A DNA stretch of 64,000 bases from a virus. The notes under the pieces were generated by a model. That model was not told the DNA's origin. It searched no databases and saw only the letters and a list, made by a program, of their open reading frames with translations. The position numbers and the translations under genes were made by a program. The DNA lies in IMG/VR virus record IMGVR_UViG_3300046616_000431, positions 1 through 64,000 of that record; one strand, given 5' to 3'. Shown here in pieces: positions 1 to 64,000 of the stretch (within the stretch, counting starts at the first letter, position 1; every line of letters starts with the position of its first letter).

Positions 1-210
1 ACCGGCGACAACCGGATGGACATCCACTCCTCCGCCGTGTGGGGCGAGGTGCTCAACTACGAGAGCACCGAGAAGAAGGACTACGACGACGCCAAGATCC
101 TCAAGGAGAAGGGCGAGAACCAGAAGAGCACCGGTGCCGCTCTCCTCGCTGTCGGCGTGGTCGTCTTCGTCCTGCGCTTCACCGGCCGCCCGTCCGCCAA
201 GGAGGTCTGA
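1..210 (+). CDS. Small single-pass membrane protein, 5' end outside window
   Basis: The frame is open from the first base, so the start may lie upstream; otherwise the ATG at 16 gives 64 residues. The N-terminal half is charged and probably helical. Residues about 41-56 from that ATG (GAALLAVGVVVFVLRF) form one membrane segment followed by a short basic tail, which suggests a tail-anchored protein with its bulk in the cytoplasm. The next gene starts three bases after the stop, so the two are probably translated together. No family was recognised. Confidence 0.6.
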   Translation, partial: TGDNRMDIHSSAVWGEVLNYESTEKKDYDDAKILKEKGENQKSTGAALLAVGVVVFVLRFTGRPSAKEV

Positions 211-213
211 GCC

Positions 214-513
214 ATGGCCGACAACATGGTCACCGTGCGGCTGCCGCGCGGCCTCGCCGAGGAGATCGCCGCCATCATCGACGCGCACATGGACGAATAC
301 CCCGTCGATCACGAGTGGGAGGTGATCGAGGCCGTCCGCCAGCTCGACCCGGCCAAGGGCGCAGAGATGTACAGGTCGCATCGCTACCGGATCAACGGCG
401 GCACGGTGTACGACGTCAAGGCTCAGCAGGAGGTCGAGACCGAGTTCGCCAACTCCGACGCCGCCCGCGCCTGGGTCAAGCGGCATGGCAAGGCGAGCGA
501 CACCAACGACTGA
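214..513 (+). CDS. Hypothetical protein, 99 aa
   Basis: A perfect ribosome site (AAGGAGGT, 199-206) lies 7 bases before the ATG and fixes the start. The N-terminus reads MADNMVTVRLPRGLAEEIAAI, a short strand followed by a helix, reminiscent of ribbon-helix-helix proteins, but the remainder is acidic and not diagnostic. The middle (YRSHRYRINGGTVYDVKAQQEV) could be a small beta-hairpin. It is the last gene before a strong terminator, so it closes an operon that begins upstream of the window. Function unknown. Confidence 0.7.
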   Translation: MADNMVTVRLPRGLAEEIAAIIDAHMDEYPVDHEWEVIEAVRQLDPAKGAEMYRSHRYRINGGTVYDVKAQQEVETEFANSDAARAWVKRHGKASDTND

Positions 514-521
514 GCCGCCAT

Positions 522-535
522 GACGTCGTGACGTC
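522..535. other. Recurrent 14-mer GACGTCGTGACGTC, copy 1
   Basis: GACGTCGTGACGTC, two GACGTC palindromes separated by GT, sits between a stop codon and a terminator hairpin. Here it extends to TGACGTCGTGACGTCA (521-536). The same 14 bases recur at 4277-4290 and 27300-27313. It is a candidate protein-binding site; no function is shown. Confidence 0.4.
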
Positions 536-550
536 ACGCCACCGGATCGC

Positions 551-600
551 ACGACCCCACCCCAGCGCACTACATAGGGCGCTAGGGTGGGGTCGTTGTT
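551..600 (+). terminator. Hairpin terminator
   Basis: An 18-bp stem with one mismatch (551-568 with 579-596, 10-base loop) built around ACGACCCCACCC is followed by TGTT. It ends the upstream operon just before the gene at 628. Confidence 0.8.
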
Positions 601-627
601 CCACCCCCGCAGAAGGAGACTGTCCAG

Positions 628-1179
628 ATGAAGAAGGCATCCATCAGGCACCGGCGCCTCTACGCCGTCACGGGAGCGGACCGCGTCACCGTTCCCTCGC
701 TGGTGCTGGACAACGCTCTGTGGGACCGCCTGCCCGAGGCGGACGGATTCGTCTACCGGCCCGCCCCTGAAGGCTCACGCCGGTCGACCATCCTCGACCG
801 CGACACCGGCGCCCGCCGGGGCATCCTCGCCGTACTGCCCCGGTCAGGCGCCAAGCTCACCCAGGCCATGGTCAAGAACCTGGAGCGCCTGGCCCGCAAG
901 GCCGAGGACCTGGATGTCCCCGGCACCGGCGAGGACGCTGTCTCGGCGCTGAGGAAGCTCATCGAGGAGCCGCTGATCCTCGACGTCGTCCGCGACGCCA
1001 AGGTCGTCATGCCCTGGGACGCGTACGTCACCGGCGAACGCCTCCACAGCTGCCCAGCCAAAGGCTGCGGCACGCTCGTCGCCATGAACGCAGCCAGCAG
1101 GCTCCGTGCCCACCCCGACCGCACCGGCGCGTCCTGCCCCCGGTCCAACACCCCGCTTACCGAAGAGGAGCGAAACTGA
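628..1179 (+). CDS. Hypothetical protein with C-terminal Cys/His cluster, 183 aa
   Basis: Start ATG follows the ribosome site AGAAGGAGA. The first 25 residues are basic and the middle (about 75-120) is predicted helical. The C-terminal part contains CPAKGCGTLV and, about 20 residues on, HPDRTGASCP, a spacing that could bind one zinc ion. The stop overlaps the next ATG (TGATG), so the two genes are coupled. It opens a two-gene unit bounded by terminators at 551-600 and 1666-1698. No family recognised; a small zinc-binding nucleic-acid protein is one possibility. Confidence 0.75.
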   Translation: MKKASIRHRRLYAVTGADRVTVPSLVLDNALWDRLPEADGFVYRPAPEGSRRSTILDRDTGARRGILAVLPRSGAKLTQAMVKNLERLARKAEDLDVPGTGEDAVSALRKLIEEPLILDVVRDAKVVMPWDAYVTGERLHSCPAKGCGTLVAMNAASRLRAHPDRTGASCPRSNTPLTEEERN

Positions 1180-1661
1180 TGGGTCGCACCCACCTGAGCG
1201 AGGAGTACGCCAAGCTCCTCGACGGCCGCGCCAGGATCGGAGCCGACAGGCTCGTCGATGATCTGATCGCGCGGCTGGCCGAGTACCTCTGGCTCCACTA
1301 CCCCGGCGCCCATCGCGTGCTCATCACCATCGACGACGTCACCGGCCGTGCCGAGCCGATGCAGATCCTCGGCGAGGACGACCGGCCCCTCTGGTCGGTC
1401 GACGGCCCCGGCTGGGAGCCGGGCGGGGACAATGGCCCGCTCCAGTCCCTCGCCCCTGGTGACGCCGCCGACCGCCACGGCGCGCGCATCCACCACGATC
1501 TCGCCCTCCTCGGCATGCTGTTGCCCGAGGGAACCCAGTGGTCCGAGCCCTGGCCCGGACAGGGGATACGCTCGACGGCGCCGGGCGCCGACTGGGAGAT
1601 CATTCTTCCCACCAGTACCAACCGGTTGCAGTTTCTCGAAGAAGAAAAAATGGGAAAGTAA
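1179..1661 (+). CDS. Hypothetical protein, 160 aa
   Basis: It starts inside the stop codon of the preceding gene (TGATG) and so depends on coupled translation. The protein has a helical N-terminus (EEYAKLLDGRARIGADRLVDDLIARLAEYL), then a strand-rich part with VLITIDDVTG and repeated acidic or proline-rich turns. The C-terminus ends in a charged run, EEEKMGK. No signal peptide, membrane segment or catalytic motif is visible. A perfect terminator begins five bases after the stop. Function unknown. Confidence 0.75.
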   Translation: MGRTHLSEEYAKLLDGRARIGADRLVDDLIARLAEYLWLHYPGAHRVLITIDDVTGRAEPMQILGEDDRPLWSVDGPGWEPGGDNGPLQSLAPGDAADRHGARIHHDLALLGMLLPEGTQWSEPWPGQGIRSTAPGADWEIILPTSTNRLQFLEEEKMGK

Positions 1662-1665
1662 TTCC

Positions 1666-1698
1666 ACCTACCCCAGCTTTGGGGTAGGTTCTTTTTTT
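1666..1698 (+). terminator. Intrinsic terminator with T-tract
   Basis: Ten-bp perfect stem ACCTACCCCA / TGGGGTAGGT (1666-1675, 1680-1689), 4-base loop, then seven T residues (1692-1698). This is the only hairpin in the window with a classical long T run. Confidence 0.92.
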
Positions 1699-1770
1699 AG
1701 ACGGAACAGGCCGCGCCAACGGCCTCTCCGCCCGCCAATTTCCCTCGACCCGCCACGAAGGAAGAAGACC

Positions 1771-2259
1771 ATGAACTCTGCTGCTGTCTCCCGCGCTGCC
1801 CTGACCGCCGCGCTCGGCGCCGTCACAGCCTCCCTGATGCTGGGCACCGCCACCCCTGCCGAAGCCGCCACCCTTAAACAGGCGGCCCTGAAGGTCGCCG
1901 CCGCCCAGAAGGGCGACCCGTACCAGTACGGCGCGACGGGCCCGGACCGCTTCGACTGCTCCGGCCTCACGTACTACTCGTACAAGAAGGCGGGCAAGAA
2001 GATCTCCCGCACCGCGCAGGCTCAGTACAACAACTCCCGGCACATTTCCGGGCACAGCGTGGCCAAGGGCGACCTGGTCTTCATCGGCCAGTCGACCAGG
2101 TCGATATACCACGTGGGTATCTACGCGGGCTTCTGGTCCGGCAAGTCGTGGATCTGGAATGCCAACACCGGCGCGTACCGGGGGCGCAAGGTCGTGCTGG
2201 CGCCGCTGCGCGAGTACACCACCCGTGGGTCGAAGGCGTACTTCGGCGAGGTCAAGTAA
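1771..2259 (+). CDS. Secreted NlpC/P60 cell-wall peptidase
   Basis: 162 residues from the ATG at 1771 (ribosome site AAGGAAG). Residues 1-32 form a signal peptide: short polar start, hydrophobic core LTAALGAVTASLMLG, and the cleavage motif AEA-A. The mature part is one NlpC/P60 domain with catalytic Cys63 in DRFDCSGLTYYSY, His114 in IYHVGIYAG, and KGDLVFIG between them. Such enzymes cut peptidoglycan stem peptides outside the membrane. A signal peptide is unusual for a phage lysin, and the gene lies far from the lysis genes at 18-19.7 kb. It may remodel the host wall or exclude superinfecting phage (inference). The next ATG overlaps the stop (TAATG). Confidence 0.88.
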   Translation: MNSAAVSRAALTAALGAVTASLMLGTATPAEAATLKQAALKVAAAQKGDPYQYGATGPDRFDCSGLTYYSYKKAGKKISRTAQAQYNNSRHISGHSVAKGDLVFIGQSTRSIYHVGIYAGFWSGKSWIWNANTGAYRGRKVVLAPLREYTTRGSKAYFGEVK

Positions 2260-2696
2260 TGTCCGTGTACTCCACGTACCGCCGGGCGCTTGCGACCGCC
2301 GACGCCTATCTGAGGCTCAACATCACCACGGGGCTCGCCGACGTCATCGTCGGCTCCCAGGTCGACTTCCTGCTCGTCGACACCTACCGCGACGACAAGG
2401 TGCAGCCTGGCAAGGGTGGCCGCTACCAGGTCGACACGGCTGACGGCCAGTGTGTGCGGTTCTCGCCGATCGCCCGGGTCCGGGTGCCGTACGCAAACTG
2501 GTACCAGCACGCCACGAGCCCCGACGGCCGCGTCTCCCACCCCCGGGCGCCGATGACCGGCAAGCAGGTGCACAAGAAGACCACCCGCCTCGACGGGATC
2601 CACGTCCTGGCATCCGGCGACATCGTGCACCTCCGCCGGGGGCGCTGCGTGGAGTCGTGGAGCCCCCTCCCTGACACTCCTGAGGAGAACCGGTAG
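2259..2696 (+). CDS. Hypothetical protein co-translated with secreted NlpC/P60
   Basis: 145 residues, starting in the TAATG overlap with the secreted peptidase, so the two products are probably made together. It is a strand-rich, mildly basic protein with motifs such as VDFLLVDTYRDDKVQPGKGG and CVRFSPIARVRVPYANWYQH, and no signal peptide or membrane segment. It could be a cytoplasmic partner or immunity-type protein for the peptidase (inference from context only). A 17-bp perfect terminator follows 10 bases after the stop. Confidence 0.75.
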   Translation: MSVYSTYRRALATADAYLRLNITTGLADVIVGSQVDFLLVDTYRDDKVQPGKGGRYQVDTADGQCVRFSPIARVRVPYANWYQHATSPDGRVSHPRAPMTGKQVHKKTTRLDGIHVLASGDIVHLRRGRCVESWSPLPDTPEENR

Positions 2697-2706
2697 GTTC
2701 AAGATC

Positions 2707-2745
2707 GACAAAAGCCCCATGACTGTCTGTCATGGGGCTTTTGTC
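2707..2745. terminator. Strong symmetric terminator
   Basis: A perfect 17-bp stem, GACAAAAGCCCCATGAC with GTCATGGGGCTTTTGTC (2707-2723 and 2729-2745) around TGTCT. A-rich and T-rich stem bases make it usable in both directions. Confidence 0.88.
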
Positions 2746-2816
2746 ATATGCGCAGTTGGCAGGGTAGCCCATCACAGATGGGGCACCGAGTGTCACTTTT
2801 TTGCATATGCCTAGCG

Positions 2817-2849
2817 GCGTTCGAAACCGGGTGTAGAGTGATCGAACGC
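2817..2849 (+). promoter_or_regulatory. Inverted repeat in promoter region of the 2914 operon
   Basis: GCGTTCGA (2817-2824) and TCGAACGC (2842-2849) form a perfect 8-bp inverted repeat. The 17 bases between them include TAGAGT (2834-2839), a possible -10 box; no convincing -35 is seen. It lies after a terminator and before the first gene of a new operon, so it is probably an operator/promoter. The half-sites resemble actinobacterial LexA half-sites, but the spacing and order are wrong for a SOS box. Confidence 0.5.
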
Positions 2850-2913
2850 AGACCCCGCCAAGTCTGCTCATCAGCCCGCCACTTGCCGTCTCCACCCGCC
2901 AGGAGATCTCTTC

Positions 2914-3174
2914 ATGTCTTCAGCCGCACCCCCGCGTCTCGCCTCCGAGCACGTCACGAGTGAGCTGATCGACGACTCCTACACCCTCCCCCTCGACCTC
3001 GCGGCTCAGCTGCTGGGGTGTTCCGAGGAGGACGCGCGACGGCTGGTCGACTACTCGCAGCTCAACGCGAAGTCCGGCATCGAAGGCCCGCTCACGGTCA
3101 AAAGGAACCAGGGCGTCACCTTGCTGTCCGTTCTCGCCTACCGCCGCCAGACGGCGACCGCCCACTCCGCCTGA
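2914..3174 (+). CDS. Small putative DNA-binding protein, 86 aa
   Basis: Start ATG follows CCAGGAGAT. After a disordered first 15 residues comes LPLDLAAQLLGCSEEDARRLVDYSQLNAKSG, which has the helix-turn-helix rhythm of small excisionase/MerR-like proteins that test a cell-type codeword at the second helix. It heads a run of five tightly packed genes (2914-4479) downstream of the operator-like repeat at 2817-2849, so a regulatory role is plausible. The fold assignment is by eye only. Confidence 0.65.
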   Translation: MSSAAPPRLASEHVTSELIDDSYTLPLDLAAQLLGCSEEDARRLVDYSQLNAKSGIEGPLTVKRNQGVTLLSVLAYRRQTATAHSA

Positions 3175-3194
3175 GACGAAAGGGGGCAACCGCC

Positions 3195-3701
3195 ATGCCC
3201 CGGCCCGACATGCTCGCCGTTCGCTCCGCACTGGACCTGACCGACAGGCAGTCTCACCGCCTGGTCGCGTTTGCAGCCCTGGATGACATCACCGGCTACA
3301 AGCGCCCCCGCTCTCTGTGGAACCACCCGACTCTGGCCCGGCAGCTCGGGCTGGGCCCGCACTTCGTGGCCCTCCTGCAGAACTACCTTCTGTACCGCGC
3401 CGCCCGGGACATCAGCCACGCGCAGAGTCTGCGCCCGCACGGCGACAACGTGGCCCTGCTGGTCCGCGTCGAGGACGAAAGGCCGCTGGACCGGATCCGC
3501 ATGGTGGCCAGCAGGCAGCGCGAGGCCCAGCTGGCCGCGCTGCTCGCCCTCGGAATGGTCCGCAAGGTCCGCGTCGAGGGCTTGGTCGTCGTCGACATCG
3601 AAAGATCTCTGGGCCGCGCCTGCGGGCTCGCCTGGGAAGACCTCACCGCCATCTACCAGCGTCAGCGCACCGCCCAGAAGAAGGAGCTGATCGGAGCATG
3701 A
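3195..3701 (+). CDS. Hypothetical protein, 168 aa
   Basis: Start ATG at 3195 follows AAAGGGGGC. The protein is mostly helical, with SALDLTDRQSHRLVAFAALDDITGYKRPRSLWNHPTLARQLGL, a winged-helix-like beginning (RSLWNHPTLARQLGL could be a recognition unit). A second half, VASRQREAQLAALLALGMVRKVRVEGLVVVDIERS, ends like a wing. It may bind DNA. Its stop overlaps the next ATG (ATGA). No family named. Confidence 0.7.
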   Translation: MPRPDMLAVRSALDLTDRQSHRLVAFAALDDITGYKRPRSLWNHPTLARQLGLGPHFVALLQNYLLYRAARDISHAQSLRPHGDNVALLVRVEDERPLDRIRMVASRQREAQLAALLALGMVRKVRVEGLVVVDIERSLGRACGLAWEDLTAIYQRQRTAQKKELIGA

Positions 3702-4309
3702 GCATCAAGGACACCCCCATCGGGGTCACCCTCACGTACAAGCCGCACGGCGCGTTCCTGCCGGTGGACCGCGAGTTCCCCTGGGCGACGCCGGACGACC
3801 TGGTGTTCGTCCTGGCCGCCTTCCAGGCCCGCCAGGGGCGGGGCCGGGTCACCAGAGCCGAGATCGTCGAGGCGCTCCACGAGGCCCGCATGAGCCAGAT
3901 GGAGTGGCACGAGGACCACATGCGTACGGCGCTGCTCACGGGGCTGGGCTGGTGGGCGAAGCTGGTGCCGTCGAGGCTGATAGACCGGGTCATCGAGCTG
4001 GCGATGAACCACTACTACGAGTCCACCTCGCAGTGGGCCGTGGAGATGGCCGACCTGTACGAGCAGGTGAACAGCCTGAACTCGCGGATGAGCGACGTCG
4101 GCCGGGCGCAGACGCAGCAGGCGCGGATCCGCCGGGCCGCGCCGTCGTATGGGCCGATGATCCACTGCGGTGGCGGATGCGACAAGGCGATCCTGCTGGA
4201 GCACCTCGCGAGTCCGCCGCCGGGCTGGACCGTCAGCGAGGAGAAGGTGCCGTTCTGTCCCGAGCACTCCGGCGCTGACGTCGTGACGTCGCAGGTGGTT
4301 TCTTCCTGA
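3698..4309 (+). CDS. Hypothetical protein with C-terminal zinc-finger-like motif, 203 aa
   Basis: ATG at 3698 overlaps the previous stop (ATGA). The N-terminal 75 residues (FLPVDREFPWATPDDLVFVLAAFQARQGRGRVTRAEIVEALHEARMS) look like a winged-helix domain. A central amphipathic helix (YEQVNSLNSRMSDVGRAQTQQARIRR) may form a coiled coil. Near the end MIHCGGGCDKA and VPFCPEH supply three Cys and one His, enough for one zinc ion. The last residues DVVTSQ are encoded over copy 2 of the recurrent 14-mer. Unknown function, probably nucleic-acid binding. Confidence 0.7.
   Translation: MSIKDTPIGVTLTYKPHGAFLPVDREFPWATPDDLVFVLAAFQARQGRGRVTRAEIVEALHEARMSQMEWHEDHMRTALLTGLGWWAKLVPSRLIDRVIELAMNHYYESTSQWAVEMADLYEQVNSLNSRMSDVGRAQTQQARIRRAAPSYGPMIHCGGGCDKAILLEHLASPPPGWTVSEEKVPFCPEHSGADVVTSQVVSS
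4277..4290. other. Recurrent 14-mer GACGTCGTGACGTC, copy 2
   Basis: Lies inside the last codons of the 3698 gene (reads D-V-V-T). Identical to the copies at 522-535 and 27300-27313. Confidence 0.4.
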
Positions 4310-4479
4310 TGGGGCGTTTTCTTCTCGGTCTGTTCCTTGCCGGTGCCACCTTCTGGGCGGTCTGGAGAGGAACCGGCGATCCGGCGCTGGCCATATTCGT
4401 GATGTGCATGGTCGCCCTGAGCGTCTGGTTCGGCGCCTTCCGGTGCCGGTGCGAGTCCTGCACCGAGGCGCGCGGGTAA
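4309..4479 (+). CDS. 56-residue membrane protein with CxCxxC tail
   Basis: An ATG overlapping the previous stop (TGATG) opens a 57-codon frame: MGRFLLGLFLAGATFWAVW, a short polar loop (RGTGDP), then ALAIFVMCMVALSVWFGAF, then FRCRCESCTEARG. The two hydrophobic stretches are each long enough to span the membrane, so both ends should face the same side, probably the cytoplasm. The CRCESC cluster could bind metal or form disulfides. It ends the operon that starts at 2914. Two-pass proteins of this size are typical phage accessory products; no function can be assigned. Confidence 0.75.
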   Translation: MGRFLLGLFLAGATFWAVWRGTGDPALAIFVMCMVALSVWFGAFRCRCESCTEARG

Positions 4480-4490
4480 CGCTCGGGGCG

Positions 4491-4525
4491 CTGTCTGTGA
4501 GCCGTCCAGCAGCACCAGGGGGTGG
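4491..4525 (+). promoter_or_regulatory. Bipartite element 1 (dcd)
   Basis: CTGTC (4491-4495), 20-base spacer, CAGGGGGTGG (4516-4525); 18 bases before the dcd start. First copy of the repeated late-type element. Confidence 0.65.
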
Positions 4526-4543
4526 GGAAGGGAGCCCACCACC

Positions 4544-5092
4544 ATGCTGCTGGCCGATCACCAGATCATTGACCGCATTCACGGCGGAGATCTGAAAATC
4601 TCGCCGTTCGACCCCACCCGAGTACAGCCCGCCTCCGTGGACATGCTGCTCGACCAGTACGTACGCACGCTGGCCGGGCCGAAGTGGGGCGAGATCGACG
4701 TCGCCAACGTCCCAGCCCGGCACACCACGCTCAGCGAGATCGGCGACGACGGCTGGCTGCTGGACCCGGGCGACTTCATCCTCGGTTGCACCGTGGAACG
4801 TGTGACCCTGCCGCCCGATTTGGCAGCGAGGGTCGAAGGCAAGAGTTCCCTGGGCCGGTTGGGCCTGACCGTGCACGTGACGGCAGGCTTCATCGACCCG
4901 GGGTTCAGCGGGCAGATCACGCTGGAGATCGCCAACCTGTCCGGCAAGCCGATCCGGCTCCGGCGGCTGATGCCGATCGCCCAGCTGTGCCTGATCCCGA
5001 TGGCGGCCGTCCCCGAGCGGCCGTACGGGCGGGCGGGCAACCACTACCAGGACCAGTACGGTCCCACGGAGTCGCGCTACGAATTGCGCTGA
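4544..5092 (+). CDS. dcd: dCTP deaminase
   Basis: 182 residues, the usual Dcd length. Cytosolic enzyme that converts dCTP to dUTP and ammonia, supplying uracil nucleotides for thymidylate synthesis. Signature segment EGKSSLGRLGLTVHVTAGFIDPG runs from residue 98; KSSLGR (100-105) and Glu128 in ITLEIAN match the family's active-site Ser, Arg and Glu. N-terminal ISPFDPTRVQPASVDM is also typical. The ribosome site is GGAAGGGAG. It stands alone between element 1 and the 5168 gene. With thyX at 41830 it provides two steps of a route from dCTP to dTMP. Bifunctional dCTP deaminase/dUTPases are close relatives and cannot be excluded. Confidence 0.93.
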   Translation: MLLADHQIIDRIHGGDLKISPFDPTRVQPASVDMLLDQYVRTLAGPKWGEIDVANVPARHTTLSEIGDDGWLLDPGDFILGCTVERVTLPPDLAARVEGKSSLGRLGLTVHVTAGFIDPGFSGQITLEIANLSGKPIRLRRLMPIAQLCLIPMAAVPERPYGRAGNHYQDQYGPTESRYELR

Positions 5093-5104
5093 TCCTGGAA
5101 CTTT

Positions 5105-5147
5105 GGCGGTGGTTGTCGGAGCCCCCCGGCAGAATGACACCACCGCC
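5105..5147. terminator. Hairpin after dcd, possible weak terminator
   Basis: GGCGGTGGT...TGTC pairs with GACACCACCGCC (5105-5117 and 5136-5147) with one bulged base. There is no T run, so it could equally be an operator for the next gene. Confidence 0.45.
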
Positions 5148-5167
5148 AAGGCGCAGGGAGAACAGCG

Positions 5168-6940
5168 ATGGCAAAGCGTAAGCAGGGCCTGCTTCCGTGG
5201 CCCGAGAACATCTGGCACACCGAGGGGTGCGCCACCACCGCCGGGCTCGTGTACGACATCCAGACGTACCTGATGCAGATGCACCAGGTGGGACGCATCC
5301 AGCAGTACCGCGAGTTCGACCCCCGGGACAACGACCCCGGCAGCCGCGCGTGGTGGGGGTTCGACGCCGGATGGTGCACCGACGACGGCGCCCGTGTCCG
5401 GGCCCGCCTGAACCTGATGCCGGACCAGATCGAGGCGGAGCATCTGGGGGCGACCCGGGAGACGGTCTCCGCCAACCGCACGATCCCGCTGCGGATGGGC
5501 TGGACCGTGACGGCCGAGGCCGACCGGCCCTGGCAGCCGGAGTGGGCCTCGCCCGCCCTGGCGTTCCTTCCTGCGCGCGGCGACCTGAACTGGGACCGGG
5601 ACTGGCTCACCGGCCAGCTGTCGATGCACGCCATCACGGCCTTCAGCGAGATCGCCCCTGAGCGGACCCGCAAGCTGCTTGAGCAGCTGTCGATGTCCAC
5701 CTGGTACACCACGGTCATCACCCACGACCGGCGCCCCATCACGTCCGAGCCGCTGCCGGGCCTGTTCGGCATGCTGCCGGACAGCATGGTCGGCCGGGTC
5801 CTGGAGATCCGCGCCTACGGCGACCAGGACCAGGTGTTCAACGAGCTGCTCACCGAGCACCGGGTCTCGCTGCCCTGGGGCGGCTCGGTGATCCTGCCGT
5901 CCATCCCGCGCAAGGACCACTGGAACTCGGCCGACTACGCGCTCAGGGTGCCCGGTGGGGACTTCTCCCGGCTGCTGCAGAAGACCGCCCTGCACGTCAT
6001 GCGGTACGCGGCCTTCCCCTCTCACTACCATGACCGGGTCCGTGACGCGGCGGAGAGTATGCGGGCCTCCTGGGAGCTGCCGGAGGTCGAGCTGGCGGCC
6101 GGTCACCTCCAGCTGAAGCTGGACGATGCGCTGCGGGACGTTGGCGAGCTGCGGCTGGAGCTGGAGTCTGCCAGCCTCCGGATCGAGGATCTGGAAGAGA
6201 AGCGCCGGGCGGCCGAGGAGATCGCCAGGGAGGCCGAGGGCACGGTCCTGGAGACGATGAAGGCGTACCGGGAGCACCCGCTGGAGGTGCGGGCGGCGGA
6301 GGCGCTGGCGCAGGCTGAGGCGGCGTTCTCGGAGCAGGAGGCGGCCGAGGCGCTGGCGGAGGACCTGACGGCCGAGGTGTCGTGGCTGCGGCGCCAGCTG
6401 GCCCAGGTGCCCGGCCGCTCGTACGGGGAGAAGGCGCCGGAGCGGCCGAAGGGACCCAGGGACTGGCACGAGCTTCCGGAGCTGATCTCTTCCCTGATGC
6501 CGCACATCGCGCTGGGGATCTCGTGGGAGCCGGTGGAGAAGCTGTACGGGCACAAGCACGAGATGAACTGGCTGCGCCGGACCTGGGACGTCCTGGAGGC
6601 GCTGGAGGCGTACGCGGAGGCGAAGAAGGAGCACGGGTCGGGTGTCCTGCCGCACTTCACCTCCTACCTGAACTGGCCCAAGGCCACGGTCCTGGTTCCC
6701 TTGAGTTTCTACAGCGCCAAGGAGACGTCGGTGCTTCGCCGGGACCCGAAGTGGAAGGCGATGCGGATGGTCAGGGTGCCGGGTCTGGGCGAGGTCTTCA
6801 TGGGCGAGCACTTCCGTATCGGCGGCAACCGGCCTCCCGCGCCGCGCATGCACGTCTACGACGACACCTCCGGCCCGACCGGGAAGATCCACGTCGGTTA
6901 CATCGGCCCGCACCTGCCGAACGGCAACGACGCCTCCTAG
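5168..6940 (+). CDS. 590-residue coiled-coil protein of unknown function
   Basis: Start ATG follows AGGGAGAA. Residues 1-300 form a mixed domain rich in Trp and aromatic residues (WWGFDAGW, WTVTAEADRPW, STWYTTVITHDRRP). Residues about 300-410 are a continuous coiled coil with Ala/Glu/Leu heptads. The C-terminal 90 residues end in HFRIGG...PRMHVYDD...GKIHVGYIGPHLPN, a compact strand-rich module that I associate from memory with the ends of other actinobacterial proteins of unknown role. No Walker motif is present, so it is not a terminase. No repeated element was seen upstream, unlike its neighbours, so it may be expressed from dcd or another signal. Confidence 0.8.
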   Translation: MAKRKQGLLPWPENIWHTEGCATTAGLVYDIQTYLMQMHQVGRIQQYREFDPRDNDPGSRAWWGFDAGWCTDDGARVRARLNLMPDQIEAEHLGATRETVSANRTIPLRMGWTVTAEADRPWQPEWASPALAFLPARGDLNWDRDWLTGQLSMHAITAFSEIAPERTRKLLEQLSMSTWYTTVITHDRRPITSEPLPGLFGMLPDSMVGRVLEIRAYGDQDQVFNELLTEHRVSLPWGGSVILPSIPRKDHWNSADYALRVPGGDFSRLLQKTALHVMRYAAFPSHYHDRVRDAAESMRASWELPEVELAAGHLQLKLDDALRDVGELRLELESASLRIEDLEEKRRAAEEIAREAEGTVLETMKAYREHPLEVRAAEALAQAEAAFSEQEAAEALAEDLTAEVSWLRRQLAQVPGRSYGEKAPERPKGPRDWHELPELISSLMPHIALGISWEPVEKLYGHKHEMNWLRRTWDVLEALEAYAEAKKEHGSGVLPHFTSYLNWPKATVLVPLSFYSAKETSVLRRDPKWKAMRMVRVPGLGEVFMGEHFRIGGNRPPAPRMHVYDDTSGPTGKIHVGYIGPHLPNGNDAS

Positions 6941-6961
6941 CACCTCTTCTCCTCCTGCTTG

Positions 6962-6997
6962 CTGTCTCACCCCTCTCTACGCCCTTCCAAGGGGCGA
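6962..6997 (+). promoter_or_regulatory. Bipartite element 2
   Basis: CTGTC (6962-6966), 22-base spacer, AAGGGGCGA (6989-6997). The right box lies in the loop of a perfect 9-bp inverted repeat, TCACCCCTC/GAGGGGTGA (6967-6975, 7001-7009). Start codon of the next gene at 7015. Confidence 0.7.
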
Positions 6998-7014
6998 AGG
7001 GAGGGGTGATTTGC

Positions 7015-9147
7015 ATGCACGCTGCCGGACTGCCCGATCGGGACCTGTGGGACGAGGACGAGCCCGTCCGCGAGCCGATGCGCCCGCAGGCGGCTGATGC
7101 ACGCCGTAACCCCTCCCGCGACGACAAGCGGATACGCCGCCGGATGCGCCGGTCGGGCGCGCAGGAGGAGAACGAGATGCCCATCCCTGACCGCTCGCAA
7201 CTGGTGCAGCGGATCGCGAGCGCCACAAGCCTCGCCGACCAGATGGTCCTGGTCGGCCAGCTCGACGAGCTGGACCGCCAGAGCCAGCGGCAGGCCGCGC
7301 TGGAGCGCGAGGTCGACCTGTCCCAGACCTCGATCGACGCGGCCATGACGCCGATCGTGTCCCGCACCGCGCGCGGCACGATGGCCAGCGACTGGCTGAC
7401 CGAGATCGCCGACGAGCCGCTGGACCAGTCCAAGCTGGTCGCCCAGGCGGCCGTCTGGTACGGCCAGGTGCCGGACTTCGTGAAGTCCGACGAGGTCGAG
7501 TTCAGCGAGCAGGCGCGCGGCATGGCCCGCAAGATCGCCTCAGGTATGGGCGGCCACGCCCAGGCCGCCGAGCAGATCTTCGTCAGCTACGCCGCGTTCC
7601 TGCGCGCGCAGGCGGCCTCCGGCCTGGACCAGATCCAGCAGACCACGGCGCCCGACGGCGTGAGCCAGAAGGCGACGCCGCTGCCTCCGGACGTGTTCGA
7701 CAACTTCGCCCCGCCGGTGGCCGACATCAACACTGGTGTCACCGGCACGGAGGACTCCAACCAGGCCCCGGCGATCCAGATGGCCGTCGGCGGGGGCGGC
7801 AACTCCTCCCCTGAGGTCCCCGGCGGGCACTCCGAGACCGGCGAGATGACCGGCCCGGCCCCCGAGCCGTCCCTCGGCGGCGGCGGCGGCGGCTCCGCGC
7901 CGGAGCGGGCCGGTGGTCACTCCGAGGCGCCCGCCGCGTCCGAGCCGGTCCAGGAGCCCGCGCCTGCGGTCGACCCGGGCCAGGGTCCGGCGGCCGGTTC
8001 CGGCGGCGCGCAGCCGTACGGCGCCGGTGGCGACCAGGAGCCGCGCAAGCAGGCCGCGTCCGGGCTGCCGATGATCCAGCAGACCGTCGACCCGCACGAC
8101 GCGCCGTCCACGCAGCCGCTGAACACCACCGTGGCGTTCCCGTGGACGCTCGACGAGGGCGGCGAGGCCGACGGCATGACCGGCGAGGCCCAGTACGACC
8201 AGGGCGGCCAGGTCTCCTCCGGCCACCAGTCGCACGCCAGCCGCAAGACGGCCGACCAGTGGACGCAGCCCTCGCAGCTGATCCAGCCGAACGTCGCCAA
8301 CTCGCCCGCGTCCACGCCGCCGCGCACCGTCGCGGACGCGGGCTCCGGCGCGGCCGACGCGGGCTTCGGCACCCAGCCGTCCTTCGGCGACGCGCACGCG
8401 GCCCCGGCCTACACCGAGTCGTACACCTCGGCCGCCCCGGCCGCGCACGCGCAGGACGTGCCCGTGACGATCGGCGGCGACAACGGCACGGGACAGATGC
8501 ACCCGGCATATGCCTCCCGCAAGGTCGCCACCAAGCAGGAGATGCAGCACCCCGACTTCCAGAAGGGCTACAAGTACGCGGCGAAGTGGGCCCCGGGCAC
8601 CCCGCTGGTCACGCCGGGCTCGGCCGAGCTGGAGGCCGGTATCTACGCCGGGTTCACCGACCGGCCGCTGCACCGCGCCGCCTGGCTCTCGGTGCACGCC
8701 GAGCTGTCCAAGGTCGAGCCGAGGCTGGCCCGCCGGATCACGGCGCACCGCCAGTTCACGCACAAGATCGCGGCCGAGCAGGGCCTGCCGACCGACGGCA
8801 CCTACCTCTCGGTGCAGGCGGCCACCGGCATCGACCCCGACACCACGGGCCCGGCGACCTCGCCGTCCCCGACCGGCGACACCCCGATCAACGGCCCCGG
8901 CCGCCCGGCTCCGCTCGACGGACAGACGGGAGCCGCCGACCCGGCCGGTGCCGCGCCCTACAACGGCGCCCCGCCGTACGGCAGCCCGGTCGTCCCGCAG
9001 CAGGCGACCGTGCCGCAGGGCCAGCCGGTGCACATCCCCGACACCGGCATGGCCTCGGCCGCCCCGGCCGGTGGAGGACTGTCACCGACGGCCGCCGCGT
9101 TCCGGCGCCGCGTCCAGGCGGGCCTCCTCGAAGAGAAGAAGGGCTGA
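7015..9147 (+). CDS. Large low-complexity protein, possible virion or assembly protein
   Basis: 710 residues from ATG 7015. A second ATG at 7177 has the better ribosome site (AGGAGGAG) and would give 656 residues; both may be used. Residues about 55-200 are helical; 230-520 are Gly/Pro/Ala-rich and probably disordered (SLGGGGGGSAPERAGG), with an internal near-repeat: AASGLDQIQQT and AASGLPMIQQT. VAFPWTLDEG recurs as VAFPWTISDN in the protein at 29240, next to the capsid genes. A folded C-terminal part (FQKGYKYAAKWAPGTPL...RLARRITAHRQF) follows. This placement before the portal suggests a structural or packaging role, but no family is recognised. Confidence 0.75.
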   Translation: MHAAGLPDRDLWDEDEPVREPMRPQAADARRNPSRDDKRIRRRMRRSGAQEENEMPIPDRSQLVQRIASATSLADQMVLVGQLDELDRQSQRQAALEREVDLSQTSIDAAMTPIVSRTARGTMASDWLTEIADEPLDQSKLVAQAAVWYGQVPDFVKSDEVEFSEQARGMARKIASGMGGHAQAAEQIFVSYAAFLRAQAASGLDQIQQTTAPDGVSQKATPLPPDVFDNFAPPVADINTGVTGTEDSNQAPAIQMAVGGGGNSSPEVPGGHSETGEMTGPAPEPSLGGGGGGSAPERAGGHSEAPAASEPVQEPAPAVDPGQGPAAGSGGAQPYGAGGDQEPRKQAASGLPMIQQTVDPHDAPSTQPLNTTVAFPWTLDEGGEADGMTGEAQYDQGGQVSSGHQSHASRKTADQWTQPSQLIQPNVANSPASTPPRTVADAGSGAADAGFGTQPSFGDAHAAPAYTESYTSAAPAAHAQDVPVTIGGDNGTGQMHPAYASRKVATKQEMQHPDFQKGYKYAAKWAPGTPLVTPGSAELEAGIYAGFTDRPLHRAAWLSVHAELSKVEPRLARRITAHRQFTHKIAAEQGLPTDGTYLSVQAATGIDPDTTGPATSPSPTGDTPINGPGRPAPLDGQTGAADPAGAAPYNGAPPYGSPVVPQQATVPQGQPVHIPDTGMASAAPAGGGLSPTAAAFRRRVQAGLLEEKKG

Positions 9148-9153
9148 CCCCTG

Positions 9154-10440
9154 ATGGACTTCACCGCAGATCTGATGTGGGACGGGGCCACGCGTGACCA
9201 TGACGCGGAGAGCCTCGAACTCGCACGCACGGCGGCCCTGCTCGACGCCGACGCCATGGTCGGCCCGCTGGTCTTCCAGGCGTCCGACGCAGGCGACCTC
9301 GGCCACCGCCTCGCCCTGGCCGAGCCGCACCTGCAGGCCATCGCGGAGCGGCGCGGCTACCCGGCCGAGGAACTGACGGCGGACCTGACACGCCGCTGGC
9401 AGCTGCTGGCCTCCGCCCGCACCGCCCAGGCGCAGCAGGCTGCCGCCAGCCGGAAGGTCACGGCCGCGCAGGAGGCCGCCATGGACCAGGCCGTCGCCAG
9501 CCTGGCCGCGATGGCCGCCCGTGAGAACCCGCTGGTGCCGATGTCGGAGTGCCTGCGGCTGGCCACCGAGGCCGTGCAGAAGCACGCGGACGCCTTCCCC
9601 CTCGCCTACGAGTCCTGGGGAGGTACGGGCGACGGCCCTTTCATGGATAGGGCCAAGCACTGGAAGCCCCCGAGCATGAAGGGCGGCGGCGGCTCGGCGG
9701 CAGTCGACCCGGGCGCCAACGGCGGCGACAGCACGTTCGACGAGGTCAACCGGCGCCTGGACCAGGCAGAGAACCGGGTCAACTCGATGTCCGGCGGGGC
9801 GAGCCCGTCCGGCCCGTCCGGCCCGGCGTCGCCGACCGCGTCCCTGGACGCGATGGCGGCCGGGTTCATGAACCGCGTACGGGACTGGTGGAGGGGCGAC
9901 AGCGCGGCGCAGCACCAGGCACCGGCTCCGTCGGCCACCCCGGCTCCCGCAGCTTCCTCCGAGGGGCACGTCGCCCCCTATGACCCGACAGGCTGGCACG
10001 GCAACGCGCCCGCCCGGCACGCCGAGGACGCGGCCGACGCAGCCACGGAGCGGGCTCATGACCAGGCGGGTCGGCGCGAGTTCGACGACATCATGCGGGG
10101 GCTGAACGACAGTCAGACCGAGATGAACCACAAGTGGGACACCCCGGCGGCCGATCGCTTCGAGAGCCCCTCCGAGCGCGCCGACTCGCTGGAGCACGGC
10201 AACAACCACCGCTTCAACGACATGGAGCGCCGCCTGAACGAGGCTGGCGCACCGTCCGGCGGCCACAGCCACCACCCGGCCCCGGCCAGCTTCAGCCACG
10301 CCGACTCCGGCGGCGCCAGCAGCGGCCAGCAGCACCTGCCGACCGACCCGGCCCCGTCCTTCTCCCACCCGTCCACCCCCGACACCACCCGCCAGCGCCA
10401 GGACTGGGCGTACGGCGGTCACTTCCAGTACGGGACGTGA
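9154..10440 (+). CDS. Low-complexity protein, 428 aa
   Basis: Starts six bases after the previous stop behind AGAAGGGCTGACCCC. Residues 1-150 are helical and Ala-rich (HRLALAEPHLQAIAERRGYPAEELTADL). From about 165 onward the chain is mostly disordered, with Gly/Ser/Pro/His tracts and several short helices containing RRLDQAENRVN and ERRLNEAGAP, a repeated heptad-like unit. There are no membrane segments or enzyme motifs. Position between another low-complexity protein and the portal unit suggests a minor head or injected protein (inference). Confidence 0.7.
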   Translation: MDFTADLMWDGATRDHDAESLELARTAALLDADAMVGPLVFQASDAGDLGHRLALAEPHLQAIAERRGYPAEELTADLTRRWQLLASARTAQAQQAAASRKVTAAQEAAMDQAVASLAAMAARENPLVPMSECLRLATEAVQKHADAFPLAYESWGGTGDGPFMDRAKHWKPPSMKGGGGSAAVDPGANGGDSTFDEVNRRLDQAENRVNSMSGGASPSGPSGPASPTASLDAMAAGFMNRVRDWWRGDSAAQHQAPAPSATPAPAASSEGHVAPYDPTGWHGNAPARHAEDAADAATERAHDQAGRREFDDIMRGLNDSQTEMNHKWDTPAADRFESPSERADSLEHGNNHRFNDMERRLNEAGAPSGGHSHHPAPASFSHADSGGASSGQQHLPTDPAPSFSHPSTPDTTRQRQDWAYGGHFQYGT

Positions 10441-10441
10441 C

Positions 10442-10657
10442 ATGGACTCGAACGTCGCCTGGGGTGCCATCCTCGGCACCGCGTTCCTCTACGAGATGTA
10501 CGGCGTGCTGGTCCGCCCCGACCAGGGGCTGACCCTCTCCGAGCGGACCCGGGCGTGGTTCCACACCCGCAGCAAGCCGGGCAAGGCCGTCTTCGTCCTC
10601 GCCTGGCTCGGGCTGACGGCCTGGTTCATCCCGCACATCATCTTCGGAGGTCAGTAG
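10442..10657 (+). CDS. Two-pass membrane protein, 71 aa
   Basis: ATG one base after the previous stop. Hydrophobic segments AWGAILGTAFLYEMYGVLV (6-24) and AVFVLAWLGLTAWFIPHIIF (49-68) flank a basic loop with SERTRAWFHTRSKPGK. This hairpin layout would place the loop in the cytoplasm. Two-pass proteins of this size are common in Streptomyces phages between structural genes; a holin-like role is possible, but the lysis genes lie elsewhere. Confidence 0.75.
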   Translation: MDSNVAWGAILGTAFLYEMYGVLVRPDQGLTLSERTRAWFHTRSKPGKAVFVLAWLGLTAWFIPHIIFGGQ

Positions 10658-11014
10658 GTGTTCATCTACCAGGCCGCCGTGGAGAAGGTGGTGGACGGCG
10701 ACACCCTGGACCTCCAGCTCGACCTGGGGTTCGGGGTGTTCACCCGGCAGCGGGTGCGCCTGCTCGGCATCAACGCCGCCGAGCACGGCACCGAACTCGG
10801 CGACAAGGCCACGGCGTTCGCGAGGGACTGGGTCAAGCAGCACGGGCCTGCGTTCACCGTCCGGACGCAGAAGGACAAGAAGGAAAAATTTGGCCGCTAT
10901 TTGGCCACGATCCTGTCCGACACCGCCGACCTGGGCCAGGCCCTGATCGACGCCGGACTGGCTCTCCCGTACGACGGAACCGGGCCCCGGCCCGTCCCGG
11001 AACCGGTACCGTAG
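10658..11014 (+). CDS. SNase-like (thermonuclease) nuclease
   Basis: 118 residues from GTG 10658 with ribosome site GGAGGT. Motifs of the staphylococcal nuclease fold are in order: VVDGDTLDLQLDLGF (metal-binding Asp residues), RVRLLGINAAE (catalytic Arg and Glu), and KFGRYLATI (second Arg). The family hydrolyses DNA or RNA with calcium. No signal peptide is visible, so it acts in the infected cell or is packaged. It ends the 7015 unit just before a terminator. Host DNA breakdown or nucleotide salvage are possible roles. Confidence 0.88.
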   Translation: MFIYQAAVEKVVDGDTLDLQLDLGFGVFTRQRVRLLGINAAEHGTELGDKATAFARDWVKQHGPAFTVRTQKDKKEKFGRYLATILSDTADLGQALIDAGLALPYDGTGPRPVPEPVP

Positions 11015-11072
11015 CCGAAGGCCCCATGGCCACCGCCTGTCGCGATTCGACATCCACACGCGCGGGCACACT

Positions 11073-11107
11073 CGCCCCTCCTGACCATCCAGCAGGAGGG
11101 GCGTTGT
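11073..11107 (+). terminator. Hairpin terminator
   Basis: Perfect 11-bp stem CGCCCCTCCTG / CAGGAGGGGCG (11073-11083, 11093-11103), then TTGT. The left box of the next bipartite element starts six bases after the stem. Confidence 0.82.
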
Positions 11108-11108
11108 G

Positions 11109-11143
11109 CTGTCCGGGCCCGTATCTCCGCCTGTAGGGGGTGG
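11109..11143 (+). promoter_or_regulatory. Bipartite element 3
   Basis: CTGTC (11109-11113), 20-base spacer, TAGGGGGTGG (11134-11143), directly after a terminator and 11 bases before the ATG at 11155. Confidence 0.7.
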
Positions 11144-11154
11144 AGGTGAGGACC

Positions 11155-11661
11155 ATGTCGATGCTGCCCCAGGTCCTGGCGCACCAATCAGGCGATGGAA
11201 TCACCATCGCGCACTGCCCTTTCTGCGGCTCCGGGCAGGTCCTCGGCCGGTCCGACGGGAACACCGAGTGCTCGTTCTGCAACCAGTCCTTCATGGTCCG
11301 GGTGCAGCCGATGTTCTCCGCGTTCCCGCAGACGATCGACGGCATGCCCGTCGACATCCCCGGCATGCCTCCGGTCGCGCCTCCTGGGATGCCGCCTGGC
11401 GGCGACCCGATGGCCGCCGGAGGCCCTCCTGGAGCGGACGGCGAGGACGGCGGCGGAGCGCCCCCGTTCGGCGGCGACAGCGACTCAAGCGACTCTGGCT
11501 CCGAAGACGGCCCGCCCGACTCCGGCGGCTCGGACGACGACTCCGGCGGCGGCCCGCCGTTCGAGAAGAAGGAGTCCGCGTTCCGCACGACGGCCGGTCA
11601 CCAGCTGGCCCGCACCGCCTACGTCGACTACCTGGCCAACCAGCTGAAGGGGGCCCGATGA
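11155..11661 (+). CDS. Zinc-ribbon protein with acidic tail, 168 aa
   Basis: I prefer ATG 11155 (GGAGGTGAGG upstream) to the in-frame GTG at 11140, which would lie inside the bipartite element. The N-terminus is a clear zinc ribbon: HCPFCGSGQVLGRSDGNTEC followed by SFCNQSF. The middle repeats PPG/PGM units and then turns strongly acidic (SDSSDSGSED, SDDDSGGG). The C-terminal helix ends YVDYLANQLKG. Acidic tails with a zinc ribbon suggest a nucleic-acid mimic or a small capsid-assembly factor; neither is proved. It overlaps the next start by four bases. Confidence 0.75.
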   Translation: MSMLPQVLAHQSGDGITIAHCPFCGSGQVLGRSDGNTECSFCNQSFMVRVQPMFSAFPQTIDGMPVDIPGMPPVAPPGMPPGGDPMAAGGPPGADGEDGGGAPPFGGDSDSSDSGSEDGPPDSGGSDDDSGGGPPFEKKESAFRTTAGHQLARTAYVDYLANQLKGAR

Positions 11662-11834
11662 GCGTCTCCGTGAAGGCCCTCGTGCAGCTCGGTCTCGACG
11701 GCGAGACGTACGAGCCGGGCGACTGGATCACGCTGCCGGACGAGCAGCAGCCCCGCGCGCAGGAGCTGCTGGCGTACGGCCTCGTCGAGGAGGCGCCTGC
11801 CGCGCCGGTCAAGGGCCGCCGCCGCAGGACGTAA
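11658..11834 (+). CDS. Small protein, 58 aa, paralogue of the 37868 gene
   Basis: ATGA overlap with the preceding gene. MSVSVKALVQLGLDGETYEPGDWITLPDEQQPRAQ is strand-rich and matches the layout of the small protein at 37868 (LKAGLANVVLPNGNLYQGGDVVILTDEQY). Both have a Y-x-x-G-D-hydrophobic segment followed by a Asp-Glu-Gln turn. The C-terminus is basic (VKGRRRRT). Small proteins of this kind sit beside head genes in many phages; the exact role is unknown. Confidence 0.72.
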   Translation: MSVSVKALVQLGLDGETYEPGDWITLPDEQQPRAQELLAYGLVEEAPAAPVKGRRRRT

Positions 11835-11846
11835 CACCCCTCGTTG

Positions 11847-11880
11847 CTGTTCCTCCCTGTTCTCCCGCCCCAAGGGGTGA
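11847..11880 (+). promoter_or_regulatory. Bipartite element 4 (portal)
   Basis: CTGTT (11847-11851), 20-base spacer, AAGGGGTGA (11872-11880). The right box lies in the loop of a perfect 13-bp inverted repeat, TGTTCCTCCCTGT/ACAGGGAGGAACA (11848-11860, 11887-11899). The right arm also carries the ribosome site of the portal gene. Confidence 0.72.
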
Positions 11881-11903
11881 GCCACCACAGGGAGGAACAC
11901 CCC

Positions 11904-14063
11904 ATGCCCGAGGACATGTCCGAGGCCGCGCTGTCGCGCATGTCTCGCCTGTTCCGCCGCGCCTCGCGCGGAGAGACAGAGTCGCCTGAGGCGCGCGAGA
12001 TGCGTGCGAACCGGCGCCTTCGCAAGAGTGCCTCCGAAGTCGGCAGGTCGGGCCCCTCGGTCAACTTCGCGACGCAGCGCCCGCGTGACCCCCTGTTCTA
12101 CTGGCGGCAGAACAACATGCCGTTTCAATTTGACGATCCGCAGCAGATGGCGAAGATGCGGGCGTACTGCCGCCTCGTATATGCCTCGCACCCGATCGTC
12201 GGCTCCTGCGTCGACATCTACTCCAAGTACCCGCTGCTCGGAATGAAGATGTCGTGCAAGGACGAGCGGCTCACCGACTTCTACACGCAGCATTTCCTCG
12301 AAGAAGAGGGCCTGAATTACAACAAGTTCATGGTCGACATCGGCCGTGAGTACTGGACGGTCGGCGAGGCCTGGCCGCTGGGCACCTTCAACGAGCCGCT
12401 CGGTGTCTGGGACGACGAGGAGCTGCTGAACCCGGACGACGTCGAGGTCCAGCCCTCCCCGTTCCTGCGTGACCCGCGCTTCCTGATCCGGCTCCCCACC
12501 GAGATGCGGGAGCTGATCCGCACCCGTCAGCCTGCCTGGGAATTCCAGAAGCTGATGGAGGCGTACCCGGAGCTGACGTATTACGCCGACGACAACGCGC
12601 TCATGCCAGTTTCGAATATCTTGCTGCGCCAGCTGAAATTCGAAGCCGACACCTTCAACAAGCGCGGCGTCCCCCTGCTTTACCGGGCGATGAGAAGCCT
12701 GATGCAGGAGGAGATGCTGAATGCGGCCGTCGACTCGGTGGCCGACCGGCTGTACACCCCGCTGATCCTGGCCAAGCTCGGCGCCTCCGCCTCGGACCTT
12801 GGCACCAGCGTGCCGTGGATCCCGACGCAGGACGACCTCGCCGACTTCGAGGAGGCCGTCGACCTCGCGCTCGCGGGCGACTTCCGCATCATCATGACCC
12901 ACTTCGGCGTCGACATGGAGCCGGTGCTGGGCAAGGAGGACGTCCCCGACCTCTCCCCGGACTTCGAGCGCATCGAGGGCCGGATCCTGCAGACGTTCGG
13001 CCTGTCCAAGACGATGCTGGCCGGTGCGTCCTCCGGTGAGACGTACGCGGCCGACGCCCTCAACCGCGACCTCGTCACGCAGATGCTGACGAACTACCAG
13101 CAGCTGCTGAACCGGCACTACCGCCAGCGCGCCCTCGTCGTGGCCGAAGCGCAGGAGCACTTCGACTACGAGGAGCGTGGCGGCAAGCGCTACGTGAAGA
13201 TGGAAGAGATCCTCGAAATCGACGAGGAGACCGGCGAGGAGCGCATCGTCGAGCAGCCGAAGCTGCTCATCCCCGAGCTGCAGTTCCGCACCATGTCCCT
13301 GCAGGACGAGGCCGCGCAGACGGAGTTCTTCGAGGCGCTGCGCGAGGCCGGTGTCCCGATCTCGATGCGCACCCGGCTGCACAACGTGCAGATCGACTTC
13401 GACGACGAGATCGAAAAATCCCGCGACGAGGCCGTCGAGATGGCGGTCGCCGAGCAGGAGACCCGCAAGGCCATCTACGTCGCGCTCAAGGACAAGGGCC
13501 TGCCGATCCCGCAGGACCTGCGCTCGGACTTCGAGCCGCGCGCGCTGCCTCCGGCCCAGGACCCCAACGCGATGCCGACGGCGGCGCTGCGGATCCCCCT
13601 GCTGGGCATGGACCCGGTCGGCGCCCAGCCCACCCTCGCGCCCACGATGCAGGACCTGCAGGGCACTCCGGCCGACGGCGGCGTCGCACAGCCCGGCGGC
13701 GTGCCCGAGCCCGTGGACGCCGACCAGGGCGGCGGGGATGCCCGGCCGGACGAGTCCGACGAGATGCGCGGCGACATGCCCAAGCAGTCCTCGAAATCGA
13801 CGTACACGCCGATCGAGGACGTCACCGGGCTGTTCCAGAACGCCGAGCGCATGCGCCACCTGGCCAACCAGCACAAGCCGAAGGTCACGGTCGCCGCCAA
13901 GCCGGACCCGAAGCCCGAGGGCGAGGACGGCGAGGAGCCCGAGGTTCCCGAGGCCGTCCAGCGCAAGCAGCCCATCGGGCTGTACGGCGGCCCCCGTCAC
14001 GTCGGCATGCGCCGCCACGTGAACGAGAAGGACATCAACAATCTGTGGGGGATCACCCGATGA
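11904..14063 (+). CDS. Portal protein
   Basis: 719 residues from ATG 11904; ribosome site GGGAGGAA. The protein forms the dodecameric DNA gate at the head vertex. Support: length and composition typical of large actinophage portals, an early segment DPLFYWRQNNMPFQF...MRAYCRLVYASHPIVGSCVDIYSKYPLLG, and the core FERIEGRILQTFGLSKTMLAGASSGETYAADALNRDL, which resembles the portal stem/crown region. The C-terminal 150 residues are Pro/Asp/Glu-rich. No separate motif proves it; the call rests on size, pattern and position before the spike and lysis genes. Stop overlaps the next ATG. Confidence 0.78.
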   Translation: MPEDMSEAALSRMSRLFRRASRGETESPEAREMRANRRLRKSASEVGRSGPSVNFATQRPRDPLFYWRQNNMPFQFDDPQQMAKMRAYCRLVYASHPIVGSCVDIYSKYPLLGMKMSCKDERLTDFYTQHFLEEEGLNYNKFMVDIGREYWTVGEAWPLGTFNEPLGVWDDEELLNPDDVEVQPSPFLRDPRFLIRLPTEMRELIRTRQPAWEFQKLMEAYPELTYYADDNALMPVSNILLRQLKFEADTFNKRGVPLLYRAMRSLMQEEMLNAAVDSVADRLYTPLILAKLGASASDLGTSVPWIPTQDDLADFEEAVDLALAGDFRIIMTHFGVDMEPVLGKEDVPDLSPDFERIEGRILQTFGLSKTMLAGASSGETYAADALNRDLVTQMLTNYQQLLNRHYRQRALVVAEAQEHFDYEERGGKRYVKMEEILEIDEETGEERIVEQPKLLIPELQFRTMSLQDEAAQTEFFEALREAGVPISMRTRLHNVQIDFDDEIEKSRDEAVEMAVAEQETRKAIYVALKDKGLPIPQDLRSDFEPRALPPAQDPNAMPTAALRIPLLGMDPVGAQPTLAPTMQDLQGTPADGGVAQPGGVPEPVDADQGGGDARPDESDEMRGDMPKQSSKSTYTPIEDVTGLFQNAERMRHLANQHKPKVTVAAKPDPKPEGEDGEEPEVPEAVQRKQPIGLYGGPRHVGMRRHVNEKDINNLWGITR

Positions 14064-17000
14064 CGTACACCCTGATTCCGGTCACCCGGACCTACCTCAA
14101 CGGGGCTACGCCGCGCACCGGCACGGTCCGGCTGCAGCTCGTCGGCCCCCTCTACAACGAGGGCGAGATAGCTGACCGCCAGCCGCAGATCGCCACCCTC
14201 GACGCGGCGGGCTCGATCTCGCTGACCGTGCGGGCCACGAACGACCCGGCGACCCTTCCGGTGGGCGGCGGCGCGTACGAGGTCACCGAGTCCCTGTCCG
14301 GCCTGGCCACCTCCGTCTACTACATCGAGGTGCCCTACGACGGCGGCCCCGTCGACCTGGCGACCGCCCCGCACCTGGCGGCCGGGGACATCAACGCCCC
14401 GGCCGTGCTGTTCCAGCCGGTCAACGAGCGCGGCCTGCCCGGCGGCTACCCGGTCCTGGACGGCTCCGGCCGTGTCCCGCGCACCCAGCTGCCTGCCGAC
14501 CTCGGCAGCGGGGGCGGCGGCAGCGGTGTCGTGCTCAGCGGCGACGCTACGGACATCCAGTCACTGGGCACCCGGGCGGCCGGTACGACCGGCAAGGCGG
14601 CCGACGCTGGCCACGTCCACCAGATGCCCACCCTCAGCCAGGTAGGGCCGCCGACCGCCAACGTCGACCTGAACGGCAAGCGTGCCGTCAACGCCGCCCC
14701 CGGCGTCGCCGCGACCGACCTGGCCACCGTGGCGCAGCTCGGGCAGTCCCTGCTGGGCTGGCTGAACGTCAAGGACACCGCGTACGGAGCCAAGGGCGAC
14801 GGGACGACCGATGACACGGCCGCGATCCAGGCGGCCTTCAACGCGGCTCCTGCCGGTGGCGTGGTCTACCTGCCGGAGGGTGTCTACCGGACCTCCGCCC
14901 CGCTGGTAGTGCCGCCTGCCATCACCGTGCGCGGCTCGCACGCCAACATGATGACGGCGCTCAACCTCGCGGACCCGCCGTGCTACATCCAGCCGCTGCC
15001 CGGCTTCACCGGCGCGTCGCTGCTCCTGCTGAAGGACCAGGCGGGCGGCGGGTACGCCAGCCTCCCGGCCGAGCACCGCATCGAGAACCTGATGCTGGAC
15101 GGCTCGACGCTGGACGGCACCAAGCCGGTCGACGGCATCTTCGCCGCTGGCAACATCCAGAACGTCCGGCTGGACAAGGTCACCATCCGGCGCATGTCGA
15201 ACAACGGCATCGTCACCGGCAGCATCGCCAACGTCTTCCCGTACTCGTGGCGGCTGACGAACGTGATGATCGACAACTGCCGGGGCAACGGCGTCCTCTT
15301 CACGCGCATGACCGACCTGACGATGATCGACTGCCAGGCCATCGGCAACTGGGCCCAGGGCATGGTCCTGTCGAACATCGCCAACAGCCAGCTGATCGGC
15401 TGCCGGTGGGAGTGGAACGGCAGTCACGGCCTCCACATCACCGGCAGCTGGGGCAACGGCACCGGCTCCGGCGGCATGCAGCTGGACGCCTCCTCGACCG
15501 ACCGCAACGGCGGCCACGGCGTCCTGATCGACGCCACCGGCAACGCGCCGGTCAGCATCACCAACCTGACGACCCGCCGCGACGGCCGCAACGGCGGCAG
15601 CGGCGGAGGCGGCTTCTCCGGCCTGGCCGTAGTCGGCGCGACCATGCCGGTCGTCGGCAACACCATCACCTGCTACCCGGGCGTGGACGACGACGGCACC
15701 GGCACGAACTCGCCCCAGTACGGCGCCCTCCTGTCCGGCTCGACGAGCATCCAGCTCGACGGGCTGTACCTGCACGCCGCGCAGGAAGGCCTCCACGACG
15801 ACGGCACCAACACGGCCGTCACCCTCGGCTCCAGCGTCACCGTGGCGTCCGGCCCGACGACCGCGCCCGCACGCAACGTGCGCCCGATCGGGGCTGGCTG
15901 GCTGAACGTCAAGGCGTTCGGCGCCAAGGGCGACGGCATCACGGACGACACCGCCGCGCTGCAGGCGGCCATCACGGCCGGTGGTGCGGCCCACACCACC
16001 GTGTACGTGCCGCCGGGAACCTACATGGTCAGCGACCCCATCGTCATCCCGGCCGGTGAGGGCCTGACGGTCGCGGGCGCCGGGTGGGGCTCCTCGATCA
16101 AGCTCCTGGCCGCGAGCGACTGCTTCGTCTTCAAGATGACCGCAGTCGACACCCGCGTCACCTTCCGGGACCTGGAGATCGACGGCAACTGCCTGGAGCA
16201 GGGCACCACCGGCACCTCCGGCGGCATCGACGGCTCCGGCTCCGTGGCGAGCCTGTACTTCAACATCCACTTCATCGCGTGCCGCGACGACGCCCTGTAC
16301 CTGGCAGGCATGACCGGCGGCGCGTTCGGCCACAACAACCGGGTCATCGGCTGCCTCTTCGACCAGTCGATGACCTCCACGGGCCCCGGTCGCGGCATCC
16401 ACATGGACAGCAACGACGAGAACCAGGTCATCGGCTGCGACTTCGAGTACCTCGGCGGATCGGGCGGCACCGGCGCCACCGCCGCTTCGATGATCTTCGA
16501 CCAGTGCGGGACGCAGTTCATCTCGGACTGCAACTTCGTCAACGGCGGCAACAACGCCATCGGCGTCCGCGTCCAGGACGCCAAGTCGACGAAGATCACC
16601 GGCTGCAACTTCGACGGCCTCGCCGGTACCGCGATCTTCCTCGCCGCGCAGCGGTGCGTCGTCACCAGCAACACGATCTTCTCGGTGGGTCACGCCGGTA
16701 CAGCGGGCCAGGCGTCCGGCATCCACCTGGAGTACGCCACCGCCGACAACGTCATCGCGCACAACGTGATCACCTCCGACCCGACGAACGGCGTCTCTCG
16801 CGGCGCCATCCGGGAGGCGTCTGACGGCAACTCCGGTGGCAACAACATCAGCAACAACACGATCGTCACGTCCGGCACCTGGGCCTACGCCCCGCTCGAT
16901 CTGAGCGGCAAGGGCTCGCAAGTACTGGGCAACATCGGCGGCGGGATCACCGGCGACCAGGCGATCTACGTCAACGTCAAAAGCCCCGCATTCAGGGCCA

Positions 17001-18304
17001 AGGGCGACGGGACCACCGACGACACCGCAGCGATACAGGCCGCGCTGACCGCCTGTCCTGCGGGAGGGACCGTCTACCTGCCGGTGGGGGTCTACCGCAC
17101 CAGCGCGCCGCTCACGATCCCGCCCTACGTGACGCTGAGGGGCACTCACGGGGGTGGGGAGGCGCAAAGCCTGTCATCGCCGAGGCCGTCTGCGATCAAG
17201 CCGCTCGCGTCCTTCTCCGGCGGTGCGGTCGTCCAGGTGCTGGATCAGCAGCTCGGCGGGTATGCCACGCTGGCGTCGGAGATCGCGCTCTACAACCTCA
17301 CCATCGACGGCTCGGCTCTGACTGCCGGATCGGGTATCGCAGGTATCCGGATGACGGGCCAGATCCAGCACGTCACGATGCGGGACGTGCAGGTGCGGCA
17401 GGTGCCGGGCATCGGCATCGACACCACCTACAACCTCAGTGCGCCTCCCGGTCCGCAGGCGCCTTTCTGCCTGCACTACAGCCGGGTCTCCGTCCTGTGG
17501 TCGGGCAGCCACGGCATCACCCTGAACAACTCCACGGACTCCACGTTCGAGGACGTCTACGTGCTGGGCGTCACCGGCTTCGGCTGGTACATCTCCGGGG
17601 CCAGCGGCTCTCAGTGGATCGCATGCCGAGCCGAGTGGTCCGGTCTGGACGGATTCAACCTCGCCGGTAACTCCGGCGTGGAGACCTTCATCGGCTGTTC
17701 CACCGACCGCAACGGCCAGAACGGCTTCTCCATCCCCTCCTCCGGCAGCACCGGCACAGTGGTCCTGTCCAGCTGCCGGATGACTCGCGACGGCAAGTCC
17801 TCCACCAGCGCCGGGTACTCCGGCCTCAACGTCAACGGCGCCACGCGGAAGGTCATCGTGGACGCCGTCGTCATCACCACCGGGCGGGACGACGACGGCA
17901 CCTCGGGCAACCTGAGCCCCCAGTACGGCGTCTCGGCGACCAACGCCGCGTACGTCGTTGTGGCGTCCGGCGACATCAACGGCGCCACATCGGCGTGGAG
18001 GGACGGCGGCGGCAACACCATGCTCCTGCGCGGGCCCACGGTGACCGGGAACAATCTGGCATCGGGCCCCATGGTGAAAGAGGGCACCAACGCGCGTATG
18101 GGAGTCGCCACCCTTGTGGCAGGCACCGTGACCGTCGCCAACACGAGCGTGGGAGCCAACAGCCGTATCTTCCTCACCCGGGCCACGGCGGGCGGCACCT
18201 TGGGCCAGCTGTCGTACACGGTCACGGCAGGCGTCAGCTTCACGATCAACTCAGCAGCCGCCGAAACGTCCACGGTGAACTGGATGATCGTCGAAGCCGC
18301 CTGA
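14060..18304 (+). CDS. Tail spike with three tandem pectate-lyase-like beta-helix domains
   Basis: 1414 residues; ATG 14060 overlaps the portal stop. Residues 1-110 are a strand-rich N-terminal module, then a linker with GSGGGGSGV. The pectate-lyase-3 entry motif occurs three times, at about residues 235 (LNVKDTAYGAKGDGTTDDTA), 614 (LNVKAFGAKGDGITDDTA) and 971 (VNVKSPAFRAKGDGTTDD). Each is followed by a VYLP/VYVP...GTY turn and long Asn/Gly-rich beta-helix repeats. These folds bind or cut surface polysaccharides. Domains 1 and 3 are most alike (YRTSAPL), which suggests internal duplication. Translational coupling to the portal is odd, because spikes normally belong with tail genes. Confidence 0.85.
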   Translation: MTYTLIPVTRTYLNGATPRTGTVRLQLVGPLYNEGEIADRQPQIATLDAAGSISLTVRATNDPATLPVGGGAYEVTESLSGLATSVYYIEVPYDGGPVDLATAPHLAAGDINAPAVLFQPVNERGLPGGYPVLDGSGRVPRTQLPADLGSGGGGSGVVLSGDATDIQSLGTRAAGTTGKAADAGHVHQMPTLSQVGPPTANVDLNGKRAVNAAPGVAATDLATVAQLGQSLLGWLNVKDTAYGAKGDGTTDDTAAIQAAFNAAPAGGVVYLPEGVYRTSAPLVVPPAITVRGSHANMMTALNLADPPCYIQPLPGFTGASLLLLKDQAGGGYASLPAEHRIENLMLDGSTLDGTKPVDGIFAAGNIQNVRLDKVTIRRMSNNGIVTGSIANVFPYSWRLTNVMIDNCRGNGVLFTRMTDLTMIDCQAIGNWAQGMVLSNIANSQLIGCRWEWNGSHGLHITGSWGNGTGSGGMQLDASSTDRNGGHGVLIDATGNAPVSITNLTTRRDGRNGGSGGGGFSGLAVVGATMPVVGNTITCYPGVDDDGTGTNSPQYGALLSGSTSIQLDGLYLHAAQEGLHDDGTNTAVTLGSSVTVASGPTTAPARNVRPIGAGWLNVKAFGAKGDGITDDTAALQAAITAGGAAHTTVYVPPGTYMVSDPIVIPAGEGLTVAGAGWGSSIKLLAASDCFVFKMTAVDTRVTFRDLEIDGNCLEQGTTGTSGGIDGSGSVASLYFNIHFIACRDDALYLAGMTGGAFGHNNRVIGCLFDQSMTSTGPGRGIHMDSNDENQVIGCDFEYLGGSGGTGATAASMIFDQCGTQFISDCNFVNGGNNAIGVRVQDAKSTKITGCNFDGLAGTAIFLAAQRCVVTSNTIFSVGHAGTAGQASGIHLEYATADNVIAHNVITSDPTNGVSRGAIREASDGNSGGNNISNNTIVTSGTWAYAPLDLSGKGSQVLGNIGGGITGDQAIYVNVKSPAFRAKGDGTTDDTAAIQAALTACPAGGTVYLPVGVYRTSAPLTIPPYVTLRGTHGGGEAQSLSSPRPSAIKPLASFSGGAVVQVLDQQLGGYATLASEIALYNLTIDGSALTAGSGIAGIRMTGQIQHVTMRDVQVRQVPGIGIDTTYNLSAPPGPQAPFCLHYSRVSVLWSGSHGITLNNSTDSTFEDVYVLGVTGFGWYISGASGSQWIACRAEWSGLDGFNLAGNSGVETFIGCSTDRNGQNGFSIPSSGSTGTVVLSSCRMTRDGKSSTSAGYSGLNVNGATRKVIVDAVVITTGRDDDGTSGNLSPQYGVSATNAAYVVVASGDINGATSAWRDGGGNTMLLRGPTVTGNNLASGPMVKEGTNARMGVATLVAGTVTVANTSVGANSRIFLTRATAGGTLGQLSYTVTAGVSFTINSAAAETSTVNWMIVEAA

Positions 18305-18324
18305 GCAGTCTTCGGCGCCCGCTG

Positions 18325-18358
18325 CTGTCCAGCGGCCCCCGGCCCTCCCAAGGGGTGA
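18325..18358 (+). promoter_or_regulatory. Bipartite element 5 (endolysin)
   Basis: CTGTC (18325-18329), 20-base spacer, AAGGGGTGA (18350-18358). The right box forms part of a perfect 17-bp stem (18341-18357 with 18367-18383, 9-base loop) directly upstream of the endolysin start. Confidence 0.72.
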
Positions 18359-18388
18359 GATCTCACCACCCCTTGGGAGGGCCCCCTC

Positions 18389-19261
18389 ATGTCAGGCATA
18401 GTCCCCGACTGGCGCCGCCTCGTCGACCACGTCCAGTCGATCGCCGAGAAGATCTACGAGAACTGGAACAGCCGCGACGGCTGGGACAACGACACGATCT
18501 TCGGCAAGCAGTACGGCTGGAACCTGGTCGCCTGGTGCATGGAGTTCGACTGGTGCATGTTCAAGGACGTGGCCCTCGACTCCATCATCCCCAAGACCGC
18601 GTCCGTGGCCGCCATGACCGACTACGCCAAGAAGCACGGCGCGTGGAGCGAGTACCCCTCCGTCGGCGCCCTGATCAACTTCTCCAGCTCCGGGCACACC
18701 GAGATCTGCGTCGGATTCGACAAGGACAACGTGTACAGCAAGGGGGGCAACAGCCTCCAGGCCGGAGCCGAGGACCACGGCCAGGGCAACGGCGTCTGGT
18801 CGCACGTGACCCCGCGCCGCGCGGCCAAGGTCGTCGGCTACTTCGCCCCGAAGTTCCCCGACGGCGTCTGCCCGCCCACCGCTGACCCGAACGACCCGCG
18901 CGGAGGCAAGGCCGTCGAGTCCTGGCGCTGGACGCCCCCGGCCGCCCCCTCCAAGCCGTCCACCCCGTCGGCTCCGTCGACCCCGGCCAAGCCGACGCTC
19001 CCGGCCTTCCCCGGCCGCGACGAGTTCGTGCTCGGCGCGAGGAACAAGTACGCCCTGCAACTGCAGAAGTGGCTCGCCAAGGGCAACTGGGGCCCGGCGT
19101 ACACCGTCGGCCCGTCCGACACCATGACTCAGAAGGACCTCGACAAGGTCAAGGCCCTGCAGCAGCACTACCTGTCGGCGCTCGGCCCGGCCGACGGCCT
19201 GTGCGGCCCGAAGACCTGGCAGTACGCCTTCGAGGTCGCGAGCGGCCTCCGCAAGAAGTAA
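18389..19261 (+). CDS. Endolysin, CHAP-like domain plus peptidoglycan-binding domain
   Basis: 290 residues. Residues 1-155 fit a CHAP-type cysteine amidase/endopeptidase: Cys50 in GWNLVAWCMEFDW and His103 in SSGHTEICVGF, with the expected GALINF strand between. A Pro/Ser/Thr linker (about 180-210) leads to a C-terminal domain, DEFVLGARNKYALQLQKWL...LGPADGLCGPKTW, with the pattern of peptidoglycan-binding type 1 repeats. It cuts host peptidoglycan at lysis and has no signal peptide, so it needs a holin; the next gene is a candidate. No ribosome site is obvious because the start lies just after the hairpin of element 5. Confidence 0.85.
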   Translation: MSGIVPDWRRLVDHVQSIAEKIYENWNSRDGWDNDTIFGKQYGWNLVAWCMEFDWCMFKDVALDSIIPKTASVAAMTDYAKKHGAWSEYPSVGALINFSSSGHTEICVGFDKDNVYSKGGNSLQAGAEDHGQGNGVWSHVTPRRAAKVVGYFAPKFPDGVCPPTADPNDPRGGKAVESWRWTPPAAPSKPSTPSAPSTPAKPTLPAFPGRDEFVLGARNKYALQLQKWLAKGNWGPAYTVGPSDTMTQKDLDKVKALQQHYLSALGPADGLCGPKTWQYAFEVASGLRKK

Positions 19262-19277
19262 CACTCAGTAGCGCCGA

Positions 19278-19317
19278 AACCCCCGGATCACGATCTTCTG
19301 TGAAGACCGGGGGTTTT
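19278..19317 (+). terminator. Intrinsic terminator after endolysin
   Basis: AACCCCCGG pairs with CCGGGGGTT (19278-19286, 19307-19315), with an inner TCTTC/GAAGA stem, followed by TT. The next bipartite element begins four bases later. Confidence 0.85.
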
Positions 19318-19320
19318 GCG

Positions 19321-19356
19321 CTGTCTGGCTCCAACCCCAGGGCTGCCAAGGGGTGA
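19321..19356 (+). promoter_or_regulatory. Bipartite element 6 (holin candidate)
   Basis: CTGTC (19321-19325), 22-base spacer, AAGGGGTGA (19348-19356), directly after a terminator. Confidence 0.7.
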
Positions 19357-19382
19357 AGGCCAAGACCACCGAGGAGTTGCGC

Positions 19383-19712
19383 ATGACCCAGTCGGACCCC
19401 ACCAGCCTGGGCGATCTGTGGACGATGATCCAGCGCGACTCACAAATCACCAGGGACGCCGTCAAGCGGGAGCTGGACGACGTCAAGAAGCGCCTCGACA
19501 CCTTCGTCACCAAGGACCACTTCGAGGCCGAGAAGCGCTTGCTGGAGGCCCGCATCCAGCACGCGGAGGACGCGCTGAAGAAGCTGGAGGACGACGCCCG
19601 CGACAGCGCGCTGGGCCGGGCGCAGACACGCCGCGAGTTCGTCTACAAGGGCCTGATCCCAGTCCTCGCGCTGCTGATCGCGGCGCTGTCCATCTACTTC
19701 AGCGCCAAGTAG
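19383..19712 (+). CDS. Holin candidate: coiled coil with C-terminal membrane anchor
   Basis: 109 residues from ATG 19383 (GAGGAG upstream); the in-frame GTG at 19353 lies inside element 6. Residues 15-80 are a charged coiled coil (DAVKRELDDVKKRLDTF, AEKRLLEARIQHAEDALKKLEDDA). Residues 89-105 (GLIPVLALLIAALSIYF) form the only membrane segment, followed by SAK. This layout resembles single-span holins or holin-like proteins that sit beside lysins in actinophages (family knowledge). It follows the endolysin but has its own element and terminator. An alternative is a virion membrane anchor. Confidence 0.68.
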   Translation: MTQSDPTSLGDLWTMIQRDSQITRDAVKRELDDVKKRLDTFVTKDHFEAEKRLLEARIQHAEDALKKLEDDARDSALGRAQTRREFVYKGLIPVLALLIAALSIYFSAK

Positions 19713-19715
19713 AGC

Positions 19716-19750
19716 CTGTCTGTCCGGGGGCTTGAGGGCCCAAGGGGCGA
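19716..19750 (+). promoter_or_regulatory. Bipartite element 7
   Basis: CTGTC (19716-19720), 21-base spacer, AAGGGGCGA (19742-19750); 23 bases before the GTG at 19774. Confidence 0.68.
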
Positions 19751-19773
19751 AGAGAGCACCCTGGGAGGGCAGC

Positions 19774-22590
19774 GTGGGCATCCAGCCTGACATTCCGCAG
19801 CGCCTGACGCACCAGACGCTGGGCATGCAGCGCCTGGCCGTACACGCAGAGGACTACTGGGAGTACAAGCCCGAGCAGCGCGTCCAGACCACCGACGGCC
19901 TGCCCGGCACTGTCAAGGCCGTCCTCGACGGCCCGTACCCGGGCTCCGAGGAGTACCAGGTCGAGCTGGACAAGGGGATGGGCGGCGGCGCGTACACCGC
20001 GAGCCAGCTGCGTCCTGCAGCCGCCACCACGGCGGCCATGGAACAGACAGCGGCAGCCGACTACCCCGAGCTGTCCCAGATCCTCGTCGAGCGGCCGGAC
20101 CCGGCCGGGATGATGGTCTACGCGGCCAAGGCAGCCCCCTTCGGCGACGACGACGGCAAGGACGACGACTCCTCTGACGACGACTCCGATGACGGAGACG
20201 ACGACAGCGACGACTCGGACGACGACGGGGACGACGACGACTCGGACGACGATTCCGAGGACAAGGACGACAACACCCCGCCGTGGGTGAAGAAGGACGC
20301 CTCGGCCCTGTTCGCCTCGCTGATCACCACGGCGGCGGCCGATATAGACTTCCGGTTCCAGGTCACCGCTGCCTGGAAGGACGTCGTCGCCAAGGCCAAG
20401 CGGATCCGCTCCGAGGGCGGCGTCCGCGTCACCATGGCTTCCGACGGCCTGGTCTTCGCCGATGTCAAGGGCGACAACGAGGTCTACGAGGCGGGCCTGC
20501 AGCGGCTGCCGAACAAGCAGGCCATTCACTCCTGGTCCTGCGGCTGCAAGTGGGGCGCCTACCACTGGGGCGCCGACGACGACTTCAGCAAGTTCGCCGG
20601 GCGCATGTGCTCCCACGCACTGGCCCTGCAGTACGAGGCCCAGTCCCGGGGCATGTTCGGCCGCAACGTCGGGGTCGACGAGACCCGGCCGCACTGGGTG
20701 CCCCGCAAGGTCGTCGTGAAGTACGACATCGACGCCGACAAGAACCGCCTCGCGCCGTCCACGGCCGCCTACGACCAGAACGGCGAGTACTTCGACAGCG
20801 GATACGACGATCACGAGGAAGCCGACCGTTCCAAGCAGTGGGACGACGTCCACGAGGGCCTTGAAGGCATCCACCGAGGCATCGGTATCCACCTGCGGCC
20901 CGAGGACCACGCCGTCGTCCACGACGAGGACCGGCCGCTGCACGAGCGCGCCCAGCACCTCCTGGAGTCCATCCCCCGTAGCCATGAGGGCCAGCGCCAC
21001 GGCCCCGACGGCAACGTGGGCTGGCACTGGTCGGGCAGCGACGGCGTCGGTGAGGACTTCGCCAACACGACCTCTCACCCCTCCCACCCCGGGCCGCTTA
21101 CCGGCGTCGTCTTCCACGGTCACAAGCCCGACCGGGGCGACATCAACGAGTACCCGGACCAGAGGGAGGGGGATGTCTACGGCTACCACGACCACGGCGA
21201 GCAGGAGGTTCCCCTGCACCACGGCAGCCACGTGGGGCTGAAGGGTGTCTCCTGGAAGGACATGGGCCGGGAGGAGGACCACCCCGCTCTCGGCCACGCT
21301 CACCCCAACGGCACGCCGTCCATGTTCTTTCCCTACCTGGGGGACTTCACCCACCACACGTTCGGCGAACACGAGCCCCAGCACGTCACCGCTCTGCGCC
21401 GGGGCTACGCTCCTCTCTCCGTCGTCGCGCGCGCGGCCGTGAAGGCCGGTGAGAACCGAGCCGAGGTCAAGCTAGCCATGTACGCAGCAGGCATTCAGGC
21501 GACGGCCAGCGACGATGATGACGCGGAATGCGAAACCTGCACCGAGCCGTTCTACGACGGCCAGAGCCACGAGTGCCAGCACTGCGGCGGCGAGCACCAC
21601 ACCAACTGCTGCGACTACGACACCGGGCACACCGACTGGGACCAGGTCCACCCGCACCTGAACGGCGTGCACCGTGGATTCGCTGTCAACCTCCCCTCGA
21701 ACGTGCATTCCCAGGTCCACGACCCGCAGAAGCCTGTCCACGAGCGCGCCCATGCGTTGCTCGACTCGGTCGCCGACGGCAACGACGGCTTCGGTATGCA
21801 CTGGAGCAGCAACCCCAGCCAGGCCGAGCATTACGCCCACGTCTCACACCCGGACCGTGGCGCTGACGGCGGCCACCAGAGCACCCACGTGATGCTGCAC
21901 GCCAAAACACCGGCCCGCGATGACATCGAGACCGACCCCGACACGCTGATGGACCACCACGTCATCGGCTATGACAAGCACGACGACCATGAGGTCCCGA
22001 TCCAGCGCGGCGCCGATGTTCACATCAGCGGCATCTCGTGGAAGGAGCCTCACAAGCACGAGTGGACGCGGCACGACTTCGACAAGCCGGTCACGCACTT
22101 GGCCAACGCCGACGCCCCGTTCGGGGCGCCGTCGGGTACCTCGTACGAGCTGCCGAAGGCGCCGGGCGCGACGTCGCCGAAGATGCCGTGGGAGAACCCG
22201 GCGTCGGCGGGCAACCTCGCGGGCGCCGACCCGGTGGGCTGGAACCGCAGGCTGCCGCTGGAGTCCTACGCCTCGCTGGACGACCAGCACTCGCTGTTCG
22301 AGCCGGGCGGCACCGAGGCCACGCTGAACGAGGAGCCGGAGGGCGCGCTGCCCGAGACGGACGGCATGCAGATCCCGTCCAACGACGAGGCGCTGTCGCC
22401 GTCCATCACGGGCAGCCTGCGGCGCCAGGCGCTCAAGGACTTCACCCTCGCCGAGCGCCAGGCGCTCATCGACGAGGGAGAGGGGGTCCGGGCCGCCAAC
22501 CTGGACCTCCTGAAGATCGAGGGGACCCACTACGCCGACCTGGAGCAGATCCTGGCGGCACAGGAGGACGACACCACATGGCTGGAATGA
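19774..22590 (+). CDS. SWIM-finger protein with two ADP-ribosyltransferase-like domains
   Basis: 938 residues from GTG 19774 (GGGAGG upstream). Order: small beta domain with PGTVKAVLDGPYPGSEEYQVELD (about 40-75); an Asp/Ser tract of about 40 residues (124-168); a SWIM zinc finger (CxCx(n)CxH: SWSCGCKWG at about 252 and RMCSHALALQ at about 278); two similar domains at about 359-495 and 625-760. Each of these has IHRG/VHRG, GWHWSGS/GMHWSSN, and QEVPLHHG/HEVPIQRG, in the order of the Arg, Ser/Thr and Glu motifs of ADP-ribosyltransferases. A CETCTEPF...CQHCGGEHH ribbon precedes the second. It may be a virion enzyme injected into the host. The ART assignment is by motif only. Confidence 0.6.
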   Translation: MGIQPDIPQRLTHQTLGMQRLAVHAEDYWEYKPEQRVQTTDGLPGTVKAVLDGPYPGSEEYQVELDKGMGGGAYTASQLRPAAATTAAMEQTAAADYPELSQILVERPDPAGMMVYAAKAAPFGDDDGKDDDSSDDDSDDGDDDSDDSDDDGDDDDSDDDSEDKDDNTPPWVKKDASALFASLITTAAADIDFRFQVTAAWKDVVAKAKRIRSEGGVRVTMASDGLVFADVKGDNEVYEAGLQRLPNKQAIHSWSCGCKWGAYHWGADDDFSKFAGRMCSHALALQYEAQSRGMFGRNVGVDETRPHWVPRKVVVKYDIDADKNRLAPSTAAYDQNGEYFDSGYDDHEEADRSKQWDDVHEGLEGIHRGIGIHLRPEDHAVVHDEDRPLHERAQHLLESIPRSHEGQRHGPDGNVGWHWSGSDGVGEDFANTTSHPSHPGPLTGVVFHGHKPDRGDINEYPDQREGDVYGYHDHGEQEVPLHHGSHVGLKGVSWKDMGREEDHPALGHAHPNGTPSMFFPYLGDFTHHTFGEHEPQHVTALRRGYAPLSVVARAAVKAGENRAEVKLAMYAAGIQATASDDDDAECETCTEPFYDGQSHECQHCGGEHHTNCCDYDTGHTDWDQVHPHLNGVHRGFAVNLPSNVHSQVHDPQKPVHERAHALLDSVADGNDGFGMHWSSNPSQAEHYAHVSHPDRGADGGHQSTHVMLHAKTPARDDIETDPDTLMDHHVIGYDKHDDHEVPIQRGADVHISGISWKEPHKHEWTRHDFDKPVTHLANADAPFGAPSGTSYELPKAPGATSPKMPWENPASAGNLAGADPVGWNRRLPLESYASLDDQHSLFEPGGTEATLNEEPEGALPETDGMQIPSNDEALSPSITGSLRRQALKDFTLAERQALIDEGEGVRAANLDLLKIEGTHYADLEQILAAQEDDTTWLE

Positions 22591-23000
22591 CCAAGGACGA
22601 CACGGAGCCGCAGCGTATCGACGAGCCTGCCGACTCTTCCGACCCCTTCGGCGGCGACAGCCAGCGCTTCACCTGGACCCGCCCCGTCACGGTCGGCCAG
22701 CTGCAGGCCGAGCTGGACGAGACGGTCGGCCCGCAGGTGCGCGTCGCGATGGTGTTCCCCCGCGACAGTGACGGCGCGGAGGTCCAGGCCGACACCGAGA
22801 ACCCGATCACGGTCTACGTGACGCCGTCCTCGGCCGATCTGGCGGCCGTGCGTCAGGTGATGGCCGCCCACCGGCCGGACCCCTACTACGGGATGTCCGA
22901 AGAGGATCGCGAGGGCGCGCAGCTCCGCGAGAAGATCATCTCCGGTGCCGACCTGACGATGGACGAGATGCAGCAGGCGCTCCGCCTGCTCATCAGCTGA
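22578..23000 (+). CDS. Hypothetical protein, 140 aa
   Basis: ATG 22578 has CAGGAGG upstream and overlaps the end of the SWIM/ART gene by 13 bases. Central part WTRPVTVGQLQAELDETVGPQVRVAMVFP...PITVYVTPSSADLAAVRQVMAAHRPDP looks like a small alpha/beta domain. The tail is helical (SGADLTMDEMQQALRLLIS). It is co-translated with the large enzyme and could be its inhibitor or chaperone (inference from overlap only). It ends at a bidirectional terminator. Confidence 0.7.
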   Translation: MAGMTKDDTEPQRIDEPADSSDPFGGDSQRFTWTRPVTVGQLQAELDETVGPQVRVAMVFPRDSDGAEVQADTENPITVYVTPSSADLAAVRQVMAAHRPDPYYGMSEEDREGAQLREKIISGADLTMDEMQQALRLLIS

Positions 23001-23011
23001 CCGGACAACAG

Positions 23012-23047
23012 CAAAGGCCCTCTCCGCCGGTGCGGGGAGGGCCTTTG
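23012..23047. terminator. Bidirectional terminator between convergent genes
   Basis: CAAAGGCCCTCTCC pairs with GGGGAGGGCCTTTG (23012-23025, 23034-23047) with one mismatch. It separates the forward ART operon from the reverse-strand cassette. Confidence 0.85.
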
Positions 23048-23057
23048 TGCTTCGGCG

Positions 23058-24350
23058 TCAGACGGTTTCGAGGCGCCGGTGGAACTTGGCCATGAGGACG
23101 GGGTTGGCCATGGCGTTGCCGATCGGCAGGAACAGGGCGGTGGTGGCCAGCGGATCGTCGGCGGGCGACAGGATCGGGCATCCCGGGTTCTCGGAGTGCG
23201 GCTCGGCGCCGGTCTTCTTGAGGTGTATGGCGGCGCGCAGCAGGTAGGCGGGGACGACATGATCGGGCAGGCCCAGCTCACGGACGGTCTCCTGGCTTTC
23301 GTCGCGCAGGCTGGCCGGGAGGTACGCCTGGAGCCGGATGGAGGCGTCGCAGATCTCGGTGACCCGGCGGTGCAGCCGCTGGTCCAGGCCGCGCCAGTTC
23401 CAGAAGTCAATGAGCGCGCGGCGTGTCTTGCAGGCCCTCTTCATCACGACCGGTGCTCGCGGGCTCAGCTTCCGGATTACCCATCGTTCCTTGTCGCTGC
23501 GGTAGACCACAGAGGGCACGGCGTAGGTGAGGGCGCTCCACATCGGCCGCAGGTCATTGATGGCTGCGTGCATCTCCATCCGGGCGGCCATCCGTTCCCA
23601 CATCGGCGCGCTGCTTCCGACGATCATGAGGAGGCCCCAGCTGCTGAGGGCGAAGGAGGAGAAGACCGAGACGAAGCCGTCGCCGCCGAGGAACGGCTTG
23701 TCGAAGAGGCGGACTACCAGGTAGCCGATCCGCAGGTTGGCGTACGTGGCGCCGATCGAGCAGCCGATGGCCATGCCGTGCATGCCGAGCTTGAAGGCGC
23801 CCTTGGCCTTCGGGTCGCGGCTGGCGGCAGCGAGCATCATGGAGGCACAGATCGTGCCGAAGGCCATGTAGACGTAGTAGAAGAGCAGGTGCAGGGAGCC
23901 CCAGAAGTGCCCGGCCTGCTGGAAGATGTAGTCCCCGCCCCCGTCCCCGTCCACGTTCCGGGAGGCCTGGGGAAACAGGATCACGCTGACAGCGACCGCT
24001 GCCCAGGTCGCGGCGCGCCGGGGACGGTTGCTGATGACCCTGCGGTACCGGGGCTCACGCTTGCCGTCCATGCGGCCGGGAACCACGGCCATGACCCACT
24101 GCAGCAGCAGCGCGACGCCCGCGAACCTGGAGATGTGCTGGGCCAGCATGATCGCATCGTCCCTGCCCGTGGCCTGCGCAACGAAGTCTGCGACGGAGCA
24201 GATCCGGGTCGCCATGGCGATGTCCATGACCACCAGGAAGGCCCAGAGGGCGCGGCTTTTGTGGTTGCGCAGTGCGGAGGGCAGGCGCCTGATGCATTCG
24301 AGGGTCAGGGCGATGACGGTGAGGGTGAAGAGATCAGGTGTGGCGGTCAC
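23058..24350 (-). CDS. Multi-pass membrane protein (MAB_1171c-like)
   Basis: 430 residues from the GTG at 24350, whose GTGA overlaps the stop of the peptidase gene. The N-terminal 230 residues hold about seven hydrophobic segments (LFTLTVIALTLECI, LWAFLVVMDIAMA, FAGVALLLQWVMAVV, ATWAAVAVSVILF, LHLLFYYVYMAFGTI and two more). The C-terminal 190 residues are soluble, with MWSALTYAVPSVVYR and DQRLHRRVTEICDASIRL. This matches, from memory, the actinobacterial MAB_1171c family, which is often encoded next to XRE and ImmA-like genes, as here. It acts in the cytoplasmic membrane; 'putative transporter' is the common label but the substrate is unknown. Confidence 0.72.
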   Translation of the reverse strand: MTATPDLFTLTVIALTLECIRRLPSALRNHKSRALWAFLVVMDIAMATRICSVADFVAQATGRDDAIMLAQHISRFAGVALLLQWVMAVVPGRMDGKREPRYRRVISNRPRRAATWAAVAVSVILFPQASRNVDGDGGGDYIFQQAGHFWGSLHLLFYYVYMAFGTICASMMLAAASRDPKAKGAFKLGMHGMAIGCSIGATYANLRIGYLVVRLFDKPFLGGDGFVSVFSSFALSSWGLLMIVGSSAPMWERMAARMEMHAAINDLRPMWSALTYAVPSVVYRSDKERWVIRKLSPRAPVVMKRACKTRRALIDFWNWRGLDQRLHRRVTEICDASIRLQAYLPASLRDESQETVRELGLPDHVVPAYLLRAAIHLKKTGAEPHSENPGCPILSPADDPLATTALFLPIGNAMANPVLMAKFHRRLETV

Positions 24351-24880
24351 CAAAACTCGTTTCGTGTATCGAGGCACTCTCTGATGTTGTCGACCAGGCT
24401 GGACCCCGGCGGGAGGGTTCGTGCCAGCCAGTCATCCGCGAAGTAGCTGAACTCTTCCGCTCGCTGCTCGCGGGGGTCGCTGAAGTCGGTCCTGCACATG
24501 CTGGAGGCCCACAGCGCCGCACTGGTGTGGCGGCAGAGGCCCTGGAGGAGCCTCATGAGGTCCTTGAGGTCGATCGGGTCGGGCTCGTCGCCGTTGACCA
24601 TGTGACCGAGTTCGTGGCTGACTATTCGGCGTTCCAGGACGCCGGTCGCTGCGGGGTGGATCCAGACGAGGTCGATGTTCCCGCTGCTGACCCACATGCC
24701 GCTCGGGCCGCTGGGAGACGCGGCCTGGGGATCACGGGTCACCACGAGGCGGTGTCCTCGCACCTGGCGGACGTACTCGCGAAGCAGAAGCTCGGGTGTC
24801 CGGGGCCCGTCAGGGAGAACGAGGTCCTGGAGGGCCTTGTTCCACTCGCTTCTGACGCCCCTGCCCCGCCTCAACTTCAC
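24347..24880 (-). CDS. ImmA/IrrE-type zinc metallopeptidase
   Basis: 177 residues from GTG 24880 (GAGGGGGCG upstream). The catalytic HExxH motif is VSHELGHMVNGD, with a downstream acidic residue in EQRAEEFSYFADDWLAR as the likely third ligand. Order and length fit the ImmA/IrrE group, which cleaves XRE-type repressors (known for ImmA/ImmR of ICEBs1). The XRE regulator is immediately upstream and the membrane protein is coupled downstream. Together they look like a signal-controlled repressor switch: membrane sensor, protease, repressor (inference). Confidence 0.8.
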   Translation of the reverse strand: MKLRRGRGVRSEWNKALQDLVLPDGPRTPELLLREYVRQVRGHRLVVTRDPQAASPSGPSGMWVSSGNIDLVWIHPAATGVLERRIVSHELGHMVNGDEPDPIDLKDLMRLLQGLCRHTSAALWASSMCRTDFSDPREQRAEEFSYFADDWLARTLPPGSSLVDNIRECLDTRNEFW

Positions 24881-24952
24881 CGCGCCCCCTCATGTCTCAA
24901 TCTCGCCTGTCACATACAGCAGTCAGCGTAGGCCAAAGTACTGACAGTGCAG

Positions 24953-25501
24953 TCAGGAGGGCGGCTCTTCGTCCCTGGCAATCTTGATCGCGGCCAACTG
25001 CATGTGGATCATGCCTGTGGCCGTACGGGCGTCCAGTTCGCTCGCGCCGCGCATGAGGGCCATGAGGAGCTGTCCCGCGTTCGCCGCCCCTCCCGCCTCC
25101 ATCTTCTTCTTGAGCTGGCGCACGGCGACCAGCATGTCGACCTCGTCCTCGATGGCGACGGTCTCGGGGGTGCGCTGGTCGCCCTCGAAGAAGTAGGCCG
25201 GGGAGACCTCGAAGAAGATCGCCAGGTACTGCAGGACGTCCTTGGTCGGGTTGCGCCGCTTGCCGCTGAGCAGGTCACCCATGTACTGGCGGTTCAGCAG
25301 ATCTCTTTCGTTCCGCCCCGCAGGAGGTAGTTTCTGTCGCGTGACAGAAAAGTGGTCGTCGGCGTACAACCTTGAGACCTCCTCGGCGATCTCACTGATG
25401 TCGTACTTCTCGCCATCAGGTCGACGCTTGAGGTATCGCAGGCGATGCAGCTTGTTGGCGAGCGGTCCGAGAGCGGGATCGCTCGTGGGCGCCTCTCCCA
25501 T
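24953..25501 (-). CDS. XRE-family transcriptional regulator
   Basis: 182 residues from ATG 25501 (GGAGGGGAGGGG upstream); the frame extends further but without a ribosome site. The helix-turn-helix lies around LNRQYMGDLLSGKRRNPTKDVLQYLAIFFEVSPAYFFEGD, the usual XRE pattern with a YLAIFFEVSPAYF end. The first 80 residues (LRYLKRRPDGEKYDISEIAEEVSRLY) match actinobacterial XRE proteins. The C-terminal part (VDMLVAVRQLKKKME) is a helical dimer or protease-recognition region. It faces the forward genes across a repeat-rich promoter region, so it may be the lysogeny repressor. Confidence 0.82.
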   Translation of the reverse strand: MGEAPTSDPALGPLANKLHRLRYLKRRPDGEKYDISEIAEEVSRLYADDHFSVTRQKLPPAGRNERDLLNRQYMGDLLSGKRRNPTKDVLQYLAIFFEVSPAYFFEGDQRTPETVAIEDEVDMLVAVRQLKKKMEAGGAANAGQLLMALMRGASELDARTATGMIHMQLAAIKIARDEEPPS

Positions 25502-25570
25502 GAGTCGCCCCTCCCCTCCATCTTGAAAAATGTCTCCGGCAGTCGCGGCAGAGTCTACCCACGATGTCGA

Positions 25571-25647
25571 GAAAGTTGACACGGGCTCGTGTTGTTGAAC
25601 TTTCTTGCGTCTGAAGTTGACACGACCGGAGGTACGGGACGTACGAT
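25571..25647. promoter_or_regulatory. Operator/promoter cluster upstream of the XRE regulator
   Basis: GAAAGTT (25571-25577) and AACTTTC (25598-25604) form an inverted repeat. AAGTTGACACG occurs at 25573-25583 and again at 25614-25624, 41 bases apart. TTGACA (25617-25622) with TACGAT (25642-25647) could be a forward promoter with a long 19-base spacer. Likely binding sites of the divergent XRE protein. Confidence 0.6.
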
Positions 25648-25728
25648 TCCGCTCACGGAAGGCAACATTTGAGCGGGGGGTGAAGCAGAGTGGCGGCTGA
25701 GACCAGTGGGACCGCCCCGCTCGCGCTC

Positions 25729-25763
25729 CTGTCGGGCACCGGCCCCGCAGCGGCAAGGGGTGA
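25729..25763 (+). promoter_or_regulatory. Bipartite element 8
   Basis: CTGTC (25729-25733), 21-base spacer, AAGGGGTGA (25755-25763). GTGAG/CTCAC (25760-25764, 25772-25776) forms a small hairpin over the right box. Confidence 0.65.
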
Positions 25764-25794
25764 GGAGATCTCTCACTCTGCCCAAGGAGTTCAG

Positions 25795-26094
25795 GTGCCT
25801 ACTCCCGCTCTCGTCCGCACGGTCGTCCCGATGGCCGTCGGCTTCGTGCTGGCGTTCCTCGCCTCGTACAACGTCCACGCCAGCGCCGAGTTCACACAGA
25901 ACCTCACCGGCCTGCTGACCGTGGTCCTCGGCGCCGCGTACTACGCGCTCGCCCACCTGCTTCAGTCTCGCTGGCCCCTCGCGGGGCTCCTTCTCGGCTC
26001 CACCGCCAGGCCGACCTACGAAGGACGCCACCGCCGCAAGGCCAGCATCAGTCCGGCGACCGCCACGTCGGACACTCCGGAGAACCAGCTGTAG
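25795..26094 (+). CDS. Two-pass membrane protein, 99 aa
   Basis: GTG 25795 with ribosome site CAAGGAG; the frame also opens at GTG 25690, but that start would put element 8 inside the gene. Segments ALVRTVVPMAVGFVLAFLASY and FTQNLTGLLTVVLGAAYYALAHLL span the membrane, with a short external loop and a basic Pro/Thr-rich cytoplasmic tail. The pattern is that of small phage holins and of superinfection-exclusion proteins. It stands alone between the repressor region and a strong terminator, so it might be an antagonist of the lysis system or a second holin. Confidence 0.7.
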   Translation: MPTPALVRTVVPMAVGFVLAFLASYNVHASAEFTQNLTGLLTVVLGAAYYALAHLLQSRWPLAGLLLGSTARPTYEGRHRRKASISPATATSDTPENQL

Positions 26095-26126
26095 CCCGCC
26101 AACTGCCGCTGATGTAGACCGGAGGC

Positions 26127-26182
26127 AGGACCCCGGCCGACCACACTTCCCTACCCAGGAAGGTCGGCCGGGGTCCTCTCAT
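26127..26182 (+). terminator. Long hairpin terminator
   Basis: A perfect 16-bp stem AGGACCCCGGCCGACC / GGTCGGCCGGGGTCCT (26127-26142, 26162-26177), 19-base loop, then CTCATTTT. Confidence 0.88.
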
Positions 26183-26405
26183 TTTGCGGCGATGGATGAG
26201 CTGTCCACATCAAGAACGGCGCTGACGACAAAAGGTAGCGGGTTCCTCACTGCGCGTCTATTTGTCGCTAAGTGGATAGGCGACTTCCGGAAACAGCTTG
26301 TCCTTACGGTAGCACCGACCTTGAAAAACCTTTGGCCACGGGTCCAGGCCTGCACCTCGCCTTCACAAACGATGCTCGCCCGTTAGTACGCATATTCACT
26401 CCATC
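26183..26405. other. Gene-free, AT-richer stretch
   Basis: About 220 bases with visibly lower GC than all neighbours and no codon-position GC bias. The only open frame (26192-26386) lacks a ribosome site and normal codon use. GTCGC/GCGAC near 26267-26285 makes one small hairpin. It may hold a promoter, a small RNA or an old insertion; nothing definite is visible. Confidence 0.35.
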
Positions 26406-26440
26406 CTGTTCAACGCCTCCTGGGACTCCACAAGGGACGA
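26406..26440 (+). promoter_or_regulatory. Bipartite element 9 (capsid protease)
   Basis: CTGTT (26406-26410), 21-base spacer, AAGGGACGA (26432-26440). The right box has one mismatch. The start codon at 26480 follows 39 bases later. Confidence 0.58.
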
Positions 26441-26479
26441 GGGCGCACCACGCGCCGCCGCCCGCACAGGAGGACCCCG

Positions 26480-29179
26480 GTGCTGAAGTTCGCCACGGCC
26501 CAGATCATCGCCGCCAGCCTCGGCGACCAGCAGCGCGTCACGAAGGCCGCCCACCGCGCCGTCTTCAGCTACGAGGCGCGGCCGGGATACCTGTACGTGC
26601 GCTCCCGGGCCATCTCCTCGCGCTGCAACGACAACTGGGACGAGTTCCCCGCCGAGGAGATCGCGAAGGCGTACGGCTCCTTCGTCGGCAAGCCGGTCTT
26701 CGTGAACCACAAGAACGACAACCACCGGCGGGCGCGCGGCGTCATCATCGACGCCGCCCTCCACGAGGACAAGAACCCCGACGGCACCCCGGACACCTGG
26801 GCCGAGGTCCTCATGGAGATCGACGCCAAGCAGTTCCCGAAGCTGGCCAAGGCGATCCTCGCCGGTCACATCGACCGGACCTCCATGGGCTGCGACGTCG
26901 AGCGCTCCGTGTGCTCCGCCTGCGGCAACGTGGCGACCACCCCGGCCGAATACTGCGCACACATCCCGGGCCTGAAGGGCAAGCGGCTCTTCCGGCACAC
27001 CGCCTCCGGCCAGCGCGTCGGCGAGCTGGTCCGCGAGACCTGCTACGGCCTGTCATTCTTCGAGAACTCGGTCCTCGTCGAGCCCCCGGCCGATCCGACG
27101 GCCCACTTCCTCGGCGTGGACTCCTCCGGCCTCGGCAAGGCCGCCGCGATCGACTTCTCCGACTACGACCACGACGGCCTGGAAGAGGACGACGACGAGG
27201 AGAACAAGCCGCACACCCCGACGCCCACGGCTCCTTCGCAGCACCCTCGTCCGGCCCAGCCGCACGTCCCGAACAACGGGACCGCGCACGACAACCAGCG
27301 ACGTCGTGACGTCGTAACGAACACGCACCCCTTCACACCGCTGAAGCCCAGCCTCAACACCCTGCAGACGACGGCCTCCCTCGAAGTCGAGGCGGCCGGA
27401 CCCCAGTACCAGAACCCGGGCGACCACCCCTGGTTCAAGGAGACCGGACTCAGCCACGAGCACGTCCTGAACCACTGGGACCAGGCCACCGACGAGGAGA
27501 AGAAGCAGGGCGCCCGCTGGTACCCGGACGCCCACCACGTCGCCAAGGCCATCGCGAAGCTGAACCCCGACATCACGGACGACAAGGAGGCCGCCCACAA
27601 GGGCGCCGGTGTCCTGTCGGCCTACAGCCCGCAGCAGAACTGGTGGGCCAACCAGCACAACGCCGCACGCTCGTTCGTCGGCAAGAAGGCCGTCGGCAAG
27701 GGCGAGGGCCTGATGGTCATGTCCTCCCACGCCAACGCCGCGCAGAAGATCCTGGACGGCGAGGACCACCAGAAGGTCCTCAAGGGCCCCAAGACCCAGG
27801 ACTTCGCCCACCTGATCGAGCACGGCGGCAACGACGAACACGGCCAGCCGTCCAAGCGCGTCGTCATCGACCGGCACGCCCTGTCCGTCGCCGCCGGACG
27901 CCGCCTGAACGCCGACGACTCCAAGGGCTTCCCCTCCAGCAACCGGCACTACTACGAGCACGCCGCCGACCAGTACCGCACGGCCGCCGCCGTCATATCC
28001 GACCGCGAGAAGCGCCACGTCCCGCCGCACGAGGTCCAGGCCGTCACCTGGCTCACCCGCCAGCGCCTGAACGCGGCCGAGGACGAAGGCTCCCCGGGCG
28101 GCAAGGGCCGCCAGACCGTGCAGCGCAACCAGCGCCAGCAGTGGAAGGACCTCGCGGGCGAGCACACCCCCCAGCTCAAGGACGACGGCAACTCGCACGT
28201 CTCCAAGCTCGTCAGCGCCGACGCCATCCTGGAGGACGGCACGATCCGCACCGTGGCGTACGGAGAGGTCAAGGCCCCGGCCGACGTCGACACCCTCCGC
28301 GAGGAAAACTGCCCCGTCTGCGGCGACAGCGACACCTACGACGGCCAGGCCTGCCAGATCTGCGGGTTCATCAGCCCGCCGACACAGTTCCGCGACCCCG
28401 ACCTCGACATGGCCAAGCGCCTCGACCTGCGCAAGCAGATCGTCGACCCCTCCCTCGTCGACAACAACGGCGAGCTGCAGCGCGTCGACCAGGACGGCAA
28501 CGCCATGCCGCAGGACCCGAACGCCGACCCCAACGCGGACCCCAACGACCCCGACGCGCAGGCCGACCCCAACGACCCGAACGCGCAGATGGTCGACCCG
28601 GACCAGCTCGACGAGAACGGCCTGCCGCCGTCCCCGTACGGAGACCAGGCCCTCGACGGCACCCAGCAGGGCCCCAGCCAGTCCGACCGCAACGGCGACG
28701 GCATGATCCAGCCCAACGAGATCGACATGGACGGCAACGCCAACGTCCAGCAGCAGGTCGACCCGGAGATGGGCGGCCAGGCCGGACCCCGCGAACTGCC
28801 CGGCTGGGGCAAGGACCGCACCGGCGACGCCTTCACCCCCGGCCCCGACATGCCCTACCGCCCCGACGAGCCGGGCAACCCCAACGACGTCCTCGGCCAG
28901 GACGACGACGACCGCAACCCGATGGGCATGCCGACCCCGGCCCCCATGATGGGCCGCCCCGGCGACGGCATCCCGGACCTGATGTGCGGCAACTGCGGCT
29001 TCGCAGCCGACGCCACCCCGCCCCAGACCCAGAACATGGGCGACCCCATGGCGGCCACCGACGGCGTACTCGACGGCGACGTCTGCCCCAGCTGCCAGCG
29101 CGGCCAGCTCCTGACCCCCGGCGAGATCAACTCGAACTATTCCAAGGCACCTGCTGTCGAGCACCCCGCATACAGCTGA
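26480..29179 (+). CDS. Capsid maturation protease fused to DUF7178-like and zinc-ribbon domains
   Basis: 899 residues from GTG 26480 (ACAGGAGG). Residues 1-230 (SFVGKPVFVNHKNDNHRRAR, ILAGHIDRTSMGCDVER, TCYGLSFFENSVLVEPPADP) resemble head proteases of large actinobacterial myoviruses, with a CSACGN...YC insertion. Residues about 305-540 hold GAGVLSAYSPQQNWWANQHNAARS and VVIDRHALSVAAGRRLN, which I relate from memory to DUF7178, a phage family of unknown function. Then follow a ribbon (CPVCGD...CQICGF), an Asp/Pro/Asn tract (DPNADPNDPDAQADPNDPN) and a last ribbon (CGNCGF...CPSC). The position before scaffold and capsid genes supports the protease call. The fusion is unusual. Confidence 0.65.
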   Translation: MLKFATAQIIAASLGDQQRVTKAAHRAVFSYEARPGYLYVRSRAISSRCNDNWDEFPAEEIAKAYGSFVGKPVFVNHKNDNHRRARGVIIDAALHEDKNPDGTPDTWAEVLMEIDAKQFPKLAKAILAGHIDRTSMGCDVERSVCSACGNVATTPAEYCAHIPGLKGKRLFRHTASGQRVGELVRETCYGLSFFENSVLVEPPADPTAHFLGVDSSGLGKAAAIDFSDYDHDGLEEDDDEENKPHTPTPTAPSQHPRPAQPHVPNNGTAHDNQRRRDVVTNTHPFTPLKPSLNTLQTTASLEVEAAGPQYQNPGDHPWFKETGLSHEHVLNHWDQATDEEKKQGARWYPDAHHVAKAIAKLNPDITDDKEAAHKGAGVLSAYSPQQNWWANQHNAARSFVGKKAVGKGEGLMVMSSHANAAQKILDGEDHQKVLKGPKTQDFAHLIEHGGNDEHGQPSKRVVIDRHALSVAAGRRLNADDSKGFPSSNRHYYEHAADQYRTAAAVISDREKRHVPPHEVQAVTWLTRQRLNAAEDEGSPGGKGRQTVQRNQRQQWKDLAGEHTPQLKDDGNSHVSKLVSADAILEDGTIRTVAYGEVKAPADVDTLREENCPVCGDSDTYDGQACQICGFISPPTQFRDPDLDMAKRLDLRKQIVDPSLVDNNGELQRVDQDGNAMPQDPNADPNADPNDPDAQADPNDPNAQMVDPDQLDENGLPPSPYGDQALDGTQQGPSQSDRNGDGMIQPNEIDMDGNANVQQQVDPEMGGQAGPRELPGWGKDRTGDAFTPGPDMPYRPDEPGNPNDVLGQDDDDRNPMGMPTPAPMMGRPGDGIPDLMCGNCGFAADATPPQTQNMGDPMAATDGVLDGDVCPSCQRGQLLTPGEINSNYSKAPAVEHPAYS
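27300..27313. other. Recurrent 14-mer GACGTCGTGACGTC, copy 3
   Basis: Lies in the linker of the protease gene (reads D-V-V-T). It breaks an otherwise low-complexity stretch and is identical to the copies at 522-535 and 4277-4290. Confidence 0.4.
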
Positions 29180-29189
29180 CAAGGGGTGA
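29154..29189 (+). promoter_or_regulatory. Bipartite element 10 (scaffold candidate)
   Basis: CTGTC (29154-29158) lies inside the end of the protease gene; 22-base spacer; AAGGGGTGA (29181-29189) starts right after its stop. The next start is at 29240. Confidence 0.66.
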
Positions 29190-29239
29190 AGAACCGCCCA
29201 CGGCGCCCGCCGTGAGCCCGCCTCAGAAGGAGTCCCAGT

Positions 29240-30088
29240 ATGAGCCGACCGCTCATGGCAGCCCTCACGGCGCAGCAGACCGTCATCGACGACCAGCGCC
29301 GCCAGATCGCCATCCAGGGCCAGCAGATCGCGCTCATCGCGCGCCTCGCCGGTGTCACCGACCAGGTCAGCGCCATCGGCAAGACCGCCGACATCGCCAA
29401 CCCCGCGCAGCCGATCCCGGACCCGGGCGAGCAGGCCCCCTCCGAAACCACGGAGCAGGCCGCCACCCCGGAGACCAACGACGACGTCCGCTCCCCGGGC
29501 CAGACCGGCAACTCCACCCAGGGCGTCCCGGCCGCGTCCACCGACACCGCCCTCACCCCCGGCGGCACCCTCCCGGCCGAGCCCTACGGCAACCTCCAGG
29601 ACGTCACCGCCCCGGTCTCCGGCACCAACACCGGCGAGGTCGGCGGCGACCAGACCCGCATCGAGACCGACGTCCGCGCCGGAAACCCGATGGTGCCCGA
29701 CGTCGCGTTCCCCTGGACCATCAGCGACAACCAGTCCAACAACAACCCGCCCTCCTCGGGCGAGATGGCCGGAGGCGGCTCCCCCAGCCGCACCCACGCC
29801 TGCCTCCGACTCGCCCGCCTGCGAGTCCAGGCCGGTGTCGCCAAGGGCGACGACATCACCCTCGCCGCCGCCCTGGAAGCCGACACCCGGCTGACCGACG
29901 ACCTCATCAACCACGAGATCGGCCTCCTGAGCCGCCTCGCGAGCACCGCCACCAAGGCGCCGTCTGAGGGCGCCGCCCCGCGCACCGTGCGCTCCGCCGC
30001 CCGCGTCGCACCGTCCCTGGCATCCCAGTCGACGGCCACCAGCCCGGCGGCCCGAGAGGACCTCGTCGACAGCGACCTCTTCCTCTGA
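29240..30088 (+). CDS. Scaffold-like protein, 282 aa
   Basis: ATG 29240 follows AGAAGGAG. A short N-terminal coiled coil (QQTVIDDQRRQIAIQGQQIALIARL) leads into a disordered Pro/Thr/Gly region, then VAFPWTISDN, shared with the 7015 protein. A helical C-terminus (SRTHACLRLARLRVQAGVAKGDDITLAAALEADTRLTDDLINHEIGLLSRL) follows. Lying between protease and capsid genes, with a disordered middle and helical ends, is typical of scaffolding proteins; this is inference from context and composition. Confidence 0.62.
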   Translation: MSRPLMAALTAQQTVIDDQRRQIAIQGQQIALIARLAGVTDQVSAIGKTADIANPAQPIPDPGEQAPSETTEQAATPETNDDVRSPGQTGNSTQGVPAASTDTALTPGGTLPAEPYGNLQDVTAPVSGTNTGEVGGDQTRIETDVRAGNPMVPDVAFPWTISDNQSNNNPPSSGEMAGGGSPSRTHACLRLARLRVQAGVAKGDDITLAAALEADTRLTDDLINHEIGLLSRLASTATKAPSEGAAPRTVRSAARVAPSLASQSTATSPAAREDLVDSDLFL

Positions 30089-30101
30089 TCAACCCCCCAC
30101 C

Positions 30102-30135
30102 GCGAAGGGCCCGGCCTCACCGCCGGGCCCTTCGC
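30102..30135 (+). terminator. Hairpin terminator
   Basis: Perfect 14-bp stem GCGAAGGGCCCGGC / GCCGGGCCCTTCGC (30102-30115, 30122-30135) with a 6-base loop, no T run. Confidence 0.82.
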
Positions 30136-30169
30136 CATACCCGCCACAGAAATTCCTTGCCAACTCTCC

Positions 30170-30204
30170 CTGTCTCATGCCGTTTGGCCGCCAGTAGGGG
30201 GTGA
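30170..30204 (+). promoter_or_regulatory. Bipartite element 11 (decoration and capsid)
   Basis: CTGTC (30170-30174), 20-base spacer, TAGGGGGTGA (30195-30204); 55 bases before the ATG at 30260, the longest gap in the set. Confidence 0.68.
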
Positions 30205-30259
30205 AAGCGGCCTGCCGGTCCCCCTCGGCGGCCAGCCGAGAAACCTGGGAGGGCGGCAC

Positions 30260-30772
30260 ATGATCCGCGTTCGGGCAGCCAACGCCCACATCAAGAGGAC
30301 CTTCCGACCGACGTACGCCTGGACCCAGGCAACGCCGAAGTCGGTCTTCCTCGACCCGGCCTGGGACCGCAGCTTCCTCATCTACCCGGGCATGGTCCTC
30401 ATGCGCACGGCCGGTGAGCTGGTGACCCTGATCGGAGGCTCCGGCGTCCCCTACGGCTTCGCGGCCGACTACGTCGGAGGCGACGGCTTCGACCCGCTCC
30501 TCGACGTCGGCGTCAACGCCACCGCCGTCTGGGTCTTGGGCACCGACGGCGAGGCCGAGATCCTCGCCCCCGCCTTCGACAACACCCAGACCTGGACCGA
30601 CCCCGGCGACGGCACCGAGAAGCTCGTCTACGCGATCACCGCCGGAACCGGCCGAGGCAAGCTCGCCCTCGCCACCAACGGCGCCGTGGCCACCGCCATC
30701 TCCGCCCAGCCGGTCGCCCGCCTGCTCAAGGTCAACAGCACCAGCAAGATCACCATCGGCGGCCTGCGCTAA
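30260..30772 (+). CDS. Capsid decoration protein candidate
   Basis: 170 residues. Strand-rich and compact (AGELVTLIGGSGVPYGFAADYVGGDG, NATAVWVLGTDGEAEIL, KLVYAITAGTGRGKLALATNGAVATAISAQPVARLLKV), ending TSKITIGGLR. Small beta-rich proteins encoded just before the major capsid gene commonly cement the capsid, and the Gly/Ala/Val-rich closing segment is typical of that class. No sequence motif proves it. It shares a transcript with the capsid gene, 41 bases downstream. Confidence 0.6.
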   Translation: MIRVRAANAHIKRTFRPTYAWTQATPKSVFLDPAWDRSFLIYPGMVLMRTAGELVTLIGGSGVPYGFAADYVGGDGFDPLLDVGVNATAVWVLGTDGEAEILAPAFDNTQTWTDPGDGTEKLVYAITAGTGRGKLALATNGAVATAISAQPVARLLKVNSTSKITIGGLR

Positions 30773-30813
30773 GCGCCCTGAGAGCCGAGCGAGAGGAACA
30801 GAGGAAACTCACC

Positions 30814-31803
30814 ATGACCGCAGCGCTCCACGCTGGGCACAAGGGCGGCGTCACCGCCAAGAAGTCCGACGACTACGTCAACGACATCCTCGCCCGCCGC
30901 GAGAGCCAGGGCCACGCCCCGCTCTCCACCCAGGCGAAGATGCAGCGCCTCCAGTCCGTCGTCTCCGACCAGACCAACGGCATCAAGCGCCTGGGCGTCG
31001 GCATGATCGGCCCCATCCAGTTGAAGCTCCGCTACCAGGGCATCACCCGGAACGTGCTGGTCGAGGACCCCTGCACCCCCGGCACACCGGTCGAGTACGA
31101 CGTGTGGGACGACCTCGGTCAGGCCTACATGATGTCCGGCACCGAGGGCGAAGTCCGCATCACCCCCTTCGAAGGCAAGCGCATCCAGGTGCGGTTCTTC
31201 CGCATAGCCTCGCGCCCCGCCATCCGCAAGGAAGACCTCCTCTACCTGCGCATCAACGCGGTCGAGCAGGCCCAGGACGAGACCAAGCAGGCCATCCTCA
31301 AGCAGGAGGACTCGCGCCTGATCACGATCCTCCAGGCCGCGATCTCGGACTACACCAACCGCTCCGACCACACGGTCACCCCCAACCACGTGGTCAACGA
31401 GGCGTCGGGCTACCTGACCCCGGGCTCGCTCTACAGCGCGGTCTCCCTGACCGACATGCACGAGCTGCAGTCCAGCCGCATCCTGATCAACCCGATGGAC
31501 TACCGCGACATGTACCGGTGGGACATCAACCAGACGGGCTGGGCCTTCAAGGACCGCGTCGTCGCGGGCGAGACGATCACCTCGTTCGGCGAGTTCCAGC
31601 TCCAGCGCTCCATCGTCGTCCCTCAGGGCGAGACCTACCTGACCCCGGACCCGCAGTTCCTCGGCGTCTTCCCGGTCCTGTACTCGCTCGATGTCGAGGA
31701 AAACCACCGCGTGGAAAGTTTCTGGAAGGGTTGGGTCTTCGATGAGATGATCAGCATGCTGATTTTGAATCCGCGCGGCCTCGCGAAAATCGTGAAGTCG
31801 TAG
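30814..31803 (+). CDS. Major capsid protein
   Basis: 329 residues; ribosome site AGAGGAA. Builds the icosahedral head, HK97-type fold inferred. Support: length, place after the decoration candidate and the protease, and a pattern with an N-terminal helical arm, EYDVWDDLGQAYMMSGTEGEVRITPFEGKRIQVRFFRIASRP (E-loop and P-domain-like) and DMYRWDINQTGWAFKDRVVAGETITSFGEFQLQRSIVVPQG. The last 100 bases use AT-ending codons (GAA, AGT, GGT, GAT, ATT, TTG, AAT, AAA) more than the rest. The C-terminus GLAKIVKS is repeated at the end of the next gene (GLGKIVKS). Confidence 0.85.
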   Translation: MTAALHAGHKGGVTAKKSDDYVNDILARRESQGHAPLSTQAKMQRLQSVVSDQTNGIKRLGVGMIGPIQLKLRYQGITRNVLVEDPCTPGTPVEYDVWDDLGQAYMMSGTEGEVRITPFEGKRIQVRFFRIASRPAIRKEDLLYLRINAVEQAQDETKQAILKQEDSRLITILQAAISDYTNRSDHTVTPNHVVNEASGYLTPGSLYSAVSLTDMHELQSSRILINPMDYRDMYRWDINQTGWAFKDRVVAGETITSFGEFQLQRSIVVPQGETYLTPDPQFLGVFPVLYSLDVEENHRVESFWKGWVFDEMISMLILNPRGLAKIVKS

Positions 31804-31831
31804 CCGATCCATCTCGTCAAACGTACCACAC

Positions 31832-31878
31832 CGAAGGGCCGTAACTCAAGCCGCAACAGGCTGGGTTGCGGCCCTTCG
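31832..31878 (+). terminator. Terminator after the capsid gene
   Basis: CGAAGGGCCG pairs with CGGCCCTTCG (31832-31841, 31869-31878), extended by AAC/GTT in the stem. It separates the capsid gene from the nuclease. Confidence 0.8.
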
Positions 31879-31950
31879 TGCTGCTCGACAGCAACCCAGG
31901 CCTCTCGCAGCGACCCAACCAAGTGGTTCTCAACTAAATTGCTAAAAAAC

Positions 31951-32012
31951 GAGGGCTCCTCTAGACTTGCAGGTGTACCGGCCAAGGTGACACCGCCTCC
32001 AGAGGAGCCCTC
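31951..32012 (+). promoter_or_regulatory. Hairpin that hides the nuclease ribosome site
   Basis: GAGGGCTCCTCT (31951-31962) pairs perfectly over 12 bp with AGAGGAGCCCTC (32001-32012). The right arm contains AGAGGAG, the ribosome site for the GTG at 32014. A smaller GGTGT/ACACC pair lies inside the loop. Folding would block translation. Confidence 0.72.
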
Positions 32013-32013
32013 T

Positions 32014-33672
32014 GTGTCGAATGCTAATGCCAACCTCTACCGAGACCGCGCTGACGAGGTCGAGCGCCTCTTCGTGAACGAGCAGATGTCGGCCCCGAAA
32101 ATCGCTGAGCAGACTGGCGTCCCGGACTACCAGGTCCGCCTGCTGCTTAAAGAGCGCGGCCATGACCTCGCCAAGAGGCGCTCCCAGAAGGAGCTGCGCC
32201 TGCCGGAAGTCACGCCGCTCCTGGAGCAGCGGATGCCTCTCAAGGAGATCGCCAAGCAGACGTCGATCCCGTACGCCACCTTGCGCCGGTGGCTCCAGGA
32301 GGAAGGCATCGACACTGGCGCCAACGACCCGGACGCGACCCGGCGCGAACAGCTCATCGACGAGGTCGTGGCCCGCTACCAGAACACCCAGCCCGCCAAC
32401 ACCATCGCTGCCGACCTGGGGCTCTCGCACGGGACTGTCCTGCGGTGGCTGCACGAGCGCGGAATCGAGATCCGGCGAGCGCCACTCAAGCGCACCGCCC
32501 ACAAGAAGATCAAGCACCTCGACGAGGTGCTGAGGCTGCACCGCGAAGAGGGCAAGACGACCAGCGAGATCACCACCCTCGTGCCGGTCGCTCGGGGCAC
32601 CGTGGAAGCCTGGCTCCGAGACGCTGGAGAGAAGCCCCGCTATAGCACCCCCGCTCAGAAGAAGGCCGAGAGGGAGGAAGACCCCCGGCGTCAGATGGTG
32701 CTGTCCCTCTACCAGAGCGGCTCCACCTGGAAGCAGATCGTCGCCGAGGCTCACGTCGCGGAGACGACGGCGCGCGGCTGGGTTGCGGAGGCCGGAATCC
32801 AGGGGCAGGGTGGCAAGGCTGCGCGGGACACCAGAAAGCGCGCCGAGGCCCTGCGCCTGGCGCGCGAGGAGGACCTGCCCATCATGGAGATCTGCGCGGC
32901 CGTCGAGGCGAGTTACTACAAGGTTCGAGAGTGGCTGGACGAGGAGGGCGTACGCGTCCGCCAGCCCGGCGAGCGAACCCCCGACGGCATCCGCCGCAGC
33001 GCGCAGGGCGCCAAGGGCGGCCCGCGTGGTCGCCGCGCTACCAACCGGCCTGCTGCGCCTATCTCTCGTCGGCCGCGCAACCCCGTGCTCCCGCGCGAGT
33101 GCGCCGCGCCGGACTGCACCGAGACCTTCACGTCGCCCACCCGGAAGTACCACAACGACGAGTGCCGGGCGAAGTGGGCCAAGCGCCGCGAGGCCGACCC
33201 GAACAATCACGTCACCTACACCTGCCAGAACTGCAGTAATGAGTTCACCAGGCCGAGGTCCTCGGGCTCCTTCCGGTACTGCTCCAACGACTGCGCCCAG
33301 CGCCACACCAAGACGAAGCAGCACGTGGTGGTGGAGGACGCGGTGGTGCTGGACTCGTCGTACGAGACTCTTCTGTGGTCGCTGTGCCGTATCTACAAGG
33401 TTCCCGTGGAGCGCTACGACCGAGCTGGCGGAGTGGAGTGGCGTGAGGGCGGCTGGTACGCGCCGGACCTTCTGGTGGAGTGGCAGGGGCGCAGCGTGAC
33501 CGTCGAGACGAAGGGCCTTACCGACCCCGAGGACGAGGAGCGCTGGGCCGCGTTCCGCTCCCAGTCCGACGTCCCCCTGGTCGTCCTGACCCAGGCGGAG
33601 TTGGTGCCGCCTCCGGCCAGCCGCGAGGAGCTGCTGGATTTGCTGGGTCTGGGCAAGATCGTCAAGTCGTAG
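32014..33672 (+). CDS. HTH-array endonuclease with zinc fingers and PD-(D/E)XK domain
   Basis: 552 residues from GTG 32014 (AGAGGAG, seven bases upstream). Six helix-turn-helix units of about 50 residues occupy residues 10-310, each ending like YATLRRWLQEEGI, HGTVLRWLHERGI, RGTVEAWLRDAGE or TTARGWVAEAGI. Two zinc fingers follow (CAAPDCTETF...HNDEC and CQNCSNEF...CSNDC, about 364-427). The C-terminal nuclease has PDLLVEWQGRSVTVETKG (about 484-500), a PD-(D/E)XK site. Lying alone between the capsid gene and the next unit, it is probably a freestanding homing endonuclease. It is not of HNH, GIY-YIG or LAGLIDADG type. Confidence 0.82.
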   Translation: MSNANANLYRDRADEVERLFVNEQMSAPKIAEQTGVPDYQVRLLLKERGHDLAKRRSQKELRLPEVTPLLEQRMPLKEIAKQTSIPYATLRRWLQEEGIDTGANDPDATRREQLIDEVVARYQNTQPANTIAADLGLSHGTVLRWLHERGIEIRRAPLKRTAHKKIKHLDEVLRLHREEGKTTSEITTLVPVARGTVEAWLRDAGEKPRYSTPAQKKAEREEDPRRQMVLSLYQSGSTWKQIVAEAHVAETTARGWVAEAGIQGQGGKAARDTRKRAEALRLAREEDLPIMEICAAVEASYYKVREWLDEEGVRVRQPGERTPDGIRRSAQGAKGGPRGRRATNRPAAPISRRPRNPVLPRECAAPDCTETFTSPTRKYHNDECRAKWAKRREADPNNHVTYTCQNCSNEFTRPRSSGSFRYCSNDCAQRHTKTKQHVVVEDAVVLDSSYETLLWSLCRIYKVPVERYDRAGGVEWREGGWYAPDLLVEWQGRSVTVETKGLTDPEDEERWAAFRSQSDVPLVVLTQAELVPPPASREELLDLLGLGKIVKS

Positions 33673-33695
33673 GCCAGGCAGTACGCTTCAGCATG

Positions 33696-33735
33696 ACGGC
33701 CCCCTCTCGGTACGAACGAGAGGGGGCCGTTGCGT
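33696..33735 (+). terminator. Hairpin terminator after nuclease
   Basis: A perfect 13-bp stem ACGGCCCCCTCTC / GAGAGGGGGCCGT (33696-33708, 33718-33730) followed by TGCG. Confidence 0.85.
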
Positions 33736-33816
33736 GCCCACGTGCCCCTAGGAGTGGGCGCCATTTCCCCGGCTACGGGTCTCTGGCCGCGCGGGCGGAC
33801 GGCCAGACCTCGTGAG

Positions 33817-33842
33817 CCCCTCACTCCTAAGGGAGTGAGGGG
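33817..33842. other. Strong hairpin in the gap after the nuclease
   Basis: CCCCTCACTCC pairs with GGAGTGAGGGG (33817-33827, 33832-33842) around TAAG; outer GTGA/TCAC bases extend it. No T run follows. It may be a terminator or part of an untranslated RNA. Confidence 0.6.
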
Positions 33843-33971
33843 TCACTCGATGGCGCGCCTTTGGCTGGTCATCTCGGCGGGTGACATGTTCTCACCCTGA
33901 CACATTCTCAGCACGATGTGTAGTCGATCAGGTCAATTCCGTGTTCCCCCGAATGAATTCGGCCACGCCTG
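33843..33971. other. Gap without a gene
   Basis: No reading frame here has a ribosome site and normal codon use. TCTCACCCTGACACATTCTC gives a loose repeat of a TTCTCA motif. Together with flanking hairpins and two bipartite elements it makes a 430-base control region before the 34161 gene. Confidence 0.4.
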
Positions 33972-34006
33972 CTGTCCCTGTGTGGGTCGCTCACCATAGG
34001 GGGTGA
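33972..34006 (+). promoter_or_regulatory. Bipartite element 12, upstream member of a tandem pair
   Basis: CTGTC (33972-33976), 20-base spacer, TAGGGGGTGA (33997-34006). CTCACC/GGTGAG (33990-33995, 34002-34007) forms a hairpin across the right box. No gene follows before a terminator at 34050. Confidence 0.68.
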
Positions 34007-34049
34007 GGGTTTGTGGTGGGCCCTCTTGCGGCTCCGTTCTCCGGCCGCC

Positions 34050-34083
34050 ACTCGACCCCCGGACTCCCTTCCGGGGGTTGAGT
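34050..34083 (+). terminator. Terminator between tandem elements
   Basis: A 14-bp stem with one mismatch, ACTCGACCCCCGGA / TCCGGGGGTTGAGT (34050-34063, 34070-34083), 6-base loop. The left box of the next element starts two bases later. Confidence 0.8.
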
Positions 34084-34084
34084 G

Positions 34085-34119
34085 CTGTCTGGGTGCCTGT
34101 GGCCCCAGCAAAGGGTTGA
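34085..34119 (+). promoter_or_regulatory. Bipartite element 13
   Basis: CTGTC (34085-34089), 20-base spacer, AAAGGGTTGA (34110-34119), a divergent right box. ATG of the next gene at 34161. Confidence 0.6.
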
Positions 34120-34160
34120 CGAGTGCGTTACCGCTCCGTTCCCGATCTCTGGAGGCAGTC

Positions 34161-34547
34161 ATGCAGGTGCAGCGGATTCAGGTCAGCAACCCCTCTGCGG
34201 AGGTGGTCGTCCTCACTCCGGACGCGGACAAGCCGAAGACGTACCTGCGCTTCGAGGGCAAGGGCGATCTCGAAGGTGGCGACGTCCAGTTCGTGTCCCG
34301 GGACACGGTGCTGCAGACGCCGTTCATCAAGGCGGTCAAGCGCGGTGTGCTGCAGGTCGATTCCGACCTGGGCGAGGACACGGAGCTGTCGACTCTGCTG
34401 CGCGTGACGCCTGGTGCGAGGGTCGCGTCGGGGCCGGAGAAGCTCACGGCCACGCGGGTCGTCTACGTCTACGACGAGGACGAAGAGGTCTACAACCGCG
34501 TGGAGAAGAAGATCCCCGTCATCATCGAACCTCTCACGAAGGTGTGA
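34161..34547 (+). CDS. Hypothetical structural protein, 128 aa
   Basis: ATG 34161 with GGAGG. Strand-rich: MQVQRIQVSNPSAEVVVLTPDADKPKTYLRFEGKGDLEGGDVQFVS, a helix near FIKAVKRGVLQVD, and an acidic segment (VYVYDEDEEVYNRVEKKIPVIIEPL) at the end. It heads a new unit right after the head genes and two short genes precede the Fn3 protein, so a head-completion or neck role is likely, but no family is recognised. An upstream in-frame extension to 34011 has no ribosome site and was rejected. Confidence 0.68.
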   Translation: MQVQRIQVSNPSAEVVVLTPDADKPKTYLRFEGKGDLEGGDVQFVSRDTVLQTPFIKAVKRGVLQVDSDLGEDTELSTLLRVTPGARVASGPEKLTATRVVYVYDEDEEVYNRVEKKIPVIIEPLTKV

Positions 34548-34555
34548 CCGGCCCC

Positions 34556-34903
34556 ATGAGCATGAGTGAAAGCGAGCGGCGTCTGCTGCTCTCGGGCACC
34601 CTCGACACCTCTGGTGTCCACGCGGGTGAGCACGCGTTCCTGCCGGAGGTCGCTTCGGCCTGGGAGGCCGATGTCGAGCCGGTCGTCCAGGACGAGTACG
34701 GACCCGAGCCTGAGATCCCCGGCTGGCCCGGGACGCCGGACGGCAGCGAGCACAGAGAGACACCGCAGGCCCCGACTCCCGAGCCGGGTCAGGTGGTTCT
34801 GGGGAAGCCGGAGCCCGCCCCTGCTGCGCCGGTGGCTGTCCAGCCGAAGCCTGCGGCGCGTAAGCGCATCCCGGCCAAGAAGACCACCGCGCCCAAGGAG
34901 TAG
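34556..34903 (+). CDS. Hypothetical protein, 115 aa, acidic then basic tail
   Basis: ATG 34556 (AAGGTGTG upstream), with a second ATG two codons on. The first 60 residues are mixed and acidic (HAFLPEVASAWEADVEPVVQDEYG), the rest is Pro/Ala-rich, closing with KPAARKRIPAKKTTAPKE, a histone-tail-like basic end. Such tails bind DNA or act as flexible anchors. Short disordered proteins of this type occur in many phage neck regions; the function is unknown. Confidence 0.65.
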   Translation: MSMSESERRLLLSGTLDTSGVHAGEHAFLPEVASAWEADVEPVVQDEYGPEPEIPGWPGTPDGSEHRETPQAPTPEPGQVVLGKPEPAPAAPVAVQPKPAARKRIPAKKTTAPKE

Positions 34904-34941
34904 GCGTCCGCGCCTGCTGAGATTTAAGAAGGAGGGCTGCC

Positions 34942-35952
34942 ATGGCCGCGAGCGACCAGAGCAGCACGTACGAGACTGATGGTGCTATCGGCACCAAGGG
35001 TGCTCCGGTCCCGGCTCCGGTCCCGGTATCGCAGCCCGACACGACCAACGTGGCCCTGGTGTCTTCCGTTGGCTGGGCTCCTGTCAATACGGGGCTGACG
35101 GAGTCCGCTGAGACTGTCGTGGCGACGGTGGTCACTGTGGAGCCGCCGTACAAGGCTCCGCCTGGCCCGGTGCCTGCTGTCACCAAGGACACGACGTGGA
35201 CGGACAGCCCTGTCGGCAACGGCACGGCTGCTACGGGGCTGAACGCGCTGCTGTCGATGACGGGCACGGTGGAGACGGGCTCGTTCGGTGCTGTGGCGGC
35301 TGGTTCTTCGGCTCTGCCGGTGGCGCCGGTCGCGCCGACGGCGGCGGCCGGTGACCGCTACGTCCTGGTGTCCTTCACGGCGGTGGCCGACCCGCACGCC
35401 ACGGCCAAGGTGACGCAGTACGTCATCGAGTCCGACACGGGCGGCCACGTCTACGCGCCCCGGGGCGCGACCAGTGTGCGGTTCGAGAACCTCAAGGGCG
35501 GTCAGGCGTACAAGTTCCGTGTGGCGGCCTCGAACAAGAACGGTGACGGTCCCTACGGTCCGTTCTCGGCGGCGGCTGTGGCGCCGGGTAACGAGGACGA
35601 GGTTCGTCCGGTGGGGCTGTCGGCGAAGAACATCGTGAACCCGATCTACAAGCAGGACGGGACGATCAAGCAGGGTTCGTACGGTGCGCCGACGCCTCCG
35701 GGCAAGCCGACGGTGGCGGCTGGTGCGACGACCACGGCCAACGTGACCTGGACTGCGCCGACGTCGGGTCAGCCGTCGGGTGGGTACGACGTCAAGGCGT
35801 CGACCGGGCAGACCGTGCATGCGGCTCCTGCGGCCACGACGATCAACGTGCCGGGCCTGACGCTGACCAACGTGATCACCTTTACGGTCACGGCGATCGG
35901 TCAGCTGCAGAACGCGGTGTCTCCTGCGTCGAACAACTTCACCGTCGTCTGA
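34942..35952 (+). CDS. Fibronectin type III-domain virion protein, 336 aa
   Basis: ATG 34942 follows AAGAAGGAGGG, the strongest ribosome site nearby. Residues 1-125 are a Thr/Val/Pro-rich repeat-like stalk (TVVATVVTVEPPYKAP). Two Fn3-like domains follow: VAPTAAAGDRYVLVSFTAVADPH...RFENLKGGQAYKFRVAASNKNGDGPYG (about 128-215) and KPTVAAGATTTANVTWTAPTSG...TINVPGLTLTNVITFTVTAIG (about 250-330). Fn3 domains decorate phage heads and tails and bind carbohydrate. It is likely a surface-exposed head or neck protein. Ends before a hairpin terminator. Confidence 0.75.
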   Translation: MAASDQSSTYETDGAIGTKGAPVPAPVPVSQPDTTNVALVSSVGWAPVNTGLTESAETVVATVVTVEPPYKAPPGPVPAVTKDTTWTDSPVGNGTAATGLNALLSMTGTVETGSFGAVAAGSSALPVAPVAPTAAAGDRYVLVSFTAVADPHATAKVTQYVIESDTGGHVYAPRGATSVRFENLKGGQAYKFRVAASNKNGDGPYGPFSAAAVAPGNEDEVRPVGLSAKNIVNPIYKQDGTIKQGSYGAPTPPGKPTVAAGATTTANVTWTAPTSGQPSGGYDVKASTGQTVHAAPAATTINVPGLTLTNVITFTVTAIGQLQNAVSPASNNFTVV

Positions 35953-36037
35953 TCTTGGCAGGAGGCCGGGCCCGGAGGGCTGCCCGGCCTGGAGCGCCAG
36001 CGTGAATCCGGATACAAGAGCGCTGCTCGCGATAGCG

Positions 36038-36065
36038 GCCCCGTCCCACGACTCCGGGACGGGGC
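36038..36065 (+). terminator. Hairpin terminator
   Basis: Perfect 10-bp stem GCCCCGTCCC / GGGACGGGGC (36038-36047, 36056-36065). Element 14 begins six bases later. Confidence 0.8.
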
Positions 36066-36071
36066 TGCTTG

Positions 36072-36105
36072 CTGTTCAGGCGGCCTTCGCTGGCTGAAGG
36101 GGCGA
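36072..36105 (+). promoter_or_regulatory. Bipartite element 14
   Basis: CTGTT (36072-36076), 20-base spacer, AAGGGGCGA (36097-36105). GCCTTCGC/GCGAAGGC (36083-36090, 36102-36109) folds over the right box. Start codon 21 bases later. Confidence 0.7.
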
Positions 36106-36126
36106 AGGCGACCGCAAGGAGAGGGC

Positions 36127-36789
36127 ATGTCCGGTACGACACCCAGGCTCGGCCTGAAGACATTCGACCAGTCCGACCCGTTCCTGCGTCAGGACTTCAA
36201 CGACCAGTCGGCCAAGCTCGACGCCTATCCGGGTTCGTTCATCTGCACGTCGGCGTCTCGTCCGGCCTGGGGGCCGAACCAGGCGGGCATGCGGATCTAT
36301 GAGACCGATACCCGGCGGGAGCTGGTGTGGACGGGTACTGCCTGGCGTGAGCCTTTGTCGGCGCCTCCGGTGTGGCAGGGGACTGTGGCGCCGGACGTGG
36401 CCATGGGCCATGACACGCACGTCTACTACAACCTGGCGACGTTCAACGTGAACCGGCCGGGCACTCTCCTGGTCAACTTGACCGTGGAGATCCAGGTCCA
36501 GTCGACGTACACCATGAACGCGCACTTCCGGCCGCAGGTCGACGGCAATGACGCGGGGGTCGGCGGAGGTACGCCTTCGTTCATCCGTGTCGAGCAGGTC
36601 CAGGCCTCGGGTGGCGGCTGGTCCCGTCACTACATGATTCCGGTCCTCGGGATCCGCAGTGTCGGTGTCGGCAGCCACAAGTTCGGCATCCACATGTTCA
36701 CCACGCCGACGTCGGTGACGAAGGCTGGCTCGATGCGTCTGTCTCAGGCGCGGGGCACCGCGCTGCTGGTCAACTCGACGGACACGTGA
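36127..36789 (+). CDS. Virion protein candidate, 220 aa
   Basis: ATG 36127 with AAGGAGAGG. The N-terminus TPRLGLKTFDQSDPFLRQDFNDQSAKLDAYPGSFICTSASRPAWGPNQAGMRIYETDTRRELVWTG has the helix and W/G pattern of phage fibre-attachment modules. The rest is a jelly-roll-like set of strands (GTLLVNLTVEIQVQSTYTMNAHFRPQVDG). It may be a short fibre or head-tail decoration. Stop overlaps the next start. Confidence 0.65.
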   Translation: MSGTTPRLGLKTFDQSDPFLRQDFNDQSAKLDAYPGSFICTSASRPAWGPNQAGMRIYETDTRRELVWTGTAWREPLSAPPVWQGTVAPDVAMGHDTHVYYNLATFNVNRPGTLLVNLTVEIQVQSTYTMNAHFRPQVDGNDAGVGGGTPSFIRVEQVQASGGGWSRHYMIPVLGIRSVGVGSHKFGIHMFTTPTSVTKAGSMRLSQARGTALLVNSTDT

Positions 36790-37658
36790 TGGACGAGTAC
36801 ACCGACCGCGCGTACGTATCCCGGTACGGCGCCGCCGAGTTCGGGCTCCGGGTCATGCGCGCCGGTGTGCTCGGCGACGCCGACGGTCCTGTCACGGTCA
36901 CGCTGCTGTCCGACACTCCGGCGGCCACGGTGGTCTTCTCGCGGGCTGCGGACCATCCGGGCGTCGGCGAGTACACGGTGCGGCTGACGTCTCTGGAGAC
37001 GGCTGCTGTGGGCCCGTACGTCCTGGTGTGGCAGTACGTGGTCAACTCGTTGCCGGAGGAGTGGCGGGTCTGGCTGGAGGTGGGCAAGGCCGCCCCGGAG
37101 TACGACCGTCTGACGGACGACATGAAGGGGATCATCGAGACGACGTGGAACCGGTTCTCCGACCTGTTCGACTTCGCCACCGAGGGTCCTCACCTGCAGA
37201 CGTACGTGCAGTCGAACTTCGGCCGGAACCGCCTTGCGCAGTTGATGCGTATCGCTGTCGGGCGTCTGAACACGGTGGCGCAGCCGTTCCAGTCGTACTC
37301 CATCGACGGTGACGGCGGCGCCTCGTTCCCGGTCGACCGGTGGGGCTCGTTGCTGGAGTCGGCGCTGTATGTCGAGTGCCTGCGGCATCTGATGCGTTCC
37401 TACGTCGAGCAGCCTGAGGTGCAGTCCGGCTCGGGTGTCTCGCGGCTGGACCGGCGGGACTACATGGACCGCTGGGGCACCGTGCTGCAGGACGAGGAGC
37501 AGGTCCTCAAGCAGCAGCTGGAGCACTTCAAGATCGCGAACATGGGGCTCGGGCGTGCCCGGGTCCTGGTCTCGGGTGGCGCGTGGGGGCGGTGGGGGCC
37601 GAACCGTCTGCCGCTGTCGTACGCGGCCCGTGCCAACTGGGTTACACGGAATTACTGA
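36789..37658 (+). CDS. Head-tail connector candidate, 289 aa
   Basis: ATG 36789 overlaps the preceding stop. Residues 1-85 are an Ig-like strand module (GPVTVTLLSDTPAATVVFSRAADHPGVGEYTVRLTSL). Residues 100-235 are helical with YDRLTDDMKGIIETTWNRFSDLFDF, LAQLMRIAVGRLN and WGSLLESALYVECLRHLMRSYVEQP, a pattern I associate with phage neck or adaptor proteins. An Ig-like domain fused to an adaptor is uncommon. The C-terminal residues WGPNRLPLSYAARANW are conserved-looking. Role assigned by pattern and location only. Confidence 0.62.
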   Translation: MDEYTDRAYVSRYGAAEFGLRVMRAGVLGDADGPVTVTLLSDTPAATVVFSRAADHPGVGEYTVRLTSLETAAVGPYVLVWQYVVNSLPEEWRVWLEVGKAAPEYDRLTDDMKGIIETTWNRFSDLFDFATEGPHLQTYVQSNFGRNRLAQLMRIAVGRLNTVAQPFQSYSIDGDGGASFPVDRWGSLLESALYVECLRHLMRSYVEQPEVQSGSGVSRLDRRDYMDRWGTVLQDEEQVLKQQLEHFKIANMGLGRARVLVSGGAWGRWGPNRLPLSYAARANWVTRNY

Positions 37659-37674
37659 CCGGCAAGGAGGGGCC

Positions 37675-37854
37675 ATGTCCGGTGGCGCCCAAGAAGGTCC
37701 TGCTCCGTCCGTCGAGTTCGGCCTGGACCACATCGAGGTCAACCAGGTCATCTGCACGCACCGCGTCTGCGGCCACGGCCAGGTCGTGGCCTCTCTCTAC
37801 GAAGCCGAGAAGTTCCGGATCCTGCACATCTGCCCTGGTCGGGCGCTGATCTGA
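37675..37854 (+). CDS. Small protein, 59 aa
   Basis: ATG 37675 with a good AAGGAGG. MSGGAQEGPAPSVEFGLDHIEVNQVICTHRVCGHGQVVASLYEAEKF contains a ICTHRVCGHGQ pair of Cys/His that could bind a metal ion, with another Cys near the end (HICPGRALI). It sits in a neck-gene run next to another short protein. Function unknown. Confidence 0.68.
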   Translation: MSGGAQEGPAPSVEFGLDHIEVNQVICTHRVCGHGQVVASLYEAEKFRILHICPGRALI

Positions 37855-37867
37855 AAGGAGGCCGCTG

Positions 37868-38044
37868 ATGGCCTACACCGTCACTCTCAAGGCAGGGCTG
37901 GCCAACGTCGTCCTGCCGAACGGCAACCTCTACCAGGGTGGCGACGTCGTCATCCTGACCGACGAGCAGTACGGGCGGATGACCGCGACGGCCCGTACTG
38001 CTGTCGTCCAGACCGCGACCATCGTGCCCGTTCCGGCATCCTGA
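37868..38044 (+). CDS. Small protein, 58 aa, paralogue of the 11658 gene
   Basis: ATG 37868 with AAAGGAGG. A 59-codon frame: MAYTVTLKAGLANVVLPNGNLYQGGDVVILTDEQYGRM. The order LKAGL...NLYQGGDVVILTDEQ resembles the 11658 protein (VKALVQL...TYEPGDWITLPDEQ). Both lie upstream of structural genes, suggesting a repeated small head or neck component. The last 15 residues are hydrophobic and Val-rich. Role unknown. Confidence 0.68.
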   Translation: MAYTVTLKAGLANVVLPNGNLYQGGDVVILTDEQYGRMTATARTAVVQTATIVPVPAS

Positions 38045-38060
38045 CGTAGCGAGGCAAGCT

Positions 38061-41000
38061 GTGGCGCGCAGGATCTTCCCCCAGGACCGTATGGCCTACC
38101 GCGTGGCCGGGCCGGGGTCCTACCTGTACTCGGCCGCGACCACGACGGTGGTCGTGTACGCCGACGAGGCATGCACGGTGCTGGCCGACATCCAGGACCT
38201 GGAGGGCGCGCCTCTGGCGGGCTCGGCTCTGGTGGTGGATGCCACGTCGCAGCTGCCCCGTTTCCTCGGCCCGGCCGACGGTACGGCCACGCTGTGGGTC
38301 AGGGGGTCTGGCGGCATCTCTGTGTCCCTCGGCGCCGAGGTCGAGGCCCGGGTGGAGGACGCCGAGGCGGCCCTGGCTGCCCACCTGACGGCCCCGGACG
38401 CCCACGGTGACCGGGCCTGGGCCACGGACCAGTTCGACGCCGTGGGGGCCGCGTCAGCGGCTCAGGTGGCGGCTGCGGCCGACGCGACGGGCAAGGTGTC
38501 CTCCCACGCGGCGGCTGCCGACCCGCATGGCGACCGGGCCTGGGCTGCGGGGCAGTTCGACGCCATGGGCGCCGCCACGGCGGCCCAGAGCGCTGCGGCG
38601 GCCGACGCGGCCTCGAAGGTAGCGGCCCACGTCTCTACCCCTGACGCCCACGGGGATCGAGCCTGGGCCAGCGGACAGTTCGACCCGGCCGGTGCCGCCT
38701 CGGCCGCCCAGAGTGCCGCTGCCACGGATGCGACCAGCAAGGTGGCCGCGCACGCCTCGGCCGCCGACCCGCACGGAGACCGGGCGGACGCCGCAGCGAA
38801 GTACGTGCCGACGGGCGACAGCCGCCTGACGAACGCGCGCACGCCGACGTCGCACGCGGCCAGCCACGCCTTCGGCGGCAGCGACCCCGTCACGGTGGCC
38901 CAGTCTCAGGTGACCGGCCTGACGGCCGCCTTGGCGACTGCCTTGACGCAGACCACGGCGGACGCCCGGTACCCGGTGAAGAGCAGCCTGGTCCTGAATG
39001 TGAAGGACTTCGGGGCTCAGGGCGACGGCACGACCGACGACTCGACGGCGATCCAGAACGCCATCAACGCCATCCCGGCCTCGGGCGGGGCCCTGTACTT
39101 CCCCCGTGGCGCCTACGTGGTCAACACCACGCTCGTCCCCAAGTCCTTCACCCGGCTCTTCGGTGACTCCTGGGGCCGGGCGAAGCTCATCTCGACGACG
39201 ACCGACCTGTTCAAGATGGACGTGGCCCAGGTCGACCGCTTCGAGATGGACCACCTGGCGCTGGATGTGACCGGCGGCCATGCCTTCGTGGGCGCGCAGA
39301 TGGTGCGGTGCCACTTCCACCACCTGGACATCAACGTCCGCTCGGCCGACAAGTCCGTGTGGAGCGCGCCGAACGTGGCGCTGATGGTCGAGTGCTACTA
39401 CTCGGAGATCCAGTACCGGGTGTACGGGGCCACGCGCACCGTCCCGGCCTGGAACCTCGTCTCCTCCGGGGTCGACCTGGTGACCGAGTGCGTGTGGGAG
39501 CGGGTGACCTGCTGGAACAACGACAGCGACGCGACCCAGTACCAGTTCCTCCTTTCCTGCACGAACGCCAACGCGGCGAACCGGAACAACACCTGGCGAA
39601 ACGTCGTGTTCGAGCAGGCCTGTGGCGGTGCGATCAAGGCGGACTCGGCGACCGGCATCCTGATCGACGGCTGCTACTCCTGGGACACCCCTGCGCTCTC
39701 GATCCAGAACGCGCTGTTCGCGATCACCAAGAACGCGGGGAACGCCCTCGTGCCCCGCAACACGGTCATCCGCTCCAGCGGGCGCGTGGGCGACGGACTG
39801 GCCGCGAACGTCTACGACATCTCGCTGTCCTCGACCGCCTTGCAGACCACTCTCGACAACGTCCAGGGGTCCACCACGTCGCCGATCCGCATGAACTTGG
39901 GCGGCGCGGTCGGAGTGTGGCTGAACAATGTGCAGGCCAGCGCCACCATCGACGGTGTCACGGCGGCCAACTACGCCTACCTCCAGCGCGGCGCGTTCAC
40001 CGCCCAGCCGATCTCCTCGGCCGACGCCTTTACCGCCCTCATGCTGGACACCACCGGTGCCCGGGGTGCGCTGCGCGGCCAGGGACAGAACGCCTCCCAG
40101 CGCCTGCTCACCGGCCTGGTCGCCGGGGATGCCAACGCCCGGGTGATTGATTTCCTGGACGGCAAGCGGACGTACGGGGACGGCACCAACGCTCCGGATG
40201 CCACGTGGCGCCGGTCCGGCGCCGGGGTGCTGAGCACGGACCAGATGCTCTCGGCGCTCCAGGGCATGCAGGTCGGTGCTGTCACCCCCGACCTGGGCGG
40301 CGGTGTCGGCGTCTTCGGCCTGAAGAACGCCACGACGGCGCCGACGACCAGCCCGACCAATGGAGCCATCCTCTACGCCGAGAACGGCGTGCTGAAGGTC
40401 AAGCAGGCCGACGGCACTGTCATCACCATCTCGCCTGTGCCCCGACTGGACCAGGTCGGCGCCCCCACCGCCGCTGTGGCTTTGAACAGCCAGAAGATCA
40501 CCGGTCTGGCCAACGGCTCCGCCGCCTCCGACGCAGCCGCTTTCGGGCAGATCCCGGTCTCAGGTACCACCGCAGCCACCTACGCCGCAGGCAACGACAG
40601 CCGCATCACCGGGGCGCTCCAGGCTGCCAGCAACCTGTCCGATGTGGCGAACAAGGTAACCGCGCTCACCAACCTCGGGCTCCCAGGCAAGAACTGCACC
40701 TCGAACGAGACCAACTCCACCGTCACCCAGCAGGCGTCCACCCAGCTGGTCGTGCCGGTGGTGGCCAGCGGGATCTACGTGGTCATGGGCAAGCTCGCGA
40801 TCCAGACCCCGTCGGGCGTCAGCTTCGTCCACGGCTGGACCGCGCCTGCCGGTTCCACCATGGTCTGGGGCGACTCCTCCACGCTCCTCAACACCATTGG
40901 CAGCACCGACAGTTGGAGCGGTACCGGGGCGATGAAGTGGGCCAACATCTTCGGGACGCTCACGGTCGGCGGCTCCAGCGGAAACCTGACGGTGACGTTC

Positions 41001-41072
41001 GCCTCGGGCACCGCCGCGAACGTGGCCACGCTCGGGGTCGGCAGCCACATCGCCCTCATGAGAATCGGCTAG
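38061..41072 (+). CDS. Second tail spike/fibre with 41-residue repeats and a beta-helix domain
   Basis: 1003 residues from GTG 38061 (GAGGCAAG). Residues 1-105 are an N-terminal attachment domain. A 41-residue unit (AHLTAPDAHGDRAW...QFDAVGAASAAQ...) follows, three full copies plus part of a fourth, at residues 107-245. At about 310 the pectate-lyase-3 entry motif (LNVKDFGAQGDGTTDDST) opens a beta-helix of about 330 residues. Residues 720-860 hold tail-fibre segments (KITGLANGSAASDAAAFGQ, LSDVANKVTALTNLGLPGK), and a jelly-roll-like tip closes the protein. It probably reads host polysaccharide. Shares the entry motif with the 14060 spike. Confidence 0.85.
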   Translation: MARRIFPQDRMAYRVAGPGSYLYSAATTTVVVYADEACTVLADIQDLEGAPLAGSALVVDATSQLPRFLGPADGTATLWVRGSGGISVSLGAEVEARVEDAEAALAAHLTAPDAHGDRAWATDQFDAVGAASAAQVAAAADATGKVSSHAAAADPHGDRAWAAGQFDAMGAATAAQSAAAADAASKVAAHVSTPDAHGDRAWASGQFDPAGAASAAQSAAATDATSKVAAHASAADPHGDRADAAAKYVPTGDSRLTNARTPTSHAASHAFGGSDPVTVAQSQVTGLTAALATALTQTTADARYPVKSSLVLNVKDFGAQGDGTTDDSTAIQNAINAIPASGGALYFPRGAYVVNTTLVPKSFTRLFGDSWGRAKLISTTTDLFKMDVAQVDRFEMDHLALDVTGGHAFVGAQMVRCHFHHLDINVRSADKSVWSAPNVALMVECYYSEIQYRVYGATRTVPAWNLVSSGVDLVTECVWERVTCWNNDSDATQYQFLLSCTNANAANRNNTWRNVVFEQACGGAIKADSATGILIDGCYSWDTPALSIQNALFAITKNAGNALVPRNTVIRSSGRVGDGLAANVYDISLSSTALQTTLDNVQGSTTSPIRMNLGGAVGVWLNNVQASATIDGVTAANYAYLQRGAFTAQPISSADAFTALMLDTTGARGALRGQGQNASQRLLTGLVAGDANARVIDFLDGKRTYGDGTNAPDATWRRSGAGVLSTDQMLSALQGMQVGAVTPDLGGGVGVFGLKNATTAPTTSPTNGAILYAENGVLKVKQADGTVITISPVPRLDQVGAPTAAVALNSQKITGLANGSAASDAAAFGQIPVSGTTAATYAAGNDSRITGALQAASNLSDVANKVTALTNLGLPGKNCTSNETNSTVTQQASTQLVVPVVASGIYVVMGKLAIQTPSGVSFVHGWTAPAGSTMVWGDSSTLLNTIGSTDSWSGTGAMKWANIFGTLTVGGSSGNLTVTFASGTAANVATLGVGSHIALMRIG
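38379..38790 (+). repeat. Coding 123-bp tandem repeats in the second spike
   Basis: Units begin at 38379, 38502, 38625 and 38748, a constant 123-base (41-codon) period. The shared core is D-x-HGDRAW and GAAxAAQxAAAxDA. The fourth copy is shortened (HGDRADA). Confidence 0.85.
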
Positions 41073-41080
41073 GAGTCCTC

Positions 41081-41791
41081 GTGCCCATCCCTCTCCCGCT
41101 GCCGTCGCCGACTCCTGCCCCGCAGGCCGACGGCCAGCGCGGTACGTACGTCCGCTCCCGGCAGGACTGGGCCGTCGAGCAGGAGCGCCAGCGCCACAAC
41201 CAGGCGCTGTACATGATGGGCGAGAACGTCCTGTTCTGCCTGCTGTGGACGGCCCGCGACCACGACCAGGGCCTCGTCGGCCTGTGCCCCGTGTGCGCGA
41301 CCGACCGCATCGCGCAAGCCTACGGGCAGGCGACGCGGAACAAGTGCCCGTCGTGCTTCGGCACGCGCTTCGAGGGCGGCTACCGGGCGCTGATCGTCAG
41401 GCCCGCGATCTTCACGGACGCGGACGATGGCCAGAGCTTCACGGCCCGTGGTGTCGTCTCGCCGCAGGAGGTGCACCTGGAGACCACCAGCGACTTCCGG
41501 GTCCACGGCGGCGACTACGCCATGCGCGCGACCGGGGAGCGGCTGCAGCTGCGCTCGCCGCAGCGCACCACGCTGCGCACGGGCTTCGGGACGCCGCACC
41601 AGAGCGAGGACGGGACGGCGTACAACCTGTCGCGGGCGGCCGTCGAGGACTCCACGTCGGTGGCGTACCTGATCCCTCCGGCCACCGCACCCCTGGTGAC
41701 CATTCTGTCCCGGTCTGGGGCGACTCCGGTCAGTTTCAGTGACATCGAAGTTATTAGGGCTCCGTTGATCCCGCTGTACGAGCGAGACTGA
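41081..41791 (+). CDS. Zinc-ribbon virion protein, 236 aa
   Basis: GTG 41081 with AGGAG. Residues about 55-90 contain LCPVCATDRIAQAYGQATRNKCPSCFGTRFEGG, a clear zinc ribbon with CxxC pairs. Before it lies a helical HNQALYMMGENVLFCLLWTARDHD; after it a strand-rich part (FTARGVVSPQEVHLETTSDFRV) and a second half with ATAPLVTILSRSGATPVSFSDIE. I have seen this layout in actinophage head-tail proteins, but the name is unknown. It is coupled in one unit with the spike. Confidence 0.65.
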   Translation: MPIPLPLPSPTPAPQADGQRGTYVRSRQDWAVEQERQRHNQALYMMGENVLFCLLWTARDHDQGLVGLCPVCATDRIAQAYGQATRNKCPSCFGTRFEGGYRALIVRPAIFTDADDGQSFTARGVVSPQEVHLETTSDFRVHGGDYAMRATGERLQLRSPQRTTLRTGFGTPHQSEDGTAYNLSRAAVEDSTSVAYLIPPATAPLVTILSRSGATPVSFSDIEVIRAPLIPLYERD

Positions 41792-41829
41792 CAGGCGTAC
41801 CCGCCAAGAACCCACCACAAGAGGTCCTG

Positions 41830-42549
41830 TTGACCGAGATCACCTTCCGCTCCGACGTCACCGTCGAGCTGGTCAAGCACACCGCGTCCGACCCCGATGT
41901 CCTCTTCGCCGCCCGCGTCTCCACCGCCGGGGAGCAGTCCCTGGAAGAGATCGGCAAGGACCCGGAGCGCTCCAAGGGCCTGATCAACTACCTGATGCGG
42001 GACCGCCACGGCAGCCCGTTCGAGCACAACTCCATGACGTTCTTCGTCAGCGCACCGATCTTCGTCTTCCGCGAGTTCATGCGCCACAGGGTCGGGTTCA
42101 GCTACAACGAGGAGTCCGGCCGGTACCGCGAGCTGCAGCCGGTCTTCTACGTCCCCGGATGGGATCGCAAGCTCGTCCAGGTCGGCAAGCCGGGCGCGTA
42201 CACCTTCGAGCAGGGCTCGCCCCAGCAGTACCTGTACATGAAGAACTCGATGGAGACTGCGTACAAGCAGGCGTACGCCACCTACCAGGAGATGCTAGCC
42301 GCAGGCATCGCCCGCGAGGTCGCCCGCGCCGCCTTGCCAGTGGGCCTGTTCTCGTCGATGTACGTCACCTGCAACGCGCGCTCCCTGATGCACTTCCTGG
42401 GCCTGCGCACGACCCACCCTGACGCCAAGGTTCCCTCGTTCCCCCAGCGGGAGATCGAGATGGTCGCCGAGCAGATGGAGGCCGCCTGGGCCGAGCTGAT
42501 GCCGCTCACGCACGCCGCCTTCAACAAGAACGGCCGCGTCGCGCCGTAG
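41830..42549 (+). CDS. thyX: Flavin-dependent thymidylate synthase
   Basis: 239 residues from TTG 41830 (AAGAGGT upstream). The ThyX signature RHRVGFSYNEESGRY (residues 85-99) is complete, including the RHR and Ser/Arg positions that bind FAD and dUMP. The enzyme methylates dUMP to dTMP with methylenetetrahydrofolate and NADPH in the cytoplasm. With dcd at 4544 it supports thymidylate supply. An ending with RSLMHFLGLRTTHPDAKVPSFPQREIEMVAEQMEAAW fits the family C-terminus. It lies inside the structural region and has no bipartite element of its own. Confidence 0.95.
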   Translation: MTEITFRSDVTVELVKHTASDPDVLFAARVSTAGEQSLEEIGKDPERSKGLINYLMRDRHGSPFEHNSMTFFVSAPIFVFREFMRHRVGFSYNEESGRYRELQPVFYVPGWDRKLVQVGKPGAYTFEQGSPQQYLYMKNSMETAYKQAYATYQEMLAAGIAREVARAALPVGLFSSMYVTCNARSLMHFLGLRTTHPDAKVPSFPQREIEMVAEQMEAAWAELMPLTHAAFNKNGRVAP

Positions 42550-42566
42550 TATCGCAGCGGACGAGT

Positions 42567-42599
42567 AGCGCCCGGGGTGGGGACCTTCGGGCGCTTTCT
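42567..42599 (+). terminator. Terminator after thyX
   Basis: AGCGCCCG pairs with CGGGCGCT (42567-42574, 42588-42595), outer GGACGAG/CTCGTGTCC bases add length, then TTCTC. It precedes a separate promoter. Confidence 0.8.
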
Positions 42600-42625
42600 C
42601 GTGTCCGCCTCCAAACACAGCAGGA

Positions 42626-42653
42626 TTGACTTCAGGTACGAATCAGATAAGAT
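42626..42653 (+). promoter_or_regulatory. Host-type promoter of a leaderless gene
   Basis: TTGACT (42626-42631), 16-base spacer, TAAGAT (42648-42653) match the housekeeping sigma consensus. The ATG of the next gene is at 42662, only nine bases after the -10, so the RNA would begin at or next to the start codon. Confidence 0.78.
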
Positions 42654-42661
42654 CTGGGTTC

Positions 42662-43003
42662 ATGACGGATATCAAGCGTGTTCGTATGTCCGATGGCAAC
42701 GTGGTCGACGTGGGCGCCGCCAAGGAGCGCATCCGTGAGGGTGCGCCCGAGGGGGACCACGACGCGGTGGCTGACGTGGCTGAGCTGCGTGGCCGCCGAG
42801 GCGCTGAGCAGCTGCACGCCAAGCTCATCCCTGACGCCAGCGACGCCCTTGCGGCGACCATCGAGCGCAGGGGCATCTCCAGGACGGACGCGACCAACCG
42901 GCTCATCCAGATCGGCGCCTTCATCGACGAGAAGCTGAAGGAGGGCTACGACGTCCTCCTCCGCAAGGACGGGCAGCAGGACAAGGAGGTCCACATCGTC
43001 TGA
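42662..43003 (+). CDS. Putative ribbon-helix-helix regulator, leaderless
   Basis: 113 residues from ATG 42662; there is no ribosome site, but a consensus promoter ends nine bases upstream. Residues 55-113 (SDALAATIERRGISRTDATNRLIQIGAFIDEKLKEGYDVLLRKDG) match the actinobacterial ribbon-helix-helix pattern with an LLRKDG wing. The N-terminal half is charged. It has its own host-type promoter between a terminator and element 15, so it is likely made in the lysogen or early in infection, unlike its neighbours. The function is probably transcriptional. Confidence 0.7.
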   Translation: MTDIKRVRMSDGNVVDVGAAKERIREGAPEGDHDAVADVAELRGRRGAEQLHAKLIPDASDALAATIERRGISRTDATNRLIQIGAFIDEKLKEGYDVLLRKDGQQDKEVHIV

Positions 43004-43012
43004 GCCCCTGCA

Positions 43013-43046
43013 CTGTCCGCGCCTCCTCCGCCACCCCAAGGGGTGA
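43013..43046 (+). promoter_or_regulatory. Bipartite element 15
   Basis: CTGTC (43013-43017), 20-base spacer, AAGGGGTGA (43038-43046). A perfect 10-bp repeat GCGCCTCCTC/GAGGAGGCGC (43019-43028, 43050-43059) puts the right box in a loop and the ribosome site in the stem. Confidence 0.74.
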
Positions 43047-43060
43047 GCAGAGGAGGCGCC

Positions 43061-43738
43061 GTGCTTGTATCCATGGCCGCGTGGTGGACGAAGGACCCGG
43101 ACGAGCACCACGGGTACGAGCAGATGTGGGACCCGGAGTATCGGCTGCGCGACCCGAACGAGGCGATGGCCGACCGGCGCGGCCGGTATGTGAAGCAGAT
43201 CGCCGACGCCCACGGCGTCGACCACCCCACGGCCACGCAGGCGCTCAAGCACGTCTTCCACCACGTGAACGAGGGGGACCGCGAGGTCGACCCCACCAAG
43301 TACGGCTTCGCCTCGTCGGCGGCCGACCGTAAGGGGCACTACTCGATCCCCACGACCCGCAAGATCATGGACCCCGAGACGTGGAAGCACAGCCCGGTCC
43401 AGGATGTGTCCCTGCATGAGCCGGTCCACGCGACCCAGAACTACGTCAAGCCCAGCCACGTCGCGCACAACCTCTTCCACCCAGGAGAAAAGGCTCCCGA
43501 GTCCGAACCTGACGCCATTGGCGATCCGGACTACCACCCCTCGTGGGGCCAGTTCGAGGACGAGGAGGGCTCTGGGGAGACCTCGCAGGCGGAGCGTGAC
43601 CTGGAGAACCACGCGCGGTTCGTACGGCGCACCAACGGCCGCCTGGAGGTCGCCGACGGCCACCACCGGGTCGCGGCCGACATGCTGCTGGGGAAGTCGC
43701 ACACCCGAGGCCGCGTCGTTCACGAGCGGGACCTGTAG
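43061..43738 (+). CDS. ParB/Srx-fold protein, 225 aa
   Basis: GTG 43061 (GAGGAGGC in the hairpin arm); ATG 43073 is an alternative. The C-terminal part, SLHEPVHATQNYVKPSHVAHNLF...FVRRTNGRLEVADGHHRVAADMLLGKSHTRGRVVHERDL, has the ParB/sulfiredoxin pattern: a starting strand, then VADGHHRVAADMLLG, comparable to the GxxRxxA motif of ParB N-domains. Phages often use such proteins as CTP- or nucleotide-binding enzymes. It is not next to parA. The N-terminus (MAAWWTKDPDEHHGYEQMWDPEYR) is specific to this protein. Confidence 0.68.
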   Translation: MLVSMAAWWTKDPDEHHGYEQMWDPEYRLRDPNEAMADRRGRYVKQIADAHGVDHPTATQALKHVFHHVNEGDREVDPTKYGFASSAADRKGHYSIPTTRKIMDPETWKHSPVQDVSLHEPVHATQNYVKPSHVAHNLFHPGEKAPESEPDAIGDPDYHPSWGQFEDEEGSGETSQAERDLENHARFVRRTNGRLEVADGHHRVAADMLLGKSHTRGRVVHERDL

Positions 43739-44466
43739 TGCCGCAGGTAGAGGTCGCCGAGGTCCACCTGGTCGAGCACCCCGACCGCATGATCATGATC
43801 GAGAAGGACCTGCACCCGAACCGGGCGCGGTCGGCGGCCCGGGACGCTGTGCGGCTGGCCCGGCGGGCGATGCCGAAGATGAGCGGCGCGGCGGCGCGCG
43901 GGATGCAGCCGATCTACGGCAAGGGGTACTTCGGGATCTCCTGGGCGACCGAGGTCGTCTGGTACCAGGACCACGGCACGAAGCCCTTCACTATGAAAAA
44001 TCTTGCCGGGAAGACGATCCCGATGTGGATCGACGACCCCACGGGCCAGGAGCGCCGGGACAACCCGAAGGCGAAGACCAGGGTGACGGAGTCCGGCAAG
44101 GTCCAGGTGCTGATCTTCCGGCGGGCCGCGCTGATCGGGCAGCGGAAGAAGGTCTACCGGCGCGACCCGAAGACCGGCCTGAAGGTCCTCGTCTCGGACA
44201 AGCCGATGCACTACCCGGGCGCGCCGGGCCGGATCGCGTGGCGTGAGGCCGCTGCGCCCTGGACGAGGCCGGGCAAGCGGGGCGGTGCGATCCACCCCGG
44301 CAACATCGGCGTCTGGTGGCGGCACCCGGGGATCAAGCCCAGGTCGTTCCTGAACACCTCGATGACGGCCGCAGCGCAGCGGGCCGGGTTGCTGCCGGAG
44401 CGGGTCTACGTGGCCGACAAGGGGTGGCGGAACTACGTCCGCTTGCATGGTGAGGAGTTCCGCTGA
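43738..44466 (+). CDS. Tail completion protein candidate, 242 aa
   Basis: GTG 43738 overlaps the previous stop. Residues 20-70 (KDLHPNRARSAARDAVRLARRAMPKMSG) and WATEVVWYQDHGTKPFTM resemble HK97 gp10-like minor proteins, with the YQDHGT segment as a clear marker. The middle (VQVLIFRRAALIGQRKKVY) and GGAIHPGNIGVWWRHPGIKPRSFLNTSMTAAAQRAG continue the pattern. Such proteins join the head to the tail or terminate the tail. Followed directly by a tail-terminator-like gene (one-base overlap), which supports the reading. Confidence 0.68.
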   Translation: MPQVEVAEVHLVEHPDRMIMIEKDLHPNRARSAARDAVRLARRAMPKMSGAAARGMQPIYGKGYFGISWATEVVWYQDHGTKPFTMKNLAGKTIPMWIDDPTGQERRDNPKAKTRVTESGKVQVLIFRRAALIGQRKKVYRRDPKTGLKVLVSDKPMHYPGAPGRIAWREAAAPWTRPGKRGGAIHPGNIGVWWRHPGIKPRSFLNTSMTAAAQRAGLLPERVYVADKGWRNYVRLHGEEFR

Positions 44467-45101
44467 TGTACGTCACCCGGGCCAAGACGCTGCCGATCGA
44501 GGCGCTGCACGCGACATTCGACGACCAGTACCCCGTGGCGGAGTTCCGTGGGCTGCACGCCTCGCTGGAGTACCCGGTGGAGGCCGTCAACCTCCCCGAG
44601 ATCTGGGTGAGGTACACCGACTCCGCGCCGCTGCGTCAGTCCGGCATCGCGCACGTCGAGGACACCCACCCGGTCACCGGCGGCAAGATCCAGCCGTATA
44701 CCCGCTGGCGGTTCGAGGGCTCGTGGGAGTTCGTCGTGATCGCTCTGTCGTCCGTCGAGCGCGACCGCGTTTACGACGAGCTGATCGCCACCATCGCCTG
44801 GTCCGGCTACGACACGCTGCGCGGCCGGTTCCGCCGGTACCTGGAGGGCAACGACCTGCTCGACCTGACGGTCCGGACGGACGAGATCGAGTCGACCGGC
44901 GAGAGCGCCGAGCCGGGCACGCCGTGGGGTACGGACGAGGTCCTCTACGAGCGGACGCTGAACGTCGACCTGATCGGTGACTTCGTCCCGGACCCGGAGA
45001 CCGGTGTCATCGTGCCGCTGTCCCGGATCCAGACCACGCCGACGGTGGACCTCACGCTGGATAACGAGGCGCGGGGCGAGGGCGCCGACGGCTGGCACTA
45101 G
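44466..45101 (+). CDS. Tail terminator candidate, 211 aa
   Basis: ATG overlaps the preceding stop (TGATG). Residues 60-130 (IQPYTRWRFEGSWEFVVIALSSVERDRVYDELIATIAWSGYDTLRGRFRRYLEGNDLLDLTV) show the strand-helix-strand pattern of tail terminator or neck proteins. The C-terminus (GVIVPLSRIQTTPTVDLTLD) ends in beta strands. It is the last gene before the tail sheath, the usual position of such a protein in contractile phages (inference). Confidence 0.62.
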   Translation: MYVTRAKTLPIEALHATFDDQYPVAEFRGLHASLEYPVEAVNLPEIWVRYTDSAPLRQSGIAHVEDTHPVTGGKIQPYTRWRFEGSWEFVVIALSSVERDRVYDELIATIAWSGYDTLRGRFRRYLEGNDLLDLTVRTDEIESTGESAEPGTPWGTDEVLYERTLNVDLIGDFVPDPETGVIVPLSRIQTTPTVDLTLDNEARGEGADGWH

Positions 45102-45112
45102 GCCCAGACGCG

Positions 45113-45174
45113 CAGAAGCCCCCCGGGCCGCCAAGCACCGAAGGGCTTCTGGTTAGCGAGGGCCGCCAAGCACC
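45113..45174 (+). terminator. Hairpin with embedded 15-bp direct repeat
   Basis: CAGAAGCCC pairs with GGGCTTCTG (45113-45121, 45143-45151). GGGCCGCCAAGCACC occurs at 45125-45139 and 45160-45174. The hairpin probably terminates the neck operon; the repeat is unexplained. Confidence 0.6.
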
Positions 45175-45208
45175 TCGCCAAGTTCGAGTTCAACCTACCA
45201 GCGCGCTG

Positions 45209-45242
45209 CTGTCCACCGGTGCCATTCCGCCCCAAGGGGTGA
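45209..45242 (+). promoter_or_regulatory. Bipartite element 16 (tail sheath)
   Basis: CTGTC (45209-45213), 20-base spacer, AAGGGGTGA (45234-45242). GCTGTC/GACAGC (45208-45213, 45241-45246) pair across the element. Confidence 0.7.
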
Positions 45243-45268
45243 CAGCTGACCGACGACTGGTGGGTGGC

Positions 45269-46801
45269 ATGCCCGATATCTCTTCTGCGACGTATACGCC
45301 GCCCGGCGTCTACGTCAGCGACGAATCGACTCCGGCGGTCACCCCTCGCTCGGTGTCGACCTCTACGGTGACCATCATCGGCCCGGCTCTCGGGTACGAG
45401 ACATTTTCCGAGGTAGCGACGGTCTACTCGGCGTCGTCCACGGCGCTGAGCCAGCAGGGCATCTACGCCACTGCGGTCACGGGACCTCCGGCCATCGCCG
45501 CGCCGGTCGTGAAGAACATGGCCGGGGTCGCCATGGTCTACGGCGAGGACTACACGTTCGAGGTCGTGGCCGGGTCCGGTGGCGCCTCGACGGCCGTCAC
45601 GAAGATCAAGCGTCTGTCCGGGACCGTGGGCGACCTGACGGCGCCGTCCCCGAACGGCCTGGTCGACGGCGCGCAGGTGCGCATCACCTACGCCTTCACC
45701 TCGGCCTCGTACTACGAGCCGACGCTGCACGAGGACTACGACCAGATCGTGTCCATGTACGGTCCGGCCCTGGTGTCGACGGCCCCGTCCAGCCCGACGG
45801 CCTCCCAGGTCGCCTCGGCGCTGACCCTGGCGTCGAAGATCGCGCTGGAGAACGGCGCAGCCAACGTGCTGTGTGTGCCGACGAACCCGGCCGCCGGTGA
45901 CTACCGGGCGCAGCTGGCGGCGGCGTACGGGAAGCTGGAGGTCGACTACCGGGCGCAGATCCTGGTCCCGCTGTTCGTGGACGGCGCGTACGACACCAGC
46001 ACGGGCGCGAACATGGCGAACCTGCTGGCTGACGTGAAGAACCACTGTGAGACGGCGGCGGCCGACGGTTACGGCCGGATCGCCTTCACTGGCGCTCCGT
46101 CGAACTACGACAACTCCGTCGGCCATGACGCGCTGGCGATCCAGCAGGCGAGCAGGCGGCTGGTGCTGGCGTACCCGAACCGGATCCTGACCTTCAACTC
46201 GGCGGTGAATGCCTCGACCGAGGTCGACGGCTTCTACCTGGCCGCCGCCATGGCCGGTCGGATCGCGCGGAACCCGGTGGCTCGCGGCCTCACCCGGCAG
46301 TCGCTGACCTCGTTCACCGGCCTGCCCGCCACGGTGGCCCAGGCGATGACGAGGACGTTCCGCAACAACCTCTCGAAATCGGGCCTCAGCGTCGCCGAGA
46401 TCAACCAGGCGAACCAGCTGGTCGTCCGGCACGGCCTGTCCACGCAGATGACGTCGGTCCTGACCCAGGAGATCTCGCTGACCCGGGTCGGCGACACGCT
46501 CCTGCAGATGGTGCAGACCGGCATGGAGAACTCGGGCCTGATCGGCGAGCCGATCAACTCCGAGATGACCACGAACGTCAAGTCTGCGCTGCTGGGCCTG
46601 CTGGAGCAGGCGGTCAGCGACAGTGTCATCGTCTCGTACGCCAACGTCCTGGTGCGCCAGCAGTCGGCGGATCCCTCGGTGATCGAGGCGACCTTCAGCT
46701 ACAAGCCTGCGATCCCGATGAACTTTATCGTGGTCAAGTTCGCGGTGGACCTCACCACGGGCGACACCACGGCCCAGGAGCAGGACACGGCCACCCAGTA
46801 A
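45269..46801 (+). CDS. Tail sheath protein
   Basis: 510 residues from ATG 45269; upstream in-frame codons have no ribosome site. It forms the contractile outer tube. N-terminus MPDISSATYTPPGVYVSDESTPAV and VSTSTVTIIGPALGY match the sheath family's handle strands; KIALENGAANVLCVPTNPA, GRIAFTGAPSNYDNSV and RRLVLAYPNRI match its core. The C-terminal SYKPAIPMNFIVVKFAVDLTTGD is the conserved end that joins neighbouring subunits. Presence defines a myovirus. The start context GGGTGGCATGCC is shared with the tail tube gene. Confidence 0.93.
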   Translation: MPDISSATYTPPGVYVSDESTPAVTPRSVSTSTVTIIGPALGYETFSEVATVYSASSTALSQQGIYATAVTGPPAIAAPVVKNMAGVAMVYGEDYTFEVVAGSGGASTAVTKIKRLSGTVGDLTAPSPNGLVDGAQVRITYAFTSASYYEPTLHEDYDQIVSMYGPALVSTAPSSPTASQVASALTLASKIALENGAANVLCVPTNPAAGDYRAQLAAAYGKLEVDYRAQILVPLFVDGAYDTSTGANMANLLADVKNHCETAAADGYGRIAFTGAPSNYDNSVGHDALAIQQASRRLVLAYPNRILTFNSAVNASTEVDGFYLAAAMAGRIARNPVARGLTRQSLTSFTGLPATVAQAMTRTFRNNLSKSGLSVAEINQANQLVVRHGLSTQMTSVLTQEISLTRVGDTLLQMVQTGMENSGLIGEPINSEMTTNVKSALLGLLEQAVSDSVIVSYANVLVRQQSADPSVIEATFSYKPAIPMNFIVVKFAVDLTTGDTTAQEQDTATQ

Positions 46802-46845
46802 ACCTGGCGTGGCGGGCGCTGACGGGCCGCCTGCCGCGCTTTCGA

Positions 46846-46877
46846 GAGGACCCCGGGGTGAGGGCCCCGGGGTCCTC
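46846..46877 (+). terminator. Terminator after the sheath gene
   Basis: Perfect 13-bp stem GAGGACCCCGGGG / CCCCGGGGTCCTC (46846-46858, 46865-46877). Element 17 starts three bases after it. Confidence 0.85.
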
Positions 46878-46879
46878 TG

Positions 46880-46914
46880 CTGTCCGCTGCCGTGCTGCCT
46901 GCCGTAGGGGGTGA
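46880..46914 (+). promoter_or_regulatory. Bipartite element 17 (tail tube)
   Basis: CTGTC (46880-46884), 20-base spacer, TAGGGGGTGA (46905-46914). CCGTAGG/CCTACGG (46902-46908, 46917-46923) folds over the right box. Confidence 0.72.
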
Positions 46915-46936
46915 GACCTACGGATGGGGTGGTGGC

Positions 46937-47440
46937 ATGCCTGCGGGTAAGGCACGCGTTACCGGCTCCGGCTACTCGACCTTCGTGTACGCCGGTAAGC
47001 CGATCGCATATCTGATCAGCGTGGAGGACTCGGGCCAGCGGGCCTGGTCCGACAAGGGGCAGGCGTACAGCTTCATCCACCCCATGGGGAGCCGGACGCC
47101 GACCGAGATCGCGACGTCCCGAGTCCTTGCGGGCGGGACGCTTCAGCTGACGATCCAGGAGCTGTGGGACCACGCTCACTGGGAGCAGATGGCGGGTCTG
47201 GCCGGGACGAACAACATCGTCGAGATCTTCGACCGGCTCAGCCGGACGGCGAACTACGTGACGGCGCAGACGATCATCAAGCCGCCCGGCACCGAGTCCA
47301 ACCCCTCGAAGTGGCGCGGCAAGATCTACCACAACGTGACGATCGTCGACATCGCGGACGGCGACACGCTCACGGTCGGCGGCCTGGACGTCGCCAAGCC
47401 TGTGGTCGCGGCCTACACGCACTCCTCAAGGCTGCGGTGA
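46937..47440 (+). CDS. Tail tube protein
   Basis: 167 residues from ATG 46937 (GGGGTGGTGGC before it, as in the sheath gene). It forms the inner tube through which DNA passes. GYSTFVYAGKPIAYLISVEDSGQRAW, FIHPMGSRTPTEIATSRVLAGGTLQLTIQELW and TIIKPPGTESNPSKWRGKIYHNVTIVDIADGDTL follow the tube fold. Length and place immediately after the sheath are typical of contractile phages. The tail chaperone gene begins four bases after its stop. Confidence 0.87.
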   Translation: MPAGKARVTGSGYSTFVYAGKPIAYLISVEDSGQRAWSDKGQAYSFIHPMGSRTPTEIATSRVLAGGTLQLTIQELWDHAHWEQMAGLAGTNNIVEIFDRLSRTANYVTAQTIIKPPGTESNPSKWRGKIYHNVTIVDIADGDTLTVGGLDVAKPVVAAYTHSSRLR

Positions 47441-47444
47441 TCTG

Positions 47445-47975
47445 ATGTCCGACACCTACGGCACCTACGACCCCGCCGACCGGCCGGGGCGCAAGGCCGC
47501 CACGCCGGAGGAATCGACGCTCAAGGCGGAGGACGGCACCGACCTGCCGTCCTTCGACCAGCGGTACACCGAGGCCTTCAAGGGGCTGCTGTACGTCGGT
47601 TCCCTGACCGACCGGTTCAGCTGGCTCGGCCACGAGTTCGTGATCCGGACGCTGGGGGTCGACGAGCAGCTGGCCATCGCCCAGGTCATGAAGCCGTACG
47701 TGGGCACCGGCGGCGGCGAGCAGCTGGCGTACGCCACGGCGCTCGTCTCGCTGGCCGTGGTCTCGGTGGACGGCGAGGAGCTGCCCACGCCGATCGCGGA
47801 GGACGCCAGGCTCGCCGAGTGGGCGCAGATGCGCTTCGCGTACGTCAAGGCGAACTGGTACCAGTACACGATCAACGAGGTGTTCCAGCGGTACCTGAAG
47901 CTGGAGGACACCGCCCAGCAGGTGGTGGAAGCGATGGGAAAAGCCTTCGCCCCGACGGCCTCGACCCCTGGCTAG
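47445..47975 (+). CDS. Tail assembly chaperone, short form
   Basis: 176 residues, ending at 47975 when no frameshift occurs. Helical: EESTLKAEDGTDLPSFDQRYTEAFKGLLYVGSLTDRFSWLGHEFVIRTLGVDEQLAIAQVMKPYVG and RFAYVKANWYQYTINEVFQRYLKLEDTAQQVVEAMGKAF. It is the gpG-like member of the pair that coats the tape measure protein during tail assembly. It lies between tube and tape-measure genes, the conserved place for these proteins, and ends with a slippery site that allows the longer product. Confidence 0.87.
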   Translation: MSDTYGTYDPADRPGRKAATPEESTLKAEDGTDLPSFDQRYTEAFKGLLYVGSLTDRFSWLGHEFVIRTLGVDEQLAIAQVMKPYVGTGGGEQLAYATALVSLAVVSVDGEELPTPIAEDARLAEWAQMRFAYVKANWYQYTINEVFQRYLKLEDTAQQVVEAMGKAFAPTASTPG

Positions 47976-48385
47976 AGAGGCAGCTGAGGCTGGCCGACCG
48001 CCGGGGCGTGTTCCAGCGGGTGCACTTGTCCGAGGTGCAGAGCTTCGGGCTGGAGCTGCTGATCCTGCTGGACGGCTGGGCCGAGAGCGACGCGAAGACC
48101 GAGCAGCGCAACGACCAGCTGCGGATGGCTCTCGTGGCCGCCGGGGAGTCCCCTGCGGACCTCTTCGAGCCGGAGAGCTACGACGACTTCGACCCCGCCG
48201 AGGACGAGGGCCGCGACCTGGACTACTCGGCCGTGGACTGGGCCGAGGAGGCCTCGGTCGACGACTGGGCCCTGCTGCAGCAGGCGCTGGACTCCACCCG
48301 GGTTTCGGTCGAGGGCAGCAGCGAGGGCGAGAAGCCGGACGGGCCTGAGCTGCCGGACGTGGACTTCGATCGGGAGTGGCAGTAA
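47445..48385 (+). CDS. Tail assembly chaperone, -1 frameshift fusion
   Basis: A 313-residue product: residues 1-166 as in the short form, then a -1 slip at 47936-47942 and 147 residues read from the overlapping frame. That part continues with FQRVHLSEVQSFGLELLILLDGWAESDAKTEQRNDQLRMALVAAGESP and ends acidic (DFDPAEDEGRDLDYSAVDWAEEASVDDW). This is the gpGT-type chaperone found in most long-tailed phages. The overlapping frame has no start with a ribosome site of its own, as expected. It ends at the tape measure start (TAATG). Confidence 0.87.
47936..47942 (+). other. -1 ribosomal frameshift site GGGAAAA
   Basis: In-frame reading is ATG GGA AAA, giving the X-XXY-YYZ heptamer G-GGA-AAA. A -1 slip continues as GGG AAA AGC CTT CGC, matching the open frame to 48385. 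CGCCCCG/CGGGGCG (47948-47954, 48002-48008) may form a downstream stem that stimulates slipping. Confidence 0.9.
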
Positions 48386-50580
48386 TGACGACGCCCCCAC
48401 CGGGTAACCCCCAGGGTCTGACCGGTGCCCTGACGCGCCTGACGATGCAGCTGCAGGCGATGCTGCACCAGAACCAGACGCTCAACAACCTGCCGTCGAG
48501 CGCCCGGCAGTACCTGCAGCAGGCCCGCCAGCAGATCGCCAGCCCGGCCGCGCTGCTGGGCGGCCAGGTGCCGCCTCCGGCCGCGCCGACGGCGCAGTGG
48601 ATAAACTCGGCGGCGGCGTCGTTCCTGAGCCAGGTGGTGCTCAACCAGCCGAACCGGGGCACCGGCCAGACCACCACTCCTACGACCCCGGGGCCGACGC
48701 CGCCGACCACGCCGCCGATTCCCCAGATGCCGTTCGGGCCGAGCCCGCTCATGTGGGGGTACCCGGGCGGCCACGGCGGCGGTAGCGGCGGCTACAACGG
48801 CCCCTACCCGGGCCTGTACCCGGGCCCCCTCGTCGCCCCGCAGCACGCCGGTGTGGGTGGCGGCAACGGTGGCGCCTCGACGGGCATCGGCTCCTGGGCC
48901 CGCCAGAGCGCGCCCATGGTCGGCGCGCGCATCGGAGGCCCCTGGGGCGCCGTGGCGGGCGCGGCCGTCGCTGCGTCCACGCAGATCCCGGCCGAGATCC
49001 GCAGCCAGCGCGACAAGAACGCCTACTACCAGTCGATCGAGGGCGGCTCCAACTTCGACGGCTTCGGCGAGCGCATGTCGGAGGAGGCATACCGCTGGTC
49101 GACGTTCGGCGTGCTTTCCTCCGATGAGGCCCGCAAGGCCTTCAAGGGCGTCACGAAGCTGGGCTACAACTCCAAGGTCGAGGGCGGCATCGGCCGCCAG
49201 GACGCGCTCGACTTCGTCTACCACGGCAAGACCCGGCGCGGCGCCTCGGTGGACGAGTCCCTGCAGACCCTGCAGGTGAACAGCAAGAACGCGCTCGGCA
49301 GCCTCAACGACCTCAACGACGCCCTCAACGCGGTGAGCGACAGTGCGGGCAAGGCGGGCATCAACTCGCAGATGGCCCGAGCCGAGTTCACGCAGCTCAT
49401 GGACCAGGCCATCAAGCAGGGCTACGGCTCGTCCGCCTCGGGTGTGGCCGCGCTGGAGCAGAACATCAAGTCCAGCTACGGCCGGTCCTTCCAGGACGTG
49501 GACGTCTCGGGGCGCCTGGGCATCAACCGCGCGTACCTGGCCGCGTCGATGACGGGGACGACCGTCTCTAACTACCTGACGGCCGGGCCGACGGCCAAGG
49601 GGCAGGCCGACTCGGTCGTCGACCAGAACGTGGCCAAGCTCGGCCTGAAGCCGGGCGTCGAGGCGTGGATCAAGCAGCAGATCGCCAAGTCCGGCGGCAA
49701 CGTCAACGAGGGCGTCGAGCAGCAGATCGCCGAGGAGATGCTGCGGAAGTTCTACCCGAACGACCCCATGGCGCTGGCGGCCGTGGTGGGCAGCCTGTCG
49801 GGCATGCCCAGCCTGGCCTCGGACGCGGTCAAGGCGGCTGCCTGGATCGTCAAGCAGTACAACGGCAAGGGCGCTGCCGCCGAGGTGAAGGACCTCACCA
49901 GCGCGGACAAGGCGAAGCTCAAGAAGACCAGCCAGGAAAACAAGGTCTCCACCGGCGTCGGCGAGCTGCAGCGCACCTCCATGGACGACCGGGGGCCGAA
50001 CGCGGGCAAGAGCAAGCTCGGCGACCTCGACCGCGAGCACTCCGGCGGCTTCCTCGGCTTCGGCGGCCACAACTCCGACGCCTACAACGCCTACCAGAGC
50101 TGGCACAAGAAGAACGGCGGCCAGGAGGACCCGGTCGTCTACGCCCTGCTGAACAAGATCCACGGGGACGACAAGACGAAGGTCGCGGTCACCACGAAGG
50201 ACGGCAAGAAGGTCGTCTCTCTGGCCGACGCGATCAAGCGGCACCGCAACGAGCTGGCGTCCGGCAACGCCGTCATCCTCGGCCCGGACGGCGGCAAGGG
50301 CCAGTCGGTCAGGGACCTCCTCGGCAAGGACAAGATCGACCCCCTGCGGGACTACTCCAAGGAGGCCAAGGCCAAGGAGAACTCCGGCGAGTCGTTCGAG
50401 GCCTGGGAGAAGAAGCACACCAAGAAGACGAAGGACGGCGGGAAGCTGGAGATCGGCCTGACGGCCGACGCCCGGCGCCTGCTGACCGTCATGGACTCCA
50501 CCGGCGTCTCCGGCGCCTCGGCGACCGCGTCCCCGCCGCTGAGCCCGTTCCCCTCCAACCCCAGCTACGGCGGGGAGTAG
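48385..50580 (+). CDS. Tape measure protein
   Basis: 731 residues, starting in the TAATG overlap with the chaperone. Position directly after the frameshifted chaperones is diagnostic. N-terminal helix (ALTRLTMQLQAMLHQNQTLNNLPSSARQYLQQARQQIA), then a Pro/Gly-rich part (about 100-170), a hydrophobic Gly/Ala stretch (GARIGGPWGAVAGAAVAASTQ), long helical regions (SLNDLNDALNAVSDSAGKAG) and a Lys/Glu-rich C-terminal segment (about 600-700). It sets tail length and can enter the host envelope. Compared with most tape measures it is short, which predicts a short contractile tail. Confidence 0.82.
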   Translation: MTTPPPGNPQGLTGALTRLTMQLQAMLHQNQTLNNLPSSARQYLQQARQQIASPAALLGGQVPPPAAPTAQWINSAAASFLSQVVLNQPNRGTGQTTTPTTPGPTPPTTPPIPQMPFGPSPLMWGYPGGHGGGSGGYNGPYPGLYPGPLVAPQHAGVGGGNGGASTGIGSWARQSAPMVGARIGGPWGAVAGAAVAASTQIPAEIRSQRDKNAYYQSIEGGSNFDGFGERMSEEAYRWSTFGVLSSDEARKAFKGVTKLGYNSKVEGGIGRQDALDFVYHGKTRRGASVDESLQTLQVNSKNALGSLNDLNDALNAVSDSAGKAGINSQMARAEFTQLMDQAIKQGYGSSASGVAALEQNIKSSYGRSFQDVDVSGRLGINRAYLAASMTGTTVSNYLTAGPTAKGQADSVVDQNVAKLGLKPGVEAWIKQQIAKSGGNVNEGVEQQIAEEMLRKFYPNDPMALAAVVGSLSGMPSLASDAVKAAAWIVKQYNGKGAAAEVKDLTSADKAKLKKTSQENKVSTGVGELQRTSMDDRGPNAGKSKLGDLDREHSGGFLGFGGHNSDAYNAYQSWHKKNGGQEDPVVYALLNKIHGDDKTKVAVTTKDGKKVVSLADAIKRHRNELASGNAVILGPDGGKGQSVRDLLGKDKIDPLRDYSKEAKAKENSGESFEAWEKKHTKKTKDGGKLEIGLTADARRLLTVMDSTGVSGASATASPPLSPFPSNPSYGGE

Positions 50581-50583
50581 GCC

Positions 50584-51240
50584 ATGGCTCTCGCGTCCCT
50601 GGGCTTCTCCGGCGGCCCGCAGCTCACCTTCCGGATCAACCCCAGCAGCATCAACTGGGGCTTCGACATCCACAGCAGCGTCACCCACACCGTCGGCGGC
50701 CGGGTCGTCCAGATCACCGGCGCGACGCTGCGGGACATGACCGTCACCGGCTACCTCGGCGAAAACCGCAAGGCGGGCGCGTCCCCGGACAGCCTGCCGG
50801 ACCATGCGGGCGTCTCCTGGCGCCTGCACGAGGCGTTCATGGCCCGCTGCCGCCAGATCATGAACCACCAGTCCCGCGACGCCAGCAAGACCGGGAAGAT
50901 GCACGAGCCCGCGATCTTCAACTACCCGCCGAAGGACTGGCGGTGGCAGGTCTACCTCAAGAGCGTCGAAGACCTCGACGGCAACGCCAGCATCGAGCAC
51001 CGCACGGGCAAGTACAGCCACGGCTACAAGCTGACGCTGTTCATCGTCCAGTCCGGCTCGGCCAGCCTGGTCTCCGCCGGTGCGTCCAAGAACGAGATCG
51101 ACGCCGCGCAGGCCAAGGCGATCTCCTCGTACATCGAGCGCATCAGCGAGGGCATCGGCTGGCGCCAGAGCCAGTACAACGGCGGCCTGTCCGACTCAGC
51201 CGCCCAGGAGAGCGACAAGGGCCAGAAGGAGGACAAGTAG
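50584..51240 (+). CDS. Baseplate or tail-tip protein, 218 aa
   Basis: ATG 50584 follows GGGGAGTAGGCC. The N-terminal GGPQLTFRINPSSINWGFDIHSSVTHTVGGRVVQITGATLRDMTVTGYLGE is strand-rich and resembles the start of proteins at the tube end of contractile tails; the rest has RLHEAFMARCRQIMNHQ and a helical tail. The motif FRINPSSINWGF is common in actinophage tail proteins (memory). It is the first of five genes between the tape measure and the hub. Stop overlaps the next GTG. Confidence 0.65.
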   Translation: MALASLGFSGGPQLTFRINPSSINWGFDIHSSVTHTVGGRVVQITGATLRDMTVTGYLGENRKAGASPDSLPDHAGVSWRLHEAFMARCRQIMNHQSRDASKTGKMHEPAIFNYPPKDWRWQVYLKSVEDLDGNASIEHRTGKYSHGYKLTLFIVQSGSASLVSAGASKNEIDAAQAKAISSYIERISEGIGWRQSQYNGGLSDSAAQESDKGQKEDK

Positions 51241-51434
51241 TGGCTGCAGGCGAACGCGAGTGCATCATCAAGGTGCTGCGCCACATCGCGCCGAGCGAGC
51301 CCACCGGCCGTATCTGGGGACGCAAGCAGTCGGCCGACGGCGGGCAGGGACGAGAGGGCAACCTGTGGGCCGCCGACCCGGAGGACCTTGCCGACCTCAT
51401 CGTCGCCGAGCTGACCCGAGAGCGAGGGTGGTAA
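51240..51434 (+). CDS. Small protein, 64 aa
   Basis: GTG 51240 overlaps the previous stop and has AAGGAGGA before it. Sequence AAGERECIIKVLRHIAPSEPTGRIWGRKQSADGGQG is basic in the first half, and the C-terminus (NLWAADPEDLADLIVAELTRERGW) is helical. It is tightly coupled on both sides within the tail operon. Perhaps a small assembly factor; not recognised. Confidence 0.68.
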   Translation: MAAGERECIIKVLRHIAPSEPTGRIWGRKQSADGGQGREGNLWAADPEDLADLIVAELTRERGW

Positions 51435-51664
51435 TGGCTGACCAGTGGGGGTCCGACGTTCCCGTCTCGATGCCGCAGCCGCTGCCGAAGGACGTCGTCG
51501 GCGTCGTGCACATGGGCGGGTTCGTCATGACCGAGAGCGGCCTCTTCCCTGACCTGTCGGCCGCCGACCACGAGTGGCTGTCCCGGCCTACCTTCGCGCC
51601 GTACAACCCGATGAACGACCTGGTCGAGTCCGTCCCTGACCCCGCCGACGACGAGGATTTCTAG
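51434..51664 (+). CDS. Small protein, 76 aa
   Basis: ATG 51434 overlaps the previous stop (TAATG). Sequence has DVPVSMPQPLPKDVVGVVHMGGFVMTESGLFPDLSAADHEWLSRPTFAPYNPMNDLVES, with a possible beta-hairpin around VVGVVHMGGFVM and an acidic end. Its last codons overlap a reverse-strand gene by four bases. Function unknown, likely a tail accessory. Confidence 0.66.
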   Translation: MADQWGSDVPVSMPQPLPKDVVGVVHMGGFVMTESGLFPDLSAADHEWLSRPTFAPYNPMNDLVESVPDPADDEDF

Positions 51665-51885
51665 CGCTTGCGCCGTAGCACCACGATGAGCTTCAGCGCC
51701 AGGAACGGCCAGGAGAACAAGAGGTGCAACACGATGAGAGGGAGCTGATCTTCCAGGTCCCAGGCCAGGAACGACCCATCGTTCTTGACGGCCTTGATGG
51801 CAATCGAGGAAACCTGCGCCCAGCCGATCATCCAGGCCACACCGGTGATCACGAGCAGTGGCGTGACGATCGACTCTGGATTCAT
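51661..51885 (-). CDS. Reverse-strand two-pass membrane protein, 74 aa
   Basis: Start complement 51885; the only reverse gene in the tail operon. Segments SIVTPLLVITGVAWMIGWAQVSSIAI and LPLIVLHLLFSWPFLALKLIVVL span the membrane, with a Lys-rich loop (KAVKNDGSFLAWDLED) and a basic end (RRKR). Hydrophobic composition and codon pattern argue for a real gene. TAGACT on the reverse strand lies only seven bases before the ATG, so it may be leaderless. It overlaps the forward 51434 gene by four bases. Possibly a lysogen-expressed surface or exclusion protein. Confidence 0.6.
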   Translation of the reverse strand: MNPESIVTPLLVITGVAWMIGWAQVSSIAIKAVKNDGSFLAWDLEDQLPLIVLHLLFSWPFLALKLIVVLRRKR

Positions 51886-51917
51886 TCTCCGGAGTCTACC
51901 GACTCAAGGAGGGGTTC

Positions 51918-52580
51918 GTGGCCGACAGCCGCAAGGGGCTGAACTGCACCCTGTCCTACCCGGACGGCAAGACCAACCGGCAGTTCAGGGTGCGTGTCGA
52001 CTCTATCGGCCACGGCGTGACGATGGTGGCCGACGAGTCGAGCGCCCGTAACTCGCGCGCCTACTACCCGCACCGGGTGGCGCCGTCGCGCTTCTACCTG
52101 CGGGTGCTCCTGAAGGGGTACGCGGAGCGCCGGGCGTTCTCCAACTGGATGCAGGGCTACGCCGACCACGTGATGAACCCGGGCCTGGCCGTCGGCAAGA
52201 AGTTCCCCGACATGCGCGTCATGGTGCCGTCGAGGAACTTCGACCGCGAGGGCGTGCCGCTGACGGGGTTCGAGTGGGGTGACGCCATCGGCGCGATCCT
52301 GTGGACGCCGACGATCGTCTTCGAGACGACGGGTGAGCCCCAGGACACCGACTCCTGGACGACGAGCAGGTTCGTCAGCGCTGCGGACCCGGACCTGAAG
52401 TACTTCTGGCCCGCCGGTACGCAGCTCGGCGGCAACGCCGTGCCGTCGGGCAACTACAACAACGTCATCGACGGCTCCGACGGCGGCTCCGACGAGGGTC
52501 AGACCCTGGAGGACATCCCCGTGCATGCCCAGCCGAACGAGGGCACCAAGCCGAACGACCGGTACGACTACGGGAGCTAA
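51918..52580 (+). CDS. Baseplate or tail protein, 220 aa
   Basis: GTG 51918 with AAGGAGGGG. Strand-rich N-terminus (LNCTLSYPDGKTNRQFRVRVDSIGHGVTMVADESS), then YPHRVAPSRFYLRVLLKGYAERRAFSNWMQGYADHVMNP with an aromatic helix, and a mostly acidic C-terminus (SDGGSDEGQTLEDIPVHAQPNEG). The position before the hub and the compact tail-tube-like composition suggest a tail-tip or baseplate component. A good terminator starts at the stop. Confidence 0.65.
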   Translation: MADSRKGLNCTLSYPDGKTNRQFRVRVDSIGHGVTMVADESSARNSRAYYPHRVAPSRFYLRVLLKGYAERRAFSNWMQGYADHVMNPGLAVGKKFPDMRVMVPSRNFDREGVPLTGFEWGDAIGAILWTPTIVFETTGEPQDTDSWTTSRFVSAADPDLKYFWPAGTQLGGNAVPSGNYNNVIDGSDGGSDEGQTLEDIPVHAQPNEGTKPNDRYDYGS

Positions 52581-52625
52581 CGCGCTGGCGTCCGCCTCCG
52601 CCAAGAGACTACGGACACCAGCGCG
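52581..52625 (+). terminator. Terminator after the 51918 gene
   Basis: A 14-bp stem with one mismatch, CGCGCTGGCGTCCG / CGGACACCAGCGCG (52581-52594, 52612-52625), beginning at the stop codon. Confidence 0.82.
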
Positions 52626-52692
52626 TGCAAGGAATGCCCGGACACCGTAGCAGTTCTCCTGTTCTCTGATCTGCCATTCGCCTCAACGACGC

Positions 52693-52731
52693 GGGGCCAG
52701 GCTCCCGGTCTGCCCCGGGTCACCTGGCCCC
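52693..52731. other. Second hairpin in the gap before the hub gene
   Basis: GGGGCCAGG pairs with CCTGGCCCC (52693-52701, 52723-52731). There is no T run and no gene between 52626 and 52824, so it may belong to an untranslated leader or act as a second terminator. Confidence 0.5.
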
Positions 52732-52787
52732 ACTTGCAGCTGCCCACGGCGGCTGCCTTGTCCTGCCAAGGTACCTGATCCGACCTC

Positions 52788-52822
52788 GTGTCCGCACGCA
52801 TCTGCCGCGCCCCAAGGGGCGG
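52788..52822 (+). promoter_or_regulatory. Bipartite element 18 (hub)
   Basis: GTGTC (52788-52792, one mismatch), 21-base spacer, AAGGGGCGG (52814-52822). It ends two bases before the GTG start, so AAGGGG also serves as its ribosome site. Confidence 0.55.
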
Positions 52823-52824
52823 AG

Positions 52825-55317
52825 GTGGTCCAGATTCCGAACTTCGTGATGGCTCCTGGGGTCAAGGTCTACATCGCGACCGAGAAGCACGGGATCATCG
52901 ACGTCTCGGACGACCTGGTCGAGGGCTCGATGACGCGGCGTTCCGACGGCGTCAGCTCGTTCAGCTTCTCGCTGCAGAACGTGCGCCGGAAGTACGACGG
53001 GGTCCTGTCGCCGAACGACCGCGTCGCCGTCCAGATGAAGCGCCTGAAGTGGGTGCAGGTCTACACCGGCTACCTGAACAAGGTGCCGCTGGTGACGGCC
53101 TGGCCGCGCGTGGTTCACCTGACGTCGTCCTGCTCGCTGAAGCGCCTGCAGTACTGGTACTGGGACTCCCACGCCGAGGCCTCCCAGATGATGGTGAGGC
53201 AGGCGCTGACGGACGCGGGCAAGGAGTCCGGCGTCAGCGACGGCGGCATGACCAACGTGATCTTGACGATCCTGAAGAAGGTCGTCGGCTGGCCCGAGTC
53301 GAGGGTCCACATCGCGAAGATCCCCGGCAACTGGTTCGGCGTCGTCGAGACCCTGGCCAAGCAGATCAACGCCGAACTCGACAACGCGGACAAGATCGCC
53401 CGGACCCTCCTTGAGTCGCTGGGCACCGCTTCGGTCGGCGTGGGCGGCGGCGACGCCAGCTCGCTGACCGGCGAGTACGGCGGCTTCAACTCCTCCGAGC
53501 AGAAGAAGAACGGCGCGACGATCTACTCGGTCGGCAAGCAGAAGGGCGGCAGCACCCGGGACTGCATCATCGCGATCATGACGGCGATGCAGGAGTCGGG
53601 CCTGGTCAACCTCGACCACGGCGACCGGGACTCGATCGGCCTGTTCCAGCAGCGCCCGAGCCAGGGCTGGGGAACCAAGGCCGAGATCATGAACCCGGAG
53701 TACTCGGCGGGGAAGTTCTTCGAGGCCCTGTTCAAGGTCAAGAACCGCGACAGCATGGAGCTGTGGGAGGCCTGCCAGGCTGTGCAGCGCTCCGGCCTTC
53801 CGAGGGCCTACGCGGCGCACGAGAAGGCCGCCACGGCGATGGTGCGCGACCTGGAGAAGGGCAAGAGCGGCGACAAGAACACGGACGACCTGAAGTCCAA
53901 GCCGCAGGGCACCTCCAGCGGCCTCGCGCTGGCGCAGACGGCCGTGAACTACTGCAGCAAGTACCCGAACATCCCGTACACCCAGAAGTACGGCGGCACG
54001 CAGATGGACGTCCTGACGGCGAACCCGCCGCCGGGCCTGGACTGCTCCAGCTTCGTGCAGGCGATGTACCTGCGGACCATGGGCAGCCTCTACAGCCTGC
54101 CGCGCGTGGCCGCCGACCAGTACGCCTTCTGCAAGGACGTCTCCGTGGAGACAGCCCTCAAGACGCCCGGGGCGCTGGTCTTCAAGGGCGGCTCGGCCAG
54201 CGGCATCTACCACGTCGAGATGTCCCTGGGGGACGGCAAGAGCACGGTCGGCGCGCACCGCGCCGGGGCCAAGCCGCACGATGTCGGCGTCAACCCGCCG
54301 TCGGCCGCTAGCTACTGGGACTTCGGCGGCTTCCTGCCCCGCATCGCCTACACGACCGGCGCGGGCGGGGTCATCTTCGAGGGCACGGACGGGGTCGAGG
54401 GGGCCGCCAGCTCCACCGAGCCTGTCGTCGAGCTGGTCACCGGCGCGGACGCGCCCGGCTACAACCCGGACGACCCCTTTGACAAGATGTTCGGCGACAA
54501 CGCCTGGCTGCCGATCTCGACGGCCGAGAACGACCCGAACTACGCCATGGCGCAGATGCTGGCGGGGCCGCGCGCGCTGCTCAACGACCAGCCGTTGCTG
54601 CCCTACCTGAAGAACCTGTTCAACTCGACGATGAGGTCGTTCTCCTCGGCGCCGAACGGGGACCTGATCGCCTGGTACCCGGACTACTACGGCATGTGGG
54701 GCGCCGCCGCGAAAATGGTCATCGAGCCCATCGAGGTCCAGGACTTCGAGGTGAGCTGGTCGGACGACTACATGGTCACGCACCAGTTCGTGGTGACCAG
54801 CCCGCAGGGGTCGACGAACACCTTCGACCCGGCGACCGGCACCATCCAGTCGATCACCCAGGACTACCTGGCCCAGTCGGCGATCTTCACGACAGGCGTG
54901 GTCTCGGTGGACTTCCCGGGCGTCTGGAAGGCCCTCTTCGGCATGGATATGACCGAGAAGCAGGCCAAGGCGTACGCCGACAACATCAAGAAGCGCTTCG
55001 GCGCCCGGCCGGACTACCAGCAGCTGCCGGGCCTGGTCGGGCCGAAGGCGCAGCTGTTCGCCGCGATCTTCCTCTTCATGAGGCAGTTCGCGTACCAGTA
55101 CCAGGCGTCGGTGCCGCTGACATTCATGCCGGAGCTGTACCCCGGCATGCTCATCCAGATCCCGGCCTTCAACTTCCAGGCGTACGTCACCACCGTGACG
55201 CACACCTTCAAGTTCGGGCCTGACGGCTACTTCAACACGGCGGTCAACATCGCGGCTCCGGCCCGCCTCACCGGCGACAAGAAGCTGCTCGGACTCCCCA
55301 TGGCTGGTGGCCAGTGA
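52825..55317 (+). CDS. Baseplate hub carrying transglycosylase-like and NlpC/P60 domains
   Basis: 830 residues from GTG 52825; ATG 52849 is a fallback. Residues 1-200 and 520-830 are gpD/gp27-like hub parts (GVKVYIATEKHGIIDVSDDLVEGSM, PLTFMPELYPGMLIQIPAFNFQAYVTTVTHTFKFG). Inserted are two cell-wall enzymes. At about 240-340 MTAMQESGLVNLDHGDRDSIGLFQQ has the lytic transglycosylase Glu at 257. At about 370-510 GLDCSSFVQAMYL (Cys about 407) and GIYHVEMSLG (His about 462) form an NlpC/P60 domain. It would sit at the tail tip and open peptidoglycan during injection. Having both hydrolases in one hub is notable. Confidence 0.85.
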   Translation: MVQIPNFVMAPGVKVYIATEKHGIIDVSDDLVEGSMTRRSDGVSSFSFSLQNVRRKYDGVLSPNDRVAVQMKRLKWVQVYTGYLNKVPLVTAWPRVVHLTSSCSLKRLQYWYWDSHAEASQMMVRQALTDAGKESGVSDGGMTNVILTILKKVVGWPESRVHIAKIPGNWFGVVETLAKQINAELDNADKIARTLLESLGTASVGVGGGDASSLTGEYGGFNSSEQKKNGATIYSVGKQKGGSTRDCIIAIMTAMQESGLVNLDHGDRDSIGLFQQRPSQGWGTKAEIMNPEYSAGKFFEALFKVKNRDSMELWEACQAVQRSGLPRAYAAHEKAATAMVRDLEKGKSGDKNTDDLKSKPQGTSSGLALAQTAVNYCSKYPNIPYTQKYGGTQMDVLTANPPPGLDCSSFVQAMYLRTMGSLYSLPRVAADQYAFCKDVSVETALKTPGALVFKGGSASGIYHVEMSLGDGKSTVGAHRAGAKPHDVGVNPPSAASYWDFGGFLPRIAYTTGAGGVIFEGTDGVEGAASSTEPVVELVTGADAPGYNPDDPFDKMFGDNAWLPISTAENDPNYAMAQMLAGPRALLNDQPLLPYLKNLFNSTMRSFSSAPNGDLIAWYPDYYGMWGAAAKMVIEPIEVQDFEVSWSDDYMVTHQFVVTSPQGSTNTFDPATGTIQSITQDYLAQSAIFTTGVVSVDFPGVWKALFGMDMTEKQAKAYADNIKKRFGARPDYQQLPGLVGPKAQLFAAIFLFMRQFAYQYQASVPLTFMPELYPGMLIQIPAFNFQAYVTTVTHTFKFGPDGYFNTAVNIAAPARLTGDKKLLGLPMAGGQ

Positions 55318-55904
55318 TCGGCAGCGCAGCAACGCACGGGCTCGCCTGGTCCCTGAAGCAGGTCGTCCTGCGCGAGGTGGACCGGGCCAAGGGGCTGGCC
55401 CTCGGGGTCGACACCGAGGGGCAGTACGTCGAGGTGCGCCTGAGCATCCGCCGTTCGGGCATCGTCCCGAAGGTAGGCCAGACCTGGCTGATCGACCGCG
55501 ACTTCGGGGTGTGGTCCCTGGCTGCGCTGGTCGACCTCGCCCCGCCCGACGTGACCGGCGGGGAGTGGCTGCCGCTGACGCTGAAGAACGGCTGGACCGG
55601 CCCCACCACGACGGCTGACGCGCCCGCGCAGGCCCGCCTGAGCAACGGGTGGATCGAGGTCAGCGGCGTCATCAACGGCGGCACGGTACCGGCCGTGGGG
55701 GTCGACCTGGTGGTCGCGACGCTCCCCAGCGCCCTCCCGGCCCACTACAAGGGCAACGCTGTTCTGGCCAGCAACCTGCCCAGCGGGACGGTCGGCTACG
55801 TCCGCGCGGGCCTCCTGCAGAACGGGGACATCACAATCAAGGTCTCGCAGGCCTACACCCCGGCCTGGATCGACCTCAGCACCCTGAAAGCCCGGGTGAC
55901 ATGA
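55314..55904 (+). CDS. Baseplate spike or tail-tip protein, 196 aa
   Basis: GTG 55314 overlaps the hub stop (GTGA). First half (LKQVVLREVDRAKGLALGVDTEGQYVEVRLSIRRSGIVPKVGQTWLIDRDFG) resembles an OB-fold spike such as gpV; the rest is a jelly-roll-like segment (GWTGPTTTADAPAQARLSNGWIEVSGVINGG) found in many phage fibres. It would sit below the hub. Ends next to the bidirectional terminator at 55904-55933. Confidence 0.66.
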   Translation: MIGSAATHGLAWSLKQVVLREVDRAKGLALGVDTEGQYVEVRLSIRRSGIVPKVGQTWLIDRDFGVWSLAALVDLAPPDVTGGEWLPLTLKNGWTGPTTTADAPAQARLSNGWIEVSGVINGGTVPAVGVDLVVATLPSALPAHYKGNAVLASNLPSGTVGYVRAGLLQNGDITIKVSQAYTPAWIDLSTLKARVT

Positions 55905-55933
55905 AAAAAGTGAGACCCATGGGTCTCACTTTT
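55904..55933. terminator. Bidirectional terminator with perfect 20-bp palindrome
   Basis: GTGAGACCCATGGGTCTCAC (55910-55929) flanked by A6 and T4. It separates the forward tail operon from the reverse partition operon. Confidence 0.9.
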
Positions 55934-55943
55934 CCCGCCCTCA

Positions 55944-56005
55944 AAAACTGTGACATGCATGTCACAGAACTGGGGCTCCGAAAACTGTGACATGCATGTC
56001 ACAGA
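55944..56005. repeat. Two palindromic direct repeats, candidate parS centromere
   Basis: CTGTGACATGCATGTCACAG, a perfect 20-bp palindrome, occurs at 55948-55967 and 55985-56004; identity extends to 25 bases (55944-55968, 55981-56005). Centres are 37 bases apart, about 3.5 helical turns. They lie at the 3' end of the partition operon, the usual place of many centromeres, nine bases from the ParB-position gene. No other copy was seen in the window. Confidence 0.72.
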
Positions 56006-56012
56006 TCCGAGG

Positions 56013-56897
56013 TCAGCTCTTGAGCAAGCCTTCAGCCTCGGCCAGCCTCTGCTTCATCTCATCGACATACTCCTGAGCGGACTGCCGGTCGACCGTGACC
56101 AGCTCCTTGAGGAGCCCCAGGTCGATCTTTCCGGCGGCCCGAGCCTCCTTCAGGCGGACATCGACAGGGCGCGACTGGCGGGCGCCGATCGCCTTCGGCT
56201 CCTGCGCAGCGGCGGCACTGGCGTCCATTAGGCGGCGGAGATTCTTTACCGCCGAGACGGTCACCGGCCCTTCGGCTGCCAGCTCGTCGTACTTGGCCCG
56301 GAGGAGGTCGGGGTCATCCTTACCCAGGGCGTAGAGCTGCTCGACCACCAGCTGCGCCAGCGGAGTGGTCACTCGACTCCCCAGCGTCGAGTAGACAACG
56401 TAGTGCCGGATCGCGCGGTAGTAGACGTGCCGCTCGATGCCGATCGCCTTGGCGAACTTCTCAACGGACTTGTGGCCGCCCGCCGTGTAGCTGCCCTTCT
56501 TCTGAACCTCGGCGAACCAGCGGCCGGTGAGGATCCAGTAGTTGGTCTCGATCTGGGCGAACCCGTTCCCGGCCGCTTCGCCGACCTTGCGGATCTGGCG
56601 TTCCGCGTGAGCAAGGTGCTGCAAGTCGGAAGAGTCATCCGGCGCCTGGACGTACTCGAAGGGGTTCGAGGGCTCCGGGGAGTGGATGATCCCTTCGAGA
56701 GGCGCCGGGGCGACCTGGTGCGGCACCTCGACCTCGGCCGGGGCGCTCGCTGCAGCCTGGGCGGCCTCCGTCAGTGCGGGGTCGTCCTCCCCTCGCCGGG
56801 CGACCGGCTTGACGGCGGCCAGCGCAGCTGCACCCTTCGCCGCCCGCCTCTCGGCCGCCGTCTTCGGTCCCTGCTTGGTTCCTTCTCCGAGCCTCAC
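56013..56897 (-). CDS. Centromere-binding protein candidate (ParB position)
   Basis: 294 residues from a GTG that overlaps the parA stop (GTGA). It has no canonical ParB N-domain. Residues 1-90 are Ala/Pro-rich and basic. A helix-turn-helix is likely near 145-165 (KSVEKFAKAIGIERHVYYRAIRHY). YGLG-like loops (ALGKDDPDLLRAKYDELAAEGPVTVSAVKNLRRLMD) and a C-terminal coiled coil (QSAQEYVDEMKQRLAEAEGLLKS) follow. It is the second gene of the partition operon and lies next to paired palindromes, so it probably binds them and partners ParA. Homology to characterised ParB or ParR proteins is not established. Confidence 0.72.
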   Translation of the reverse strand: MRLGEGTKQGPKTAAERRAAKGAAALAAVKPVARRGEDDPALTEAAQAAASAPAEVEVPHQVAPAPLEGIIHSPEPSNPFEYVQAPDDSSDLQHLAHAERQIRKVGEAAGNGFAQIETNYWILTGRWFAEVQKKGSYTAGGHKSVEKFAKAIGIERHVYYRAIRHYVVYSTLGSRVTTPLAQLVVEQLYALGKDDPDLLRAKYDELAAEGPVTVSAVKNLRRLMDASAAAAQEPKAIGARQSRPVDVRLKEARAAGKIDLGLLKELVTVDRQSAQEYVDEMKQRLAEAEGLLKS

Positions 56898-57685
56898 GCG
56901 GCCTGCTCCTCTTCCTTGATGGCCTCGCGCAGTACGTGACGCACGAGGTGGCTGAACTCGTCGAGATCGGAGAGCGTGGGGGTCTCCTCCCAGGCTCGGG
57001 TGTAGTGCGTGCGGCCACTGACGTCGAAGTAGGGGTGCACGAACGGGACCGGGATGAAGTCCGGGTCGCGCTCGCTCAGGTCGGTCGCCAGGATGGCCCG
57101 CTGCTCTTCGGGGAGCGAGGTCGCGAACTTGCAGGCGACAAAGAAGTAGTGGACGCCGAGCCCGTTCTCGTTCAGCCGGGCCGCCCTGGCTGCGGTCTGC
57201 AGGGTGGCCTGGATGCGGACGGTCTCCCAGCCGGACGGGGCGCTCGGCATCAGGAGGAGATCCCCCTGAATGCAGAGATCGGTAAAGGCTTCCTTGTCGC
57301 CTCCGCCGAGGTCCACGAGGACGACGTCGTAGTCGGCCTTCAGCTCCTTGATGCGCTTCTCCAGCGTCGGCCCCTTCTGGTCGTTCACGTTGTGCTCGAC
57401 GAGGGCAAAGGGGACCTTCTCCCCGAGCGCATCGCGGATGGCGACCCAGGTGGCCAGGGTCTGGCTGTTGAAGTCGGTGTCGACGATGACGACTCGCATT
57501 CCGAGGGTCCGGGCGAACCACAGGGCGAGGTAGAGGGTCGAGGTCGACTTGCCGGTGCCGCCCTTGAGGACACCGATGCCGACGGCGAGACCTCCTCGGG
57601 ATCGGATCCAGTCCTTGATCTGGGCGACGGGCGCCATGAGCCTCTTCAGCTCTCGGTCGTCCCTGGGTTTGTGCTTGGGGTTCAT
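56894..57685 (-). CDS. parA: ParA-type partition ATPase
   Basis: 263 residues from ATG 57685 (CAGGAGAG); the longer frame to 57718 has no ribosome site. Deviant Walker A, KGGTGKST, at residues 41-48, Walker A' DTDFNSQT, and VVLVDLGGGD as Walker B. Only 30 residues precede Walker A, so it lacks the helix-turn-helix region of type Ia ParA and resembles type Ib. It binds nonspecific DNA with ATP and moves plasmid copies. It shows that this phage genome is probably maintained as a low-copy plasmid in its lysogen (inference). Confidence 0.93.
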   Translation of the reverse strand: MNPKHKPRDDRELKRLMAPVAQIKDWIRSRGGLAVGIGVLKGGTGKSTSTLYLALWFARTLGMRVVIVDTDFNSQTLATWVAIRDALGEKVPFALVEHNVNDQKGPTLEKRIKELKADYDVVLVDLGGGDKEAFTDLCIQGDLLLMPSAPSGWETVRIQATLQTAARAARLNENGLGVHYFFVACKFATSLPEEQRAILATDLSERDPDFIPVPFVHPYFDVSGRTHYTRAWEETPTLSDLDEFSHLVRHVLREAIKEEEQAA

Positions 57686-57755
57686 GTGCTCTCCTGATTG
57701 GCGGGCTGTGGGGGCCATCCTGCCGCAAGATCCCGCCTCTCAGGCGCACCCGGTC

Positions 57756-57791
57756 ATGTCTCGGCCCGTCACCGCGCCTCTCAAGGGGCGA
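57756..57791 (+). promoter_or_regulatory. Bipartite element 19 (gp25)
   Basis: ATGTC (57756-57760, one mismatch), 22-base spacer, AAGGGGCGA (57783-57791), immediately before GAGGAGG and the GTG at 57803. It also lies upstream of parA on the other strand. Confidence 0.6.
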
Positions 57792-57802
57792 GGAGGTGGC
57801 GA

Positions 57803-58231
57803 GTGAAGACTCTGGCGCTCGTAGGCGGCGACCTGGCCCCGGGTGACGGCGGGTACCGGTTCCTGACTGGTGCTCCGCGCATCCGGCAGGACCTGGCGCT
57901 CGCGCTGGCGGAGCCGTTCGGCAACGACACCTACCACCCCGAGTACGGGTCGGTGCTCAGCTCCTACATCGGCGAGCCGCTGACGGACGAGCTGCAGCTG
58001 CTCGTGCGCTCCGAGGTGGTCCGCGTGCTGCAGCAGTACGTCGCCGCTCAGCAGGCGAACATCGCGGCCGACTCTCTGTCGGGCTCGCGGTCTCGCTACA
58101 GCTTCCAGGACGTTGTGAAGTCGGTGACGTCGATCACGACGGACATCAAGTACGACGTGCTCAAGGTCGCGGTCTCGCTGACCACCGAGTCCGGAGCGAC
58201 GGTCAAGATTCTGCGGACGGTGGACGTGTAA
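57803..58231 (+). CDS. Baseplate wedge protein, gp25-like
   Basis: 142 residues from GTG 57803 (GAGGAGG). Contains FLTGAPRIRQDLALALAEPFGNDTYHPEYGSVLSSYIGEPL, matching the gpW/gp25 baseplate family with its helix-turn opening and R(I)RQDL motif, followed by VRVLQQYVAAQQANI and a strand-rich closing part (SVTSITTDIKYDVLKVAVSLTTESG). The family builds the wedge and triggers sheath contraction. The gpJ-like gene overlaps its stop (TAATG). Confidence 0.88.
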   Translation: MKTLALVGGDLAPGDGGYRFLTGAPRIRQDLALALAEPFGNDTYHPEYGSVLSSYIGEPLTDELQLLVRSEVVRVLQQYVAAQQANIAADSLSGSRSRYSFQDVVKSVTSITTDIKYDVLKVAVSLTTESGATVKILRTVDV

Positions 58232-60081
58232 TGGGAGTCTCTCGCGAGGACATCGTCACGCAGATGCGTGACGCGCTGCTGATCTCCGACCCGGAGGTGG
58301 ACACTTCCGTCGGCACGCCGCTGCGGAAGATCCTGGACGCGGTGGCCGGGTCTCTGGCGGACGCGTACGTCGAGAACCACTTGCTGTCGTACGCCTACGA
58401 CATCGACTCGAAGATCGACGCCGACCTGGACTCGTTCACGTCGCTGTTCGGTATCTCGCGGATCCCAGCCCGGCGCGCGATCGGCTCCGTGACGTTCTCC
58501 CGGACCGGGGACCTCACGCCGACCGTCTTCATCCCGGTCGGCACCGAGGTCGCGGCGTCCAGCGACCCGGCCCTGATCGTCCAGCTGGTCACCGGCGCGA
58601 CCCTGATGCCCGGCTCGACGTCGGTCACGGTGCCGGTCCAGGCGGTCGCGGCCGGGCCGGAGGGGAACCTGGGCGCGGGCGTGGCCACGGTCATCACGTC
58701 GCCGATCCAGGGGGTCAATTCGGTGGTCAACACCGGCGCATTGACCGGTGGCACCTCCCGGGAGACGGACACCGAGCTGCGGGCGCGGTGGAAGGCCACG
58801 GTCTTCCGGTCGATGGCCGGGACCGAGCAGATGTACCTGGGCGTGGCCCTGGACGACACCGACTGCTACGCGGCGCAGGTGGTCGGCTCGTCGAAGACGC
58901 GGTCGGAGATCCTGCAGGTGCCGGTCACCGGCAACACGGTCGCACAGATCAACGACGCGAAGTACGTCTACTCCTCGCCGGTGCAGGTGGCGAAGGCGGA
59001 CGGCACGCTGCTGGTCAAGGACTACGACTACACCTGGGTGCCCAGCAATCCGCCGCAGCTCGCCGGGCTGTCGTCGTCGTTCCCGGCCGCTGGTGAGCTA
59101 CTGACGGTCAACTACCAGTACCTGCCGACGGTGAGCCGGAACGACCCGGCGACGAACATCACGAACCGGGTGGACATCTTCACCGGCGGTACCCGGGCGC
59201 AGGCGGCGCAGGCCAGCCTGATCTTCAAGAACGACAAGAAGTGGCAGACGGTCTCCACCGTCGACCTGTACACGGGAGTCTGGCTGCGCGCGGACCAGAC
59301 GCGGCCGGAGGCGGGCAACGTGTTCATCCCGCTGCCGTTCGGGCCGATCCTGAGCGTGCCCACGAACCTCACGGTCGGGGCGACCACGTACGGCCTGGCG
59401 ACGGCGGCGAACCCGATGGGGACGGTCACGGGCGGCGTCACGTACGCGTATCAGATCGTCCACGAGGACTCGGTGGACGGCTGGACACCGACGAGCCGTT
59501 TCGGCCTGGAGTGGCACCGCAACTACCTGCCCGCCAACGGCTCCTCGTTCGTGGTCGGCGGGACCGGGAACTACACCTACAACGAGGTGCCTGCGAGCGT
59601 GCAGGACGCGGTCAATCGCTGGCGGCTGGTGGGCATTGACGCCAAGGTGCACCAGGCCAAGCAGCGCTGGCTGCGGTTTGCCCTGGGCGTGATGTACACG
59701 GCCTCCTCGACCGGGTCGGTTGCCTCGGTCCAGGACGCGATCCGTACGGCACTGAGCGACTACCTGAACCGGATGGGGTTCAACAGCAACGTCCAGATCT
59801 CCGACGTGCTCTCGGTCATCCACCAGGTTCCCGGGGTGGACAACTGCCGCCTGCTGCACGGCGGGGACGTGACCGGCTACAGCTCGGCCAACCCGAACGC
59901 CTCCATCGTCGGCATGCAGCAGATCGCGCCGGGCAGCGCGTCGAACTCGGCCGCGCTGGCGTCGTACGTCGAGCCTGCCACCGGCCGGGCCAAGGACAAC
60001 TACTTCAAGGACGACGAGCTGCCGGTCCTGGGCGCCGTCGTCTTCAAGACGCTCGCGCGCAACAGCTTCGGGGTGCTCTGA
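58231..60081 (+). CDS. Baseplate J-like protein
   Basis: 616 residues, starting in the TAATG overlap with gp25. Residues 1-310 show the gpJ pattern: VDTSVGTPLRKILDAVAGSLADAYVEN, SFTSLFGISRIPARRAIGSVTFSRTGDLTPTVFIPVGTEVAAS, RETDTELRARWKATVFRSMAGTEQMYLGVALDDTDCYAAQVVGSSKTR and AAGPEGNLGAGVA. A middle strand-rich insertion lies around 330-460. Towards the end come AIRTALSDYLNRMGFNSNVQISDVLSVIHQVPGVDNCRLLHG. It joins wedges in the baseplate. Longer than P2 gpJ, as often in actinophages. Confidence 0.87.
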   Translation: MGVSREDIVTQMRDALLISDPEVDTSVGTPLRKILDAVAGSLADAYVENHLLSYAYDIDSKIDADLDSFTSLFGISRIPARRAIGSVTFSRTGDLTPTVFIPVGTEVAASSDPALIVQLVTGATLMPGSTSVTVPVQAVAAGPEGNLGAGVATVITSPIQGVNSVVNTGALTGGTSRETDTELRARWKATVFRSMAGTEQMYLGVALDDTDCYAAQVVGSSKTRSEILQVPVTGNTVAQINDAKYVYSSPVQVAKADGTLLVKDYDYTWVPSNPPQLAGLSSSFPAAGELLTVNYQYLPTVSRNDPATNITNRVDIFTGGTRAQAAQASLIFKNDKKWQTVSTVDLYTGVWLRADQTRPEAGNVFIPLPFGPILSVPTNLTVGATTYGLATAANPMGTVTGGVTYAYQIVHEDSVDGWTPTSRFGLEWHRNYLPANGSSFVVGGTGNYTYNEVPASVQDAVNRWRLVGIDAKVHQAKQRWLRFALGVMYTASSTGSVASVQDAIRTALSDYLNRMGFNSNVQISDVLSVIHQVPGVDNCRLLHGGDVTGYSSANPNASIVGMQQIAPGSASNSAALASYVEPATGRAKDNYFKDDELPVLGAVVFKTLARNSFGVL

Positions 60082-61415
60082 TGACGACTCCCATCCACCA
60101 GGGCAGCGGTCTGTACGGCTCGGCCGTCGTCTCCGGCGGCCTGATGCCGCTGCAGGCCGACATCACGGTGCCGCAGTCGACGGCGCTGGCCAGCGGTACC
60201 GGCATGCTGGTCGCCGACACTGCCATCACCGAGCAGCTGCGGCACTTCCCTGAGGACGTCTACGACCTCCGGCCGACGTCGCACCTGGTGCGGCTGATGC
60301 AGGTCCTGCTCGGGGAATCCGGCGTCGGCCAGCTGCGCAAGCGTCTCCTCCTGGCCCAGCTGCAGACGCTGTCCTCGTCGGGGGCGAGATTCTTCGATCT
60401 CGACCGCTTCTACGGTGCCCTGTTCGGGGCAACTCGGGCCGACTCCGAGCAGCTGACGATCAACCCCATGGAAACGTCGACCGCGACGGCCGCCGAGTGG
60501 GAGTCAATCGAGGCTGCCGATGCGTCATTCCGGGACCGGATGACCGCACTTGCCCAGTCAATTGCCATGGGCGGCACCGTGCCGGGCCTGACGGCGGCGG
60601 CCGAGGCCATCACCGGCGTCGAGTGCGACGTCTTCGAGTCCTGGGCACTCCTGGACGCCACGGACGATCCCCAGGCGGCCGGGCACGACTGGACGTGGAT
60701 GGAGGGCGCTGCCAGCTGGGCCGACTACGAGGGCCAGATCTGGGGCGCGCTGGAGGGGACGCCGTTCTACGGCCGCTCCGGCGTGCTGACGCGCAGCGAG
60801 CTGCTGGTCCGGGTGAACCGGGACTACCCCTCGACGCCAGAGGGCCGGTCCCAGCGCACGAGCGACGAGTGGGCGCTGGTGCGGGTGCTGGAGCGGATCA
60901 AGCCCGCGCACATCCTTCTCACGGTCGACACGCAGGGGACCTCGGCGCTGCTGCCCCGGGGTATCGCGGCGATCAGGTCCGACAGTGAGCACTGGGAGAT
61001 CGCCACCCGGGTCACGCCGGGCCAGGTCCCCCTGGGGGCAACCCCCTACCCGCTGTCGCCGCAGCAGGAGGCAGACGGCATTGACTCCGGGTCATCCCGG
61101 GTATTGCCCCGGCCTCCGCTGGTCACGAAGATCGGCGACGAGTGGGCGTACGGGTCACAGATCCCGACGTGCCGGACGTACTCGGTCACGCCGACGGACG
61201 ACGTCGACTTCACCGAGCCTGGACCGGTCCCTGACTCCGGACTTGACTCAATTGACCAGTCAGTTGTCTGGCGTGACGGGACAAGCACGGTCTACCGGGC
61301 GACGCTCGGGTCAATGGACCCGCTGCTGAGCCAGGCGGCCCGCGCGGGCGCCGACGGCGTCCTGGTGGCGAACCCGTACAGCGGCGACCGTCGGATGGTC
61401 CTGACGACCGACTGA
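60081..61415 (+). CDS. Baseplate/tail protein I-like, 444 aa
   Basis: ATG overlaps the gpJ stop. Following gpJ is the usual place of gpI-like proteins, which carry fibres. Residues 55-130 (FPEDVYDLRPTSHLVRLMQVLLGESGVGQLRKRLLLAQLQTLSSSGARFFDLDRFYGALF) and RDRMTALAQSIAMGGTVPGLTAAAEAITGVECDVFESW are helical, the latter similar to actinophage baseplate proteins. Residues 330-444 are strand-rich, ending with a domain that may anchor fibres (YSVTPTDDVDFTEPG). Identification is by context and partial pattern. Confidence 0.68.
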   Translation: MTTPIHQGSGLYGSAVVSGGLMPLQADITVPQSTALASGTGMLVADTAITEQLRHFPEDVYDLRPTSHLVRLMQVLLGESGVGQLRKRLLLAQLQTLSSSGARFFDLDRFYGALFGATRADSEQLTINPMETSTATAAEWESIEAADASFRDRMTALAQSIAMGGTVPGLTAAAEAITGVECDVFESWALLDATDDPQAAGHDWTWMEGAASWADYEGQIWGALEGTPFYGRSGVLTRSELLVRVNRDYPSTPEGRSQRTSDEWALVRVLERIKPAHILLTVDTQGTSALLPRGIAAIRSDSEHWEIATRVTPGQVPLGATPYPLSPQQEADGIDSGSSRVLPRPPLVTKIGDEWAYGSQIPTCRTYSVTPTDDVDFTEPGPVPDSGLDSIDQSVVWRDGTSTVYRATLGSMDPLLSQAARAGADGVLVANPYSGDRRMVLTTD

Positions 61416-61427
61416 GCCGGGGGCTTC

Positions 61428-61462
61428 CTGTTCGCCGGGCTCTTCGTGCATCCAAGGGGCGC
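61428..61462 (+). promoter_or_regulatory. Bipartite element 20
   Basis: CTGTT (61428-61432), 21-base spacer, AAGGGGCGC (61454-61462). GGGCTC/GAGCCC (61437-61442, 61481-61486) folds around the right box. Start codon at 61488. Confidence 0.62.
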
Positions 61463-61487
61463 AAGGAGACAACCGCGAGGGAGCCCC

Positions 61488-64000
61488 ATGGCCGACCTGT
61501 ACGCCAACTACGCCGCGCTGGCCGCCGCCCGCCAGATGGGCGTGGATTACCGGCTGCTGGTCCGTACTCCGCCGGGTTCCAGGCTCGCCCATATCGCGAT
61601 CCACGGCGGTGGCATCGAGCCGGGCACCACGGAGATCGCGGACTATCTCTCCGGGTCCGCCAGCCGGTTCTATTCGTTCGACGGCATGCTGGTCTCGGGC
61701 AACTCTGACCTGCACATCACCTCGACGAACTACGACGAGCCGCAGGCCCTGGAGCTGGTCGGCGCCAGCGACTACGTCATCTCCTGGCACGGCGCGGCCG
61801 GGACCGATCCGGTCACCTACATCAGCGGCCTCGACACCGACACCGGGACGCGCATCAAGGAAGCCCTGGAGCAGGCCGGGTTCACCATCGGCGCGACACC
61901 GACGGAGCTCGACGGCAGCAGCCCGACGAACATCGCCAACCGGGGCGCCCGCACGATGGGCGTCCAGATGGAACTGACGCTCGCGCTGCGCCAGTCTTTC
62001 TTCGAGGACTTCACCCGCGCGGGGCGGGACAGCGGCCCGCGTACGGCGGACTTCTACACGTACATGACGGCGATCCGGACGGCGCTCAACGGTCTGGATG
62101 TCCCGGGCAAGGCCCTCGGGTCCGTCTGGCGTGACCGGGTTGCCCAGCCGGTCAGGGGGACGGGCTCGGCGTCGGGTGACTTCGGGATCCCGGCCCTTGC
62201 TCCGCTGACCGTGGACGGCATGCCCCTGGCCGCGCTCAAGGACGCCCTGCGGCTGCAGACGAACACCCGCCAGGTCAGCAGCAACGGCAGCGAGCGGTTC
62301 TGGTCGAGCCCGCCCCGGCCGAACGGCAACCCGCTGCGGGAGGTCTTCGAGTTCTCGCTGGCCACGAACCGGCCGGTCAACCGGGTGGCATTCTCGCTCG
62401 CCCGCTTCCCCCAGCGGGCCTGGGTGCAGTGGCGTGACACGGACGGGGTGTGGCACCCGCTGACACACGCCCGGACCCAGGCGCCGGTCCAGATCAGCAT
62501 CATGGACTCATTGCCCGCGATCATCCCGGCGGGCGTACCGGACAACGTCAAGCTGCACCCGCAGCACTTCGGCTCCGGGCACTGGATGCCTCAGATGGTC
62601 GACGTCGTCCCGGTCAATGCCTCCCGGTTCCGGATCATCATGGCCCGGCTGCCCTCGTCATCGCGGCCGGTCAGCACGGATGGACAGCCGGTGCCGTACT
62701 CCCTGGGGGTCAAGGACGCGCAGGTCTCCTACCGGGCCGCGTCCACGGACGACCTGCCGTGGCTGCCTCAGGCGGACGCCGAGTACACGGCCGCAATTGC
62801 CGGGTCAACCGACCTGCTGGGGTCACAGATCGAGTACTCCGTGCGCCGGAACCGGGCGGCCAACCTGCTGCCCCCGGCCAGCGGCATCTGGCGCTGCGCC
62901 CCTCAGCCGGTGCCGAACGCCGTGGTCAGCCTGCACCTTGACCTGCGGGACTCCTTCAACAAGCCCCAGGTCATTGACCGGCTGTATGTCGACCCGGTGA
63001 CCTCGGGCCCGTCGGTGAACCTCTACTACACGGACCAGACGGCGATCCCGGACCGGTTCGCCCCGGCGACCACTCCGTTGACCCTGCCGCTGGTGCGGCC
63101 GTCGGCCGACTTGCCCGTGGCCGACAGCGAGGGCCTGCTGTTTGACCGGTCACGGTCCTACCTGGACGTGGACAACCGGGCCTGCCAGCTCGACCCGTCC
63201 GAGCCGTTCCTCCTGGCCATGACGGTCAACCCCCAGTTCACCTCCTCTGACCTGGGTCAATGGACGGTCATGGACACCGGTCAACTGACCGTCGGCTTCA
63301 CGGATGGATCGTTCGTTGTCCGTCTCGGTGACCGCCAGATCGAGATGGACCCGGTCACGTTCGGGGTCAACGCCTCTTTCCCCGTGGCAATTGCCTACGA
63401 CGGGTTCACGTTGACCGTCCGCACGCCGTGGGGGCGGAGGGAGCGACAGGACGTCCACCTCCCCTCGGATCCGCCGAGCACGCTCCGGCTCGGCGGACCT
63501 CTGTCGGGCGAGGGCGGTGCGATCCGGATCCGGAGCCTGTTCCTTGCCCGGGGCCGGGCGGCCGACATCGAGACGATCGAGGCGTACTGGCTCGCCCCGT
63601 CCGCGTACGTGCTGCCGCCGGGCCTGGACGCCGACCCGTCCCTGCATACGAGCGCCAACGCGATCCTGCGGATGGACACCAGCCTGATCACGCCGGGGGC
63701 GGAGTCGGTGTGCCCGTGGGGGCTCATCGGGGGCCCGGCGGTCTGCCACGACTCCCAGGTCTGGACGCCGGTGCCGGGCGACTTCACCCTGCGCAAGGGG
63801 CTGCTGAAGTTCCGGCCCATCAAGGCCGCCCACGTGAAGATGGAGTTCACCAACCTGGCGCCGCTGGTGCTCACGCCGTCCCAGGCGACACCGATCGTCA
63901 AGACGAACCTGTTCCCGGCCGACTCGGGCCAGGGCAGCAGCACCGTGGCGAGCGCAAGCAGTGCGTCCGGGGCGGTCCCGACCGGGGCCCGGGTGGCTAC
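61488..64000 (+). CDS. Baseplate protein with poly-gamma-glutamate hydrolase-like domain, 3' end outside window
   Basis: More than 837 residues; no stop before 64000. Residues 1-200 match the gamma-PGA hydrolase family (PghP/DUF867 type): HIAIHGGGIEPGTTEIADYLSG with His39 and Glu44 as metal/catalytic residues, and YVISWHGAAGTDPVTYISGLD. That zinc enzyme cuts poly-gamma-glutamate capsules. Residues 200-520 are a tail-fibre linker; 520 on contain two strand-rich parts with DNRACQLDPSEPFLLAMTVNPQFTSS...GFTLTVRTPWGRRERQDVHL, a lectin/LamG-like shape. It is the last gene in view of the baseplate set and may face the host surface. The enzyme's true substrate in this host is unknown. Confidence 0.75.
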   Translation, partial: MADLYANYAALAAARQMGVDYRLLVRTPPGSRLAHIAIHGGGIEPGTTEIADYLSGSASRFYSFDGMLVSGNSDLHITSTNYDEPQALELVGASDYVISWHGAAGTDPVTYISGLDTDTGTRIKEALEQAGFTIGATPTELDGSSPTNIANRGARTMGVQMELTLALRQSFFEDFTRAGRDSGPRTADFYTYMTAIRTALNGLDVPGKALGSVWRDRVAQPVRGTGSASGDFGIPALAPLTVDGMPLAALKDALRLQTNTRQVSSNGSERFWSSPPRPNGNPLREVFEFSLATNRPVNRVAFSLARFPQRAWVQWRDTDGVWHPLTHARTQAPVQISIMDSLPAIIPAGVPDNVKLHPQHFGSGHWMPQMVDVVPVNASRFRIIMARLPSSSRPVSTDGQPVPYSLGVKDAQVSYRAASTDDLPWLPQADAEYTAAIAGSTDLLGSQIEYSVRRNRAANLLPPASGIWRCAPQPVPNAVVSLHLDLRDSFNKPQVIDRLYVDPVTSGPSVNLYYTDQTAIPDRFAPATTPLTLPLVRPSADLPVADSEGLLFDRSRSYLDVDNRACQLDPSEPFLLAMTVNPQFTSSDLGQWTVMDTGQLTVGFTDGSFVVRLGDRQIEMDPVTFGVNASFPVAIAYDGFTLTVRTPWGRRERQDVHLPSDPPSTLRLGGPLSGEGGAIRIRSLFLARGRAADIETIEAYWLAPSAYVLPPGLDADPSLHTSANAILRMDTSLITPGAESVCPWGLIGGPAVCHDSQVWTPVPGDFTLRKGLLKFRPIKAAHVKMEFTNLAPLVLTPSQATPIVKTNLFPADSGQGSSTVASASSASGAVPTGARVA

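What the first reader, a model, noticed from the sequence alone, without database searches (positions are those of the whole stretch)
19774..22590. Giant SWIM-finger protein with duplicated ADP-ribosyltransferase-like domains
Two domains of about 135 residues share (I/V)HRG, (G)xHWS and a closing EVPL/EVPI motif in the order seen in ADP-ribosyltransferases. They are joined to a CxCx(n)CxH SWIM finger, an Asp/Ser tract and a Cys-rich ribbon. Located beside the lysis genes with its own element. It could modify host proteins or polymerase at the start of infection.
Basis: partly seen in the sequence, partly recalled or inferred. Interest (0 to 1): 0.75.

Follow-up and report, generated by a model that had tools for sequence, protein, structure and literature searches.

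The report
Phage head-module protein carrying two ADP-ribosyltransferases
Beside its capsid genes this Streptomyces-type phage encodes a protein that carries, on a conserved zinc-finger body, two copies of a previously unnamed enzyme domain that probably attaches ADP-ribose to host molecules, most likely after being injected with the phage DNA.

Summary
The 938-aa protein (19774-22590) has two domains (residues 352-497 and 619-759; 37% identical, E=6e-25), an Asp/Ser tract, a SWIM finger (C256-x-C258-x20-C279-x-H281) and a Cys ribbon. No Pfam family matches the domains. AlphaFold2 with 33 relatives gives a confident model (pLDDT 88), and all 50 PDB entries listed on structural re-alignment are ADP-ribosyltransferase (ART) superfamily or ART-like, though each match is modest (Z 3-6). 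Arg (30/33), Ser/Thr (30/33) and [E/D]-x-E are conserved, and three degenerate copies lose all of them together, as expected for the R-S-E clade. The host protein is the orthologue of a core head-module protein of Bxz1/Myrna-like actinobacterial phages (portal, SWIM protein, protease, minor capsid, major capsid). The ARTs are removable cargo: relatives carry none, one or several, a LysM domain, or an unrelated Arr-type ART plus GNAT. Two more copies lie in polyvalent-type genes by the terminase. The family also occurs, unannotated as ART, in mycobacteriophages Myrna and Bigswole. Best reading: virion-packaged, injected mono-ARTs of the polyvalent-effector kind, a new R-S-E family. The ART assignment is strong; packaging, activity and target are inferred.

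The parts
19774..22590 (+). CDS of the cargo-carrying SWIM protein, 938 aa
   Evidence: GTG start with GGGAGG 6 nt upstream; orthologous to Myrna gp96, LRRHood gp91, Phrappuccino gp52, Finch gp16, E3 gp76, RedWattleHog gp12, Skog gp157
19855..20016 (+). N-terminal segment (res 28-81) that looks like a small beta-barrel and sits where orthologues have a similar segment
   Evidence: conserved in closer relatives (tblastn); resemblance to the N-termini of the mycobacteriophage orthologues judged by eye only
20143..20271 (+). Asp/Ser-rich tract (res 124-166), linker
   Evidence: sequence; acidic tracts also in L015, L017, L018 orthologues
20335..20667 (+). SWIM zinc-finger domain (res 188-298); ligands C256, C258, C279, H281
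   Evidence: CxCx20CxH invariant in 24 relatives; PF04434 matches 13 of 24 orthologues, best E=8.5e-6; AF2 model best matches ZSWIM8, Z 7.5 against 3.6 for the next entry
20827..21264 (+). ART-like domain 1 (res 352-497): R368, S420, E476-x-E478
   Evidence: paralogue of domain 2, E=6e-25; triad conserved
21526..21621 (+). Cys-rich zinc ribbon (res 585-616)
   Evidence: CxxC...CxxC...CC directly before ART 2; similar CxxC pairs precede some other copies (P0002, L004, L038)
21628..22050 (+). ART-like domain 2 (res 619-759): R634, S678, D738-x-E740
   Evidence: AF2 pLDDT 87.8, pTM 0.82; structural re-alignment list all ART superfamily or ART-like
22381..22539 (+). Conserved C-terminal tail (res 870-922) of the body protein
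   Evidence: 37-54% identical to tails of Myrna gp96, E3 gp76, Finch gp16, LRRHood gp91
11844..14063 (+). Portal protein (head-module context)
   Evidence: phrog_2833 E=4e-144
26480..29179 (+). Prohead protease with inserted DUF7178 (context; second cargo carrier)
   Evidence: phrog_18299 E=3e-22, PF23802 E=1e-34; L125 orthologue aligns only to 1-308 and 543-899, so it lacks the insert
30260..30772 (+). Minor capsid protein homologous to Myrna gp98 (context)
   Evidence: phrog_2783 E=4e-31; 35% identical to the Myrna gp98 region; role from PMC7150772
30814..31803 (+). Major capsid protein (context)
   Evidence: phrog_2522 E=3e-106

Best explanation
The gene encodes a head-module protein whose fixed parts (N-terminal segment, SWIM finger, C-terminal tail) are a conserved body shared by Bxz1/Myrna-like actinobacterial myophages, into which effector domains are inserted. 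Here the cargo is two R-S-E ADP-ribosyltransferases separated by a zinc ribbon. Proposed mechanism: the protein is made late with portal, protease and capsid, enters the head (the SWIM finger, acid tract and tail possibly help docking or DNA association), is ejected with the DNA, and the ARTs transfer ADP-ribose from NAD+ to host macromolecules, by the [E/D]-x-E motif most likely arginines of proteins, to favour take-over or disarm defence, as T4 Alt does. Shown: domain family, ART-like fold, triad conservation, orthology of the body, cargo variation, purifying selection. Inferred: catalysis, packaging, injection, arginine target, purpose.
For: Fold: AF2 pLDDT 87.8 with 33 sequences; re-alignment lists 50 entries, all ART superfamily or ART-like (Tpt1, cholera/LT/pertussis A chains, TreTu, ScARP, PARPs, DarT1; top Z 5.7). 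Catalytic signature: R 30/33, S/T 30/33, E 29/33 preceded two back by E/D in 29/33; the three copies without R also lack S/T and E. dN/dS 0.17-0.55 between orthologous domains. Body orthology and synteny portal - SWIM protein - protease - minor capsid - MCP in seven named actinobacterial phages. Cargo variation: L019 protein aligns to 13-119, 180-326 and 782-926, i.e. lacks exactly the ART block; LysM instead in Phrappuccino and LRRHood; Arr-ms ART and GNAT in L025, L035, Arr-ms in L037. Same genome: two further copies after the terminase, one in a protein with ART-PolyVal PF18760 (E=5e-8), a GNAT match (E=3e-4), 2H phosphoesterase and an HELTHH zincin-like motif. Same family in Myrna gp78 (E=9e-9) and Bigswole gp88 (E=2e-9), upstream of the portal. 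Phage ARTs near head genes are argued to be packaged and injected (PMC5512222; PMC9503650).
Against: No solved ART matches by sequence, and Foldseek alone is not significant (best E 0.96); every Z is below 8. No virion proteomics was found for any orthologue. E3 gp76 is annotated 'LysM-like', while neighbours gp70 and gp78 are annotated 'structural'. No target, no activity. Some relatives do without any ART copy in this protein, so the activity is not essential to the virion.
Confidence: 0.62

Rival explanations
1. Active ARTs, but made and acting inside the infected or lysogenic cell rather than injected: late host-lysis or superinfection-exclusion effectors, or enzymes acting on the phage's own capsid or packaging proteins.
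For: Gene follows the endolysin; a conserved minus-strand HTH/ImmA/membrane cassette lies directly downstream and a close relative is a 157-kb contig in a Streptomyces genome assembly, so lysogenic expression is possible.
Against: Body orthologues lie in the core head module in lytic mycobacteriophages too; polyvalent-type cargo in the same phages.
Confidence: 0.2
2. NAD+-consuming enzymes (NADase or NAD phosphorylase) or nucleic-acid ADP-ribosyltransferases rather than protein-arginine ARTs.
For: Closest structural ranks include Tpt1/KptA and the guanine-specific ScARP; a SWIM finger and zinc ribbon could hold nucleic acid; one member has a weak RES hit (E=0.1).
Against: [E/D]-x-E precedes the catalytic Glu in most copies, whereas guanine/asparagine-specific ARTs usually carry Q-x-E (recalled knowledge, not tested here).
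Confidence: 0.22
3. Catalytically dead ART folds used as structural or binding modules of the head.
For: Some relatives carry clearly degenerate copies (L026 first copy, L027, L031), and copy 4 of this genome has lost ExE (NWR).
Against: Both window copies keep the full triad; loss of R, S/T and E is joint, not gradual; dN/dS well under 1.
Confidence: 0.08
4. Not an ART: another alpha/beta fold that shares short HRG/HWS/EVP motifs.
For: Sequence profile search of the PDB finds no ART; Foldseek PDB E-values are not significant.
Against: All 50 listed structural matches are ART superfamily or ART-like; motif order and strand order (R strand, helices, S/T strand, helix, strand, ExE strand) match R-S-E ARTs.
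Confidence: 0.06

Closest known systems
Polyvalent proteins of phages and conjugative elements (Iyer et al. 2017, PMC5512222)
   Same: Large multidomain proteins encoded in the head/packaging region of a portal-terminase phage, with ARTs as commonest protein-modifying cargo, plus GNAT, 2H, zincin and zinc-ribbon domains in the same genome
   Different: Described polyvalent ARTs are of the H-Y-D HYD2 type; these copies are R-S-E with [E/D]-x-E, match no Pfam family, and sit on a conserved SWIM head-module protein
T4 Alt (Alt/VIP2 family)
   Same: R-S-E type ART expected to be packaged and injected to modify host proteins early
   Different: No detectable sequence match to a Pfam ART family; duplicated and fused to SWIM, ribbon and head-module tail; [quoted passage not shown]
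Bxz1/Myrna-type 'LysM-like' head-module proteins (Myrna gp96, E3 gp76, LRRHood gp91)
   Same: Orthologous body: SWIM finger, C-terminal tail, position between portal and prohead protease
   Different: Their variable middle carries LysM or nothing recognised; here it carries two ARTs and a ribbon
ART-PolyVal (PF18760)
   Same: ART cargo in polyvalent proteins; a true match exists in P0003 of the same genome
   Different: The finding's domains do not match PF18760 and have R-S-E, not H-Y-D, residues

Membership tests
ADP-ribosyltransferase superfamily, R-S-E clade | ART fold (split beta core) | tested here: met
   AF2 pLDDT 87.8; 50 of 50 listed entries in the structural re-alignment are ART or ART-like, top Z 5.7, each modest. 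Met on consensus, not on any single strong match
ADP-ribosyltransferase superfamily, R-S-E clade | Arg on strand 1, Ser/Thr on strand 2, [E/Q/D]-x-E late | tested here: met
   R634/S678/D738-x-E740 and R368/S420/E476-x-E478; conserved 30/33, 30/33, 29/33 with joint loss
ADP-ribosyltransferase superfamily, R-S-E clade | Three residues lining one NAD pocket | tested here: inconclusive
   No coordinates available; only alignment ranges compatible with CTA1 register
ADP-ribosyltransferase superfamily, R-S-E clade | NAD-dependent ADP-ribose transfer | not testable with these tools
   needs assay
SWIM zinc finger (PF04434) | CxCx(n)CxH with SWIM fold | tested here: met
   invariant in 24 relatives; Pfam matches 13 orthologues, not the window member itself; ZSWIM8 Z 7.5
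Polyvalent proteins | two or more functionally disparate domains in one polypeptide | tested here: met
   P0001: SWIM + ribbon + 2 ART; orthologues add Arr-ms and GNAT; P0003: ART-PolyVal, GNAT, ART-like, 2H
Polyvalent proteins | encoded with portal/terminase/virion genes | tested here: met
   between portal and protease/MCP; sister copies follow the terminase
Polyvalent proteins | packaged in virion and injected | not testable with these tools
   needs virion proteomics
ART-PolyVal / HYD2 (PF18760) | sequence-profile match and H-Y-D residues | tested here: not met
   none of 33 members matches at E<=1; residues are R-S-E
T4 Alt/VIP2 ART family | sequence-profile match to a known ART exoenzyme/Alt family | tested here: not met
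   no ART family of Pfam matches any of 33 members at E<=1 except one weak RES hit (E=0.1); only weak phrogs hits of unknown function

The most novel reading that the evidence does not exclude
A core head-module protein (SWIM body) and the neighbouring prohead protease of Bxz1/Myrna-like actinobacterial phages act as general cargo vehicles into which injected effector domains are slotted and exchanged (R-S-E ARTs, Arr-type ARTs, GNAT, LysM, DUF7178), with degenerate ART copies kept beside active ones as regulators or binding modules. The ART family is new and also present, unrecognised, in well-studied mycobacteriophages.
Probability: 0.35. Interest if true: 0.75.

Novelty: new variant of a known kind. 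Interest (0 to 1): 0.58.

Why it matters
Injected ARTs are known in detail essentially from T4 Alt. Here a large family with the same kind of catalytic signature appears in the head modules of actinobacterial myophages, including Myrna and the Bxz1-like Bigswole, which grow on the laboratory strain M. smegmatis mc2 155. That makes early ADP-ribosylation by actinophages directly testable, gives a function hypothesis to proteins annotated 'ParB-like', 'LysM-like' or hypothetical, and suggests that a conserved head-module protein is a natural cargo carrier whose loading signal (SWIM, tail) could be studied.

Tried and rejected
Single-sequence scans of viral contigs with domains 1 and 2, and tblastn of domains 2 and 3 against phage genomes, found nothing useful; relatives came only through the SWIM orthologues and domain 3. 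A first four-copy alignment had no stretch conserved enough for a scan. A profile search of PDB sequences gave only chance hits. Pfam hits on the Asp/Ser tract (DNA_pol_phi, Nop14, RNase E) are composition artefacts; FYVE on the ribbon (E=0.065) is not credible as FYVE. 'LysM-like endolysin' naming of orthologues was rejected for this protein: no LysM motif in it. Rfam and tRNA searches were empty. Literature searches found no description of this family as ART or of its virion presence; only open-access papers were searchable. I considered a recent tandem duplication; the tree rejects it.

Full report
WHAT IS THERE. The + strand ORF at 19774-22590 encodes 938 residues from a GTG with a GGGAGG site six bases upstream. 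In order it holds an N-terminal segment (28-81), an Asp/Ser tract (124-166), a SWIM region (188-298), ART-like domain 1 (352-497), a Cys ribbon (585-616), ART-like domain 2 (619-759) and a C-terminal tail (870-922). The two domains are 37% identical over 149 positions (E=6e-25). Pfam, PHROGs and NCBIfam do not recognise them.

FURTHER COPIES IN THE SAME PHAGE. The window is part of a 112-kb virus record. A search of it found another copy at 106782-107288, and reading the adjacent genes gave a fourth. Both lie directly after the large terminase gene: P0002 (566 aa, copy 3 behind a CxxC ribbon) and P0003 (1269 aa). P0003 is a textbook polyvalent-type protein: HELTHH motif, ART-PolyVal PF18760 (E=5e-8), a GNAT match (E=3e-4), copy 4, a YHGT ART-like segment and a 2H phosphoesterase. 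Copy 4 has lost the ExE motif (NWR).

IS IT AN ART? Relatives were gathered through SWIM orthologues in viral contigs and iterated profiles, giving 33 aligned copies. AlphaFold2 on domain 2 with this alignment gives pLDDT 87.8 and pTM 0.82. Foldseek against the PDB is not significant on its own, its best hit being an ART (E 0.96). Structural re-alignment of Foldseek's candidates lists 50 entries, all ART superfamily or ART-like: Tpt1, A chains of LT, cholera and pertussis toxins, TreTu, ScARP, PARPs, DarT1, with Z 3.1-5.7. Each Z is modest and would mean little singly; the unanimity is what counts. The list is a second look at Foldseek's own ranking, so it is not an independent search. In sequence, the Arg is present in 30 of 33 copies, Ser/Thr in 30, Glu in 29 and an acidic residue two before it in 29. 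The three copies lacking Arg lack Ser/Thr and Glu as well. Joint loss is what an enzyme active site predicts. Orthologous domains evolve under constraint (dN/dS 0.17-0.55). I could not measure the pocket itself.

THE SWIM FINGER. C256-x-C258-x20-C279-x-H281 is invariant among 24 relatives. PF04434 matches 13 of them (best E=8.5e-6), though not the window's own copy. The AF2 model (pLDDT 79) matches ZSWIM8 at Z 7.5, against 3.6 for the next entry.

THE BODY PROTEIN. The SWIM region and the C-terminal tail are shared with Myrna gp96, LRRHood gp91, Phrappuccino gp52, Finch gp16, E3 gp76, RedWattleHog gp12 and Skog gp157. In these phages the gene lies between the portal and the prohead protease, followed by a ~170-residue protein and the major capsid protein. 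In Myrna that small protein is the minor capsid protein gp98 (PMC7150772). The window has the same set: portal 11844-14063, SWIM protein, protease 26480-29179, minor capsid 30260-30772, major capsid 30814-31803, interrupted by lysis genes and a minus-strand cassette.

CARGO. The middle of the protein is variable. L019, from a 155-kb relative, aligns to residues 13-119, 180-326 and 782-926 and so lacks exactly the ART block. Other relatives have one ART of type 1 (L012, L015) or type 2 (L016, L017, L020), two to three copies before the SWIM finger (L021, L026, L029), or degenerate copies. The tree places the window's domain 2 with L016/L020 (100/95) and domain 1 with L012/L015/L025 (99/99), so the pair is an old one, retained differently. 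Others carry Arr-ms (PF12120, E about 1e-10) and GNAT (L025, L035) or Arr-ms alone (L037, E=1e-5); mycobacteriophage orthologues carry LysM. The neighbouring protease behaves alike: its DUF7178 insert (327-526) is missing from the orthologue in L125.

SPREAD. Across 13 whole records there are 0-6 copies per genome. Myrna gp78 (annotated ParB C-terminal domain) and Bigswole gp88 (hypothetical; the matching Bigswole protein is named ParB-like nuclease in the structure library) score E=9e-9 and 2e-9, keep YRG, HWT and EQE, and lie upstream of the portal. A whole 8.1-Mb Streptomyces assembly gave one hit, in its 157-kb phage-like contig, which also speaks for the specificity of the profile. More distant tandem stand-alone relatives occur in other viral contigs (L096-L098, L106-L124).

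HOW IT PROBABLY WORKS. Reviews of phage ARTs conclude that those encoded with head genes or in polyvalent proteins are probably packaged and injected, as T4 Alt is (PMC5512222; PMC9503650). The anatomy here fits: a head-module body with exchangeable effectors. The [E/D]-x-E motif suggests arginine-directed transfer; this rests on recalled knowledge of ART families, not on a test here. Packaging, injection, activity and target are inferences.

NOVELTY. The kind (injected polyvalent ART effectors) is known. An R-S-E family in this role, on a SWIM head-module body, is a variant: the 2017 survey reports HYD2-type ARTs in polyvalent proteins and states that Alt-type ARTs are not found in genuine ones. 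I found no earlier naming of this family, within the open-access literature searched.

Noticed in passing
L003:6411-8111 and L003:8108-11917 (record positions 106410-108110 and 108107-111916): An 11-residue motif (ATAFFRQAA-like) recurs at the N-termini and at domain junctions of the two terminase-proximal proteins, and in L004 relatives, but nowhere else in the scanned record; possible capsid-targeting or processing signal.
   Followed up: partly
window 26480-29179: The prohead protease carries a DUF7178 insert (res 327-526, E=1e-34) that the L125 orthologue lacks: a second head-module protein with removable cargo.
   Followed up: partly
window 23058-25756 (minus strand): Membrane protein, ImmA-like metallopeptidase and HTH regulator form a minus-strand cassette inside the head module, conserved at 29-51% identity in relatives; suggests temperate lifestyle or a regulatory/defence cassette.
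   Followed up: partly
L025, L035, L037 (SWIM orthologues): Rifampin-ADP-ribosyltransferase-like (Arr-ms, PF12120) domains fused in the same head-module protein.
   Followed up: partly
L128:22942-24375 (Myrna gp78) and L129:4409-6790 (Bigswole gp88): Mycobacteriophage proteins named ParB-like or hypothetical contain this ART family with intact YRG/HWT/EQE; gp88 also holds a second degenerate copy.
   Followed up: yes
window 14045-18304: 1419-aa tail spike with repeated pectate-lyase-like units; segments 239-714 and 975-1417 of it match the same stretches of relatives.
   Followed up: no
L003:6411-8111, residues 309-535: C-terminal part of P0002 (contains GSEASHFYGNNDLDVLIG, nucleotidyltransferase-like by eye) is 29-33% identical to hypothetical proteins of Streptomyces phages Alone3, LuckySocke, pSt2308, GiJojo and BRock.
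   Followed up: no
L096-L098, L106-L124: Small stand-alone relatives (about 125-170 aa) of the same ART family occur in tandem in unrelated viral contigs.
   Followed up: no

What the first reader, a model, noticed from the sequence alone, without database searches (positions are those of the whole stretch)
23058..25647. XRE - ImmA peptidase - seven-pass membrane protein cassette as a membrane-signalled lysogeny switch
Three reverse genes overlap or closely follow one another: repressor-like XRE, HELGH peptidase and a MAB_1171c-type membrane protein. In ICEBs1, ImmA destroys ImmR; a membrane partner would add a signal input. Paired AAGTTGACACG sites and a GAAAGTT inverted repeat lie in the divergent promoter region. 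The membrane family is common in Streptomyces but its role is unknown.
Basis: partly seen in the sequence, partly recalled or inferred. Interest (0 to 1): 0.72.

Follow-up and report, generated by a model that had tools for sequence, protein, structure and literature searches.

The report
Phage-plasmid repressor, protease and membrane receptor
A large Streptomyces virus that can persist as a plasmid carries a three-gene cassette (a DNA-binding repressor, a repressor-cutting-type protease and a seven-pass membrane protein of unknown role) that probably helps control its dormant state, and the same cassette recurs in unrelated viruses and in most Streptomyces chromosomes sampled.

Summary
The three leftward genes are real. 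The upstream gene encodes an EspR-like XRE protein. The second encodes an ImmA/CapP/IrrE-fold peptidase with HExxH and ExxAE. The third encodes a MAB_1171c (DUF6545) protein with seven helices, N-out/C-in. The record is a 112-kb fragment of a Bxz1-capsid phage whose close relatives are circular Streptomyces phage-plasmids. Each close relative carries the cassette at the same place, with ParA in 5 of 6. None of 14 more distant capsid relatives has cassette or ParA. An unrelated phage-plasmid family (Gilgamesh) and integrated prophages carry sister copies; these cluster apart from the chromosomal copies, which are common (36 of 41 Streptomyces genomes). I therefore favour an ImmR-ImmA-type control cassette active in the prophage state, with the membrane protein as probable signal input. 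Repressor binding, cleavage and signalling are inferred. The 'paired sites' are partly reinterpreted: the 25614 copy is the -35 of a divergent promoter (TTGACA-N19-TACGAT) conserved in 8 of 8 relatives; the 25573 copy and the inverted repeat are private to this record. Whether this is the main lysogeny switch is open: two other clade-specific HTH genes exist, and the motif has no other intergenic copy in the record.

The parts
23003..23055 (.). bidirectional terminator-like hairpin between the cassette and the convergent rightward gene
   Evidence: RNA fold -32.6 kcal/mol, z -6.2, 0 of 200 shuffles as stable
23058..24350 (-). MAB_1171c-family (DUF6545) protein, 430 aa: seven hydrophobic helices, N-out/C-in, plus C-terminal all-helical cytoplasmic region
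   Evidence: NF042915 112.8 bits, PF20182 E=8e-17; model pLDDT 83; hydropathy and loop charges
24347..24880 (-). ImmA/CapP/IrrE-like zinc metallopeptidase, 177 aa (HELGH, ExxAE)
   Evidence: H89 E90 H93 E138 A141 E142 invariant in 14 relatives; fold match CapP 7t5t Z 8.5, IrrE 3dti Z 7.8
24953..25501 (-). EspR-like XRE DNA-binding protein, 182 aa
   Evidence: family profile matches EspR 3r1f, E=9e-14; 6 of 12 relatives match HTH_3 weakly
25552..25557 (-). candidate -10 (TAGACT) of the cassette promoter; TAGGAT at the same column in six of seven relatives, not in L105
   Evidence: alignment of upstream regions
25570..25605 (.). inverted repeat AGAAAGTT/AACTTTCT and the first AAGTTGACACG (25573-25583); private to this record
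25614..25647 (+). conserved divergent promoter: AAGTTGACACG holding the -35 TTGACA (25617-25622), 19-nt spacer, -10 TACGAT (25642-25647)
   Evidence: present with the same spacing in 8 of 8 cassette-bearing records compared; only exact copy in the 112-kb record, 0.001 expected by base composition
25795..26094 (+). first gene of the divergent operon: small membrane protein
   Evidence: homologues at the same place in relatives
26480..29179 (+). head maturation protease-type gene of the divergent structural operon
   Evidence: phrog_18299 E=3e-22
30814..31803 (+). major head protein of the Bxz1/Myrna type
   Evidence: phrog_2522 E=3e-106; 58-59% to cluster-C-type actinophages; 89% to plasmid pRLB1-9.1
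56894..57685 (-). ParA-like partition ATPase (lysogeny marker)
   Evidence: phrog_164 E=3e-20; MipZ E=4e-8
56013..56897 (-). probable partner of ParA, no family match

Best explanation
This is an ImmR-ImmA-type control cassette expressed in the prophage state of a Streptomyces phage-plasmid. SHOWN by sequence or model: the gene order EspR-like XRE, CapP/IrrE-fold peptidase, seven-helix membrane protein, in a leftward unit ended by a hairpin and facing a conserved rightward promoter (TTGACA-N19-TACGAT) that opens the head-gene operon; conservation of the block throughout the lysogenic clade; sister copies in unrelated phage-plasmids and prophages. INFERRED: the XRE protein binds the 25502-25690 region, controls its own promoter and holds down the rightward one; on a signal the peptidase cuts the XRE protein and releases the structural genes; the seven-helix protein, through its cytoplasmic helical domain, gates the peptidase in response to a membrane or extracellular cue, so that a receptor and a soluble protease together would do what BlaR1 does in one protein. 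The cue is not known; the PAP2-like fourth gene in most copies (and the UppS gene in the Gilgamesh group) hints at a lipid or cell-envelope cue.
For: Block conserved at one place in all cassette-bearing relatives. ParA in 5 of 6 cassette-bearing records (the sixth is a 53-kb fragment), cassette and ParA in 0 of 14 without. Close relatives are free elements: pRLB1-9.1 circular 154,158 bp, a whole 156,949-bp contig of Streptomyces sp. MH60. Independent phage backbones: Gilgamesh and circular 125-130 kb plasmids, beside ParA, S. cacaoi prophage beside the terminase, and an integrated prophage between ParB and integrase. One clade of mobile copies, support 100/100. Peptidase fold and zinc site. 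XRE matches EspR. Conserved divergent promoter. Co-divergence r 0.89-0.96. ImmA-membrane gene link in 54 of 60 chromosomal loci, 53 of them with HExxH. Working analogues: ImmR/ImmA (PMC10233336), MpaR (PMC6872733), PprI and CapP (PMC10904395), BlaR1 (PMC9834060).
Against: The cassette lies inside the late region, not beside the early replication genes. GTGTCAAC has no other intergenic copy in the record, so control may be local. The ParA link is confounded by descent: the cassette-bearing capsid relatives may be one clade with one gain. Four-gene copies are common in chromosomes, so the function need not be phage-specific. Other clade-specific HTH genes could be the main repressor. No operator pattern is conserved beyond the -35 box. 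The only phenotype in print for the membrane family (M. abscessus MAB_1171c knockout: less biofilm; listed among 'MIC mutants' with cefoxitin MIC 4 against 16) says nothing of regulation (PMC8707978).
Confidence: 0.45

Rival explanations
1. Accessory lysogenic-conversion or superinfection/defence module. XRE and ImmA merely control their own cassette (as CapH/CapP control CBASS), and the seven-helix protein, with the PAP2-like one, is the effector acting on the envelope or on incoming phages; the phage's lysogeny is run elsewhere.
For: Host chromosomes carry about three copies each; four-gene chromosomal versions; weak CapH match of the XRE protein; peptidase closest to CapP by fold; the motif has no other intergenic copy in the record; the cassette sits as an island between late genes, flanked by a terminator.
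Against: Held without exception through a divergent clade (membrane protein about 27% identical in L105) at the same locus, unlike typical fast-swapping morons; faces a conserved promoter of the head operon; no PADLOC match for the membrane protein.
Confidence: 0.35
2. The main immunity or replication control lies elsewhere: the leftward winged-HTH protein 73610-74923, divergent from the replication helicase gene, or the XRE protein at 93067-93687. The cassette then plays a side role.
For: Both genes occur in the four complete cassette-bearing relatives and in none of the eight records without the cassette that were searched; the 601-bp divergent gap beside the helicase gene is the usual place for a lysogeny control region.
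Against: 73610-74923 could equally be a plasmid replication protein; no iterons found. The same clade confounding applies to all these genes.
Confidence: 0.3
3. Toxin-antitoxin pair (peptidase as toxin, XRE as antitoxin), the 'toxin component' or 'regulator component' name that some records give to ImmA-like genes, with a passenger membrane gene.
For: One ImmA-like plasmid gene is annotated 'regulator component'; two-gene XRE-metallopeptidase loci are often read as TA systems, as discussed in PMC10233336 and PMC10538038.
Against: ImmA of TnSmu1 was not toxic on overexpression and the pair did not behave as a TA system (PMC10233336); MpaR proved to be an anti-repressor (PMC6872733); the membrane gene is the constant partner.
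Confidence: 0.05
4. The membrane protein is a transporter, as NCBI names it, with its own regulator pair.
For: Name of NF042915; the M. abscessus study read it as a transport protein (PMC8707978).
Against: Seven helices, N-out/C-in, with a C-terminal cytosolic domain; no match to a solved transporter by sequence. Its best structural neighbours are seven-pass receptors at Z 13-15, near the level that helical bundles reach by chance.
Confidence: 0.08

Closest known systems
ICEBs1 ImmR-ImmA, TnSmu1 ImmRA and Listeria MpaR (repressor plus metalloprotease anti-repressor)
   Same: XRE gene followed at once by a HExxH peptidase gene, divergent from element genes, on mobile elements of the lysogenic type (PMC10233336, PMC6872733)
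   Different: XRE is EspR-like rather than CI-like; a seven-helix membrane gene always follows, often with a PAP2-like gene; cleavage and induction untested here
CapH-CapP (CBASS) and DdrO-PprI/IrrE
   Same: peptidase fold (CapP Z 8.5, IrrE Z 7.8); repressor-protease logic, ssDNA-activated in PprI and CapP (PMC10904395)
   Different: the 177-aa peptidase is shorter than the solved CapP and PprI chains (240-278 aa) and seems to lack their C-terminal sensor domain (PprI: GAF-like); the sensor role may have passed to the membrane protein (inference)
BlaR1-BlaI / MecR1-MecI
   Same: proposed logic: membrane receptor, zinc metalloprotease, repressor cleavage (PMC9834060)
   Different: BlaR1 is one fused protein; here receptor and protease are separate, and no homology is claimed
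Mycobacterial EspR
   Same: sequence family of the XRE protein (E=9e-14)
   Different: the window protein has a longer linker and an ImmA partner; no nucleoid role is known
Bxz1/Myrna-type cluster C actinophage myoviruses
   Same: major capsid protein 58-59% identical, head-gene order
   Different: MAB_1171c and ParA not found in the more distant capsid relatives searched; the window clade lives as plasmids

Membership tests
ImmR-ImmA-type repressor/anti-repressor module | XRE DNA-binding gene immediately followed by a HExxH metallopeptidase gene on a mobile element | tested here: met
ImmR-ImmA-type repressor/anti-repressor module | peptidase has the IrrE/ImmA/CapP fold with intact zinc site | tested here: met
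   7t5t CapP Z 8.5, rmsd 4.3, 141 aligned; 3dti IrrE Z 7.8, rmsd 3.1, 105 aligned; HExxH and ExxAE invariant. Sequence alone gives only weak PF06114 hits in 7 of 14 relatives, none in the window protein
ImmR-ImmA-type repressor/anti-repressor module | repressor binds the divergent promoter region | not testable with these tools
   conserved promoter found; no binding assay, no conserved operator
ImmR-ImmA-type repressor/anti-repressor module | peptidase cleaves the repressor | not testable with these tools
   co-divergence r=0.91 of peptidase and XRE is only suggestive
MAB_1171c family (NF042915) | score over NCBI's curated cut-off | tested here: met
   112.8 against 100 bits
EspR-type XRE | profile match to EspR over the HTH and following region | tested here: met
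   profile of 12 relatives, E=9e-14 to 3r1f; the window protein alone has no Pfam hit
phage-plasmid | phage structural genes plus partition gene, found as a complete circular element | tested here: met
   capsid and ParA in this record; circularity shown only for the relative pRLB1-9.1, not for this linear 112-kb fragment
CBASS or other PADLOC defence system | effector or nucleotidyltransferase gene in the cassette | tested here: inconclusive
   no PADLOC hit for the membrane protein, weak CapH (0.0008) for the XRE protein
GPCR-like seven-pass receptor fold | significant structural match of the seven-helix bundle | tested here: inconclusive
   best Z 15.1 (9j3x, rmsd 3.9, 220 aligned), others 13.5-14.9, but helical bundles reach 14 by chance; Foldseek best E 0.09

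The most novel reading that the evidence does not exclude
A two-protein 'split BlaR1': a seven-pass receptor-like protein gates a separate ImmA/CapP-type protease that destroys an EspR-like repressor, so that a membrane or extracellular cue decides prophage behaviour. Phage-plasmids and prophages of at least four backbones would share this module with the multiple cassettes that most Streptomyces chromosomes carry.
Probability: 0.25. Interest if true: 0.8.

Novelty: new variant of a known kind. Interest (0 to 1): 0.52.

Why it matters
Known ImmA/IrrE/CapP proteases are switched by DNA damage or by cytoplasmic partners (PMC10233336, PMC10904395). A membrane partner kept beside the protease in 54 of 60 chromosomal loci and in several phage lineages would be a new input route, and it gives a testable role to a family (MAB_1171c/DUF6545) found in 36 of 41 Streptomyces genomes and almost unmentioned in the held literature. 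It also marks a lysogenic, plasmid-forming branch of the Bxz1-type phages and offers small test systems for a cassette that chromosomes carry in several copies.

Tried and rejected
Dispersed operators (stoperators): GTGTCAAC has no intergenic copy outside this region in 112 kb. Conserved paired operator: the 25573 copy and the inverted repeat are absent from seven relatives. PADLOC defence effector: none. Solved homologue of the membrane protein by sequence: none. GPCR homology: not claimed, Z in the range of chance for helical bundles. Integrase in the record: none found, but the record is a fragment and two larger relatives and Gilgamesh have tyrosine recombinases. Iterons near the rival regulator 73610-74923: none clear. 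DNA-level phage relatives: none by megablast. Promoter scan with 16-18-nt spacers found nothing because the conserved spacer is 19 nt. Single-sequence viral scan with the membrane protein found nothing; the ImmA query and a profile worked. Literature on DUF6545: none held.

Full report
OBSERVATION. The window holds a leftward three-gene unit: XRE 24953-25501, peptidase 24347-24880 and membrane protein 23058-24350, with a 72-nt gap and then a 4-nt overlap. It ends at a strong hairpin, 23003-23055, -32.6 kcal/mol, z -6.2. The membrane protein passes NCBI's cut-off for the MAB_1171c family (112.8 against 100 bits) and matches DUF6545. The other two have no Pfam hit of their own. The profile of 12 XRE relatives matches mycobacterial EspR (E=9e-14). 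The model of the peptidase (pLDDT 80) aligns best to CapP (7t5t, Z 8.5, rmsd 4.3, 141 aligned) and IrrE/PprI (Z 7.8-6.9, rmsd 3.1-3.3, 102-105 aligned), well above the unrelated metallopeptidases at Z 4. HExxH and ExxAE are invariant in 14 relatives.

MEMBRANE PROTEIN. The model (pLDDT 83) has seven hydrophobic helices. Loops 28-34, 89-108 and 177-184 are positively charged and loop 132-149 is acidic, so the N-terminus is out and the C-terminus in; residues 247-430 form a cytoplasmic all-helical region. Its structural neighbours are seven-pass receptors at Z 13-15, but Foldseek gives no E under 0.08 and helical bundles reach such Z by chance, so receptor likeness is a hint only.

WHAT CARRIES IT. 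The record (G000) is a 112,362-bp virus contig. Its capsid is 58-59% identical to Skog, Myrna and other Bxz1/cluster C-type phages and 89% identical to the circular 154,158-bp plasmid pRLB1-9.1 of Streptomyces sp. RLB1-9, where the cassette sits at the same place. The 156,949-bp relative is a whole contig of Streptomyces sp. MH60. Leftward genes are few in the record: the cassette, a 74-aa gene, ParA with its neighbour, and a winged-HTH gene at 73610-74923, which is the pattern expected of prophage-state genes. ParA is confirmed by phrog_164 and MipZ.

DISTRIBUTION AMONG RELATIVES. In the capsid relatives with enough sequence, those at 88% capsid identity or more and one at 79% (L105) have the cassette at the same place. 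In the more distant relatives read gene by gene, that interval holds rightward genes only, apart from one doubtful 59-aa reverse ORF in L111 and two small reverse ORFs in L116. Searching 20 whole records, the membrane family is in 6; ParA is in 5 of these (the sixth is a 53-kb fragment) and in none of the 14 others, several of which are 154-166 kb long. This is one association that may follow from a single common origin; it is not 20 independent events.

INDEPENDENT BACKBONES. Streptomyces phage Gilgamesh, which lacks this capsid family, has XRE-metalloprotease-membrane-PAP2-like-UppS-ParA in a row, as do circular Streptomyces plasmids of 125-130 kb. pMDJK44.2 (CP023977), also a carrier, is mentioned among earlier-listed phage-plasmids in PMC10023795. 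An integrated prophage (L214) has the block between ParB and an integrase, and S. cacaoi has it beside a terminase. In a tree of 75 membrane proteins all these fall in one clade (25 rows, 100/100) apart from the other chromosomal copies; the window's group is itself a clade (99/92). Six rows of that clade come from bacterial genome assemblies: two are shown to be prophages by their neighbours, the other four were not fully checked.

CHROMOSOMAL COUSINS. The family is in 36 of 41 Streptomyces genomes, about three copies each. Of 60 loci examined, 54 have an ImmA-like gene just upstream (53 with HExxH), 29 an EspR-like XRE within the 1.5 kb held, and 20 a PAP2-like gene downstream. Distances of membrane protein, peptidase and XRE correlate at 0.89-0.96 across 38 cassettes, against at most 0.20 in permutations; this shows block inheritance, which shared ancestry alone can give. 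The window, L006 and pRLB1-9.1 lack the PAP2-like gene, so it is dispensable.

DNA SITES. The two AAGTTGACACG copies and the inverted repeat exist. The copy at 25614 contains the -35 of TTGACA-N19-TACGAT, found with identical spacing in all 8 cassette-bearing records compared, including the divergent L105, and nowhere else in the record (0.001 expected by composition). It points at the small membrane gene 25795-26094 and the head genes. The second copy and the inverted repeat are private to this record. GTGTCAAC has no other intergenic copy in 112 kb, so if XRE reads it, control is local.

MECHANISM AND RIVALS. Repressor-metalloprotease pairs of this layout act as derepression switches in ICEBs1/TnSmu1 (PMC10233336) and in Listeria prophage elements (PMC6872733); PprI and CapP are activated by ssDNA (PMC10904395). 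The window peptidase (177 aa) is shorter than those, and its constant neighbour is a seven-pass protein, so the simplest reading is that sensing moved to the membrane, as in the fused BlaR1 (PMC9834060). That step is inference. The strongest rival is an accessory membrane module under CapHP-like self-control. A further rival puts the main switch at 73610-74923 or 93067-93687, both of which are also clade-specific.

VERDICT. A real and conserved cassette; a new variant of a known kind (a repressor-protease switch with a conserved membrane partner) in a lysogenic branch of Bxz1-type phages. Function untested.

Noticed in passing
L003:10610-11923 (record 73610-74923, -): 437-aa leftward winged-HTH protein, divergent from the replication helicase gene across 601 bp, present in the four complete cassette-bearing relatives and not found in the eight records without the cassette; candidate replication or immunity regulator.
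   Followed up: partly
L004:11067-11687 (record 93067-93687, +): Second XRE-type protein (HTH_31), also limited to the cassette-bearing relatives.
   Followed up: partly
L002:4496-12437 (Gilgamesh) and L029, L030, L032: A family of 125-130 kb Streptomyces circular 'plasmids' matches phage Gilgamesh; XRE-ImmA-MAB_1171c-PAP2-like-UppS-ParA is conserved in order. A viral polyprenyl diphosphate synthase beside a PAP2-like gene suggests envelope-lipid chemistry.
   Followed up: partly
L002:5988-6461 (gp97) and homologues: Gene divergent from the XRE gene in Gilgamesh-type elements and prophages; no Pfam match; by eye it resembles anti-sigma-factor-like ATPase domains.
   Followed up: no
G007:C152, G009:C21, G018:C1, G022:C4: Chromosomal MAB_1171c genes often lie in tandem pairs or triples behind one ImmA-like gene.
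   Followed up: no
L028 and L034: Two Streptomyces plasmids have cas2e a few kilobases downstream of the MAB_1171c gene.
   Followed up: no
window 31939-33672: Long protein with repeated HTH domains and HNH endonuclease matches between capsid and tail genes; possible homing endonuclease.
   Followed up: no
window 26480-29179: Head maturation protease fused to a DUF7178 region; the corresponding gene in pRLB1-9.1 is annotated as a ParB/RepB partition protein.
   Followed up: no
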